Shown: positions 1 through 64,000 of the stretch, piece by piece
Position numbering within the stretch: position 1 is the stretch's first letter
Layout of the letters: each line of letters opens with the position of its first letter
NCBI RefSeq assembly: GCF_921293095.1
Contig: NC_060253.1
Span: 98,659,073-98,723,072 of the forward strand
DNA: 64,000 bases
DNA from: Ischnura elegans
Lineage: Eukaryota > Arthropoda > Insecta > Odonata > Coenagrionidae
Reading direction: 5' to 3'
Notes under the pieces: generated by a model
Database searches by the model: none
The model's input: the letters and a program-made list of their open reading frames with translations, nothing else
Told to the model about the DNA's origin: nothing
Program-made: the position numbers and the translations under genes

Positions 1-2679
1 CCCTTTTATTTATCGCTACGAACACCCCCACGCAGCAGCAGTCACAGCTTTTCACTCTCTCCCTGTCCTTCCAAGTTTCTTTCTTTTTTTTAACATCCAT
101 AGCGTACGCAGCAACGGGATTCTCTCGATTATTTATTCGCGCCCCCATCGTTCCGCTCCGACCTCGTCAGCCACCGCTTCTTTACTGCGCTAAGGGAGGA
201 GAGAGAGTTCTAAGACTCAAGAAATGCATCTCTCGCGCTCGACCTGTCTTTTTTCGCAACGAATTACTCGTTTAAAAGTTATTCTACCATCTTGAAGTTT
301 GCAGGACTTATAGAGTGGAATTACGAGGAGAAAATTTGAAGTTCTTCCATGAAAGCCAAATATAGCTATATTTAAAATGTCATTCATGTACATGGGGATA
401 TGATTTTCAGTTCTTTTTTCCAAAATATAAATCGGCGTAGAAATATTGGAGAATTTCTCTTTTCAGTTAAAGCATAATTTTTAGTTCGACTTGACGTTAA
501 AGATTTAAAATTCGCACGAAAATTCGATATAGTTGTATTTTTGTATCTTTCTCAAAATAATAGTTATTGTTTTTATTTTGTATTAGACATTAAAATAACT
601 ACGCCATCAAATGATAAAATTATTCCCTGGGTATTAAAGCAATTGGAAATTGTGGGCACTATTAATCCATAACTCTATTCCAGAGCAATTTCTGGTTTTC
701 ATAATGTTGGCATTCTTAACGCAGATAAAAACCTGAAATGATAACCAAAAATGTCCAAATTTATTATATTCATTCATTACTCTTGAAGTTTATTGTATGC
801 AGAGAACTATTCAATTATAAATAATATTCTCATTAATCTTTGTCTGCATCTTAAATTTGAAAATTTCACCTCAGTATCTTTTAGGACGTAAAATTTTGAA
901 TATTAAGGTGATGAAATGATAAAATAGGTCTGTCCAATAATATTTCAAAGTTTCAATGAGGAAACGATAATATACACAGGTGAAAGTCACGAAGGTCAAA
1001 AAAATATATATATGACTGGTTTAGCGGAACGGATGCGTCCTTTTAATGGAAAAATCTGAATCCATGAGTAATTGCGGTCAAAAAATGTTATTTTTTCAGA
1101 AAATTTTAACTGTGGCTATGATTTAAAGTGGGCTTTCTATCGGAGAAGTCGAAAAACCTTAGAGGTACGGAAAATTCTGACAAAATTCAATACTATATAC
1201 CCTCAGATTTTCAAAATAGTGGCGTAAGTTTTATTTTTAAATCCAAAAGAGTCATTCGTCAAGTAAAAAAACAAAATACGATCGTTCGAAAGGGAGTTCA
1301 TTTGCCCTTTTTTAGGATCTGTCTACCTTGGTAGAAAACGTCATCTATTGCGTCATTACGTATGGACGAAAATAATAATTTAATGCGTGAAAGATGATGT
1401 ATCTGTACGAGAAATAATTGCGGCTCCAATTCCATAGAAAATAGTTTAATTTTTTTTCCAATTCTTCCCTCTGTCGACCACTGAGCTCGTTTTATAAGTT
1501 TGAAATACAACCATCATAATGCCATATCATTATTATGAAAAGTTGTGGGGAGGTTCATCGCGGCTTGTTGGGACGAGGTTTTTAATTTTACTAACGGATG
1601 TTTTACCATTAAGTAGTATAAGCAGTGATAACAAATTAGGAGCAAGTATTTGCTTTGGAATGCGTAAAGAAAAGCCAAAAAATGTATTCTTTGATAATTG
1701 TTGCAAATGGGCAAAAAATATGTGTATTTTACCTTCTTTAATGCAGTCTTCAACCCAAAAAAAAAAAAATTCACGTAGAAACCGCAAAGGGTGGTCTTTC
1801 ATTTTCGTCTTTGAAAAATATGCTGCAAAGCGTTTATGGATGCATATGCATTCACCGAGTAAGTTACGTAAGCGTAACCTTAATTTTTATGGTAAGGTGA
1901 GAAACAAAAAAAAATCATGGCCAATATTTTGATTCTCTCACCAACATATTCAAATGGAATATGTGTTTAGGGAGAGAATTCAATTGAAGAGGATGCTCCG
2001 GAAAGATTATCCAGAAAGTTCTTCCCGGATTCTCGAATGTGATATGTCGGGATTCTTCCTCGTGGAATAAGATTTTATATTAAACTTGTGATATTGCTAG
2101 AATGATACAACAAAGCCTCGGCTCTGTCGTGAATTTCTGAATAACAGAGAAGAAATTACTAGAAATGTTATCCCCTGTTATCGCTACAGAAAAGCCCTTC
2201 TGAAAGAATTTAATAACATGGGCAGTTTACTCAGATTTGAAATCGCAATCTACTGTACCTAATAATTTGGTAAATAGAATGGATAGATGAACTGCAGCGA
2301 AAAATAATTCACTCAAGTAGCAATTCTGTCATGCGTTTAACATAAAAAAACTAAAGTCGCTTTCCACTTTTTATGGGTTAGTGACGTTATTACCTTTCTG
2401 ATATACTCTCTCATTCCGGGAGAACGACATAATGTGGGTATGAATCGCTCATAATAGTGTTAATTACAATAAACCACTTGATGTCCATGTTCATGACCGG
2501 GGAGAAGCTGAGAAATTGTGATGCGGTCGGCATGAGCTCAATACATCATCTACATACCTACAAAAGGGTCAATGCTGTCAATTTTCGTCGTGAATAGCTG
2601 AGAAAGTAGAGGATGTGTCAAAAAAAGGCAAAATGCTTGTCTCTTTGTTTTTCAAACTACAATAAGCAATCCACGCACA
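1..2679. other. AT-rich DNA, no recognised gene
   Basis: No gene, RNA or mobile element is recognisable here. The first 200 bases are pyrimidine-rich. The longest open frame (1519-1932, plus strand, 137 codons) overlaps open frames on the other strand and runs through an A-rich stretch near 1758-1770. I recognise no domain in either reading. It could be a decayed transposon piece but I cannot show this. Confidence 0.5.
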
Positions 2680-3010
2680 GGAAAAGGAACGAGAATTTGC
2701 TTCTGGACATGGTGGGAAAAGACAGGCAACTTCTAGATGAGATTCAGAGGATATTGAAGGTTTGGATGGAGCGATTTTTTTAGCGGGGAGAGAATATTGA
2801 AAATATTAATAGAGGGAAGAAGGCTGAATTAGCGTGAGCAATGACGGTAGAGATTAGGACTTTAAGATAGGATGAAAGGGGGAGGACCTTATTGTGAATT
2901 GATGAAGGAAACTCACAAGTCGGGAGCCTGGCCAGGGTGGTAGTCATAATGCTCCTTGTAAACCTACCGTGAAGGATATTATACTACGATATCATTATAA
3001 TCATAATTAG
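2680..3010 (+). mobile_element. LINE fragment, 3' end, decayed
   Basis: Broken reading frames give matches to the C-terminal tail of the LINE copy at 30002-30590: a stretch like LLDMVGKDRQLLDEIQR (from about 2696), then W-M-E-R, and further on a remnant of the GRGRKRIG-like block. It ends in an A/T-rich tail near 2990-3010. Several stop codons and frameshifts interrupt it, so it is dead. The family match is within this window; placing it in a LINE clade needs a database. Confidence 0.7.
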
Positions 3011-6000
3011 CAACGAATTAAAATTGGTAAACGAGCCGATTAGACATGCATGTTTTGAAAATTTTTGTGAAAATGGAAAACATATCGTTTCATTGACAAT
3101 CAGTTTCAACAACATCAACCTTCTTAAGCGATAAATGGGAGAGAAAACGTATACTTGGAAAGTTAAGACGAGGAGTGGTACACCTCCTTGGCTCTTGTAA
3201 AACGTCCCGTCAAGCGATCAAATTCCATAAATCTGTCAACCGTCAAAAGGTGTTCTCTGTACCCTTTCCCTGCGCAACTCTACGTGCGGAATTCCATTCA
3301 ACCTTCAAGTGCACGCGGGGTCGAAGAATAAAGCAGGTGGATTGTTATGTGCACCCCGCAACGGTTGCGATCCATAGGTCAGATATTACAGCTAATATAT
3401 TTTAAAAGAGGAAGGGTCTTGGACTAAGTTTCATGACGACGGTTTTTTTCGATATGGCGTAAATGTCTCTTTCTCTTCCTGTTCACCCAACGAAGCATTC
3501 GCGTCGAGGACCTTGAGGGAATCAATGAATCGAATGACGTTTATGCGTGTTATACACGAATAATGTGGCGTCATCGCATAAAAACGAAGCGATGATAACG
3601 GTGATTTGTGGAACATTCGCCAAGACACTTGGTCATCCATAGAAAAAAAATGACGACTGAAAAAATACTTATCCTTCAGAAGTTAGCTTCTCACTTAACC
3701 AAACTCCGCCATTCATTGAAATAGTGATTTTCTCAGGGTCTCAAGGTCATCCTCTGATGATCACGAGATGCTATTTATTTATGTTATTCAAAGCTATTTT
3801 AGCGTGCATAAATCTGTAAACTAAATGTTCGACAATTATTTTTGACATAGCTGAAAACTCACTAAGGAACAATCTTGACATTTATGATTTCCCTTGGCGA
3901 AAAATTAGGAATAAGATACAAACTAATTCGCGGTGTCATAGATTGTACCAAGTACATGTTTCCGAGACGCAAGGCATAATGAAATTGGAAATTGTTAAAT
4001 CGACTGAATTCATTGCAATGTGATATATTCATCTCTCTGGATCACGCTAGGACGGGCTAATTTTTTCTTATTTTTTCTCCATGGTAGAATTGTTTTATTA
4101 ATTTTCTCATCAAGTGTGAAAAATACTTTGAAATATAAAAAGATAAGAGTTACAAATTCTAATTGCAAAACTATTCAGATTTTAAATGCCGATGACGCAG
4201 TCGAAGTCGTGGAAGTAAATTATTTTTTAATGTCTCCAAATAAGGATCTCCACTCACTATTTTCATTCCAAGAGCTGTAATATTAAAAAATTACTAATTT
4301 AAATTGATTAAGCGTTTTTAAGTATAGCAACCCATCTGCAGTGAACTTTGAAATATCTTATAGACGTTAAACGGCAGAAGGTGAAATATAAGGCTATAAG
4401 ACGTCTCTCGTCCATTACTTGTGAAGTAGACGCAGTAGGAGCTGAGATTATTTAATGAGTTCTGGAGAGGATATTGGAGTAATGGAATTCAAATGTCCTT
4501 CCGATATATTTCTGAGGCGTTGAAATGTCGAGAAGGTCAGACTAAATGTTTTTTGGTGGCTTTCGCATTACCCTCTACCCTCAAGGCTCGTGTTATTTTC
4601 CCAAAGGCAATATTCCCCTCCTTAACATTTACCTTCAAACGAGCTTTACGAATACCCTACCGTGCTTCATAAATGCTTAGGTCGTGACGTAAGCAACCTC
4701 AGTGTACACCTCTATTTTGCGTGGGGGCAAAAGTAATTTACTTATTTTATCTGCAGAAATTTCCACCATCTATTTTCATCAGAATCTGAACCCACTTTTA
4801 TAAAAACCATTAGTTCAAGTCCAGTATTCTCGTATCACAGTTGGTCCAAATATTATACGGCTAACAAGGTAAGTAAGGCACGATTGAGACAGATCTTTAA
4901 CATTTTAAAGTGACGAACGCCTTCTTTTAAGCTGCCATGTTTGGTGACAAGGTGCTGCGCCTCATGACCGGGTAATAAAAAAATGTACAAATGATTTCTA
5001 ATACCTTCTAATATACAATTAACGCGGCAGCTTGTGCGCTAGGATGTAGATGTAGCTGGAATATATGTGCTAGAGTGTACAAATTGATTGTCTTACTTTA
5101 TTTTGATAGAAGAAATAGAACCCAATACACATCCACGAAACCATGCAAATATAAGCTGTAGAAAGACATTTCAGAATACTTAAGTATTTAGGTGACAAGA
5201 GAGTTCAAATGCATGAAAACACCTTTTATTAAACTGACATTTTATCATAATAAAGGCCGTTATACATTTGCATGAAAAGTTTCAGACTCGAATGCATCGA
5301 AGTTATAAATGACTTCGGGATAGCACTTGAACGCAGATAATATGTGGGAAATATAGTGCTGTCATTTAATACCCCGAGAAATATTCAATCAGAAACGATG
5401 ATTATTCCTTTGGCAAAAGTTAGAATTTTGGCAAAATATTTATAACTGAACTCTGAGATGATACCTATTTATTTACTGAGCGCCCCACCAGTCCAGATAA
5501 GGTCCACCAGTAAGCTTTTCAATTCAGCAAGCTAAAATTTTGGAAGAAACGAAATAGTAATTCAAAACCAAATCTTGAAGATGTAAAGGGACATCCATGA
5601 ATATCCCTAGCACATGCAACTCAAATGGAGTTATAGACTCATACCTATATTCGTTGGTCACAGGGCTAAGTTTTGGCTTAATTAACTATTTATCTACTTA
5701 TAGATTTTATCATATATTATATGAAGAAATTCTGCAAGCATATACTTATGTACTTCTGGCAATAAATAAAATTCCAGAAAGTAAGGCTGTTTGCTAGCTA
5801 CTGTAGGCTGTACTTAAACCTTATACTTCAATAATAAGCGATTTTAATGGAATATCGTTAAAAAGTTGGTAAAAACAATCTTTAAAACGTTCTGATAATA
5901 TATTTCCTTTTCCATAGAAATTCAATTTCACCAATTTATCAAATTCTGGTTCATTTCTAGACTTCGGTCTCAGGGTTCATGCTGCAGAAACAATGTTAAT

Positions 6001-6700
6001 TATGCTGCTCGGTTACAAAATAGGAAAAATTTTCCACATTTTACAGCTGAAAGCTTTAAAATTAATTTATGTCCCAGTAATGAACTTCGCTAACCCCTCA
6101 TTCCATCTTTGTAAGACGCTGAATGGAACTTCTCAAAGGTAATAGACTCTTTAACGGTCTACACTTTCCTTACAATCAAATGGTTTTCAAGGCCTTCAGA
6201 ACGAGACGCCATTGTATACCCTTCGGGGTAAGAACAAACACTAAAAGATTTACCACAATCTGACCTCTCTAGGAAAAGACAGGTTATTTTCTCACCCATA
6301 CCCTATAAATTTTCGGAACGTCTCAAGAAAACATTTGCTCTCTCCACCGTTAATATTATTATAAAGTATAATCTCTGTAATCCAGCTTTGCGGTGATGTT
6401 ACATACCCATCAATTCGGCGTACAGGGCTTGCGGCCTCCCTTCGGCAAATATATATTTTCGTCTCTTTTAAATAAAATATTTTTCAATTCGTATTAAGTC
6501 TTACTATATATATATAGGTGTAAGGCAGTTCATCATATAAGTACAAGAAGTTTTGGTTACGTGACCCATTGAATTAGGAAAAGAAATGTTCTTTGCAGAG
6601 GCACAGTGGTTTCAGGTTTATTCCGCCATTATTTATTCTGCCAGGGTTTATTATGCCTTGTTTTTAATTTGGTTAACTACCTTGGCTCACACCTTAAGCA
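3011..6700. other. AT-rich DNA, no recognised gene
   Basis: I see nothing codable or structurally striking in this 3.7-kb stretch. Open frames are short (up to 86 codons) and show no domain. A short dinucleotide TA run sits near 6505-6520. Confidence 0.5.
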
Positions 6701-6704
6701 GTAG

Positions 6705-6957
6705 GGAGAGTTAGCGTTACTATTCGTATTTATTTTATTAATATTCTAATTTTTAGTGTTTAATTATTCCGATACCACCTAATACAGCATATATTTGCCA
6801 TTTTACATTAGGGTGATTAGCAAATTTAACAATTACGCGGGCACGAACAATCCTTCCTTGGATACGGGCAACATAGCCAGGCGGGACTCGAACCCGCGAC
6901 CTCTTGTTTGGCAAACGAGGATTTTGCCCCGCCGCCAACGAGGCCGGCATATAATTT
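6705..6957 (-). mobile_element. tRNA-derived SINE
   Basis: Read on the minus strand, the element begins at about 6952 with a tRNA-like head. A clear pol III B box, GGGTTCGAGTCCC (6884-6896), follows a degenerate A box and an anticodon-arm-like hairpin. The acceptor arm does not pair properly, so this is a SINE head rather than a working tRNA gene. The tRNA-unrelated body runs down to about 6705. A diverged second member of the same family lies at 34345-34540 on the plus strand, matching in the head and in a block around TTGCTAAT. Confidence 0.7.
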
Positions 6958-7754
6958 CAAAATTATGCTTTAAATTTTTCTTTTTGCATTTTGCTTGTTT
7001 CTACTACGTTTCCAATAATCTAGGGTTTTCTTTAATCCGGCTATTCCACGGCTACATGTGTGTTGGATTACCGGGATCGCACCGTGTTGGAAAGACAAGA
7101 AAAAAAAACAGCGTGAGAGAACACAGCTATGAGTGGAGTACTATTCCGTGAGCCTTTTTCATTCTCTTGCTAACGGCCTTTTTAAAATTCCTTCCTCTTC
7201 TCTTGCCAAAGCATTTCATCCCGACCGGACAAAACGCAAGACACTAAGACCTCTCTCTCCTCCTTTCCTCGCAGTTAAGTTATTGGCCCCCTTCTAAGAG
7301 CGGTTTAAATCCATCGCCTCGAAGGAGCGAACACTCATACGATGAAAGACGCCTTCGAATAAATCACGGAAATTGGAAATAAGGCTGTTAAACGGGTGAA
7401 GCGTCTTCTCGCGTCCAGAGAAGGAGGAAGTGAAGTGGGGGGGAGGGGGGATGGAAGGGACCCAGGTCACGTGACTCCCGCTTTCGCATCCTACATCATG
7501 CCACCGCCCCAACACTCCCCCTCCCCTCCCCACACTCGCAGCGAATAAACCCCGTCGTATTTTTCGCATTTACCAATTATCCCACTCGTTTGTCTGGATT
7601 TATTTTCCCACGGAGCTCTCGGCGCCCCGAGAGCAACAAAAACGTGAAATATAATTCAAAGGGGATCGTTCTCTGTGGCCTAAGTGCGGGTGTGTCCCTA
7701 TTAATGTGTCCACACGCACAAATTCAATTCATACTACGTATTTTTTTAGAACAT
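6958..7754. other. No gene; G-rich and C-rich patches
   Basis: The segment holds a G-run region at about 7436-7452 and a C-rich patch at 7500-7535. No gene or element is recognised. The 91-codon minus-strand frame across it reflects base composition. Confidence 0.5.
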
Positions 7755-8014
7755 ATCGATGGCTAAGTTCTACCAACGCGTACCTCAAATTCGGCCGGCT
7801 TGAGACAGGTATCTTAAACAAAGTGTAATAACATTTAAAAAAATAAAATACAAGCAAAAAACAACTCTTTGTTTTCAAATGATCGCTTCTTTTTCAGTTT
7901 TGTGAACTTTTGGTTTTTCATTTCAGTGCACAAGTAAAAAAAATTGATCGTTGTTTTGCTCTCTTGAAAAGTTGCTATTTTTGAGATACGTGTTGTTAGA
8001 ACTTAGCCATCGAT
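7755..8014. repeat. Short TIR element (MITE-like), 260 bp
   Basis: The segment begins ATCGATGGCTAAGTTCTA and ends with its reverse complement, TAGAACTTAGCCATCGAT. The terminal arms are about 36 bp (7755-7790 and 7978-8014) with a few mismatches. It contains no open frame. This is the shape of a non-autonomous DNA transposon. A second, partial copy follows directly and shares the junction. I see no certain target-site duplication. Confidence 0.65.
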
Positions 8015-8200
8015 ATTGACGCCTAAATTCTAACAACACGCATCTCAAAATTTGGCCGGCTTGACACAGGTATCTTAAACTAAGTGTAATAACATTAAAA
8101 AATAATTAATACAAGCAAAAAACAACTTTGTCGGCAAATGTATGCTTCTTTTTCAGTTTTATGAATTTTTGGTTTTTAATTTTAACGTCGGCATCGGAAT
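8011..8200. repeat. Partial tandem copy of the 7755-8014 element
   Basis: Beginning at the junction ATCGAT, this stretch repeats the left arm and body of the preceding element in the same orientation, including the shared blocks GGCCGGCTTGA, CAGGTATCTTAAAC and TACAAGCAAAAAACAACT. Similarity fades after about 8190, before a right arm would be reached. The two copies are offset by about 254 bp. Confidence 0.7.
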
Positions 8201-8359
8201 TTATTCGACCATGTAATCACGTCCTCTAATTAACCGAAAGAGAGAGACTTGCTAATCTGTATTGGCAGTAAATATAGGAACAGCTGTAAAGACATCTGAA
8301 AAAGAAAATAGTAATCAAAGGAGACATTATTGAATAGATAAACGCTGATGAGGAGATCA

Positions 8360-8765
8360 CTATTGAAGATCTAAAAAAATGGCATGTAAAAAGTCTGATT
8401 CCCACCATAGCGCTTAACGGAGTGGAAACTTGGACACTGAGGAGGGAGGATGCAAAAAGGCTCACGGTATTCGAGTAGTGAAAATGGGGATGAATGGAAA
8501 AGGTGAAGTGGCCTGAAAGGAACAGTGAAGACGAACTTCAAGATACGGTCGGCGAGGAATATAAACTTTCTCATGAGATTTTGAAGGATACAGAGTTTTT
8601 GAAAATGAAATGCGGAGCGAATGATGAAGTCTTTGTTAGGACGGGAGGGTGATGAAGAATTAAAAGGTAGGGTGAACAGAAATAAGCTTCACTGGCAACT
8701 GAGTGAAGTTCAATTTGGGGATGTGAGACAGCCTGGGAGATTCTCAAAATGCTAGTTGTAAATCA
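8360..8765 (+). mobile_element. LINE fragment, decayed
   Basis: Near 8375-8475 the plus strand reads KSLI..IALNGVETWTLRRED followed by A-K-R-L-T-V-F-E, matching the LINE tail block at 30002-30590 (KSLIW..ALYGAETWTLRKED..RLEAFE). A stop follows after F-E and the rest drifts into frameshifted remnants up to a degenerate 3' end near 8760. It is a dead copy of the same family. Confidence 0.75.
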
Positions 8766-8869
8766 AAGCTGTTTAAAGCTGTTTAATACTATTATCATAA
8801 CACTATTAGATGCACCAAAATTGGCAACCCCTTTGCCGTCTGCCTCTGAATACGTCCGTATGTATTTGT

Positions 8870-9360
8870 GTATAAATTTAAAAAGTAGGCTAGTGAAGAG
8901 TTTGATCTGGAGCGTATCGCTTTACGATGCGGAAACGTAGACACTTAAGGAGGAGAGCGAGATAAATATGGAGGTATTCGATATGAGAGTTTGAAGAAGA
9001 ATGGATTAGGTGAAGTGGACGGAGAAACGACGAAGTGCTGGACATGGTGGGTGAGGAGATGCATCTTCTAGATGAGTTACGGAGGAGACAAAATGTTTTG
9101 ATGGAGCGAATGATGGACGGGTAGGGAATGTTGAAAACTATGCTGGAGGGTAGGCAGTTGGATAATCGAGGTAGAGGAAGGAAGAGAATAGGACTTTTAG
9201 ATGTAATGAAAGGGAGTAGGCCTTATTGTGAATTGAAGAAGGAAAACCACGAAAAGAGGAGAAGAGGAAAATCTATTAAGATAATTAATAGGGGACACTG
9301 AAGGAACACTTCTAAATAGACCGTGCAAAACTACCTTAGTCACTAGAATATTTTAATAAA
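8870..9360 (+). mobile_element. LINE fragment with 3' tail, decayed
   Basis: This copy reads SRLVKSLIWSVSLYDAET at about 8883-8937, then a stop. It continues in broken frames through blocks resembling VKWTEKRRSAGHGG, RRRQNVLMERMMDG and RGRGRKRIGLLDVM. The 3' end, near GCAAAACTACCTTAG (9328-9342), resembles the tails of the 2.7-kb and 30-kb copies. It lies in the same orientation as the preceding fragment, so the two may be separate insertions or pieces of a duplicated copy. Confidence 0.8.
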
Positions 9361-9537
9361 ACTTATTTGAACGTCCCCCGAATTTTTCCTTGACGGTGTG
9401 AATTTTGCCTAAAACGAACACAGCCCTGAATCAACCATGCTTATCATTACAGTTAAGTTGGGTCCTTGTTCGAATACTAGTTAAAGAGGAAACTTTACTT
9501 CATTTTAGCAGAAAAAATAAATGTGCATAAGGAACTT

Positions 9538-9630
9538 GGTGATGGAGAATCATAGACTCCAAGGATGATTATTAAATACGCCTTGCAAAACTTACTCTAA
9601 TCGGGGGAATACTAAAGTAATGTCTGTTTA
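9538..9630 (+). mobile_element. LINE 3'-tail fragment
   Basis: The block GCAAAACTTACTCTAATCGG with a following GAATACT matches the 3' end of the LINE copies at 9300-9360 and, in reverse, 30000-30020. Only the tail is present, as expected for a 5'-truncated copy or a partial duplication. Confidence 0.5.
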
Positions 9631-9774
9631 GAAGTATGAGCAAAATGGAATTCTCTGTTTTCAATTTATTTAACCAGGGTCATGTGTGTTCCCCTTAGAT
9701 GACTCTAGGTCCCACTGAAAGAGCTAATACGATCCAGCCATGTAATAACCTCCACCAATACATTACGCATATTT

Positions 9775-10085
9775 AGCGAGCATGCTCTTTCGGTCGTGCA
9801 TATAACCGTGGCGCATGCGCAGTACGTGCGTGAGCTTCGCGGTGCGTGCCGGGGCGAGCGATCCCTTAGAGGTCAGTTGACCTCGTCCGTCCGTGGGGCG
9901 GACTCTCTCCCATCGGCCACCTCCCCTCGGCGACTCCCAGCTCATCTCGGCGGCGTCCCACGCGTGACCCCTCCGAGACCCCTCCTCGCTGACCTTCCCC
10001 TCCACCCCGTCCAGCATTATCCCTCATGGGGGGAAGGGGGCCTCAGCACCTCCGACCACATTTCCCTACCACCACCTCATGTCCA
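9775..10085. promoter_or_regulatory. GC-rich, CpG-rich island with NRF-1-type site
   Basis: This stretch stands out from its AT-rich surroundings by many CpG dinucleotides. It carries a palindrome GGCGCATGCGCA at 9810-9821, which fits the NRF-1 consensus, and another palindrome GAGCATGCTC at 9778-9787. Such islands often mark promoters in animals. I find no gene start beside it, and the 84- and 104-codon frames across it look compositional. The promoter role is inference. Confidence 0.35.
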
Positions 10086-11056
10086 CTCCCTTCTAACGCA
10101 GAACATGTAGTCATTTGCGGAGCATGGCTGTACCTAGGCCAGGAGCTTATGGAGAAAGCAATATCGGATTGAGCTGATATCGATTTGAGTATCGATTGTT
10201 TACTATAACAAAAACTGATATCGGGACGATGGCTACAGTCTTATCGGGCCTGGTAAAACATCATGAAAATGTTTCCTCGTGGTTAAAAAATAATGATAAA
10301 TTTTTCCTCCCAATTAAAAATCAGGATAACTTTCTACTGCCAATAAAACGATCAGAAAATAATATGACTGTGCATAGAAATATGCGATATCACTTATTGT
10401 GTTCTCCGATTTCTATGGAATGAGATATTGTGCCATATTATTGTCAAATAATTGGGGCGCGATATTTTAATGTTTGTTATCAAGCGACATATCACCTTTC
10501 TCTTCGTATGATATGATGCAAAGATACTTTGCTCTTATCCACATAAATTATGTAGAAAATTGCAAAGTATCTTTACTTCACATCCTACAATGGACCTACA
10601 TTGGGTATCAGCCTCCACTATTGGTTTCGTTTTTCTTAGAGGTATTCATTCATCCCAATGGGCCGATCGTAACGCAAATTTCAACATGCTTTATCAGTAT
10701 TATTTCTGGTATATAAATCAGTTTAAAAGGGCATCAATGTGCATAGATGTTATTTTGTTGAGAATGTTAACGAATAAGGTGCGCATTTAAATATTTTATG
10801 TTTTCATATTTATCTGTTTTATTAGATTTGAAAGATGCGAATGGTTAAACTTTTCGAATTTCCTTCCTCCTTTAGAATTTTATTCAAGATCGTGGAGCTT
10901 AGAATATTCATAGATTGGAATCTTGACTACGGGTAATCTACTGCTTGGTATCTGGCAGAAAAATGAATTCATGGAATGATGTGCAAAGAATACTGGGCGA
11001 GTCGTCAAAACTTGTGCATAGTTTGAGAAGTCAAAAGCAAGTAAAAGGGTGTATAC
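10086..11056. other. No gene; one short inverted repeat
   Basis: No coding potential is recognised. A 13-bp inverted repeat, AAAGATACTTTGC at about 10518-10530 and GCAAAGTATCTTT at about 10561-10573, could form a hairpin with a loop of roughly 30 nt. Confidence 0.5.
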
Positions 11057-11616
11057 AGGGTGTCCCATTTATCTTTACTACCCGAAATAACTTTTTGTTA
11101 AGATGCAAATTCAAAAATGTGTCAATCAAATGGTCATTATCCGTCAGGGGGACATTAATCAGCATGATTGCCTTCCTTGTAACTTTGTTATTTACAAAGA
11201 TATGAACAGCGGTATGCCTTTTTTAAATGGCACCCTATATTTTTTATTCGGCAATTCATTTCCTCTCCTAAAGACTTATTCAAAAATGTAGCACAGTGGA
11301 CCATTAACATAAACAGAATGTTGAAAATATAATAAACTCGCCCACTTACTGGAGTTAGCAGTAAACAAATGACAAGCAAGTCGAAACATAACACAAAAGT
11401 CACTTTGAGCCCGGGACCACAACCGCGTCCACGTCTAGGGTGTCATTTAAAAAAGTCATACCGCTGTTCATATCTTTGTAAATAACAAAGCTGCAAGGAA
11501 GGCAGTCATGCTGATTAATGTCCCCCTGACGGCTAATGAACATTTGCTTGACACGTTTTTGAATTTGCCTCTGGAAAAAAGTTATTTTGGGTGGTGAAGG
11601 TAAATGGGACACCCTA
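11057..11616. repeat. Head-to-head inverted-repeat element, 560 bp
   Basis: Two arms of about 181 bp (11057-11237 and 11436-11616) are reverse complements with scattered mismatches, separated by about 198 bp of unrelated sequence. Each arm itself begins AGGGTGTCCCATTTA and ends TTAAATGGCACCCTA or a close variant. Each therefore looks like a small TIR element, and the whole is two copies head to head. There is no convincing open frame. The most likely class is a non-autonomous DNA transposon or foldback element. Confidence 0.75.
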
Positions 11617-11787
11617 TCTATAGAGTTTTACAAAATAAAAGAGAATGTATGTTAAATGTGTAACTTAGAAAGCAGAATAACTCACGACGGGAGGAGCAGG
11701 AAAGAATCTATCAGCAGAATAGCCCAGACTAAGATGTCATTCCTTATATAGAAAGATCTTCTTACAGCTACGAAATATACACGACGG

Positions 11788-12063
11788 CAGTGGCGTAACT
11801 ATGGGCGGAATGAGGGGGATAGATCCCCCACCCCCAAAGCCTCAGAGAAATAAAACAAATATTCAAAACCATTGTCTAGATTTCACTTATAATAACTGCT
11901 CCTGCTTAAAGTTAATTTTCTTAGTGCCAAAATGATGTAAAATGTATTTCCTGGCATGTCATTTGAAAAAAAAATTTCCCGAATCTCCCAAGGGGAGAGG
12001 TGGGTGTTGCCACCCGAGGCCATCTCATCCCCCCCCCAAATTACATTCCTAGTTACACCACTG
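11788..12063. mobile_element. MITE-like element with CAGTGGCGTAACTA ends
   Basis: The left end CAGTGGCGTAACTATGGG and the right end CTAGTTACACCACTG are imperfect inverted repeats bounding 276 bp of noncoding DNA with C-rich tracts near each end. No target-site duplication is obvious. The class of transposase that would mobilise it is not clear from sequence alone. Confidence 0.55.
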
Positions 12064-15000
12064 TACAAAGTAGTATGCAATTAATCAGAATTTATATTTG
12101 ACGTATGCTTCTTTACTACAGTGAAGCACGGACAATGACAGCAGCGGAGAAATGAAGGGTACATGCCTTCGAAATGCTCTAATTATATACTAAAGAATGA
12201 TGAGAATCGAATGGATCGATCGAGTGAGCAATTTGGAAGTCCTAAGAGGTGCAGATGAGGCTTATGGAAACCTCTTTATTAAAAAAATAAAACTTTTATG
12301 CATCCTTTTGCAGAATATCTGTCGCATTGATGGATAAATTTCATGATATTTTTAGACTTATATCGTTGGAAGAAGTCTGAAGGGATGTAAACCTCTGAAT
12401 GTTTGAATTTCTGAATATTTATTAGGATTCTCAAAGATTTTGAATAATTTTATTTGGCCACATCAATTTTATAAACAAACATTTTTTTACTATTGCAGAA
12501 TTAATATAAAGAATAATGGATCCATTTTTGGAGATAGAAATTATAAATGATACTTATTATCATATAAATGCAACATATTTTCATTCATTTTCGGAGATAA
12601 CTTCGTTTCCAGGAGGTCTTCATAACATAAAGGTCCAACCCAGCACGCGGGAAATATCATCTTATATCTTCCTGTGAGTAAAGCCGTAATCTTAAATTCT
12701 CTTGACGTATAGGTGGTACGTGCAGATAATGCATTAATTTATCCCCGAAAATTATGTTTGAATGGTGGATATTTAGTAAGTATTTGATCGGGTTCACCAT
12801 TGAGAATTTTTTTTTTAAATAACTGACTAAATACTGCTCATGTCCAACCTTCGGGGGAGTTAATCATACTTGTTGCAAACACTTTGAATTCCTTCACAAC
12901 ACTCGGGTTCATAAACAAAATAAATATTAAAAGTTAAGAAAAATACGAATACGAGCGCGTAAATCATGCTACGGTGACGTAACCGGAATCCCATTAATTA
13001 AACGACTATAAATCTCTGAAAAATCATTATAAGTTTAACTCTTTCCCAGTATTTTGCTATGAAATAAGCTGGCCGAGGGAGGTAAACTGTCACTAATTTA
13101 CAACTTGGCAGTAAATCAAGCTGTGAGGAGTGAGAAAACGGCATTCGCATTCAATATGGCTCTTCTGTTCTTCGGAATGAAACTAAAGAACCTGTTTTCC
13201 TGCGCGCAATAACCAAATCTCTCGCCAAATCCGCATGCGTCGCTGAGGTTACGCGAAAGGATAAAGAGAATAAAAAATAAAACGAAACCGAAGCTGGGTG
13301 GTGAGGAAGATCCGTTAATGGCTCGCGAATTTCAACCGGAGATGGCACGGTGAGATAAGACACAAAAAAGACCGCTTAGCCTGAGATCGAGAAATCATAC
13401 AAAAAGTTCTTCGAAAGGGTACTCTACCCGGAAATAAGCCAGCGTGGAAAATAATGCTTTGCGTACGCATTAAGGTATGCACCATAGAAAATCAGGCAGA
13501 TAAAGCAGTGCAAGTGGGATGAGTGCGGTTTACTTCTTTACAGTTCCTTGGAAACTACTAGTATCATAGGCATTCTACTGGTCGAGATAGGTTTACAAAG
13601 AATGTTTTGCCATACCTTGTTTTAATGTTCACCATTCCCACTTAAAACTTCCGTCTTCAATTCCTAGTAAGGCCTTTATTTCATCTAATTCTTCTTCTCT
13701 TTCTGTTCTGCTGCTATTCCGTTAGTGGCCGCTGTTCCTAAATACTCGATCCAAGTCACTTGATCCTGAGTATCCCTTTCAGTGAAACCCTTCTCCCTCA
13801 AATCCATCTAGTTCCGTCTAACTATAAAATAAAATATTTTCTCCCTCCCCAGACCCATCAACCTTCCTCTCCATTGGATATCCCACAATGTCAATGGAAA
13901 ATTGCAGTCAACACACTCAAACTTGATTTAAATTTACCTGATAAGGTTACTAAAAGGTCAAAGGCAATAACTGCAAGGTGAAAAACAAAGAATATAGGTT
14001 GGTGAAACGATTAAAATAAATTTTATTGCGGGAAATATTTGATTGTAATTAATCCTTTGAAATGCAGCAGTGATAAATGACTGCAAGTTTTACTCCACAT
14101 ATTCGGCATCAGGTTCGTAACAAAATCCTTAAAGAAAAATTTTCTGTCATGTAAAAACTACCAAAAGCTTTTTTTTCTGCGAAGGAGATGAAATTATTCG
14201 CGGATTATTTTATAGATTCTACATAAATATTTATCGATTTTTATGTAATAAATCGGATAATTATGAATTTGAAAATGTCTTTACATCCTTAAATATTTAC
14301 TTCGAACATTCGGTTCTGTTCTACAGTGCGCACAGCTCTAGTTTGAAGCTTTGCACGCAATAGACGCGTGCGCCCAAATTGAACATTTTAGTACGGCGTT
14401 AGGGAATAATTTTGGCGGCGCCTGACTGAGTCCACTCCGATGGTTTCTACGGCGCGAATACGTCACCAAAGATAAAAACAAAAAAAGTCCAAAAGCTAAA
14501 AAAACATTCAAAATTAAGATGAATTATCTGGGAGGTATCCTAGTGTTATAGCGTGGGGCCTTCATCCGAAGGGTTCCGCAATCAATAGGGTAGTTTCCTT
14601 CATCAAAGCAAGCGAAATGCAATGATTGCGATTCCTTACCCACCATTAGTGTATTCATAATATACAAATTGTTTGGTTTTAGAAATCCCAGTTTAGACGA
14701 ATGGTAATGGTCAATTTTAACCTCATTTGAAAAAGGCCAGATCGGCGCCAATGCCATTCCGCTCCACGTGACGTCACAGGGACCTAGTTTCTATACGAGT
14801 AGATAGGAGTTTTACATCGTCTGAAATTACCAATGAATACATGAGGCACAGAGCTCAGAGGCACAAACATCTCTTAATAATCACACATTAAAAATATATA
14901 AGTTCGGAAAGTTTCCTTCGTTTGATAGGGGGATAATAATCCTTATTTAAGCCAAGCGCTACCAGCTAGCAGGGTACACAGCTACCTGCTAGCAGCCTGC

Positions 15001-15739
15001 GTCATATAAGCGCTCAAGCCTCGCCCCAAGGTCACCTCACAAGGCGGCAGGGAGAACCAGAAATACGTCACATGGACTTTTTCCTATCATTCCTACTTAG
15101 CCGTCGCATTTTTGTGCGCTTGAAATTTTTCACTTTTCGTTTAATCGCGAAAAATGGATATCGTCATTGAAAAATCTAAAAGTGTGAAATTCGTACCCCA
15201 GGAGTAATAATATTTTGATTTAGGCAATAAAAAAATATTAGGAAACCACCCCATTACCGTTTGAAACCGTTGCGTTACCTCAAATAAAAATTCTGGCAAA
15301 GCTAGAAAGGAAGTTGTCCCGAAACCGTGAAAATGTGACATACAATAACCTATTACTTTCTTCGGGGTGATTTCTATCTTCATCTAACCAAATTATTTTC
15401 GGGTGTAATCGCTGCAATCTTAGTGATCACTGTGTCTGGGAGTTCCACGATCTTATTTTTTGCAGACTCAAAGTTGGTGGATACCCCTCAATTTTTATCT
15501 AGAAAATAATTACGACTTGACAATATGGTTATCCAGTGCTGCTTTCAGGATTAAAAGTTTTGAAACTCGCCCGAGTGTAAGTAACCAGTGGCAAAAATAT
15601 TGAATTATACTGTAAAAAACTTCAATTATCTTTTTTGTAAATCACCTCCACTGAAATGAAGCTTCTTCCCCAATATATTTTCGCTTTCCATGTCTTGAAA
15701 TGATCACATCGTTTTTTCCTCCTACTTACTTTTCCCGGT
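12064..15739. other. AT-rich DNA, no recognised gene
   Basis: No gene is seen in 3.7 kb. A 9-bp perfect stem, GCTAGCAGG (14965-14973) and CCTGCTAGC (14985-14993), with an 11-nt loop could form a hairpin. Open frames reach only 80 codons. Confidence 0.5.
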
Positions 15740-16458
15740 TAGGTCGTGCCATCAGCCTTGCCAACGGTTAGGTGGCGACTATACGAACTACTGATATTAT
15801 TATTATTATTAAAATTGTTACAAGTAGGCAATTTTCCTGGTGGTAACATGTACATATGATGAAAGAAAACAATAGAAAACATTGAAAAAACAATAGAAAT
15901 CATTTGAAAACATTGTAAAAAGCCCTTGGTCCCTACTTCTTCAACTACTTCGTAAATTTTTCGGGAAGGACTCAAATAGTTCTGCTGGTAGGTCGTTCCA
16001 GTCCCTTATGGTCCTATTCAAGAAGGAGAACTGCTTCGCATTTGTCCTTTGTGATCGGCACTATATCTTGAACTGGTGATCATTTTTTCCAACAAAGCTG
16101 GGTTTTGATATGTCCTTCTCCAATTCTTTCCATCCTTTTTCCCCACTCATTATTCTAACCATGCCACATAGCCTGCTTCTTTTCCTCCTCTCTTGTAAGC
16201 TCTCCCACCTTTGAATGAGCATTTCTGAAACACTTTCCGTTTTTTTATGCTTTCCCAACACATACCTAGCAGCTTTTCTCTGCACCTTCTCCAATTTCTT
16301 GACCTCTCCTTTAAAATGAGGGTCCCAGACAAGAGATGCGTACTCTAATGTAAGTCGTACTAGGGTTGTATAGGCCATTTCTTTGGTGGCCCTAGTGCTT
16401 CCTCTGAGGTTTCTCATCACCCAGTGCAATACTTTAAAAGATTTTTTGATTTTGTGCT
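15740..16458 (-). mobile_element. CR1-like LINE fragment, C-terminal end of the RT ORF
   Basis: On the minus strand the reading from about 16455 down to 15960 resembles the region after the reverse-transcriptase fingers and palm of non-LTR elements. It reads LRGSTRATKEMAYTTLVR, then LEYASLVWDP, then KLEKVQRKAARYVLG and WESLQERRKRSRL. After a break it continues with RTIRDWNDLPAEL, a typical LINE C-terminal motif. The copy is 5'-truncated and interrupted by a stop at 16061. An ATT microsatellite (15795-15811) lies near the expected 3' end. The family differs from the LINE at 2.7, 8.4, 8.9 and 30 kb. Confidence 0.8.
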
Positions 16459-19400
16459 CGACACAATATATACTCGATACAACTCGATATCTCGGTAATC
16501 ACCACGCATTCAGACGATAGTTGAGGGTTACCTCGGTTACGATCGCGTTTGTGTGGACGGGGTATCAGTGGCATGGTATAGTCTTCGGTGTGGGTACCTG
16601 GAGCATAAATGTTGCTGATTTCGTTTTTTAAAGTAATGAGTCGGTTCGATTCTTAAAAAAAACGAATTCGAAAACTATCTTTGGCACAATTATTTTTGTA
16701 TGAATAAAAGAGAGTGATGCCGTAAGCCTAAGACTAAACATGTGATTTTAGGCAGTTTTATTATTGCCAAAACAAAAATCATAATTATCTTTTGAAAAAT
16801 AGCCATTGGAAATGAAACACATGATGAAGAACTGCAACCAACAACCGATGCATGGAACCGGCTTAAATGTAAAACCAAGCCATTCCTAGGTTTCCCTCTG
16901 TGACGTCACTATTGCACCTCTGAAAATAACCTTTTTCCAAAATAATCTCCCACAACAGGTGGGAGGGAGAAATCTGTCAAATCCCACCCCTGATGAATGA
17001 TGTTGAACGCCCAAGAATCGTTCAGACCTGCAGTGTGTTTGCTTCATTTTTAATATCCCGAGCCGGAGACTCTCCAATATCCAATCTCATTGCCCTCTCT
17101 CTCTCTCATGGTTTGCCCCGCCCCTTCCCAAGATACCCCGCGATACCCCCGCCGTACACGCGTGACCGCCTGAGTCGAACACATCCACCCCCGGAGAAAC
17201 ACAAGACCGAGCCAAGAGCCGTACCTACAGACGGACACACGCACGCCAAGATAAGAGCTCCTAAAACGGATAAATTGATTTTTAAGCGACCGGCCCGCCC
17301 CCCCCCCCACTCTCCCCTTGGGGGTTCTCCCACCCCCTCCCCCCTCTACTAGCCTCATACCCCTTCCCTCGGCCCGGCTCTCACTTAATTGAATGGTTTG
17401 TTTTAGGCTTTTATCGGCATTAATAATCTCGGGCTCGAGTGAATGGGAAATATAAAGGTTCCCTGGGTCTAAGAGGATCTGAGCGTCGTGGTTCTCATCG
17501 TGTCTGTCCGTTGGTAAGGGGTGGGAATTGGTTGGAGGTGCAATACCTGTTGCGCACGTTAAATTTTCGGTAAAAGATTTCACTAATCCGTTCACTGTTT
17601 ATTCATCCAAGTTTGCCTACACTAAATAATTAGTTGGAGTACATTAGGAACTGCATTGAAATAAATATTTGCAATGTCCCACGACTTAAAATATAATGTG
17701 ACTAAGGTTTTAATGCTGCTAAATTATCTTCTAGATGGGGATGACCTTCACCTTGAAGATAATGCAGTTACAATTGCTGATTTCAATATGGAAAACTTCC
17801 ACTCCATTACACTTGAATTGTCATATTGTATGCATTAAAAACCATTCTTTCCTAAATTCATCCTTTCCTAAATTCATCAAGTATTTCAATACTGTGGCCA
17901 TAACTAGACAAGCTTTGGTGATATGAATATACCTGTAAAATATATTTTAATAAGCTGCCATTCAATGTAAACACAAGCAAACACATACAAATCCAGCGCC
18001 TGAACTATCTTAATGTGCACGTAATTACTGAAAATTATTGTTGTATGATGATACGAATACATTTATAAATTTACGCCATTTATGAGTTTTAGTATTTTAT
18101 TTGCCATCAATTGAACTTAATTATTATTAGGTTTTTGGGAGTAAGGAAGAAACACGTAAGAAAGGGAATGCATAAGAGGCCGTGACGTATGATTTCTGTT
18201 GCATATGATAAAATTTCGGTTTCAGAGTTCATAATAGCAAATAACTTTGTGCAATCGGCCATTACTCGTTACCTCTAGAAAACATGTTGTCCAGAGAGAT
18301 TGTTCAAGAATTCGCTATATCATCGGGAAGCTGACAATTGAACAAAAAAACTGTTTTGGAAATGCTACAAAATTCATTCTTGAAAATACCATGAAAATCG
18401 CACGCATATGGCAAGAATATGTTCCTTTCACGACATTATTTTAAATTTTTATGTATACTTTATTCTTATCTTTCATAGCTTAATGCAATGTGTGCTTACA
18501 CCTTAAGAGTATGTATAATTTATCATATTTCTAATACCTGGTGGGATATGAAATTAAAACATATCTTTAAAGATATGTGTGTGACTGTGCGTAAAAGTTG
18601 AGACTATTTTTCAGTGCGAATCACGTGAGTCGGCTCATCAACGTTTTAGGCTAGATATTGTCTTATACATGATTTAACTCCTGTGGTTACGAGCCATTTC
18701 AGATTTCCGACCAAGCCTTCGGAGCGTACCGTTTTCGTAAGTCGGGCAGCACCTGCATTCTCTGACGACAACCACCAATATACAGACTAAAAATATATAA
18801 CTGAACACGCTTACGGATGCAAAGTTTTCAGATGGCTACCGCCCCATCATCAAGTATTTCAATTAAACTTTTAGCCAAAAATTACTTATCTTTATCTTGA
18901 TAATTGATAAACATTAATTTCACTTATGTGTAATTTAATTAAAATCGTGAAAAAATTCTCTCTGTTTCACATGAGTCGATAGATGCCAGGTAGAGACGTG
19001 CAGTGTTTGTTGCATGCGAGAAATTTTGAGGGGTATAATTTCGTTCATTGAGTTCGAACTTTAAAAAAAATCATCAATGCTACTAATTATAAGTGTTTAG
19101 TATACTAAGTTTGTACTATAGTTAAAACGTAAAATTCACATTAGATGCAAATCGACTGAAAATTAAATGTGAAATTGTCTTTGCTATTCAGCGTTATAAT
19201 TTAAACACAAGGGCTTTGTATATTATGGATGCCTTGCTATTTCAATTATCGTAGCATGACCGTGCCGAGATTTATTAATGTAAAAGTAATTATTTAAGTA
19301 ATTTGTAAAAGAAAATTGTGATGACAGTAGAAAAACCTCAAGTTAAATATTGAAGTATAAACTCTTACACACCAGTTTAATAGAAGAAATCGTCGAAGGA

Positions 19401-20023
19401 CCAGCAGGGCAAATGAAGATTTTCGGTGAGATTTATTGAAGAGGCTGTGAATGATGCGTAAAAGAAGACATTTTAAGTATTAAAAGATAGGTCAGTTAGA
19501 GAATTGAGTGAATAAGGAGTAATTCAAATCTCAAGCTAAGCTCTGGATTTTTTTTCGTGGGGATAATGAAAATATATATGTATTAAAACTATCTGGCTCA
19601 AAAGGCTGCAAAATATTCTATCCCCAATATGCAACTGTCAATCAATTTTCTTTATAGTGCACGACAGAAAATTTGTGTCCTGATAACATAGTGGTGGAAT
19701 ATAACGTATTCCTCGCGGGAGATCTCTCTTGTCCACTGTAGCGGGGAGATAAATATATTCAGCAGGCAACATTTTACTTCTTCCCTGACCCATTCTTATT
19801 GGTGAAAAAGATATATGAAAGATGCATGGGCTGCATTTTCACTCAAAAATTTAGTTGTGTTGGCTAATGTAACGTACCTATACATGGAGCATTTTTTCAA
19901 CCACTTTGGCCTGTCTCTCTTCCCTTATGTAATGTCTCTTTTTAATTCACAATGAGACCTTCTCGTTCACTTCAATCCATTAATCATATTATTTTCTTCT
20001 TCCTATCCCATCTCAAATCCCTT
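16459..20023. other. No recognised gene; GC-rich patch at 17.1-17.4 kb
   Basis: The 17100-17400 segment is GC-rich with C-homopolymers (for example 17296-17310). It produces long but mutually overlapping open frames, including a 181-codon minus-strand frame, that I judge compositional. The rest is AT-rich with no recognised element. Confidence 0.45.
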
Positions 20024-20250
20024 CATAGGCGGATTTGAAGGCTGAGGGGAGGGGGGGGGGCACGGGAGCACGTATTACGGAGCCTCAATTATTTAATGCC
20101 ATATTAATAATTTTCATATTAATATATAGAGAATACTTCTTACGGGAATTGTTGTATGCTATTTTAATCTTAAATATGAGAAGACCGTTTGCCTGTTAGA
20201 CCGTAGTGCCCCTTCCAGAAAAAAATCCTAGATCCATCCCTACATCCGTT
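20024..20250. repeat. Possible small TIR element
   Basis: The left edge TAGGCGGATTTGAAGG and the right edge AATCCTAGATCCATCCCTA are weakly complementary and bound about 225 bp with a G-run at 20046-20060. A similar phrase, GGCGGATCTA with G-runs, occurs at 37168-37220, so a dispersed noncoding repeat is plausible. The evidence is thin. Confidence 0.3.
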
Positions 20251-22639
20251 AGTGTCAGTAATCAATTCGAAGCCTTGTAAAAGTATATTCTAGCACCATT
20301 TAGAAAATTTTTGAGAATTTATTTCGCTCGAGAACTATAATATTGACCCTAGATATATTTGGAGTCAGCATGATGTGATTTCCCGAAAGTATTCCTCACG
20401 TTTATTAGAAACACCACTTACTAACGGCTCCCGATAACTGCCATATGGTAAGCATAATTTTAATCATTACCTAGATGTTAGCTTCGATACCACTCAAATA
20501 TATAACCGTAACATTTCATGCATATTGAGACTGGGTGCTGAAAACCTTGGAACACATATTCTTTTTTGAGGAGAAATATTCTAACGGGAATTCATGGAAA
20601 TGGATGTCTTTATTTATTTCGTCTTTATTTTTCAAGCGGATTTAGGACAGAATTGTCCTCTCTTACAATTAAGTTAAACGAAATCAATGTGTTAAAAAAT
20701 ATGTAAATTCCACAGAGCTTTCTTCGGTCCAACCTCAATCAGTTTCAATACTCCCCAGTTATTACCAAGAGGAAATAAAACTTTTACATTTAAAACTTTA
20801 CAACCTCAAAACGGCGTATTAACTCTTGATAATGACACGAGAATGTTGACAAAGGTAGAGGATGTACCGAATAATGCTGTACGGAGTTGAAAAAGCTATC
20901 AATATTTTATTTGTCATGAGTGATTTCCAAAAAGTTAACACGGTCCTCCGAAAAGGGGGAAATACAGTAGACCAGAACGCCTTTTATATAAAACCATTGC
21001 AATTTATGAAAAATTCAGCGCCTAATCATTTTTTGAACTGAACGCGACGATTAAAAAAGTTAAAATTTAATGATATTCTTTGCGTGCAATTTTTCCAATG
21101 TTGTCTCACTGCTCGAACCGTCACGGCAGCAGCACGATCCAATTCTCCGTGCACTCTTGACCCGTGCGGTGGTAATAAATAAAATAAACGTCCACTCATC
21201 CCACGGCCGAAGAGCATACATGGGCGGGGGACGGATGTGGGCGGAGGTGGGAATCGGGATCAGAGAAGGAGAAGGGTGTATATAGAGAGAGAGGAGGGCG
21301 AAGACACGAGATAGCGTGGAGGGAAGGTGGGTTTGCTGGGGGCGGAACAGTGCAGAGCAGCTGGATTCGTGAGAGGAGGAGGAGGAGTGGGATGTTGTGG
21401 GTGGGATGCTCTGCCAGATGGGGTCGGTTTGATTTCAGCGAGTGGTGGGAGGTTTTGGGGGACGCGACCCAGCTAAGACAGGGGAGAATGAAAAATATGA
21501 TTAGCTGTTTCACATTGGATTAGCAAAAATTATTATTATTAGAGTAGACTCTGGTTATTTGGGCCACCGGAGATGAATGGTGTAGCCATGGCCCTTATAG
21601 GAGCATGGGTGTAGCATACAATTTTGTGGAGACGATTAACAGCTGAGGTCATTTGCGCCATGATGAAAGGGTGATGCATGCACTTTGAATGACCGAAATC
21701 ACATTTATTTATGTTTTTATGTACGATTCAGTTGTTCTTATGTGTTTCATTTTCTGAATTTCATTTGGTATTTGTAGTATTTGCTGTTTGAAATTTTAGT
21801 GGTTTGTATTGAGTTGATTCATTGGTTACAGAGACATAAACAAGGGATTGTTGTGGAAGAAGTAATATTGATATGTAAGGGATAAAGAAAGATAAAATAG
21901 TGCCAAGTTGTATTGAAGTTATTCTTACATTTAATGGCTTTAATACATTAAGTGTAGGGAGGTAGGGGTGGAGAAAAACCCGGCGTTTTTGTCACGGCTA
22001 ATATTTGAAACTTGTCCCACGGAGTGAAGAGCTAACACTGCAACCACCCAACCTCCAAGGATATTAAGGGAAGTCTCTTACTAGGGACAAGTCTCCAAGG
22101 GCAGAGCAGAAGTAACGAAAGTACCTGGAATTTTCTCCGGTTAATTAGAACTAAAATCCGTTTCAACGGGAGGTTCATCGGTGGTACATTCCGAATATTT
22201 ACGTGAAGATGTGTGATATTTTATCAATCAGCGACTAATTACATACTCTTCCTTCTCCATGCAACTAATACGTAATTTTTCTCTTCTCTCATCCTCCTGA
22301 AAGCTTCTTAAGCTTCAAAAATACACGCGTGAAGACTAAGATAAATAAGAATATTTTTCATTCTACACTCGTAAACACTGATAATATGTTACCAGTACTT
22401 ATATTTTTTCAACTTTATTGTTTAATTTATACATATCAGAACAATGCTGCAAATTAATTCTCAAATTATCTCTTTTTTACTTCAAAACATCCCGGAATAC
22501 ATATTCACGGAATGCTTCGGATAAATTGAGCCGCCACTTTTTGATCCAAGCTCTATTTTTTGATTTGATATTTTTTATTCCCTGATATTTTTTGATGATT
22601 TGAACCAAGATCTATTTTTTTTATAAAAATATTAAGAGG
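20251..22639. other. No recognised gene; purine-rich stretch
   Basis: The 21220-21480 segment is rich in G and A with GGAGGA runs and contains a TATATAGAGA stretch. The 105-codon minus-strand frame across it is low-complexity. Nothing else is recognised. Confidence 0.45.
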
Positions 22640-22735
22640 GTGTTACCAAGGGGATGAAAATGACAGGCATTCGCAATATTGTACACAATTTTCATGTTCA
22701 CCGACCAGGTTTCAATACTTTTTGTCATAAGGAGA
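22640..22735. repeat. Short dispersed repeat, copy 1
   Basis: This stretch, from GTGTTACCAAGGGGATGAAA to GACCAGGTTTCAATACTTT, matches 23250-23340 over about 86 bp at roughly 80 percent by eye. The other copy sits inside a LINE fragment, which suggests the unit can insert. Confidence 0.6.
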
Positions 22736-22861
22736 TAATAGAACAAAGTTACCGAAATATCGTTTGGAAATTAAGGAGTGTCTATCTTTCTCAACCCATG
22801 GAGATTAGGTATTTCCACAAACTTTCACCTGATATTTTTGCAACTGGTGTTCATCATCATC

Positions 22862-23610
22862 ATTAGTCAACAATCCTAAGATTGGTCTGACGCAATTCTT
22901 TAATATTCTCTCCTATCCGATAACCTTTTCATAGAGACGTATTTCATCTCTTTTACATCCTTAATAACCTGTCCAATGTTAATCATTCGGGGCCTTCCCT
23001 TGCCCTCCATTCCTTCCATCTGCCCTTCTTTGATTGTTTTCATCAGGCCATCGTGCCTTGTAATGTGGTCAACTAAGTTGTCCCTTATTCTCCTTTAGTC
23101 TTTCAGAAAAGTCCTCTTTTCTCCCACTTTTCTTAACACTTCCTTATTACCTACTTGGTCGATCCATCTTATCTTCGGTAGCACCACATTTCGAATACTT
23201 CCACTTTTGACTCCTCTGTTGATGTTAACGTCCGTTTAGATAGAAGTTTTAAAAGGGTGTAACCAAGGAGATGAATATGACAGGCGTTTGTAAATTTCCA
23301 CTCAATTTTCATGTTGACCGACCCGGTTTCAACACTTTGTGCCATATCCTTCATAACTGCCCAAGCCTGGCACCCATTGAGAAACATGCTCCGATATGTA
23401 GCATCTGATGAATTGTTTCTTTCTTCTACACTCGCATTCCCAACTGTAAGTAGATCTTTTTTTTGTAGATATATCTCTTCGTCTGCTTTATTCTAGTATT
23501 TCTTCCTTACTTCGTCCTTCGTAGTTAATTCGGCTTCCCAGGTAGCAAAATTATTTAACCTCTTCTAGCTTTTGTTTTCCTAGCTTAATGTTTGCACACT
23601 TAGTGTTACC
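22862..23610 (-). mobile_element. LINE fragment interrupted by a short repeat
   Basis: Read on the minus strand from about 23600, broken frames give motifs typical of the LINE C-terminal tail: TWEAELTTKDEVRKKY, then MFLNGCQAWAVMKDMAQ (23340-23390). After an interruption come KVEVFEMWCYRR and WIDQVGNKEVLRKVGEKRTF, down to a 3' end near 22866. Stops and frameshifts make it dead. In related copies the A-W-x-x-x-K-x-M block runs straight into the V-F-E-M-W-C block. Here about 100 bp of the dispersed repeat lies between them. Confidence 0.7.
23235..23342. repeat. Short dispersed repeat, copy 2, within the LINE
   Basis: From AAAAGGGTGTAACCAAGGAG to GACCCGGTTTCAACACTTT this matches 22640-22735. It splits the LINE coding remnant between two blocks that are normally contiguous, so it is probably a secondary insertion. 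I see no clear target-site duplication or terminal inverted repeat. Confidence 0.55.
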
Positions 23611-24071
23611 CGGATTCATTGTACATAAATCTCCTATCCCATTCTATTCTCATAACCCTCTCATACCCTTACCAGCACTCATTGGGTTGGGCCTCGCACA
23701 TATCTCCGCAGCCAGGGAAGGAAAACTGTGGGCGTGGGTGGAAACTGGATTGCCCAGATATCTGGATGGACAGCGAGGAGGGGGATTCTCAAACAAAGGG
23801 GGAGGGGTCCATCGAAGGGAAGGACGTAGAAAGGTGGGGTAGATAAATGGGAATGTGGGTGTGGGGGTACCTGGAGTCGCGGCTTTAATCGGAAACGACT
23901 TCGGAGTAGGAGGAGGAGGAGACTTGGAAAGTTGGGGAGGGGAAAGCTAACCCGCAGAAACCCGTGTGGGAGTGGGTAGAGAAAAAATAAAAGATGAGTA
24001 GATGCCCTTGTGGGAATGAGAATGGAATCTGTCTGAAATTTGTCGGACATTTCATTTCATTCATGATTCAT
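23611..24071. other. Purine-rich noncoding DNA
   Basis: The segment has GGAGG-type runs on the plus strand and a compositional 123-codon minus-strand frame. No gene is recognised. Confidence 0.45.
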
Positions 24072-24406
24072 CATGGTAGGGAAAAAAATAAGAAGGAATA
24101 AAAAACGGAGGGAGGGGGTGTTAGAGGTATAAATGCGTGGTGAGTGAACACACACGAGAGCAACAAAAAAAAAAGATTGAAAAAAATTAAAGGAGAAAAA
24201 AAGAAGGCAGTCAAAAGATTTTGCTCTGTTACGGACTCATAATGGTAGGAAAGAAATAAGAAGGATTAAAAACGGAGGTAGGGGATGTTAGAGATATAAA
24301 TACGTTATGAGTGAACACACACGAGAACAAGGAGAAAGAAAAAGATTGAAAAAATTAAAGGAGGAAAAAAGAAGGCAGTCAAAGGATTTTGCTCTCTTAC
24401 GGAGCT
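24072..24406. repeat. Tandem duplication, about 168-bp unit
   Basis: Two adjacent copies (about 24072-24239 and 24240-24406) share blocks such as GAGTGAACACACACGAGA, GAAGGCAGTCAAA and GATTTTGCTCT in the same order. Small indels lie mostly in A-runs. The unit is purine-rich and has no open frame. Confidence 0.8.
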
Positions 24407-27400
24407 CCCACGATGATGTTGAACTAATAAAATTCTCGACGAGCAGACATGAGGAAGGTGGGGGAAGATGTTTGAAAATGAAATAAGGAAGACTCTGAAG
24501 GGACGGGCTCGAAACGAAATTTCAAGTCAAATTACTTCAAGTGATTCTCATACGAATTAAACTAAAAAGAAACACGTTTCAATGCTAACGAGATATACGG
24601 TGACCTCAAGTGGGTAAATCAGATGCAGTTCAGCGTTTTGATAGCTTCATCCGTCCTCATTCTATGGTTGTTTACGAAAGCGCAAAACGTCAAGCTAACG
24701 TAGCTTCAAGCTCACTATAAATTCTAACACTGCAATATCATGTGACACCTTCGAATAAGATGGTTTCAAAAACTTTCACCACTAATTGAGTGGCGCCCTA
24801 GTCTATAAACTAAAAGAAAAGCTCAGAAGAATCAAAATAATCTTCAAAAAATTAAATACATGAAAGACCTTGAAAATGACACAAAGTGTTCAAACCATGG
24901 TCGGTCGTTAAGTGTTAGATAAAATAGTGTGGAAATTACCATTTGTGTTTTAATCACGGAAATACATGAAACCTAAATCAATGGCCCCTAAAAATTTAAG
25001 AAGTACATAGTACATAATACACTTGCCACGATCGTGAAGAGTGTTACAGAGGTTAATGCCTAATAATATGATTTCAAAACTCAATTTGCCTTTTAAAAAT
25101 AGCATAATCTGTGCACTTGTTAAGCATATTGTGCACTTGCTTTTGTCAAATTAATACAAACCTCGCTTCCATTTTGGGGACAACGAAATTTTAGATGCAG
25201 AATTTAATTTATCAAAAATATTATTTAGATAAATGATTTATGTTTGTAAAAAATTGTCATAAAAGGTTAATATTGCATATTTATTCAAAAAAAGTAATGA
25301 AGAGCAAAATAAATATATTTTTAAAACAATTCGAAATAAAATATATATTCTACCACACTATTCTAGCAAAGAGTTATTCCATGCTGGATTTAGAGTCTAC
25401 GATTTATCTCAGATTCATTCTCATGATCTCACGTATGTAGCACTAAGCTGTTAGGCAAGAAAACTTTCACTATTCGTGATCAATTATTTTCCCACCATTA
25501 AAAAAGTAAGAAGACGTTAGAAACACCATCCTGACGGACGAACAATAATATGATGCCCGAGCCTTGCGTAATATATTATGCTAACTAGCAGTTAGATATT
25601 TGTACTATCCTTTCCCTTATGAACTCTGCTGATAATTTTTTGTAAATACCGAGGAAAAAATGTGAAATCATTCTGGTTTTGACACCATTCTGGTTTTAGG
25701 TTCTAGTTTATGGCAGCAGAAGGAGCCAAGATAGAGGCATGAAAAGAAAGATAAACTATAATCGATACGCAAGAATAATATTCTTCTGTAGACTCTTTTT
25801 CGTTCTGTAGAACGAAAGAACTAAAAATAAAAGAATCATGGGAAAGAATCTGTGTCATATTTTACTCATGCCTAAAAACAGAAGGGGTTCATTCGTAGCA
25901 CGATACTCCCAGAATTAATCACGATGAACTTGGTCGCGAAATAGTTTCTCCGACTTTTATGAGAGCTGGTGAATGCCACCTGGTGTTACCGATGCATTCA
26001 GAATCGATAGAAACAGATGTGACAGGAAAGTGTTCAATACCTAAAGTGAGTTGACATCAATTTTCCAACGCTGACTGGTGTTTCTCTCGAATCAAAGCGA
26101 ATAGACGATTCTGCAGCAAGGTGTTCCCACGAGAGAATGGAAAAAAAACATCGAATGGCTTCGGTTGTAAAACAAATGAAGGAGTTGGAGAGATGTGGGC
26201 CGCCCACGAATAACATGCGGTGATCGCAAACACGTTGCCGATCGTAAGGCAAAGCAGAGATCATGATTCTTCATTACACGATACGTTATTCCTTTTTGTC
26301 GAGTTAGTCGTGTGTAATAGCAGTAGCCGGCCGAGTTCGTGTTTCTCCGATTGCGATGAGACATGCATTATGTTCTCATTCGAGAGATGATTCAGAACAA
26401 GGCACTCTCGCGCGTAATTGACTATTTTTATCGCAGCTTTCAAAAGACAATGACACCCAAGACATGCAAATGTAATTTATTGTAATTTGAAGCTTGTCCT
26501 ATTCAGCTTGCAAAGATCCCACTCAGACCTGAAAATGACTTCCAAAATTACAAAGCATTCCGTGCGGGCTCATTGCTCCCCATTGCCTAAGCAAATCTTT
26601 GAAGATTTAATCACATTCACTGTTTGGCTGCCCTCAGAATCCGGAGGAAACTGTCAGGGTTAACTGCACAAAATTATCCCCTTGAAAAATTACTATAACC
26701 TTATCGTTGGCTGTCACATTCTTGTGGGTTTTTGAGTGCACACAAGTACTTTCAAATTGGTAGTCTATTCAATTCAAATCTATTCATTCTTATTAAATTG
26801 GTAAGCCTAGAATCACAATAAAGGTTCTAATTTCTAATCTTTCGAATTGAGTACCTACTCCCCCATGTAAATAGTTTCTGCTTGCAAAATTAACCCCGCA
26901 GAAAATACAACCCTTTCAACAATCTTCCTATAACCCTAAAAATATTACCACAATGCACACAATCTTTTTACAATATTATTCTTTGGTTAGCTTTTAGTCA
27001 AATCTTCGTCGTCGCATCGAAGTCATATCACATAATCATAGTCGTGATAAAATGTAGACACATAAGGAATATCCAGCATCAGTCATTGCGTAATTTTGTT
27101 CACCTCTCTGCAGTAAGCACACTTTGAGTATCAGTTTTGATTTGAGCCTATATGCTACATTAAAAAATATACGCATCTGCCACACGAAGCAGCCATGGAG
27201 ATAATAATGCGGCAGACCAAGCTTATAATTCAGGGTGTCCCTTTGGGAAGGAGATAAGATTAATATCATAATATTATGGTCTGTGAAAATGAGGGAGATG
27301 ATATGCAAGCTGTCGCGTGAAAAGGCACAGCGCCGACCAGGAAATACATTAAAAGCAGTCCAGGCAGGTGTAATTTGATAGTTTAGGGAAAATGCTCATA

Positions 27401-30001
27401 GTCGGGAAAAGTGTCTTCCATTTATGTTGACGTGAAGACCGCACACCTAGCAACTCTGAATGACTTCCAGCCCCCGACAGTCTCTCCACGCTCGAGCACT
27501 CACGGGTTACTCAAGTTTATTTCGCCTGTAATGTATACCCGTGATTACGGAAGGTAAAAATTTTGAATTATAAAGATCCAGCACAGGATACGATAGGTCA
27601 TATTAATAGCATGCACGTTTATGAGAGGAATGAGAATTAGAAAAGGTATTTGATACGCCATAGATTTCTTCTTGTAAGCTGGATGTGGCTCAATTATAGT
27701 ATAATATATAAACTGCAAAGGTAGTCATTATTTAATTCCTATCAAAAGACTCAACCATCTCTAAATATGGAAAATATGAAAAAAATATCAGATGCAAAAA
27801 AAAAACAATCTCATGAAATCAAACTAAATAAGAAATCACGGCTGAAATATTTTGATGTGTGAATTATTTTATATAATTAGGTAATTTAAGAACTCATAAA
27901 AGGAAATTGAATGAATTTATGACATTTGTTTACAATTCGCAATACTTCCACGGCATTTTTTATAAAATATTAATGGTATCTAATGTAAGAAAATTAAAAT
28001 TGTCGAGAATAAATTAATTCCATCATTCAAAAGTATCCAACCAATATGTGATTGCAACAGATTTCGCTAATAAATATGATAATGGGGGATGTTATGTGGA
28101 AGAAATTTTTGACCTAAGAAAAAGAAACTAAAATGCGTGATGCGAACTTAAAAATTCCACAAAACCTTTTTTTATACGACGTTTGGGTTTCTATTTGTGT
28201 GGATTTAAGTGTTAACATGGCTTTCCTCGTAATTATTATTGCATAGTGTACAAATTTAATAACAAAATTAAGAACTGATAGGTATCTTAATATGCTTTAG
28301 AAGGAAAATCATCAATTCCAAAAACTCGAGATATACCTTCACTTATGTGTATAACTCAAGTAGAAACAGGACGGTTAAGACACTGTTACATCCATACCGG
28401 CTACGGGTACAATGATCTAAGAATCTGCACGGGTTAATTAGACTTTTACAAAGATAATAATTCATACTTTTATTTGACAGCTTAGTGAGCTATGAACAAT
28501 ATTCAATTACATGACAACCCAACATTCTCCAGCGAAGAGGGATGGAACCAGATATCGAGCAGCACGTGTTACCACCCACCTCGTAATTCAATGCCACCGT
28601 TTCATTTACTCCTTTTGGGGCCTACTAATTAAAATCTTTAAGATTAAAACATGCTAAAGAAAACAACCTGCAAATTATCGTTTTAAGTTTTCTACATGGC
28701 TTGTTAAATTAGCTTTAAATCGTAATCAACGTGTGCATGGTCACCAAATTGATTTTCAAGTCAGATCTTTGGCTCAATAGGAAAATATTTTATCGATCAG
28801 AAGACTTGTATTATCCTTAACCAATCACTTCGTATAAAAATCCTGCAGAATTTAACGAAAAAAAATCATTTAAATGTTATGGCTTAACAGAGCCGTTATT
28901 AGGGAAGTACTGTTCTTGTATCTCACGCTTTGGATAAGAGATTAAATAACATTGAAAGATTATTCTTACACATAACCACTCACATATGTTTTCCCGTTGA
29001 GAAAAACACAGTCAACCAGAAAATGTAATTGTTGTCAACTTTACATCCCTCTTTTTCGATTAGCTTCGTTGCCGAGTGATGATCATGCACACCACTTTAT
29101 GAATGTGTTACTTCACTGAATGTATTTAATGCATCAGGATGGACAGTTACGAATATTTTACCCGGCGACACATGTTGCAAGAAATTTTGTTTGGAGAAAA
29201 TGCGTTTCATGGAGGAATATCTAACATCCCAAAGCCAGCGTATTACAGCATGATACGGTTCTTCATCATGGGATATGCACATCCTACTCGTATTCAAAGC
29301 ATTCATAAAGCGAATGGTGTTATATTTCTTCCTGTATCCCGCTTTCACAGCATTCACCTATTGTGAATTTCGACGTCCTCTCAATACCTCTTCCAGCCAC
29401 TTACAGTGTGTCTTCCTCATAAGAGATACTTTTCTGTGATAGCTAGGTACGTCGAGCTCTCCTTCGCAGTACTCTTCTCAATCCACCATAGTCTCTGCAT
29501 GAATAATTAATGTGTATCCAAATTTAGACTCCCATTCTCACCCTCCTTCTTAGCTCCCTATAATATAAAAATGGAAATTGAATAGGACTCAATTGAAGAT
29601 GTATATGGGAAATATCATGACAAATTATAACAAATATGACCTAACAAATATACTGGGATTAGGAAAAGTTGCTCGTAATTCTCAATATAATAAAACTGTG
29701 GAAATCGACAAGAAAAGTGAATGGAAATGTGCACTACAACATTTCAATGGCCAATAACAGGAAATTTAGAAATTAAGTACTTGGGAAACAAAAACATTCA
29801 ACAATTATTCCTGCTCAATAATAATCAATGAAACACTATGAGCTGTGCTAAAAATCTAGTGCGTGAGGCAATGCACAGTTCATAACATACCTATTAAGGA
29901 AACATTATTAAAGCAGGTGCAAGCAACGGACAACACAAAGCAAGGAAAATAGTGCTCGATATGCAGCATACGTAGGTATTATTATTATTAGTATTCTACC
30001 G
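24407..30001. other. AT-rich DNA, no recognised gene
   Basis: In 5.6 kb I find no gene, RNA or repeat I can support. Frames of 75-90 codons at 26.0-26.4, 27.0-27.3 and 29.1-29.4 kb occur on overlapping strands and show no domain. An ATT microsatellite lies at 29978-29993, next to the LINE tail that follows. Confidence 0.5.
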
Positions 30002-30590
30002 ATTAAGGTAGGTTTTCATGGAGTATTCAAGAAGTGAGCTGGGAGCCTCCCTTTCCTTCCAGCACTACCTTCTTTAATTCACTGTAAGGCCTACTCTCTT
30101 TCAATCTGTCTAAAAATCCTATTCTTTTCCTTCCCCTCCCTCGTTTCCCTAACATTCTACCCTCTAACCCCATTTTCAACATCCCCTCACCGCTAAGCAC
30201 TAACTCCATCCATACCTTCTGTCTCCTCCGTATCTCATCTAAAAGCTGCCTCTCCTCGCCAACCATATCCAGCACTTCGTCGTTCCTTTTCCTCTCCGTC
30301 CATTTCACCCTCTCCATTTTTCTCCATACCCACATCTCGAATGCCTCCAATCTTCGCTCGTCTTCTTTCCTCAGTGTCCACGTTTCCGCACCGTAGAGAG
30401 CTGCTCTCCAAATCAAACTCTTCACTAACCTTTTCTTTAAACTCTTACACAACGATCCTCTCAGAAGCTCCTTCCTGTTCATGAATGCCTCCTTCGCTAA
30501 TGCGATTCTCTTCCTTATGTCCTTAATACGTAGGTATGCTGGTGCAAAATAAAATTGCTCCATAATGCTCTGTTCTGGGTCCATTGCTAT
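30002..30590 (-). mobile_element. LINE fragment, best-preserved 3' end of the local family
   Basis: An uninterrupted 185-codon minus-strand frame (30584 to 30027) encodes the C-terminal tail of a LINE reverse-transcriptase ORF. It includes IRKRIALAKEAFMNRKELL, LVKSLIWRAALYGAETWTLR, the block EAFEMWVWRKMERVKWTERK, then DEVLDMVGEERQLLDEIRRR and GKRGRGRKRIGFLDRL. The catalytic RT core is missing, so it is 5'-truncated and cannot move by itself. The tail, in reverse, is CCTACCTTAATCGG followed by an ATT microsatellite. Copies at 2680, 8360 and 8870 belong to the same family and are far more decayed. Confidence 0.9.
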
Positions 30591-30629
30591 TTTCTTTTTA
30601 TATTGTGGATTTACAAAAGAAATTTCAAT

Positions 30630-30785
30630 ATTGAAAAAACTTTATGCTGATGATTTGCTGGTATATCAACATTTAACATGGGGAAATAGCTGACGCTATT
30701 AGAAAGATGATTCGGATGTGTACAAACTGAGTGATTGGGTTGAATCCAACAGCTCCCTCATGAATTCTGCCAAAGAAAGACCTTG
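30630..30785 (+). mobile_element. Reverse-transcriptase fragment with Y-A-D-D
   Basis: The plus strand reads KLYADDLLVYQHLT from 30637, with the Y-A-D-D box at 30643-30654 as in the catalytic palm of non-LTR reverse transcriptases. It continues after two stops as KDDSDVYKLSDWVESNSSLM. It is a short, dead fragment in the opposite orientation to the neighbouring LINE tail, so it derives from a separate insertion or a rearranged copy. Confidence 0.7.
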
Positions 30786-31884
30786 AATATGGATGGCAAG
30801 TAATGTCGTGTGAATACAAATAAATTGTCTTTAGCTGTTATAATTACCTATTTTTATTATTATTTTGATTCTGCAGCATTTTAAAATGCACTATGAATTA
30901 TTATAATAACACCTGCTACCCCGCAAGCCGCCTCATTAACCGTGTGGTCGGAGTTGGTATTGGAGAACTGGTTGTAGAATATTAGCTGTTAACCTGCGCG
31001 GGAATACAGATGAAAATAAAGTGTGAGAAATTTGATTGGCTGAGTTTGAGCTAGCTTTGATTGAAGTCCTTCATTATACGGGGAATATAGAGTCTCCGTA
31101 CCTATCCTTTCGACAAAATATATCACGTATTGAATAGTTTCCGTCGGACCTTTGAATGCAGTAGGTACGGCTCTAAGATGATGGTCTCTTAGAGTTTTAG
31201 ATGGCAACGCAAATTTTAAGCTAATTAGGTTGGGAGCCGCTGGAGACACGGAGGCTAGACGCTAGGCTTAGATTTCTCGAGCAATTAAGAATATACGTAT
31301 ATCTTTAAGAGCGACACGGAGAATATTATATCAGAGCCCCACTATTTTTCTGATATAGAAGATAAGATAAAGAAGAAGCGATAAATTAAGAGATATATTT
31401 TGCTTAACGGATAGGTATGGGAATTCGTTTTCCCCCAAACCATAAAGGATTTGTATAGATGCTAATCACAATTTTGTTTGAGCGCTTGCTTTATATAGAT
31501 GCCTTTATTCGGGCGAGATTGAGACTAAATATTACCCTCTTCCACCTAACCCTTCGAGGGGTTGTTGAGGTAAATAAACATTTAAAATTGAAAAATATGC
31601 AATTAAAATATACTCTATTAGTAAAATGTCAAGCAAGATAAACAAGTATATGTGGAAATGTGTAAAGAATATTTCAGTTTGAGAGAAAAAAACATGAGGG
31701 TAAGGGAATGATATCCTTCAGCGAAAAAAGTCACTGTAGGTAAACGCCCATACAAGAAGAGGGATGTGAAAAACCTTATGAAACCTACTGGGTGAAAACC
31801 TATGTTATGATACATACAAAATACAACATATTATATAAGGTGCATAGTATATTACATATGTTTTATGTGTAAACGGCTAGTGTC
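30786..31884. other. No gene; possible SINE tail near 30.9 kb
   Basis: The phrase CTGCTACCCCGCAAGC near 30908-30925 resembles the 3' domain of the SINE at 31885-32165 (ATGCTACCCCGCAAGACG in reverse) and may be a SINE tail remnant. The remainder is AT-rich and unassigned. Confidence 0.4.
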
Positions 31885-32165
31885 CTAACACTCCTCGCCG
31901 CACTCCTTTTTACGTCTTGCGGGGTAGCATGTAGATGTAGAACAATGATACACTGCGTAGAAAACAAAATCTCGGCCTGTGTTGAGTTGGAAGTGGCGAA
32001 AGGGAAGGCCCTGGGAGATATCCCGGGGAGCGGTATGGAGGGAGGGAGTTAGGTTCGCCGTGATTGCCGCCTCCGAAGAGGGCCCACCCACACCCGGGCG
32101 GGGGTCGAACCTCGGGGATCACTCGCAAACACTCTGATCGCGATCTCAACCGGGTGAGGTTAAGT
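31885..32165 (-). mobile_element. tRNA-derived SINE, second family
   Basis: On the minus strand the head carries a B box, AGGTTCGACCCCC (about 32100-32112), inside ends that can pair (CACCCGG with CCGGGTG). A GC-rich body follows, then the 3' block CTACATCTACATGCTACCCC at about 31921-31940. From general recollection, this block recurs in arthropod repeats. Overlapping open frames on this strand are incidental. Confidence 0.55.
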
Positions 32166-32229
32166 CCTTCTCGTTTTCCAGCGTGAATCGTGGAGGACCC
32201 CTTATCGAAGACGCTGTCTCACCTCCCAT

Positions 32230-32755
32230 GGAGAACAAACGCTTCAACAAACCACACTCCCCCGACTCCCTGAACAATCTAAGTAGTACCAATAATCCTG
32301 GCGTGCCTTATGGAATTCATTTCCTGGTGACCAGCTGTATTATTTACTGGGCAGAAGTTTGAACGGAAACATTTTTACACAGGAAAGTCGCTTTTAGAGA
32401 TACTTTGCAGAACAAACCATACTCTCGTAACTCCCTGTGCAATTTAAGTACATTCCAATAATTTTGGCTTGCCTTATGAAATTATAGTCCTGGTGATCAG
32501 CTCTATAATTTGCTAAGCTGAAGTTCGAACTGAAACATTTTTGCACAGATAAGTTGCTTGCAAAGATACTTTGAAGAATAAACACTTCAACAAACCACGC
32601 TCCCCCAACTCCTTGAACGATCTAAATACCAATTATCCTGGCTTGCGTTATGGAATTTTTGTCCTGGTGACCAGCTGTTTTATTTGATAAGCTGAGGTTC
32701 AAACGGAAATTGTTTTACACAGAAAGATTGCATGTAGGGATACGCTGTCATATTT
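32230..32755. repeat. Three-copy tandem array, about 172-bp unit
   Basis: Units at about 32231-32408, 32409-32574 and 32575-32755 share, in order, an ACAAACCA block, CTCC-rich text, CTGGCTTGCCTTATG-like and TCCTGGTGACCAGCT-like blocks, then a TTTTACACAG-like block and a GAGATAC-like end. Pairwise identity looks about 75-80 percent, so this is an old local duplication or satellite remnant. It has no coding potential. Confidence 0.8.
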
Positions 32756-32814
32756 TAGTATAATCCTTCATTGGGTAAGTTATTAAAAAGCGGCCCACGA
32801 ATTGGGCCACCTGC

Positions 32815-34820
32815 CGCGGTGGATATGATGGATTTGCGGAAACAAAAAAATTAAAAAAAAAATGAGTGGAAAAGAAATGATAACTCGAAGCCTGGAATGA
32901 AAGTGATTTATTCGGAAGAAAGTAGAGTTATAAGGATGTTAAGTACATGTAATACGTAGGTAGAGGATGAAAAGGATAAGAAAGAAGGAAGATCTGCTGT
33001 TTAAAGTCATAGACCCTTCATCGCTATATCGTTCTTATTCCACCTTATTTCCAGCCAAAATAACCTGCATTAAATCTCTCTACATTGGTCTATTTTCCTC
33101 GAAGATGCCCACCTTTTCAGATATTTAAATCATTTAAAATAAATCGAATTTAAATATCCCCCAAGCACAGCCAGGCCCACCGACCACGGCGGGAATTACG
33201 AACTTCCGAAAGTGAAAAATATGGAAAAGAGGTGGATGATACCGCGAAACATGAAATGAAAGGAAATCGGATGAAGTGCTTAGCGGAAAATGGAAAGAAA
33301 GAGAAAAAAAAACTGGGATAGTGGACAGGACTCAAAGAGAGGAAAGAAGTCACTACGTATTCGTAATTGTAGATCCTTCATTACATTTTTATTTCTATCC
33401 AACTTTATTTCCACCAAAAAATGTTTGCATCAGCTCGGACATAGTGGATGAAAATTTAGATTTCCTTTCTATTGGACGCTTTTTCGTAACTTGCTCCGAC
33501 CGTTTATGTTTCAACGATGGAATCTTGTAATTGGATTTTAACCCACTTCTCATTATCGGAGAGGCTTGAAAAACTTGCTCGCTTCTGGTGACAATACCAT
33601 ATTCGATGATCGGTCATTGACAATTTTTTCCATTGTGCTCTAAATAATTAAATATGGACAAATACTTTTTCATCGATCGCAATAGATGGAGTTTGTTATA
33701 TTTCTTGGCAGAAATTTCAACAGATCTGGTTTAATCGATTACATGAGTAACCACTAAAAGTAAAGAAAAAAACAAAAAAAAATAATTTAAAAAACTTTCT
33801 TTTTCAAAAAAGTATAACATACGCTAAAAAGTAGAAAAAAGCTGCTCACCATTCGGGGATCAAAGGGGCCCTGAATAGGTTTAGATATTAATAATATTTG
33901 GTGCCAAACCATTCTCTACCACTGCCCTCTGCCACCTTCAATTCTAGATAACGTAATAACCTCTCACGCTTTTTTTCACGTGATGAAAAGCCTATTCTTT
34001 ACTGTTTAGAGTATTTTATAAGTCTTTGGGTAGAGCGTGCTGAATTAAATCTAATTATTTTATTTTTATTCTAGACTTATGCCTCTAAGGGTAATCTCAA
34101 ACAGTATCACCGACCGAAAAAGATTCACGGAAGCGAAAAACATACCAGACCGGTGGATGACAACCCAGAGAATAAAGTAAAACAGAATCATATGAGGAGG
34201 TCATCAAAGGATGATGAGGAAGAAGGCTGTTGAAGTGGGAAAGACGCAGAGAGAGGTAAGAATCCTGTATTCGTAATCGTAGATACATCATTTTTATAAA
34301 TCTTTTTATCTTATCACTTCACTTAATTTTCAATCAAAAAGCCAGCCATGTTGACGGCGGGATTAGGTCCTTGCCTGCAAATCCGAAAGTTGCGAGTTCG
34401 AGTTTCTTCTGGATGGGTCACCTACATCCTGGTCATGGGTATTGGTAATTATACGGTTGCTAATTGTTTGGTTCCTCGATGTAAAGGCCATTTCGAGCTT
34501 TTATGGGGGTGTGGGTAAATAAATTAAATAAAATGAGTACACCTTCCATCAAATCTGCCCGTTTTTCATACAATTGCACATGTAGTTACGACTTCCGTTG
34601 CATAATACATTGATATTTGAAAAGACGAACACAAATTAGGACTACCGTCGGAGACGACGGATTTGCGGAAGCGGAAAATATACCAAACGGGTGGAAGATG
34701 ACTCCTTTGGGAACTAAATAAAAGACAATCAGATGAGAAGGTTAGCAGAGGATGGGGAGAAGGAAGAGAGAGAAAAAAGGGTGGGGAAGAAGCAGAGAGA
34801 AAGAGGAGGCATAGTGCGGA
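32815..34820. repeat. Four degenerate copies of a local repeat
   Basis: Segments at about 32815-33090, 33165-33435, 34100-34350 and 34640-34820 share a common order. Each has a CGGA(A)G(C/T)G(A)AAA-like block, a GGTGGATGA-like block, then a purine-rich GAAAGAGAG region. The first three continue into TAGATCCTTCAT-like and CCAACTTTATTTCCA-like blocks. The array is interrupted by other DNA and by the SINE at 34345-34540. It is noncoding. Confidence 0.6.
34345..34540 (+). mobile_element. tRNA-derived SINE, diverged member of the 6.7-kb family
   Basis: The head runs GACGGCGGGATTAGGTCC, then GTTGCGAGTTCGAGTTTC with a mutated B box. The body contains GGTTGCTAATTG and a GATGTAAAGGCC block similar to the 6.7-kb copy in reverse. 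It ends with an A/T-rich tail GGGTAAATAAATTAAATAAA. Confidence 0.65.
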
Positions 34821-35240
34821 ATGTTTATCTTCATCTTGCCCATGCCTTTCACCTTTACAGCCCTCTTATTTCCTTCCCCTACCATTTACCACGAGTTCCT
34901 TCCCACCAGCCTAAGTCCTATACGTCAGTCCCCCCCCAAACCACCACCGCCAACATCTCTCAAAAAACCCACCCCATTGGAACGCACAACCCGCTGGGCT
35001 GATCCGCACGCTCCCTTCCCCCACCCACTCCCGAGACCTCCCTCCCGCTTTATGAGATTTCTATCTCCTCGCCTTAAACAAACACTCGTGTCTTCCAATG
35101 GATTGCCTCCCCCATCCCCCACCCGTGCTCTTTTAAAACACTCAACCCTCTCTTCTCCCCATCTACACCGAAACCTTCATCCCTACAGATATACCTCGCG
35201 TCTCTCCCCCTCCCCCATCTCACGGAACCTCCTTCTTATA
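34821..35240. other. C-rich noncoding stretch
   Basis: The segment is strongly C- and T-rich on the plus strand. The 152-codon frame 34821-35279 is proline- and serine-rich low complexity with no domain. Confidence 0.5.
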
Positions 35241-35990
35241 CATCTTTGCCTTTCTCCTCCTCTCAAAAACTCCCCATGACAATGAACCGTCGTCTCGCCC
35301 TGTCCACAGAGTCCAGCCTGTCGGCGCGGCGTTGAAATACAGAATCACCCCGGAACATGTGCTTCGTCGTTTAACAACATCCCCATACAGGCAGGACTCG
35401 ATCTCTTTTTGCTTTCGAAAGCAAGGAAAAAATGCCGACAAAATATGAATGCTCGCGACTGAAGGATACCTCTAACGTGCCTTAAGTTTGTGGCTATGTA
35501 AATGCAGTCATTTATTCCTTTTGCTATTTTCATTGATAGAAAATTTCGTTTGAGATTCAAATCATATTTTTCATTATTTTTTGGCCTTTGCAAACTCATT
35601 CGACAAGTAAAATTGGGCAGTGATAACAGTAGGTAGGTGTTTCTATAATAAAAATTAATTGGAAGTGAAGTCAGACATCGATCATGGAAAGATATGAAAT
35701 TACTTAAACGATGACCGAATACAGTCTTTCAAAAAATTATATATATTTAATTGCGAATATACATCTTTGTATTTCCCCTCCTCTCAAATTCACCATAACA
35801 ATGCACTCTGTCCGTTGAGCCAAGTCTGTCGGCGCAGCGTTGAAGTACTGAATCACCCCGGGACATGTACTTCGTCGTTTAACATCATCCCCATGCCGGC
35901 AGGATTCGACCACTTTTTGCTCTCGAATGGAAGGAAAAAGACGCCGAAAAAAATCTAAATAATCGTGACCGAATACCTGTAACATTCCTT
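35241..35990. repeat. Tandem duplication with 521-bp offset
   Basis: The first block (35241-35500) recurs at 35762-35990. Shared phrases include TCGGCGCGGCGTTGAA or TCGGCGCAGCGTTGAA, AATCACCCC, and CTTCGTCGTTTAACA. The DNA between (35490-35760) recurs separately at 38561-38832. The repeat unit is therefore at least 520 bp and dispersed locally. It has no coding potential I trust. Confidence 0.75.
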
Positions 35991-37439
35991 AAACAGGAAT
36001 CGTACTTGTGATTTTTATTAGCTAAGTCAAAAGACCTATATAAAATGCAAATTTAATTAATGAAATCAATTATTCTAATAAGTAACCGAGGACTGGACTG
36101 CGGTGTAGCATTACGGAGTCACCCGCAAGAGTGTGTTGAAGTGAGAACATTACGCTGAGAAAAAAATTAATTTTCCATGCCTTTTTCTAAATCCGCTTCG
36201 GGTGATCTATCATTCTTACTACGAAGATATGTCTTGGCATTTCAAGTTCAAGTCAATTTCAAGATGTAGAACATGGGACGAGATGGAAAGTTTCGACTTA
36301 GATTTCTGGTAAACACAATTTCCTGCCTAGAATTTTAGATAAAAATAAAAATAATGGATTTCTCAAACTTTTCCCGCAATCAATATGACATTGATAGCGA
36401 GAAAAGCAGGCATGGTTATACCGGTGCAAATGACGCAAGAGTGAGAGGTTTTTCTAACTCTTTGAGACTTATTTTGGTCTTTAATGTAAGTTAGTAATTG
36501 ACCCAAATTAACGGACATATATCATATCTCTTACGGTTCCAAAACATAGTCGACAGAGGTATTCTTTTCTAAGAGTTCAAGTGAGGAAAGATTAAGTCAG
36601 CTGAAAGCATCAGTTAAGATCTCATGAAGCTTCCAAAGAAAGCACAAAAAATTTAACAAAAAAATTACATTATCCAATTTTTTTCAAAATTCGCTAGATA
36701 TATGCAAAATCTTGGAATTAATAATGAAACCAATTTTCCCAGGAGGTAAGATTGTAATTTTATGCCACGTATGTTTGCTGATATTTCACATGCAAGATCA
36801 CCGTTTCAATGTTTTAGATGTTTCTTTGATGCGTGACCTGATGGATAACAAGTTCGTCCATTGGGGACATCAGAGGAACTTCAAGATCTTGCAATGGGTT
36901 CTGCTCGTGGGGAAAGATGTTAATTACTGAAACCTGTGATGGCCTCGATGAGTCTGATTGCCTCATTTTGACGATAGCGTTTGTTTTCAATCTGATAATT
37001 TCGACTGAAAACAATTTGTATAAAATTCAATGCTCAAAAAGAAGGTTAAGTAGGAGAATTTGAATAAAATTTATTTTTATGTAGACTAAAGACCAGTGAT
37101 ATGAAAAAAACATCAATAACTACACAGTATTGAGCACTTACAGTGAGATACCAGTACCCACACACAATGGCGGATCTATGTGGGGGGAGGCTGAGGGGGC
37201 TATAGCTCCCCCCCCCCCTTGGGTATCCAATTTACACTTGATAGAATTATAATTTTTTCCGACCCTTAATACTGCTGTAATTCTTAACCTCAATTAGTTT
37301 TTTTTTTTTCTTTTTCTTTGCCCACATCGTGTTTTCAAAGTTAGGAAACTCTCCTCCCTTGTGTCTTATTATTTTATGCCTCTGAATTAGTCACCAATAT
37401 GATGTTATGTTTCGTCACATTTCTGGAATTAATACGAAC
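35991..37439. other. No recognised gene
   Basis: The segment contains the phrase GGCGGATCTATGTGGGGGG near 37168 with a following C-run, which may be an end of a dispersed noncoding repeat also seen at 20024. Nothing else is recognised. Confidence 0.45.
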
Positions 37440-37891
37440 ATTTTTTTTGCTTTTGGCGTCTGTTAGAGGCCAAGTGACAACTTGCGGTGCGATACGTTAT
37501 GTGCTAATTCCTTTGCGATATTCATTGCAAAGTATTTAAATGCGTTTAATAATTTAAACACTCTTTATGAACAACTATTCGAAGCATTGAATTTGGGGCA
37601 CGCGACTTTTTGCCTCACATTTATGATTGCAATCAATATACCACATGAACGAAGCAATTATTGCTGTAAAAAACATGTATTAAGCATTTTATCAATATGT
37701 ATATCTCTATCATTATTATGGATATATTTGATGCCAACGCGTGAAATTAAATGTTATAAGATTGATTTTTTTTCATATGAAGCAGTTATTTCTACTGGCA
37801 TGTATTTTCTTTAACCATTACTAAATGGCGTCTGCGAGACGCCGCGTGACGAATTGCGATCCAAATTGTGACGCGACTGACAGAGGGTTAA
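37440..37891. mobile_element. Possible piggyBac-like element end
   Basis: The right edge reads CAGAGGG and then TTAA (37887-37890). Just inside is the palindrome GGCGTCTGCGAGACGCC (37828-37844), a form I associate with subterminal repeats of piggyBac-like elements. A related phrase, TGGCGTCTGTTAGAGGCC, occurs near 37456 in the same orientation. The 110-codon frame 37482-37814 shows no transposase core. The class call is tentative. Confidence 0.35.
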
Positions 37892-39360
37892 AATAGAATT
37901 CCTCAAGGTTAATACCTCAAAAATTCAGTGCATGTTCATTTACCAATGGTTACTGTAATTACAATAGTTCAAGTGTCAATTTGCCTCGTCTTTTTGGCAT
38001 TGCACTGACGTCACGCGCACGCTTGTATTTATTTCCTCTGAGATGAGGACTATATTATTTTTTGTTCCGTCCGCCCTCTCTACCTTGTAATGACGGCATC
38101 CACAGTCATGATGGATTAGGGCTGTCGTATAAGTGTAGCGTGTCCTGGCGTTGTTACACACCGCAGGTCAATCGGGTGATTTTCCTGCTTGTTCGCCTAG
38201 AGAGTCGGACAACCCTTTGAATGAAAGTCACGAAGTCTGGAAGGTGCTCCAAAAGGAGAGACCCAATTGGATCGAAATATGTCCGCAGCGGTAAGAATAT
38301 ATACCTGCCGAAAGCTGACGATAACCGAGTTGTAAAACGTCGACTGCGCCATTTAGAACAGTCCATTTCTCAGACGGAATTGACGTGAGACTCGTCAAAC
38401 AGATAGGCGGAACTTGCTGGGAGCCCCAGACTTTCCACCGAAAGTCATGTATAGGCAATCGATTTCATGGGAAAAGTAGTGTAAGAGTTTATCAGATTGG
38501 CATAGAACAGTATTGTTCTAATCTCTCCCTTCAAATCCCTCAAAAGTTCAGTTTTCATTTCACGGCTATGTAAACGCAACCATAAATTCCTTTTAACCTT
38601 CTCAATTGTAAAAATTTTCATTTTAGGTTCAAATCGCATAATTTAATATCTTTTTGCCTTTTAAAACTCAGTAGACAAAATTAGACGGCTGTGGCCATAG
38701 GTATGGGTAACTATACCGAAAATTGATTGCAAGTGAAGTCATGCTTCAGTAATGCATGAATACCAAAATTAATTAAACGATGACTGATATATAGTTTTTT
38801 AATACGCTGAAAATTATTTAATTGCGATAAATGGAACAATAAATCAATTGAGTATATCCAAAGAAATAGCGAAAAATTTTCACAGCTCTTTGGGCTGCTG
38901 GATCCTGTGTGAACATATACGAATGGGAAATAAAATCGAGTTAAAAAAAAAAAGAGGGAACAAAAGGTAGTGAAAAGCTAATGAAATCCATAATCTTTAT
39001 TTTCGGAAAAGACTCAAAAGGCAATTCTATGTCCTAACCTACTACTTGCATAATATTGATGAGAAAAAGTAACGGAACTAAATTATTTAGTCCAATTAAT
39101 TGGAGATTAGCTAATCTAAAATCACGCTGGATAACGCAATGCTATATACAAATGGAGTAACAAAAAGGAATACTTTATGCAAAATGCAACAAGCAACATA
39201 GATTAATGATAAAGGAGAAGCATATAAATATCAATTTTAGAAAATTCAGGTTTGTCCCATTAAATAAATACATCACGGATGAATGGCGACGAAGAATTGG
39301 CATACGAATCAATTTACTTTCACTGCAGCCATTGTCTCAACAATAAAATCTCAACATTTT
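37892..39360. other. No gene; contains a dispersed repeat copy
   Basis: The 38561-38832 segment matches 35490-35760 (shared GGCTATGTAAA, AATTCCTTTT, AAGTGAAGTCA and AAACGATGACTGA-like blocks). Upstream DNA at 38160-38560 has several short overlapping frames without a domain. Confidence 0.6.
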
Positions 39361-39840
39361 TACAGAAAGAACGACATGCTTGCATTACAAATAGCTTTTT
39401 AAAATTAAATTTTACCCATTGTTTGATTTTTAAAATGGCCAAAAGGGAGATTTCAATTCCCGAGGTGTAGAAAAGAAAATGAATATCGCAGTTAAGTATT
39501 CTATATGAAAAATAATATCTCTAAACTTTTCGTCAAAGGGAATGTTTATATCGTTCTTCTTAGTTAAAATAAACCAAAAAGGCAAAGTTCGTCGTTTTGG
39601 TAGCGTGCATTGCCACGAGGCGACTTCCGTATTTTTTGTTTATTTTAACTAAGAAGAATGATATAAAAATTTCCCTGCATGAAAAGTTTAGAAATTTTTT
39701 TAACATATAGCATACGTAACTGCGATTTTCCTTTCTGCACCTCGGAAATTGAAATCTCCCTTTCGGCCATTTTAGAGATCAAATGAATGGGTAAAATTTA
39801 ATATATTAAGCTCTTTGTAATGCGAAAATGTCGTTCTGTA
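39361..39840. repeat. Foldback element, 480-bp near-palindrome
   Basis: The left arm starts TACAGAAAGAACGACAT (39361) and the right arm ends ATGTCGTTCTGTA (39840). The arms run about 210-220 bp each and remain complementary through blocks such as GGGAGATTTCAATTCCCGAG against CTCGGAAATTGAAATCTCCC, around a centre of about 60 bp near 39580-39640. The outermost TA at each end would fit a TA target duplication as used by Tc1/mariner-type transposases. No protein is encoded. Confidence 0.85.
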
Positions 39841-42800
39841 TATATAAAGTACAAAGGAATGCACCACTCTAATATTTTGCCCGTGACGAGATGGAGGAGA
39901 CGACCGTTTCGCCATTCTCAAAGTCTTTTGTGCCTTCTTCTTCACTCTTTCGACCGTAGAAGATAAACCTTTACGTCCAAACGATGTTTAATGAATCATT
40001 TTTATAGTCGAATACACAATGAGTAAAACGATATATGACACGACTGTATGGAGCTTCGGCAGAATTCTATACAAATGCTTTAAGTTCAGCGTTCTACCTT
40101 TTTTGCGCCGATAATGAGTGTTTGCGTATGTTTGGCCAGTCAAATTAGATCTTGAATTATTTTTAATTACAAATAGGAAAAATCAAGGAAAAATTTAGTA
40201 CTGTATTCACACTTATTTTTTTTAATCATGAGTGACGACATGGCCTCGGTATTTACTTAGTGATCTTCCGTCACATATCTCTAATTGTTAAAGTACAAAA
40301 TACCATAGGTTGTCATTGTTTAATAGCCTTACTTTGATGATACCCCTCTATTAATCGATGCGTCATTTTAAGTCGTATTTGAGTTCCCGTAGCGTAAGAA
40401 CGAGCAAGGGATAGAGAGAGGTTCCCACCCGAAAGGCGGGAATAAATTTTTGGATTTAGGTACTATTGGTAGTCACAAGGGGGGTTAATATATAAGAGGG
40501 GTTCGAGCCCCCTCTGAAATGAGTACCTTAATGTGTCACCGAGGTGAGCTCTATCTCACCCAGTCCAATTCAACCAACTTCCATTTAGTGATAGCACACA
40601 CAATTCATATTTCAATAACTTTTGTTATCTTCAACTTTTTTCTTTTATGGATTGTAAATAAATCGAATGAATGCACAAGTCCACCATTTTATTTGGTATT
40701 TAATTCATTTGTATTCATTATTTGGTATGATAGTGAATTAAAGTGATACAAAAATCTTGCAGGGTATCTGATCGAAAGCTTCGGAGTTCAGAGCCGAGTG
40801 ACAGCATTTGCAGTTGAAGCAGTTGCGCTTAAATGTCTGTGTCTGCTGGTGCAAATGAGAATGGCAGGACCATGAGGCAAGGATGAGAACACGCCCGACA
40901 CGGGATTTCCAATGGCATGCAATTAGGTCACTGAGTTCTCACGACCAGCCACCTCGAAATACGTAACGCAATACCCTCATGATAATGAATTTTCAGGGAA
41001 TTACTCACGGGGGCGAGACATTCTCGGGAATCGATAAATGAAAACGTCGCGGACTTTCTCAGAATCCGGAACTGGATTTCCCGGTTCTCGACTTCCATAA
41101 CTTACTGGACGCCATGCGGGCCCAACCTACGTGAACACCCCACAGTTCTCAGGCAGAGCATCAGGGGCGCACGGAAAATCGGGTGGTGGGAGGGCGTATT
41201 TCTCATTTCGGGGGGACATGACATTATTAAAAAGGCGAGGAAAGCCGTTCAGAGTGGAGAGAAAGTTCGAGGAATTTTCAATCTACGCCGAAATCATGAA
41301 ATAAGGTCAGGAATAAATTCCATGATACCTGATCTACCTACCTTCCACCGTATTCTAGGAGTTCTGAAATGATGAAATATCTGAAGTTTTTTTTGCCAGA
41401 AATGGTAAGCTTCTTAGAAAATGCAAAAACGTTAATTCTGGCGGCATTCTCAATTTCTTTAGTAAAGACGTTACTAAATTTAGAAATCCAAGCCTAATGC
41501 CTAAAAAATGAAGTAATTGAAATAATTAATTAATAATAACGGATTTCAGAAATTCTAAATTTCAAACATGCATTGCTGGTGGAAAAGGAATTCTTCTCTA
41601 TCTGTACCACACAGATATTGCTACGATCACGCTAAAACAACATAATACTATGCAATAAACAGTTTTAATTTATTTCCTAAAACATATGAGATTGCATGAT
41701 TTAATGATGATGCACCTCTTGGTTACATGAATGGTTAATGGAAGGAATGATTCATTTTTAATTTTTTCCATTTACCCTATTTGGTTACACACTGGATTCT
41801 TATATGTAATGCCAAAATGCATTAACGATATTTTTTTAAATCAAAATTTAGTATCATAAATTGTAGTAATTTTTGTGCGAGTTTTTCGAAACCTTATTTG
41901 TTATATGCCGCTGTTTATGCTGTATGGAACCGTTTGTAAATCTATGTGACTTAAAGACCAAATGAGAGGCACATTTGACGATTTTTGATTAGTAATAATG
42001 AAAAGGACACAAAATTTTTATTTTTTAATATAGCAAGAAAGTAAATAATAAAAACTTGCAAATCATGCAATTTCATAAATCACTTTCCTACTGAACATGA
42101 ACCCTAAGCATCACGGGATGAATACCCAATAACATGAAATTCGTAATGATAAATATCATTTTCAAGTAGAGAACCGTACGTGCTATATAAAATATTTTCA
42201 TCTTTTGAGAAACTGTTTTAAGTTAAAAAATTACGTGAAAACACTAAAATCCACTCTATATTGAAAATACCATTGCAACATCCAAAATTATTTTTTAACT
42301 ACTATTTCATGGCGAATTTTTATTCAAATGTCGCCTTGTCGGATTGGTAGTTTATTATTTTGAACCAACTGATAAACTAAGGTTCTAACATTCCTCTCTT
42401 TATCAAATCTAAAAATATTTGCAGTTGCACCTAAATGTGTGTGTCTGCTGAGTTTTCAGAGAGCTAACTGGGAGTTCTCGTTCAGGTTTCACATAGATCA
42501 GTGCCACCGACTTAAGCCTCTACAAATAATACTCATTTACGCCATTTTGATTGCAAGGAAAGGCTTACTGTTGTTCCTAAATGAAGTACTTGAGAACGGG
42601 TGAGTTATTTTTAATTATAATATTTTGCAGAAGAATCTACATCATTTATATTTAGCTTAAAAAGACTGCTCCAATCCTGAAGCAATATTATTGCTGAAAT
42701 CAAGTTATTCAAAAAGTATGTACCTACATTCGCTATGTAAGATCTGAAAACATGCTCCAATTTTCAAGCCATATGATTGTTAGAATAAAAGCAGTATTAG

Positions 42801-44848
42801 AAAATTGCATGCAGAAGTGCTTTTAGCTTTGAAAACATGCTTTAAATTCCAAAAAATATATTATTACTAAGAGGACGCATACCTTCTGCTCGACAGGTCT
42901 TTTTTGTGCCAGCATTTTTCCGTATCTAAAAAATTTGGTAGTTTAGCCTTTTATCATTCTATTGCTTTCTCAGCTATTTTTCTTTAACATTTAAGTTAAA
43001 AAAATACTTTAAGCAGGGTATACTCATTTTACACTGAAATTTTCATGATGAAACCATTATTTTAGTATGTATTACAAAATTACATATAAAAGTACTTTAT
43101 CGTTGAAAAAACGCTACAATATTAGACTATGTTAATGTGGATAATTGAGAATTACAAAATTGCATGCATTAGGTAATTAAATTTTGAAAAAGCGTGAACA
43201 ACTCTTTGAGTATATCACTTAGAATATGAATATTTTTCAAATTTTCATGTATGATTTACTTTAACTTTGGAAGAAAGCTACAAATCTTAGATTTTATCAT
43301 TTTGGATAGTGAAGTATTTCAAAACTACTTGCATAAGCAACTTTATCTATGGAAACATCCATGCAATTCTTTGACATTACCACAGTGGAGATCAAAGTAT
43401 TGCAAAATTAGATGCAAAACGCATAATCAATACCCCAATGAGCTTAGCTTGCGAAATGAATTGAGTCAGATGACTATCAGCTCAAATCACCTTTTGGATT
43501 CCCCAATATATCTCCGCAAACGTACATCGGATCCCCCGCATCTCTTCGATATCCTCTAGCCCCTCCTACGGACCTCACACCCTTCAAGCATATCCCACAT
43601 CCATTAAAATACCCCTCCCTCCCAGATCTACCCCGCCCCCTATCCTATTACCCCCGAAAGATTTATACACGGACCGCTCTTACCTCCACGCGCGTTATTA
43701 ATTGAGGAATAGCCGGACGAGTATAATCTCTGCGACCCCTAATAACCCCCCTCGGACCCTCTGCGCTGGGACCTCACCACCTGCCCCGCCCCCCCGCAAC
43801 CTTACTCCCTCTAAACGTAGGCCCACGCATCTTCGCGTCCGTTTCCTTCCGGGCCTCCATGAATGAGTAAGCGATTTTATTTATTTATCTATTTCATACA
43901 TATCGCTAGAAAGTAGGCTAATCGCCTAGTGGTAACATGAGAGCTTAAAAAAAATAATTGAAAGCCTACCTAACTGAGAACAGAGTAAAGGAATGGAAAA
44001 AAACATCTGTAGAACGCAAAAAACACACTAATAAGATATTCTCTCTAGTGAACCTAACAAATTTTATTCTTGAATTTTCCATAGTGGAAAGGTTTCACGC
44101 ATTCCATCACATAGTCTCAGCTAACTCATATTTATAAAAATATCAAATTGATTGATTAATTAAACAATTTTGGTATTTTGAAATTATCATAGCATTGGCC
44201 TAACCTATATATTTTGTATTTTAATGAAAAATGAAAACCAAAAATAGATGACACATAATTTTGGTCAATAATGTTGGATATTTAAAGGATTACATTCCCC
44301 AAACAATCGCCTATCACTTTGTGGATACAATAATTAATAACCATCAGCAAATGATTTGACAAAGGAAATAGAACTAGACCCCTCCCTTAACCGTGTGAAC
44401 TTTACACGCAGTACCTCTGTCCAAGATTAGATATACCCTTGCTTATACAAACCATTATGGGGGTGAAATCACGAATTACATGTTTACTTACAGCGATTGC
44501 CTCGAAGGTTTCTATGTCGCTGTTTTGATACTTGCGAATATTCATGGATCCAAGCCAATAATACATTAATAAAATTATGATATATATCGAGTTCAAAAAC
44601 AACTAAGTAATTGAAGTTACGTTCATTTTATTGACAGTCCTTACTAAGCTATACCTACCAATCAAATCTATAACTTGTTAAATGTATAATATTCAAGTAC
44701 TTCCCTTATAGGCATATAGCTTCTAAGAAATTACTGGAGAAAGCTACCGTCAATATATAATTACGCAACAATTTCCATGAGTTTCTGACATATTTCAACT
44801 GGTAAATCTTTATAATGAACTCATACTGTTTATTATGTTACATATATG
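39841..44848. other. AT-rich DNA, no recognised gene
   Basis: Five kilobases with no supportable gene. A short hairpin (AGAGGGG...CCCCTCT, 40495-40515) surrounds TTCGAG. A phrase of about 35 bp (TTTGCAGTTG ... TGTGTCTGCTG) occurs near 40810 and again near 42418. The 43540-43860 segment is C-rich. Confidence 0.5.
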
Positions 44849-44941
44849 TAACTTAGCTTCGTAGCTTTCGTAAAAATGATAATGTACATGTATGTACATT
44901 AGCATTTTTACGAAAACTTGCAGACTTTCGCACTTAAGTTA
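44849..44941. repeat. Imperfect palindrome, hairpin
   Basis: CGTAAAAATGATAATGTACA pairs with TGTACATTAGCATTTTTACG around a tiny centre (about 44869-44913). Outer flanks AACTTA and TAAGTT extend the symmetry. The arms are close to identical, which suggests a recent or maintained palindrome. Confidence 0.75.
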
Positions 44942-45902
44942 TCATAGGTATTTTTTTCTAATTTTTCCGTACTAATGCATTATAATATACTTTCAACCCT
45001 AAAGCTGACATTTTTTCGGGGAATAAACATCCTTCTTCTGAAGGTAACTTTATTCCCATAGGCACTTATTCATACCCATTAATTTTTTTATTATCACGCA
45101 ATCGATCCAGGAGAGATTCATGAACACGTGCGCGGCGGACGACTTAGATTGATTCGCGAATCAGCCGCACCACGCGCCCCAAGACCTTTTTTTTTCTTCG
45201 GGGGAGTTCCGGAGACGGGTGAAAATTTTTCGGGCACGTGAGATTTTTATTCGGCCCACCTTAGTTCGCGTCGTTGCGGAAAGGGACAACGGGAGGTGAG
45301 GAGGGGTGTCATTGTTTCGATTGTTCGTCCGATCACGGCTGGGTACACCTTCCAAAGAATGAGGGAACATCGACTATATGATAGCATGCGAGTCACCGCC
45401 AGGGTGCATGGCTGGTAGCATTTCTATATTACATGCAGACTGCCACTTGGGGGGATCCAGGAAGTGGCAAAATCAAAGTTTCCGGAGCTGCGACGGGTAG
45501 CAGAATTCCCTGTCCGGCCCTGGGACAAATACAGAAGAACCTGCGCCAACTGGTCAAACCGAAGATCTTCCTCCGAAGGAACAAAAGAACGCGGTCCCGT
45601 AACGTGATTTACGGCCTCAACACAGGAGGCTTTTACAGGAAATTAGTCCCTTGGCAATGTGGAACCCGAAGCGAATCATAATCTGAAGAGCACATGAGTG
45701 CTGAGCAGATTAATACCAATATCAGATTGGTATGAAGTACCACGCGTCTCTACGTGGGGGAGTTACTCTAAGTTCACGAACAATAGCACAACTCTAAATA
45801 TCTCCGGTGCTATGACACATGTGAGGGGGTAAAGAAGCTTTTTTTTATTTTGCATAGCCCGTAACTATCACATCTGTTTTTAACTATTTTTGTCAATATT
45901 TA
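44942..45902. other. No recognised gene
   Basis: A 12-bp palindrome GATTCGCGAATC lies at about 45151-45162 in a GC-richer patch (45120-45350). The 82-codon frame 45433-45681 has no recognised domain. The right end abuts the mariner relic. Confidence 0.45.
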
Positions 45903-46292
45903 CGTGATAAGACCCAAAAATAGCCGGACGGAAATCGCTGCGACCGTCGCGTCGCTCTCAAGTTTTGGGCTTCTCCCTCTCAATGGGTATTATTTCATCA
46001 TATCTGAGTCATTTTGCAAAAGGACGTGGCTTTAGACGGTTGTAGCAATCCCCTTTGACAATTTATATTAGAAGAGTTTTATGCCCTCTTCGATTTTTGA
46101 AGTGGCTGATATATTCGAGAACATCGTGCAGTGTTGAAATTTTGCTCTCTGCTCGGTAAAATTGAGTCAGACACAGTTATTATGATGTCAACAGCCTTTA
46201 AAAAACACACTTTAACAATAACTCATGTGCGCGAGTGATATTCGCAATTCAAACGTGGCAACATGTCGATAGAAGGCATTCAACAAGGCCCA
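45903..46292 (+). mobile_element. mariner relic, left part
   Basis: The left end (TACGTGATAAGACCCAAAAA from 45901) matches the reverse complement of the right end near 54681-54708, about 21 of 28 positions. TA at both edges fits the mariner target. From about 46120 broken codons read LKFCSLLGKI, then THVRE, a stop in place of the expected W, and YSQFKRGNMSIEG, which is the N-terminal helix-turn-helix region of a mariner transposase. The coding frame is cut by the CACTG element at 46292. Confidence 0.8.
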
Positions 46293-46305
46293 CACTGAGA
46301 AAACA
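46293..46305 (+). repeat. Left terminal inverted repeat
   Basis: CACTGAGAAAACA. It pairs with 54149-54161 with one mismatch. It is followed directly by the first subterminal motif. Confidence 0.85.
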
Positions 46306-46307
46306 GG

Positions 46308-46466
46308 TTTGGGTGGTACACCCTAAACGTCTTTGGGCGTGGAGGTTTGGATGCGCCATCAAGAATAATAAGACGTCAGAACTAATTATTTGGATGTGAG
46401 AACCAAAGGCAAGGAGCGTCACACCAAACACGGATAGTCAAGGTAGTTTGGGTGGGAGAACCAAAG
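46308..46466. promoter_or_regulatory. Left subterminal motif cluster
   Basis: Three clear copies of a 20-bp quasi-palindrome occur: TTTGGGTGGTACACCCTAAA (46308-46327), TTTGGATGTGAGAACCAAAG (46389-46408) and TTTGGGTGGGAGAACCAAAG (46447-46466). Weaker half-sites lie between them. In CACTA elements such arrays bind an element-encoded protein and are needed for transposition. The motif's partner here is not shown by the sequence. Confidence 0.75.
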
Positions 46467-46667
46467 TTGTAGTTGGTGCACTCTGCTGGGATAGTTGCGA
46501 AATCTAAATCTATAGTTGCGCTCACTGGTGGCGCTCTCAGGAAGCACTATAGCATCCGCCATTCTCTGTTCAGCCGTTGGAGCCATCAACACGTTCGGAC
46601 TTGTGCGCGAAAAGGGTGCTCTTCTGATTCTGGTGCCACGTCTTCACTGTTCCTGCTTCCCGTGAAA

Positions 46668-49600
46668 ATGGACGAGGGGACGAAGAAATTTCTATTGAAG
46701 GCTGGGCTTGGAGCCTATATCCAGGTGTTCGCTGGTAAGTTGCTTTGAAATTGCGATTTTGTATCAATTCTTACGGCCATTTTGTGTTAATTCTCACCGC
46801 CATTTTGAATTATTTCTCCTACCCACGCCATCAGCCTTTGATTATATGAGTTCTTTTTCAGATTCCCTATGTAATCTCTGAGCTTATTACAAACAAAATT
46901 CAAATTCGGATTATATTTTGTCGTCAGAGCTGCTGTGCTTTTTAACATTTAACTTTCTTTCTGTTATTGAGGATAAGATATCTCACGTTAGGAGTCTATT
47001 GCCATTCGCAGCCAAGTTATTTAATTATGGGTTCTAGTGTTGCAGAATTAAACATGCTGCTGCCTTAGAATAGAAACTGCAATAACGTAAGCACTCTCCC
47101 GCAGTTTTCCTTAACGGGAGTCTTAATGTCGAAACTACATAAATCGTGTGCATATCTGCGCAATATCCTGCAAGCCACCTCTAAGGTGCATGGCTGAAGA
47201 ATTTATTCGTCATGTTTCCATGCTATCGCTCAATACTCGTTTCTTTTTCCGTCTTGTGCAGATAGTGATATAAGTTCGGATCAGCTTTCCACTCTGCCAT
47301 CTGTGGCTCCCTCGGTGCTGGCAGAGCTCATTCCTAAGGCAGGCCACCGTATTAAGTACATTGAAGCATTGAGCAGCGACGTTGTTGATGTATGATCTCC
47401 TTTAAGGACCAAGTTTGGTAAGTGTATGAAAGATCAGTGGAATACAGTTTTCAGATTATTTTATTTATGTTGTAGGGAAACAGTGAGACCTCCAGCAAGT
47501 CAGCATCATCTGAATCGACTCCGTATCCACTGAATACTTCCGTGGTTGTTGATCTGGTGGGGATCAATCAGTATGCCGAAACAACGATTGTATCAGCTCC
47601 GGAATTCATAACCAGCTCTATTGACTTTGATCGCGCAATTGAGCAAACACATAACCAGGCAAAAAGCACGGTAAGTGTGATATGATTCGATGCCATATCA
47701 TTTAGGCTTATTTCAACATTTTAGTACAAAAGTAATGATAACTCTGTGTTAAATAGACCAGGCTTCACTCGTCATGGATTTCCATGTAATTTGGTATGAA
47801 CAATCAGACAGTGATGTAGTCAAATTCAGAATAGCGATGCAGTCATATTTTAGCCGTCTTTAATTATTTTCGATACTTGTGTGATTGAAATTGGGTTTAG
47901 TCCCTAGCATGCCTCAATTTGCATCCGAGTTGGATTGAAGAATAGAAGAATAAAAGTTGGATTTTTTGTTGTTGATTAAAAGTTGGATGATATACCAGAA
48001 TTTTAGTGGCGTATTTAGAAGCACCAATTATGAACATGCCCTCTCATTCCGTTAATGTTATTTTATATGCTGGTACACAAGGTTAAAGATTTTCATTTAA
48101 AACTAGGGGGATTAAATAAAGTTAAATACCTTTCGAATAAAGTTCTTTCCATCTTAGGTCACATGTAAAGCTATTTTTAATTTCAAAAATCATATTGTGG
48201 GTGGGTAGAATGTGGGTAGAATGGTAAAAATAAAAAAGAAACATAGTCAATTTTTATTAATAGAAAAACTTGTGCTGTATATAACGTTATGTACATTAGC
48301 CAAAATTTTATTTTTGTACTTGTTAAGCAAGATGTCATATCATTTGTGAGTTACATTGAAGCTTATCTTGAAATTTTTGGGTATCAACTGAATTTGAGCT
48401 AAGTTCAAATAGGTAGTGTTTTTAATATCAAGACCAATGTACTTGGCAGCCACTCTTCTTGTAGATAAGGGTAAATACATATTATTACAATCGAAACTTA
48501 GTATGGGATCCCATTGCCTTTTTAAATGTAAGCAGTCAATCGAAATTAGTGCAAATTATTTTTATCTAAAGATATTATTTTTTGTTGGGGAAGTTATCCA
48601 CATAGATATAGAATATGTGAAGACAATGCTAGGATTCTTCCATTATCCTTGGTTTTAGGAAATTATTTCTGTTTTTTTTTTTATGCACTACAAGTCAACT
48701 TATGAATGAAAACATTATCCAACTCAGTTGCACATTGGAGGAGTCAAAGGACCATGCCCAAATTTTAATCACTCTAATTTATTCAATTTCCCAATTGCGA
48801 ATTAGCTAATAGTGAGGTGGAATAGTAATATTGAAACATAGGCAATTATATGTATGATAATGTTCAGCGTAGGTAGTCAATTCTTTTTCTTTTATATCCA
48901 TAACCTTTTTCTGAATCAATTTACTATTATCATTTTTGAGTACTAGTCCACCACATACATTGCAACAGGCCATAATATTGTAAAAGTCTTTGTCACCATT
49001 CTTTCAACAATTATGGAAACAGCATTTTTTTATGTGCCCATAGTTTTATACTACTGTATTATGAAGAGGCACAACAAGCAATGCTAGCCAGTCACTTAGG
49101 TATCTTGTTGTTATTAAATATAACTGATTATGTGCATAACATGGGTACTATTTCTGAGTCATCTTGTTGGTGGCTTTCGGTTTCGAACAAATTGGAGGAA
49201 GTAACATGTTTTCCACCCTGTACCTCAAGGTGACCTCAAAGTATCTTTGATTTGATTAAGTATTTTTATTCTGTTTCAGTATATAAGAAATCTTGCTGAA
49301 AAGTCCATTGATGGACTAATTGTTCTGGCCTCATACGAAAATAAAAAGCAGCTGGAGCAGGCTCTGAAATATAAATTGGCCAAAGCCATTGTTTTGCACG
49401 AGCTAGGGCTAGACACTAACAAGGAGTAAGTTAAATGTGAATGCTATTTTATTTAATCTTTATTTTTTATTCAAAAAATGATGTTTTAACACATTTCTTT
49501 GTTTTGTAGCATAACCCCTCATCGCTTTCGGTTCTTGGCCGACTGTGTGGGGCAAGAATTCAATGAAGATCCCGTAAGTTCACTCATTTCTCATTTACTT

Positions 49601-51052
49601 CAACTTCAAATTACCATCATGAATTTCATATATCATGTACCATGGCATTGCTTGTATTTTCCAGGAGCTGTGGTATAACCCATCTCATACAAATGATGGT
49701 AGAACATCTCTACCATCTGGGAAACTGTACGACCAGTACACAAATATTTGCAAGGAGTTGCGAAAGTTTGGGTTAAGGGAGTCAAGACGAGGGGTCAAGA
49801 GGCCTGGGGAAGATATAGCCTGTGATGGTAGCGAGGATTTGGCCAGACTCCTTCCATGCGCCCTTAGCAATGAAGGTATTTATGATAACAATTTTTGTAC
49901 CACATTAAGAGATTGAAATTTCTTGGTAGTTAATTCATTCTCAGTAATATGTGCTTTGTCACGTTTTAGATGTTGAAGAAAGATTACAGTTCCTGCAGAC
50001 TGAATTGAACGATTGGGAAACAATCAACAGATACTGGCAGGAAACAGTGAGGCACCGGCAGGCCAAATTAAGGTCTGACGCTGCGTATGAGGCCACGTAT
50101 GAATATGTCAACACATATCCGGTGCTGAAACAGCCAGAAGGGTACAAATTGGTTGGTACCATCCATGATCTTTACCTCATAAAAAATAACTTGAAAATGC
50201 TTTCAATTTTCATTATCTTTCAAAAATATGCTAGCTCCTGCATCTGCCTCAATGTCATAATATCAATGCCATAATTTTTATTTTCCAGCTCCAGAGTGAT
50301 TTTAGACAGTTGTTCCCTCAGGCATATGGTAGGATTGCTAGCCACTGGGAGCCATTTGCTGAGAAGGTGAAGGAGCAGCTTAGCATTGAAAATATTTCAA
50401 TCCCAGGTAGGCTAACAACAAGAGCTTCCTACACTAGTTTCCTTATACAATGTTTTGCCTGATTATTTGTGATTAAAATGAACTATGTATTGCAGCTCGG
50501 TGCTCCGATGCAGAACTTCTGCATTTATTTGCGCGGTTGGTGACAACAGTTCCGTTGAAAGTCCCTAAGGGAAAAGCGTGGAAGCCTTCACGGAAGGATA
50601 TTTTGGATGGCTTTCTTTGCTACGCTAAGGTAATTTTTGGACCTATATTGAATGTCAAAAATTAAGTTACCAGGAAGAAATTAAGTCATGTTTTTCTTTT
50701 TCAGACTGACGACTTGATAAAACATTGTGATGGGCTGGAGGAGCGATATAGAGCACGAGGGTTAACGGTGCAGCCCTTTCCCATGATAATTGGGGAATCT
50801 TTGGCAAATATACACACACATTATTTTGTGATTGACAAAACACCCATAACGCTGCCCACCACAAGAGATTTGTTTGCTGCTACCTTCTACGCGTATCACT
50901 CTCTTTATTGTAGATACCCACTCCAAAGTGCCCGTCTGTGGGTAATAGTTGAGAAGGCGTTGTTTGGGATGGAAGAGGTAAAGGATCCTCAATCCCAAGC
51001 TATCTCAAAAATACCGGAGGTGAAACGCCTAATTTCTGTGTTGAGAGTGTAA
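46668..51052 (+). CDS. SAM-like domain protein of the CACTA element (gene 1), ten exons
   Basis: I read ten exons: 46668-46734, 47262-47389, 47476-47670, 49280-49425, 49510-49573, 49665-49875, 49970-50151, 50289-50406, 50496-50629 and 50705-51052. All introns are GT-AG and all phases join to give 530 residues and a stop. Donors are mostly GTAAGT-like; the one after 50151 (GTTGGT) is weak but the only one keeping frame. The start has a good context (GAAAATGG). Residues 1-65 look like a SAM domain (FLLKAGLGAYIQVFA, then L-P-S-V-A-P-S and LAELIPKAGHRIKYIEAL), a fold used in protein or RNA contacts. Residues 131-270 form a second compact region, residues 272-331 are helical and charged, and the rest is unrecognised. 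It may be the accessory partner of the transposase, comparable in position to TnpA of En/Spm, but I see no sequence proof. Intron 3 is long (1,609 bp). Confidence 0.8.
47671..49279 (+). other. Long intron 3 of gene 1
   Basis: The 1.6-kb AT-rich intron begins GTAAGT and ends with a pyrimidine tract and TTTCAG. It holds only short frames (80 codons at 48416-48658) without a domain. I see no nested element in it. Confidence 0.6.
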
Positions 51053-51084
51053 GGTTTTTCTTGTGTGAACTTTTTTAGCTTTAA

Positions 51085-51145
51085 ACTTTTGTGTGCATTT
51101 TTTGACTTTTGTGTGTTTGTTTTGCTTGTGTGGGTTGGAAGCACA
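51085..51145 (+). promoter_or_regulatory. Candidate 3' splice site ahead of the transposase start
   Basis: Between the gene 1 stop (51052) and the transposase ATG (51146) lies a T-rich tract ending in AG at 51140-51141, four bases before the ATG. I see no poly(A) signal in this gap. One reading is that gene 2 is made by splicing an upstream leader exon to this site, skipping gene 1, as alternative splicing does in plant En/Spm. The tract is interrupted by G residues, so the site may be weak. Confidence 0.4.
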
Positions 51146-53611
51146 ATGCCTACCTGTTTCACTTGTGGTTTGACTCTGCCTTCCATAGTTGCTCTCCATA
51201 TTCATTTCAAATCCGTCCATAATTTACAGCCTAATGAAGATTATGGGTTTACTTGTGCAGAGGGTGATGGCTGTATTGCTACTTATTCTGGTTGGAAAGC
51301 ATTCAGGGTTCATTTGTTAAAACAGCACAGTTGCTCACAAATATCTGACAATATACCAGAACCAACTTCTACGACTGAAACATTTCGAGTTGAATCATTT
51401 AATAAGGACAATGAACCTCAGCAAAACCTGTACCCTCCCCCGGAGGCCCCTCTTAACATTCCGCACATTTTTGAAGACATGGTTTTAGAGTTTGCAGCCA
51501 AGTTGTATGCTAACCATAAGTTACCTCGTAGTCATGTTGTTGACATAATGAAAACTACCACTGATTTATTAGAGTCTATGTTAGATTTGTTAAAACCAGA
51601 AATTAAAAGTGTTATCACCTCTTGTGAGAATGAAGATGCATGTTTCAAGGTGGAGAAACAACTAGACTTTATAGTGCAACCCTTTTCAAACCTTTCCACT
51701 GAGCATAGGTATCTGAAGGTTTTGAAAGCTCGAGGCCATTTCATTTCTGGCCATACGTATTCATTGGGATCCAGAGTTAAAAGGAAACGTAAACATGGTA
51801 TGCTGAAAAGGGTTATGTCAAATGTAACAGCAAAATTTATTCCAATGCGGGTTGTCCTTAAAAAAATATTTAGTTTACCAGGAGTATTTTCCTCTGTAAC
51901 ATCATATGTCACCAAACTGTCTACTGCTGTAGGTTGGCATGAGAACTTTGTGCAAGGAAACTTATGGAAGTCAAAGGTTAAAAACTTTCAGGATAAAATT
52001 GTCTTTCCACTTTTTCTTTATTTTGATGATTTTGAGGTGAACAACCCATTAGGTTCTCATGCATGTGTAAATAAACTGGGTGGGGTGTATTACAGTATCC
52101 CATGTTTTCCTCCTGAAGTTCAGTCCCAGCTTGAAAATATTTTTTTGGCAGCTCTGTTTTCCTCTAGTGACAGAGTAGAATTTACCAATCACTCAACATT
52201 TTCCGAAATAGTGAAAGAGCTAAATTTCCTCCAATCTGAAGGTGTCGAGATAATCACTGACTCTGGTCCAAAAATAATCTTCTTTGCTCTTGGCCTCATT
52301 CTTGGTGATAACTTGGGTTTAAATCAAATCTTGGGCTTTCAGGAAGGCTTTAATGCTCACTACTGTTGCAGATTTTGCAAGACAAGTAAATTTGCTAGGC
52401 AGTGGGAAACCTGTGAGAGGAATTTGAGAACTCAGTCAAGTCATGACAGGGATGTTGTAAAACTTGATCAAAAAAATACAGGTGTTAAAGAGCAGTCAGT
52501 GTGGGATAGGGTTAATTATTTTGAAACATGCTCCAACTTTGCTGTAGATTATCTTCATGATGGTCCTGAAGGTGCATTTAAAAAATTTATGGGGCTGATT
52601 GTAAATTATTTTGCATGTAACTTTGCATCCACTAAAAACAGCTTCCTTTCCATATTGAATGATAGATTGGAAGGTTTTGATTGTCATGCCAATGCAATAA
52701 GCAATAGGCCACCTCCCATTTCTCATGATGAGGCTAAAGATAAACAGCTTAGGATGTCAGCAAGTGAAATGCAATCTTTTATCCTCATGTTTGCCATGCT
52801 GGTGGGGGATACTGTTCCCATGGATAATGACGTGTGGAAATTTTATCTCTGCATGCGCAAAGTTCTTGAGATTGTTCTGGCTCCTCGTCTCACTACTGGT
52901 CATGTACCTCTGTTGAAAGGGTATGTTAGTGAAATGTATGAAATGTTTTTGGAAGTTTTTCATGCTGAAACAGTGCCTCATAAACTTCATATTTGGGTTC
53001 ACTACCCAAGAGTTTTAGAAGAAAGTGGGCCAGTCACACACCTGTCCACATTTAGATTTGAATCCAAACATAGGCATAAGAAAACAGAAGCAGTAGCAAC
53101 AACTAGCCGTATAGATATTGCTGAGACACTCGTGCATAAGGAGTTGCACACTCTTGCATATCGATTCCTATTGGGTAAAGGCTTTACCCCTAATAATAAG
53201 TTTGGAAAGTGTGTAAAGGTTCAACACTTATCAAACTTACCAGGGTTTTGCTCATTTCAGTCTAGTTGCCCTAAATCATTTTTGGAAAGTAGTTGCAAAT
53301 TAACTTGGGTGACAGTAAATGGTCACACTTACAGGAAAGGATCCTGTGTTGCCATGCGAATAGAAGGTGCAAGTGAAATTTATCCTACCTTTGGTGTTGT
53401 TGATTCTTTGTTACGGGATGCAAATAACTGTGTAATACTAGTTTGTAAAATGTTTTATACTGTTGCGTTTGAGCAAGACCTTCATGCTTATGAAGTCAAA
53501 TGCACTAGTAATTATGAATGTATTGCCATACAGCAATTGGTCTCTCCAACCCTTGTCATATATTCAACCTTAAAAGAAATTTCCTATGTGTCTCTGAGAC
53601 ATACTCTGTAA
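51146..53611 (+). CDS. CACTA/CMC-like transposase (gene 2), 821 residues
   Basis: The frame is intact, intronless and on the same strand as gene 1, 93 bp after its stop. An upstream in-frame ATG at 51065 would add a hydrophobic 27-residue leader; I prefer 51146 because the first zinc-finger cysteine follows at residue 4. Two C2H2 fingers come first (C4, C7, H20, H25 and C37, C43, H56, H61) and probably bind DNA. A basic patch (VKRKRKHGMLKRV) lies near residues 211-223. The core has L-Y-F-D-D-F-E-V-N-N-P-L-G-S-H (D294, D295), GLILGDNLGL (D388), a Cys cluster C-C-x2-C (407-411), DYLHDGPEG (D468, H471) and FRFESKHRHKK (E639). The N-P-L-G and D-x-x-H-D motifs recall the TNP2-type transposases of CACTA elements. 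Candidate catalytic acids are D294 or D295, D388 or D468, and E639, pending an alignment. Expected role: nuclear cut-and-paste transposition at the CACTG ends. Confidence 0.85.
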   Translation: MPTCFTCGLTLPSIVALHIHFKSVHNLQPNEDYGFTCAEGDGCIATYSGWKAFRVHLLKQHSCSQISDNIPEPTSTTETFRVESFNKDNEPQQNLYPPPEAPLNIPHIFEDMVLEFAAKLYANHKLPRSHVVDIMKTTTDLLESMLDLLKPEIKSVITSCENEDACFKVEKQLDFIVQPFSNLSTEHRYLKVLKARGHFISGHTYSLGSRVKRKRKHGMLKRVMSNVTAKFIPMRVVLKKIFSLPGVFSSVTSYVTKLSTAVGWHENFVQGNLWKSKVKNFQDKIVFPLFLYFDDFEVNNPLGSHACVNKLGGVYYSIPCFPPEVQSQLENIFLAALFSSSDRVEFTNHSTFSEIVKELNFLQSEGVEIITDSGPKIIFFALGLILGDNLGLNQILGFQEGFNAHYCCRFCKTSKFARQWETCERNLRTQSSHDRDVVKLDQKNTGVKEQSVWDRVNYFETCSNFAVDYLHDGPEGAFKKFMGLIVNYFACNFASTKNSFLSILNDRLEGFDCHANAISNRPPPISHDEAKDKQLRMSASEMQSFILMFAMLVGDTVPMDNDVWKFYLCMRKVLEIVLAPRLTTGHVPLLKGYVSEMYEMFLEVFHAETVPHKLHIWVHYPRVLEESGPVTHLSTFRFESKHRHKKTEAVATTSRIDIAETLVHKELHTLAYRFLLGKGFTPNNKFGKCVKVQHLSNLPGFCSFQSSCPKSFLESSCKLTWVTVNGHTYRKGSCVAMRIEGASEIYPTFGVVDSLLRDANNCVILVCKMFYTVAFEQDLHAYEVKCTSNYECIAIQQLVSPTLVIYSTLKEISYVSLRHTL

Positions 53612-53760
53612 GGAAAGTTCCTAATTTTTATACATGTATTGTATTTCCTAATTATATTTTGTATTATATTATGATTGTTTTTTATATTTTCATGCTATTG
53701 TATAAAATTTGATAATTGTGTTAATTTTCAATGTTTCGTGTTGAATCATATGATAATGAC

Positions 53761-53766
53761 AATAAA
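53761..53766 (+). terminator. Poly(A) signal of gene 2
   Basis: AATAAA lies 150 bp after the transposase stop and before the right subterminal cluster. It probably serves all transcripts of the element. Confidence 0.6.
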
Positions 53767-53963
53767 TGAATATCATGACCTCGGAACTCAGTTTTCTCAT
53801 TTTTCCAATTGCACTGTCCTAATTCCCCATTTCAAAAGGGGTTGAAAAAGAACAATATTATGGGTTAGTAGGGTTGTAAAAGGGGTGGGGGCACATTCAT
53901 TTGGGCTATTCATCTAAAGTTTTCATTTGGTATCCAATGGTTGTTCGGATGAGCCATCCAACA

Positions 53964-54126
53964 CTTTGGTTCTCACACCCAAAGTACTCGTCCATCTTCT
54001 TTGGATGTAGCAACCAAAGGAGTAGTTGGAACATCCAACTCCTCATCACCCATTCCCTTTGGGTGACACAACCAAATGTATGGACAAGTCCTTTCCTTCG
54101 CCTCAGCTTTGGGTGTGACACCCAAA
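53964..54126. promoter_or_regulatory. Right subterminal motif cluster
   Basis: Four copies or near-copies of the left-end motif occur: CTTTGGTTCTCACACCCAAA (53964-53983), CTTTGGATGTAGCAACCAAA (53999-54018), CTTTGGGTGACACAACCAAA (54057-54076) and TTTGGGTGTGACACCCAAA (54108-54126, a near-perfect palindrome). Half-sites extend to about 53900. Confidence 0.75.
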
Positions 54127-54148
54127 CCTACGATTCTCATATCCAAAG

Positions 54149-54161
54149 TGTTTTTTCAGTG
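54149..54161 (-). repeat. Right terminal inverted repeat
   Basis: TGTTTTTTCAGTG, the inverse of 46293-46305 with one mismatch, followed by CA. Confidence 0.85.
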
Positions 54162-54163
54162 CA

Positions 54164-54706
54164 GTACTGATAAAAATGTGGAAAAAACTCTTACCCTAGT
54201 GTACGAGAATCAGAGGTGTTATATTGACGGACTCGCTGAACAATCTGGTAATTTGTAGAGTTCATCACAGCGAATTTCGGTAATCAATTGAGACGAATCG
54301 CGGCGAAATTCATCCCCCCCGCTTGTTGCCTCCTGATCAAAAGTGGCACGTGTTGCTGTTTGCTGCGACTTGTGTTTTTGGTAAAATAATTGCAAGACAA
54401 TGCTTTCTCACCCAACCTACTCACCAGATGTTGCCCTTTGTGCTCCTTTTGTTCAACCGGATGAAAATGGTGATGAAAGGGAAATGTTTCGGTCAGATTA
54501 CGGATTTGAAAAGAAAATCGAAGGCGGCGCTGCAAGGGATCGGAAACGACGAGTACCAAAACTGTTTCGGGTATTGGATAAAACGTTTTAACCAATTCAT
54601 CAGTGTAAATAGAGAGTACTTTGAAAGTGACAAACGTTTGTAAGACAAAAAATTAAATTTTTAATTTTTTCAAAATCGTATCCGGTTATTTTTTGGTCCC
54701 TCCTCG
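54164..54706 (+). mobile_element. mariner relic, right part
   Basis: Directly after the element, codons read STDKNVEKTLTLVYENQR and then IDGLAEQSGN, the continuation of the mariner N-terminal domain. A deletion of a few hundred bases removes most of the catalytic core. Later codons read LSHPTYSPDVAL in one frame, and KGKCFGQITDLKRKSKAAL with YWIKRFNQFISVNREYFESD in another, which is the mariner C-terminus. The stop at 54643 and the terminal repeat (54681-54708, TCCGGTTATTTTTTGGTCCC) follow. Without the insertion the copy would be about 0.93 kb, shorter than the usual 1.3 kb. Confidence 0.85.
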
Positions 54707-56613
54707 TATGCTACCAGATCAAATCAAACGACAGACACTAAATCCTTTTGTGGACTCAACGTAGTACTCATAAGTAGTAGTTGCACCTGATTTAGAGTTG
54801 AAAATTTTTCTCGGAAAACACGCAATATATATCCATTAAAATTATAAATAAGCAAAGCCTTTTAAATCGAAAGTGGAGCGTAACACAGGCGAGGAAACTC
54901 AAGTTTATGACCTAACTCTGGAGTTTCAATACCCATTCTCATAGTGCACCGGCTGTAATCCTTCCCACACTTGACAACCTCATCCTTCTCTCACCTCCTC
55001 ACTTTTGGACCCAAATATCTCTTCCAGTTCCCAGTCCACTCTGCCCCATAGATCTCATTCCGTGAATTTTCGTCTCGGAATGTCTTTAAGAACTCTCCAT
55101 CACAAAACTTTGTTACAATAACTTTCCATCATATCGGGATCTCATTTTAATCGATGACGCATAAACACATGATGTGCTATTTGGAATACATGATGAGGAG
55201 AATCGTATTTTTGGGAGTATTTACCTCTCACGAGTTCCCTATGTTTTGCACGCACATTAAGCCGTCTGCTGGAGATAAATATTGCAAACTTACACCTTTT
55301 CACAAGATACGAATAGAAAAGTTTCACGCAAAAGTTTAATTATGGAGACACAAAGGTCTAACAGGTTTATTTTTTACGTATATATCTATATCTATCGGTA
55401 CGCATTACCATCGATATAGTAGGGCTATGAGTCATACACTCTTATAGAAACTTTACTTATTTTGTAGTGGGTGAAAATTATTTGATAGTTCAACTTCTAT
55501 GCCAGATTGATTTAATTTCCTTTGACAACCTAACCCATTTTAAAATCTCATGCAATTGATGTATGCACCAGGTTGAGACGTAAATTGACTTTTTTTCAAG
55601 ATCAAATTTGCCCGATGCGGGAAAGTTGCCAGCTTACGTCTCGGTCTCAGGTTGGAATATTTAAAAAATCGCATATTGTTAATCACTGCCGCGTGAGGCC
55701 TAAAGTTGAACATTTTCCAGAAAATCAGACTGAATTTCGAGACAAATATCTATGGATGATGAGTAACAACAACTAATCTCGTTTTACCAATAATAAATGA
55801 TGAGCATGACACTAAAGATTATTTTAACCAAGTTTCAAGTTCACCTACAGAATTTTATGGTTTTACGATGGGTGAGAAAGATCAACAAATGTAAATCGGA
55901 TGCAACCCACGTGCAACACAAAATTTCTGGCTACGAGTGGCATGACTTCAAAATTTGCCTTTTGGAATCTGTAATTGCGGTAAATTAACTACTTTTCCAC
56001 ACATAATCCATCTTAAATATTACACCCACTCACCTCAAAGATGAAGAATGACAATGATAGAAAAACCATAGGATGTTCTATTCCTCCACCCTGTGCCATC
56101 AAAAGCAATTGTAAAACTGCCTATGTCCTCATTAATCCCCTCCTCTCTGGACCCACCTCTCCCCTCCTCTCATACGGATCCAAATATATCTCCCAGACCC
56201 CACTCCACTTGCAGAGCGCCATATATCTCGGCACGAATTCCCGTCCCAGAGTGTCTTTGAGGTCCCTCCCATCCCAAAACCTTCAGACTCAATATCTTTC
56301 CCTCCACAACCTCTGGATCGCATCTTCGCCGATGGGGACGCGAGCACATGGACACACACAGGTCGGAGGGAGGCTGGGGGATGGGCGGGAAGTTCCGGCC
56401 CCTTCCTCCCACGAGGAGACGGTGCGGAGCGCGTGCCATAAAGACGTCCCGTGTGTTTTATAACTCGTGAGGACAAGAGGCAAGAGAAAAGGAATCTGAC
56501 CGTGAGATAAGAACAACCACCACAACTAGCTGGGATTTGAATGCCTCCCTTCCCACAATTCCCATGATCCCTCTTTCCTCCTAGTCCCCATCTCCTTTTT
56601 CGTCAATCCATTA
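54707..56613. repeat. Noncoding DNA with a dispersed duplicate
   Basis: The block at about 54945-55135 recurs at 56118-56310. Shared blocks include TGGACCCA, CCAAATAT(A/C)TCT, CCAGTCCACT-like and CGTCTCGGAATGTCTTT-like text. The 140-codon frame 56041-56463 and its antisense rivals lie in this GC-richer repeat and show no domain. Confidence 0.55.
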
Positions 56614-57275
56614 GGGGGTGCCGTCGCGACTTAAGGATTCAAGTCTAATAGGTACAACATTTCAAATGGGCTCGTCGACAATTTTATGTTATAGTCGATT
56701 GTCATAAGAGTTTGAGGATGATAAGACGCGTTTTTTTTCGATTTTCAATCCGTGTTCAATACTCAAGCTGTTAGAGGTGAAAAAAACACCGATATGAACC
56801 CTTATGCAGTTAAGTTGATGGCGTCACGAGCTTTTGCCGAACGGTTAACCACTTTTCAGCTGATCCTCGGCCTCCCGTGGTCAGCTTTACTAGGGTTGCG
56901 TTCGCAGGAGGTTCCGTTGCGGCATAAGAATTCAAGTCAAATAGTTGCAGCATTTCAAATGGGCTTGTTCCACAATTTTCTTTTAAAGTCGATTGTTTTA
57001 AAAGTTTCAAGATAAAAAGAAACGTTTTTTTTTTGTTTTTCAATCCAACTTGAGCAATTAGAGATGGAAAAGCACCGGTATAAACCCAAATACAGTCAAG
57101 CTAATGACATCACTAGCTATTTTTTTCGTATTTCAATCCGTTTTCACTACTCGTGCTATTAAAAGTGAAAGAAGCAGCGGGCAAAACCCTTGTGCAGTTT
57201 AGTTGGTGACGTCACAAGTACGTGCGGATGGGTAACCTCATTTCATTTAATTCTCAGCCTCACGCGGTTAGCTAT
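56614..57275. repeat. Three-copy local repeat, about 294-bp unit
   Basis: The first copy (56614-56907) is repeated at 56908-57118 and, for its later part, at 57119-57275. Diagnostic blocks are CATTTCAAATGGGCT, a T-run with TTTTCAATCC, an AAACCC block, and the ATGGCGTCACGAGC, ATGACATCACTAGC and GTGACGTCACAAG variants. The last contains the CRE-like palindrome TGACGTCA. Confidence 0.8.
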
Positions 57276-60200
57276 TGCTTCCACTCTCGTCAGAGATTCC
57301 TTCTCTCTTTCAAAAGCTCTCCCGAGACGATTCAATGGGCTAAAGCTCCAATGAGATCATCAACTCATGGAAAAGGGGCGGAAAGTTTCACGTTTTTTAT
57401 ATGGAACTTTAGCGGAAATTTCTGAAATGAGAATAGTTTTTATTCGTCTTAACTAATTATCCCGATTCATCAATATTTTAAAGTAATTCGGTAGATGAAT
57501 CGATAAATAAAATACCTTTTTACATTTCACATATTTTATTTCCCACGGCCAGTTTCGTCGTGGTGAGACCTCAATCGGCGTTGGTACAAGATTTACTAGC
57601 TATTAGATAAACTAGGTCAGTGGAGGTGGAAAGGATAGTGGCAGATGTTATTGATATAATTATCCTTCCGCCCCAAGTGACATTGTGTATTCAAAAGTCG
57701 GCATCGCGACGAAATCGTTCATGTGAAATTAAATGTATGAAATATACAAGTTTATTTTACTTAATTTACTAAATATGAAGAAATTTCACCAATTACACCT
57801 GGAACTATTGAATATATTTTGTAGGATAAAATTTCCTCGCCATTAGTGAGCTCCCTCATTCCACATTAAGATACCTGTGGCGCAGATTAGTTTCTCAGTC
57901 AATGATTCAATTTGAAGGTTGATGTGAATATGTAGATTGCCATAGACAAATATATAGACGTTAATGAGTAATTATTGAGTATATTGCAGTGTGAATAAGT
58001 AAATGGAATGATTGAATGAGCATTTATGTTATCTCTCATTCCAACCCTTGTGTCCAAAAGCAGCTCAATTTTCATGAAACAATGAAATTAGCAAATGTTA
58101 TGTGTTAAAAAAGCATTTGGATTTGAATTATAGCATTTTTTTCTGATCTCTCAAAAATAAGATAAGTGAATATATTTTATTCTTACTATTATTTTGCATC
58201 TTAATTCAAAATCGGATCAAAAAATTACCTGTGTCCACACCATACTTCGAACGCGTAGTAAGATAATGATAGAAAGCTGTGGGGTTTTTCTATGCAGTTT
58301 AAAAAAGTATAGAAAACAGATTTTTTCAAATGTAGTTCATGGAATAATTTCATAAAGGAGCACATAGTGAAATCGCTGTAAAACTAACGAGAACATAATT
58401 GTATGTCCGAACCTACGAGAGATTTTTACCGAGGACTCCACCTCTGAAACAGCTTTCCTTTGTCTATACGACATTTTAATTGGGCGTGAAATACACTTTC
58501 TAAGCACCGATAAACTAATAAATGTAAATTTAAACTCAAGCAAATCCTTAAAAGATTCTCGTAATTCAGATTTCTTTTGTCTCATGGAAATTATACTGAT
58601 GGAAAGGTCGTCAATCATTATGAGAACTCATTCCAGAGGAGATGTAGGAGATTAATATATTTTCGTTTGTTTAGAGCCTCGGTGAAAACTTCAGCAAACT
58701 ATGAGATATCGTTGAATACTTCATTTTCCTTACACAGTACCAGTGCACAATTCTCGTTTTATGATATGAAATAAAATAGGTGCCCGGTCACTAGAGCGGA
58801 AATATTGAACCCTTTCAATGCTAAAGGATGCATGTAAAAGATAGTTGACCATAGCTACAATTTATTAAAACCTTCAACACCCAAAGGTATGCTTTATTGA
58901 GTTATATTTGTAGCTCTTACACCCCTCACTTGCCTAAATCTGGCTATACCATGGCAATGCGCATAGGCCATCACATTTCACCACTATAAGCTTTTCAAAA
59001 CTACACTCCACCCAACTTTCTCTGCAATATTTTTCTTTGCTCCCTTCAGCCTAATTTACCGCTCGCTTTAAAAGCATATATTTGCGTCCAGTTAAAAGTT
59101 TGTAGATTTATATGACTGGTATTTACATGATCGGATATTTATTAATAGAATTTTTTAATCATGAAAAGGAATTAAAAATCTATTATTCAAATAGCGGGAG
59201 GGTATTTGTATTCATTCAAAAAGTTTTCTTAACGAAAACGATCATCAGCGAAAGTAAGCGTCATGGAAAAATGAAACTCATTTTCAGATTTTCATGGAAT
59301 ACTTACATTAAAAACCTTCAATTGAAGGAAAAAAGAATTTAAATCAATATTTTTTGCAAGTTTAACAATATTTTATACAACAAACGGCAGATACGATGAT
59401 AATTATATCTATCCAAATGAATAGGACTTCATTTTACAGAATTTGAATGACTGCAGAAATCAAAATGATGCATATGCCAAAATTATTTATTTATACCAAT
59501 GAGTACTGTAAACAAAAAATGATAACCTGAATATATTAGCATGTCACTTCGTAGCAGGCGACTTCTGGCTCTAGCCCTTTACATCATGGACAGAGACTTT
59601 ACTTTCACAACCTTCAGTTAAACTCTATCCTCCATTCCTAATTTTATTTTTCGTAATAACTTCCATCATTTACCATAGCTTTTTTTTGACGTACTCCCCA
59701 GCACCATTCTCATCCTGGTTCTTTGCAGTTTCTTAAACCGACCCGTTCCGCCATTTCCTCATGTTGATAAAGCGCTCTCACGCACGGGTACATTTATACA
59801 ACTCCCTGAGGGGCACTGGAGCACTCGCATTCCCTAATGTTTTGGCTCGAGCTCTCATTTCCACCTCTCTAGTGAATAACAAAAGTCACGCCCATTTAAA
59901 TACAGCGTTGGTCAGCCTCGGGCGAGGTCCGATTGCTCTATAACCCCTAATTCACACTCTGCACAACCAACATACACACCTACCTTTTCTGTAGCCCTTC
60001 GTCGAGAGCTCAATGACAATTAAAATAAAGATGAACGCTTTCGGGCCACGTTGGGTAATTTTAACGGTTGCTCCGTTTTTTTTTTCTCAAGAGATGTGCG
60101 ATGAATTGAAAAGAAGGGAAAGAACAACATCTATCCTTAATTAAGTGTCACCATATACATTTGCGGGAAAATAATGCATTTATATGCCCGTTTGTGCCCA

Positions 60201-61539
60201 CGAATCGCACAAAACAGTAAGCTACCAGGAATATATGCTATTTTCACCATCAACGGTATTTATATTGAAACAGGGGATTTGAAAATGAACATCACAAAAT
60301 CGACCTTTTCACCTTTTTCAAAATCCATAATTGGAAATAAATTATAGATGAATATTTCGAAAGTGAGAATAGATGAAAGGAATCGAAAAGAATTATCCGT
60401 CACTAAAATGAATACTTTATTCTAACGAAATTGAGCATCAGTGAATTTACTTGGGAGAAGTTGTTGCAAATCGTAGTTACTACTTGTGATAATTATTAGT
60501 ATTGATCATATGAATACATTCTTCATTGGAATGAAGCTAATCAACATTTAATATAGGTAATACGAATATTTTATAAAACAACAGAATATTTTAGTAGGAC
60601 TTGGGTTGGAATAGCAAAATAGTAGTTTGAAATGCAAGTAGACCCATGAAGAGAGCGCAAAAATAATAAAACATTTTTCGTCATATAAGACAAGTTTATG
60701 CATTCTCTCTTCCTTCTGGGCGATACTCAAATTCCATCAAATGAAAAAAAGCACGAAAAATTTTCATTGACCCACACTAACTTGCAATTTTTTGCATTGG
60801 ACTCAATGCATAAATAATCCAATGCAAAATGACCATAAACAGGGGTGAAGAATGTTTTGTCCTACACGGTGTTCTTTTGAACAAGCATCTGCATAATTAT
60901 CAATTGTAAATGTAAGCAAACACGAATTTTCATAAGAGACGATTAATGGTTTTTATAAGCACTACCCTCAGTATCATATCAAACCGCTTTCCTTCCATAC
61001 CAAATTACAAAAACAGCAACCGATAAGTTAAGGATTAGCCTTCATGCTGATACGATTTACTTGGACTAGACCCTATTATTGACTCATTTATTTTTACCTA
61101 TCCCAAATGAGGCCACATAGCAGCCCCCTCTTTCCCTGGCCTTACCTAGGACCTTACAATACCTAGGAAGTCTATTTGGCTAAAGCTATTTCTTAAGCGT
61201 ACTTCATATGCATGTAGAATGAATTTAAGTCCCTTTGTTTGTATGATGTCAATACATTTGGAATGTATTTTTTATTTTTTTTTCAAAAATTCATTTTATT
61301 TCATTCATTTCCTATGCATTTCAAACATTTCTTATACGTGATTGGAATACTTTTTGCTAAATCAATTTCAAAGGTAATTCGAAGCTGTCAATCAATCACA
61401 TTTTCTTTCTAGTGGGAAGAGGAGATTATCAACTTATCCTTCGGTAAAAATTATGTAAAACACTATTTGGAGAACTCAGCTTTCAAAATCGGCACTAAGG
61501 CACAGGAGTGAAGTCAGAACGAGATAAATAAATAAAAAA
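57276..61539. other. AT-rich DNA, no recognised gene
   Basis: No gene, RNA or repeat is recognised in 4.3 kb. The frames seen (up to 93 codons) are scattered on both strands without a domain. Confidence 0.5.
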
Positions 61540-61975
61540 ACCTGTTCATGGGGCGTGTTCCGTGGTGAGAGGGGGGTGGGGTTGGACCCCCCAGTGAGAC
61601 ACAAAGGGACGCCGGGAGGCGAAACGATGCCTCGGAATTGTCACTGCCAATTGGGAATCGCTGAGAACACGCTCGCAAAACCTCCGACGAGAACAACTTC
61701 TATAAAACTCGTACGAGGAGGGAGGGGAGTGAACAGGCTGGCCGCCGATGACAACGACCGAGACGGACGTCCGGCGATAAGCGGGGACCTGGGCCGTCGC
61801 CCACGAGAACCGACTGCCGTGTTATGGCCGCGGCGGTACAAGCATCGCACGCTGTAGAGCGCTCCTCTTGCGAAGGCCCTCCCAGGGGGCGCTAAGTGTC
61901 TCCGCCAAGCAATATCTCTCCCCATTGGGTCGGTGCCAATGTGCGGGGAAAGAGCCCGCGCATACCACTACCACA
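61540..61975. promoter_or_regulatory. GC-rich, CpG-rich island
   Basis: The segment is rich in CpG and sharply different from its flanks, with phrases such as GACGTCCGGCGATAAGCGGG and GGCCGCGGCGG. Overlapping frames of 94-100 codons occur on opposite strands, as expected of composition alone. It may be a promoter or first-exon region of a gene outside the window, or a GC-rich repeat. Confidence 0.35.
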
Positions 61976-62064
61976 CATTATACACGGAGGACAAAAGCTT
62001 TTCTCTTTTTTCCTCTTTGAATTTCGTAATGAGGAATGCGCGCAACGGCCATGTTCGAAGCGCG

Positions 62065-62694
62065 TTAACTCTTGAAGGACCAGACCCTTCGTTTTGACGG
62101 TTAACTTGTACTTACCTGATCAAATTGTCTGTAATTTATTTTCTGTCGTCTCATTGTTTTCTGAATTTTATTTATTATTTTATGGTACGTATTCTGTTAA
62201 CTATTATTCAATTTTTTTTTACGTAGAAATGAAGTTATAACTCCTGTCTACCTAAAAGGTCAGCAGCCATCGGAATGACAGGTTAGGTGTTCCTATTTTA
62301 TTTGCAACGGTAACAGGTGTTTTATTCACTAAATCACGACTCTTTACTACGTCTGACTTTTTCATGTTTTAGTTAGACATTCATGCATTTCTCATTCTTT
62401 ATTAGATTCATTTTCAATGGAAAAAAGTAACGCATCTGCCATGCCGAGTGCCGTGTTGTACGTCAGGGCGGGGAAAGCAAGTGCGACGAGACCGGTGTCC
62501 ATTTTTAATTGTTAATTGTGAAATGGTTGGTAAAGTAATGCTCAGGTATTTTGATAAATAAAGGAAAAGGTAACATGAAATGATCAATTAAGTTTAACGT
62601 AAGCGAAGAAATATTTATAATGATTATTACTCGTCAAAATGACGAGTAGAGGTCCTTCTAGGTAGCCATACAACCCCGGTTCTTGAGCTGTTAA
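62065..62694. mobile_element. TTAA-flanked element, piggyBac-like MITE candidate
   Basis: TTAA at 62065-62068 and 62691-62694 bound 622 bp. The left end has CTTGAAGGACCAGACCCTTC then GTTTTGACGG. The right part, in reverse, has CTAGAAGGACCTCTACTCG then TCATTTTGACGAG, so related sequence occurs inverted, with about 28 extra bases outside it on the right. No frame is encoded. TTAA targets and such ends suggest mobilisation by a piggyBac-like transposase. Confidence 0.5.
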
Positions 62695-63319
62695 AGACGG
62701 TGGGCTTTCATATACGTAATTAGCGTCTCATACAGCTTCTATGACTACAATGATAGAATTCCATTTATATACTGTCCAGTAAAGTCGTAATTCTCTCCCT
62801 CGTAAATATCAGAATGGAAGCTAATAATAGAAAGAAATTCAACTGTGACTATACTGCGTCAGCGCATAATTTTATGTATGATTGTATTTATAGGTGATAC
62901 ACTCTCTGCCACTACCCCAAGGATTTTCATACTCCGATGCTTTCCATCTATAGACAGCCGCAGTATCTGCAGAGAGATATAGCGCCTATGGATGGGAATA
63001 GCGGCAGGCAAAACCGTGTGAATCGGTTATACTTGATTTTAGTTATGTATTTAACATAGTACTATTAATTTTGGCCGCAAATCAAGAGTAGGATGCTTTG
63101 CGGAAAATTTGAAAACACTGAATACAGTTTATACTCTTTATTTATATATATTTATAATAATAATAATAATAAATTTATTCCAACCATAATTTTAGACAAT
63201 TACTAAGCAGGTATTACAGGTATTTGATTGGAATTTAGGTGCCCCATTGGAAAAAAAACCCGCTTTATGGTCACCGAGTCCGAGCAACTTTCTCAAAAAT
63301 AGAGTTCAGTTGCACAGAA
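62695..63319. other. No gene; AAT microsatellite
   Basis: The segment contains an ATA/AAT trinucleotide run at 63153-63172. Nothing else is recognised. Confidence 0.5.
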
Positions 63320-64000
63320 GAATTTCAGTTTCTGTTTCCATCGATATAAATACCCAGATATTTTACATGGCTTACTGCTTCAATCGAAAAATACTGACCG
63401 CAAGATAACTAACTAACATTAATACAGTTTGCACATCTATAATTTATCGAACTGTCAGATTCATCAGTTGCATAGACGAATGAAGGTACTGTCTCGACAG
63501 CATAACACAGGATTGCTTCACTGAAGCTGGAGATATTCCAATAACAAAAATTGAAAAAAAAATCCTTTTATAGTTACCAGTAAATTTCTATAACTGAGGA
63601 TTTATGCGCCACGTGTACAACCACCCGGAAAATACAAAAAAGTAAAAAAAGAAACAGAGAAAAATCCCTCTCGGGCTTTCCATACTCCCTCACTTCATTT
63701 CCCCACTTTCCACCCAACCTTTATCACCACTTGACATGAATTCCAGTCGCAGTCTTTATCGATATAAGCACACAGATATTTTACATGGCTTTCTCTTTCA
63801 ATCAAAATACTATGGCTAAAAGACAAGGCATTGACATTAATACAGTTTGCTTACCTGTAATATATCTGTCAGATTCACTATAGTTGAACAGAAGTATACC
63901 AGGCATAACACTGAATTGCTCACCGAAGCTGGAAATATTCCAAAAAACAAAAATTCAAAAACAACATAGCTACATAGTTATAATTGCCAGTAAATATCTT
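63320..64000. repeat. Tandem duplication, 418-bp offset, cut by the window end
   Basis: Copy 1 (63320-63600) recurs at 63738-64000. Shared blocks include ATCGATATAA, AGATATTTTACATGGCTT, ATTAATACAGTTTGC, CATAACAC, and GAAGCTGGAGATATTCCA or GAAGCTGGAAATATTCCA. The second copy runs to the last base, so more copies may lie beyond. Confidence 0.8.

What the first reader, a model, noticed from the sequence alone, without database searches (positions are those of the whole stretch)
46293..54161. Apparently intact two-gene CACTA/CMC-like transposon in an animal genome
Ends CACTG...CAGTG, a 13-bp inverted repeat with one mismatch, a possible CA target duplication, subterminal motif clusters at both ends and two open genes all coincide on the same 7,869 bp. 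Animal CACTA elements with both genes intact appear to be little described. Intact frames of 530 and 821 residues next to a decayed mariner suggest recent arrival.
Basis: partly seen in the sequence, partly recalled or inferred. Interest (0 to 1): 0.9.

Follow-up and report, generated by a model that had tools for sequence, protein, structure and literature searches.

The report
Intact two-gene damselfly CACTA-type transposon
This is a complete, apparently recently mobile "cut-and-paste" jumping gene in a damselfly genome, and its main enzyme is predicted to fold like RAG1, the enzyme that cuts antibody genes in vertebrates.

Summary
The finding is real. Window 46293-54161 is a complete two-gene cut-and-paste transposon in a 1.72 Gb genome, most likely Ischnura elegans (damselfly). 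Two more full-length copies have exactly the same ends (0.09% and 1.6% substitutions), and 37 other places hold shorter or broken relatives (lower bound). Of 35 copies with both ends readable, 34 have a perfect 2-bp target duplication; 32 of those are pyrimidine-purine steps. The window's joined flanks match 38 uninterrupted copies of the host repeat. Gene 1 has ten GT-AG exons (530 aa). Gene 2 (821 aa) carries the D-D-E, CxxC, HxxxH signature of the CACTA-Mirage-Chapaev-Transib clade; its confident model matches RAG1, ProtoRAG and Transib best, with a BAH-like C-terminus. Palindromes TTTGG-N9-CCAAA lie only at the ends. Of the three full-length copies only the window's has both genes open; a sister family has six open gene-2 frames (two of them one duplicated locus). 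"Recent arrival" is not supported: the family looks old and recently active. Novelty is modest, as animal CACTA elements are known; the newer points are the two-gene architecture, the RAG1-like fold with a BAH-like tail, and the target preference.

The parts
46293..54161 (+). Whole element, 7,869 bp
   Evidence: Two other genome copies align over exactly 1-7869
46291..46292 (.). Left copy of the 2-bp target duplication (CA)
   Evidence: 34 of 35 copies have perfect 2-bp duplications
54162..54163 (.). Right copy of the 2-bp target duplication (CA)
   Evidence: three fetched empty sites carry a single CA
46293..46305 (+). Left terminal inverted repeat CACTGAGAAAACA
54149..54161 (-). Right terminal inverted repeat, read inward CACTGAAAAAACA
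46389..46407 (.). Subterminal palindrome TTTGG-N9-CCAAA
46447..46465 (.). Subterminal palindrome TTTGG-N9-CCAAA
53965..53983 (.). Subterminal palindrome TTTGG-N9-CCAAA
54000..54018 (.). Subterminal palindrome TTTGG-N9-CCAAA
54058..54076 (.). Subterminal palindrome TTTGG-N9-CCAAA
54108..54126 (.). Subterminal palindrome TTTGG-N9-CCAAA
46668..51052 (+). Gene 1, ten exons: 46668-46734, 47262-47389, 47476-47670, 49280-49425, 49510-49573, 49665-49875, 49970-50151, 50289-50406, 50496-50629, 50705-51052; 530 aa; second protein of unknown fold
   Evidence: all introns GT-AG, one open frame; NCBI model LOC124164466 of I. elegans, 340 aa, is 100% identical over 62% of it; Rhagoletis homologue 33% identical over its full length
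51146..53611 (+). Gene 2, one exon, 821 aa transposase
   Evidence: 288 homologues at E <= 1e-3; model pLDDT 92.2; RAG1/Transib fold
51146..51328 (+). Gene 2 residues 1-61: two C2H2-type zinc fingers (C4,C7,H20,H25; C37,C43,H56,H61; H61 kept in 41 of 70)
   Evidence: column counts; profile matches zinc-finger proteins of the PDB over positions 2-59
51458..53179 (+). Gene 2 residues 105-678: RAG1/Transib-like core
52025..52027 (+). D294, presumed catalytic
   Evidence: D in 69 of 70 aligned proteins
52307..52309 (+). D388, presumed catalytic
   Evidence: 70 of 70
52367..52378 (+). C408-x2-C411 motif
   Evidence: 70 and 69 of 70
52988..53002 (+). H615-x3-H619 motif
   Evidence: 70 and 70 of 70
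53060..53062 (+). E639, presumed catalytic
   Evidence: 70 of 70
53189..53590 (+). Gene 2 residues 682-815: BAH-like domain

Best explanation
It is an autonomous-type cut-and-paste DNA transposon of the EnSpm/CACTA lineage (CMCT clade) that jumped into a copy of a host repeat in a damselfly genome. Shown: the exact ends, the 2-bp duplication, the empty sites, two complete open genes in this copy, close relatives with the same ends, and short derivatives that keep the outer parts. Inferred: the gene 2 protein binds the CACTG ends, cuts with its D-D-E site and joins the element to target DNA at a flexible pyrimidine-purine step with a 2-bp stagger. The palindromes TTTGG-N9-CCAAA are docking sites for a dimeric protein, probably the gene 1 protein (as maize TnpA works beside TnpD) or the N-terminal fingers of gene 2. 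The BAH-like tail may tether the complex to chromatin.
For: Own genome: a second full-length copy at C2 with 7 substitutions in 7,865 bases, and a third at C4 with 129 in 7,851. 40 of 42 match rows for the first 1,008 bases begin at element base 1-3 (40 of 215 candidates scored). 34 of 35 copies have perfect 2-bp duplications; 32 of 34 are YR against 23.4% of dinucleotides in 20 fetched loci, p = 2e-18. Empty sites: 38 of 40 places matched by the window's joined flanks span the junction, the other two being the flanks themselves, and three fetched ones hold a single CA; the C2 copy, L012, L019 and L047 also have related empty sites in DNA already fetched. Transposase: 288 relatives; D294, D388, C408xxC411, H615xxxH619, E639 kept in 69-70 of 70 aligned proteins; model pLDDT 92.2; all 47 PDB matches at E <= 0.001 are RAG1, BbRAGL or HzTransib. 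[quoted passage not shown] The gene pair recurs: Rhagoletis LOC118734989 and LOC118734990 bear consecutive numbers and a contig of the same length, and the damselfly sister family has a gene 1 relative upstream of gene 2. Palindromes: 31 of 31 short copies keep at least one at each end and none inside; all 185 TTTGG/CCAAA pairs found in the ends of 35 copies have a spacer of exactly 9.
Confidence: 0.93

Rival explanations
1. It is a fossil: a complete-looking but already silent copy, mobilised in the recent past and now immobile. (This differs from the best explanation only in present activity.)
For: Of three full-length copies only this one has both genes open. No expression data were available; the only hint is an NCBI gene model for part of gene 1.
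Against: 7 substitutions in 7,865 bases to the C2 copy, both genes open, and third-position excess against the C4 copy (gene 1: 2/6/15, gene 2: 8/9/16 substitutions at codon positions 1/2/3).
Confidence: 0.4
2. It belongs to Transib/ProtoRAG rather than to CACTA/EnSpm.
For: The predicted fold is closest to RAG1, BbRAGL and HzTransib.
Against: The duplication is 2 bp in 34 of 35 copies, whereas Transib and RAG make 5 bp (recalled); 2-bp duplications are reported for animal CACTA elements (PMC1636069). The transposase Pfam families seen among relatives are Plavaka, Transposase_21 and DUF4218, each in 1-2 of 55 (that DUF4218 goes with CACTA is recalled). I know of no solved EnSpm structure and none was among the matches, so the fold ranking alone cannot separate the two.
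Confidence: 0.05
3. Gene 2 is a domesticated host gene and the ends are coincidental.
For: Relatives occur in many insects.
Against: Identical boundaries in three copies, empty sites, 2-bp duplications, derivatives that keep the ends.
Confidence: 0.01

Closest known systems
Animal TRC elements: SmTRC1 of Schistosoma, and those of Aedes and Tribolium (PMC1636069; abstract, passages and section 6 seen)
   Same: CACTA-related animal elements with 2-bp duplications (7 of 14 SmTRC1 copies, and the Aedes and Tribolium elements)
   Different: Their ends begin CCC; this one begins CACTG. SmTRC1 carries a Transposase_21 domain, which the window protein does not match, and its proteins are described as products of alternative splicing rather than of two neighbouring genes
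Plant CACTA/EnSpm (En/Spm: TnpA + TnpD)
   Same: CAC..GTG ends, repeats near the ends, two proteins, DDE transposase (plant features partly from PMC1636069, partly recalled)
   Different: Duplication of 2 rather than 3 bp (plant figure recalled); gene 1 homology to TnpA not tested; palindromic 19-bp subterminal sites; BAH-like tail
RAG1 / ProtoRAG / Transib
   Different: 2-bp, not 5-bp (recalled), duplication; about 11% identity; partner gene without recognisable relation to RAG2 (no Pfam match)
Plavaka (fungal, CMCT clade)
   Same: Pfam Plavaka match in 2 of 55 family members, best just under the cut-off; same motif set; 2-3 bp duplications
   Different: Plavaka ends are TGT..ACA or CATCA..TGATG (PMC12730594, passages)

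Membership tests
EnSpm/CACTA (CMCT clade) | Ends CAC..GTG / CA..TG | tested here: met
   33 of 35 copies begin CACTG (one CCCTG, one TACTG), 34 of 35 end CAGTG (one CGGTG)
EnSpm/CACTA (CMCT clade) | Target duplication of 2 to 5 bp | tested here: met
   2 bp in 34 of 35 copies; single CA in three fetched empty sites
EnSpm/CACTA (CMCT clade) | D-D-E with C(2)C and H(3-4)H between second D and E | tested here: met
   D294, D388, C408xxC411, H615xxxH619, E639; 69-70 of 70 aligned proteins
EnSpm/CACTA | Transposase_21 (PF02992) domain | tested here: not met
   Window protein: no match at E <= 0.01; 2 of 55 members match, best 0.0037 and under the cut-off. A Pfam profile misses distant members, so this lowers 'typical CACTA', not the clade assignment
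EnSpm/CACTA | Clusters of short repeats next to the ends | tested here: met
EnSpm/CACTA | Second protein that binds the subterminal repeats | not testable with these tools
   A second gene is present and has relatives; binding cannot be tested
EnSpm/CACTA | Placement in a tree with reference EnSpm, Mirage and Chapaev proteins | not tested
   No reference set (Repbase) was held
Animal TRC elements | CCC ends | tested here: not met
   CACTG in 33 of 35 copies
Transib / ProtoRAG | 5-bp target duplication (recalled) | tested here: not met
   2 bp in 34 of 35 copies
Transib / ProtoRAG | RAG1-like core fold | tested here: met
   predicted model only
Plavaka | Ends TGT..ACA or CATCA..TGATG | tested here: not met

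The most novel reading that the evidence does not exclude
An animal CACTA lineage, still mobile in a damselfly, whose transposase joins a RAG1-like cutting core to its own BAH-type chromatin reader (a counterpart in one protein to the PHD finger that RAG2 lends RAG1). It works with a second protein docked on palindromic subterminal sites, and integrates at pyrimidine-purine steps.
Probability: 0.35. Interest if true: 0.7.

Novelty: new member of a known kind. Interest (0 to 1): 0.5.

Why it matters
How animal CACTA elements move is little studied, as far as my paper searches show. This genome holds one copy with both genes open and, in a sister family, several open transposase genes, with exact ends, candidate docking sites and a target preference, so an assay becomes possible. 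The predicted RAG1-like core adds a protein-level comparison to the CACTA-Transib-RAG kinship, which the paper I saw (PMC12730594, passages) argues from shared motifs and trees.

Tried and rejected
Searches of viral contigs and genome contigs with the transposase profile found no relative. PDB by sequence: no match for the window protein; of 75 sequences matched by the 55-sequence profile, 60 were shown, nearly all zinc-finger proteins over the two N-terminal fingers. Gene 1: Pfam found nothing convincing (DUF5751, E 0.007, under its cut-off), and its Rhagoletis relative folded poorly with four sequences (pLDDT 44), so no fold search was made with it. An N-terminal SAM-like look was by eye only. 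The mariner label of the flanking repeat was not confirmed. Horizontal transfer was considered: the tree of 56 proteins mixes insect orders (window in a seven-protein clade with an ant and a fly; sister with an ant and a thrips), but without host rates it proves nothing. Sister-family gene 2 copies L029 and C16 differ by 14 nonsynonymous and 5 synonymous codons (dN 0.0073, dS 0.0097): no sign of strong constraint, a result against my reading of selection on that family.

Transib membership was rejected on duplication length; domestication on the other copies. L030 is identical to L029 over 9,483 bp including flanks, so it is a duplication or assembly copy, not an independent insertion. A search of the genome with the right end did not complete, nor one with the flanking-repeat protein.
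Full report
What was claimed, and what is there. All of it is in the sequence. Gene 1 reads through ten exons, every intron GT-AG, to 530 residues; gene 2 is a single frame of 821 residues.

Host. A 340-residue NCBI protein of Ischnura elegans (LOC124164466) is 100% identical over 62% of gene 1. It lies on a contig of 118,119,564 bases, the length of the contig that holds the window (C8). The genome held has 1,722,721,009 bases. In the alignment that NCBI model agrees with gene 1 from exon 6 onward and differs only in its start, which lies in the preceding intron. It supports the later splice junctions independently of my model.

Other copies. The first 1,008 bases match 42 rows in the genome; 40 begin at element base 1-3, and the other two continue copies already counted (215 candidates, 40 scored, so counts are lower bounds). 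I fetched the 39 places outside the window. Two are full-length and end at exactly 1 and 7869: C2 (99.8%) and C4 (98.0%). By alignment C2 differs from the window by 7 substitutions in 7,865 bases and 8 small gaps, C4 by 129 in 7,851 and 10 gaps. In the C2 copy gene 1 is open with two amino-acid differences, but gene 2 is frameshifted near codon 36; in the C4 copy both genes are frameshifted. 33 places are derivatives, mostly 1.4-1.5 kb long, that keep the outer ~0.7 and ~0.4 kb, 77-80% identical to the window at the left end. L012 (686 bp) is an internally deleted copy; L011, L013 and L014 are broken.

Ends and targets. Of the 40 places, window included, 35 have both ends readable; L011, L013, L014, L022 and L045 were dropped because an end was missing, broken up or cut by the fetch. 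Of the 35, 34 have a perfect 2-bp duplication; L055 does not. The 34 are TA 11, TG 10, CA 9, CG 2, TT 1, AA 1: 32 of 34 are pyrimidine-purine, against 23.4% of dinucleotides in 20 fetched loci (p = 2e-18). A weaker preference for A at -5 and -4 (21 of 34 each) and T at +6 (20 of 34) surrounds the duplication.

Empty sites. The window's flanks joined without the element match 40 scored places; two are the flanks themselves, and the other 38 run across the junction at 72-80% identity. Three were fetched and hold one CA where the window has two; the window's left flank lacks up to 11 bases that these copies have just before the junction. In DNA already fetched, related empty sites were also seen for the C2 copy (four places), L012, L019 and L047. 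Three further hits of that call were not counted: L024 and L046 match their own right end, and L023 has only a 43-bp match.

Subterminal sites. All six TTTGG-N7-11-CCAAA palindromes of the 64-kb window lie in the element's ends, and all six have a spacer of 9. In 31 short derivatives, all 31 keep at least one at each end and none has one in between; in the end regions of 35 copies all 185 TTTGG/CCAAA pairs found with spacers of 3-19 have a spacer of exactly 9. The copies are related, so these are not independent events, but sites and spacing have been kept while the interior was lost. A palindrome of fixed spacing suggests a dimeric binder (inference).

Gene 1. Few relatives turned up: Rhagoletis (33% over the full length), two Temnothorax ants and a weak Musca hit (in both searches only the 7,996 candidates sharing most words were scored). 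Multi-exon genes are probably missed in metagenome predictions (inference). In Rhagoletis the gene 1 and gene 2 relatives bear consecutive LOC numbers. No fold could be assigned.

A sister family. The same genome has six gene-2 matches at 35% identity without a stop, in frames of 819 residues counted from stop to stop, and one at 40% on C9. Two of the six, L029 and L030 on C19, are one duplicated locus. L029 gives an element of about 8.28 kb with ends CACGG...CCGTG and a TT duplication; the C11 and C8 copies show CT and GG duplications; the C4 copy lacks the left end and the C16 copy the right end. A gene 1 relative lies upstream in L029 and L031. None of these three duplications is YR, so the YR preference, if general, is so far a property of the window family only.

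How it works. Shown: ends, 2-bp duplication, empty sites, derivatives with the same ends and duplications. Inferred: gene 2 cuts and joins; gene 1 or the fingers hold the palindromes; short derivatives were moved in trans; the BAH-like tail guides the complex to chromatin. Age: the 0.09% divergence to the C2 copy implies a recent common source; no rate was applied. 'Recent arrival' in the genome does not follow, because older relatives are plentiful.

Known or new. DeMarco 2006 (PMC1636069; abstract, passages, section 6) described animal CACTA-related elements with CCC ends and 2-bp duplications. Daphnia has ten listed CACTA types (PMC2884549, passages), and a Hydra element has CCC ends and 2-bp duplications (PMC4298943, passages). 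My ten paper searches listed no paper whose title or abstract start describes a two-gene insect CACTA element with a BAH-like domain. Several listed only part of what they found (one search listed 10 of 344, 20 of 49, 12 of 21, 15 of 19, 10 of 15, 12 of 15), and Repbase reports and most subscription papers were not searchable. I therefore file it as a new member of a known kind.

Noticed in passing
L029 291-8572 (G000:C19:119032308-119040589) and G000:C11, C4, C8, C16 copies: A sister CACTA-like family with ends CACGG..CCGTG, 2-bp duplications (TT, CT, GG in three copies) and six gene-2 matches without a stop (one pair is a duplicated locus); possibly the more active family.
   Followed up: partly
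L029 and L030 (G000:C19, about 2 Mb apart): 9,483 bp identical without a single difference, flanks included: a very recent duplication or an assembly artefact.
   Followed up: no
G000:C9:38882422-38884884: A third transposase lineage, 40% identical to gene 2, without a stop (frame of 832 residues).
   Followed up: no
window 46143-46292 with 54164-54313: The host repeat that the element entered is multi-copy (at least 38 other places); its parts resemble a decayed mariner by eye, not confirmed by Pfam or PDB searches.
   Followed up: partly
window 6749-6945: A SINE-like repeat (by eye), also present in L016, L021 and L026; the C2 copy of the transposon sits in one of its members.
   Followed up: partly
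L013 and L014 (G000:C4, near 123.21 and 123.25 Mb): Two broken copies of the element about 35 kb apart; in L014 one internal piece is out of order.
   Followed up: no
window 30027-30641 (-) and 16061-16498 (-): Open stretches that look by eye like fragments of non-LTR retrotransposon proteins.
   Followed up: no
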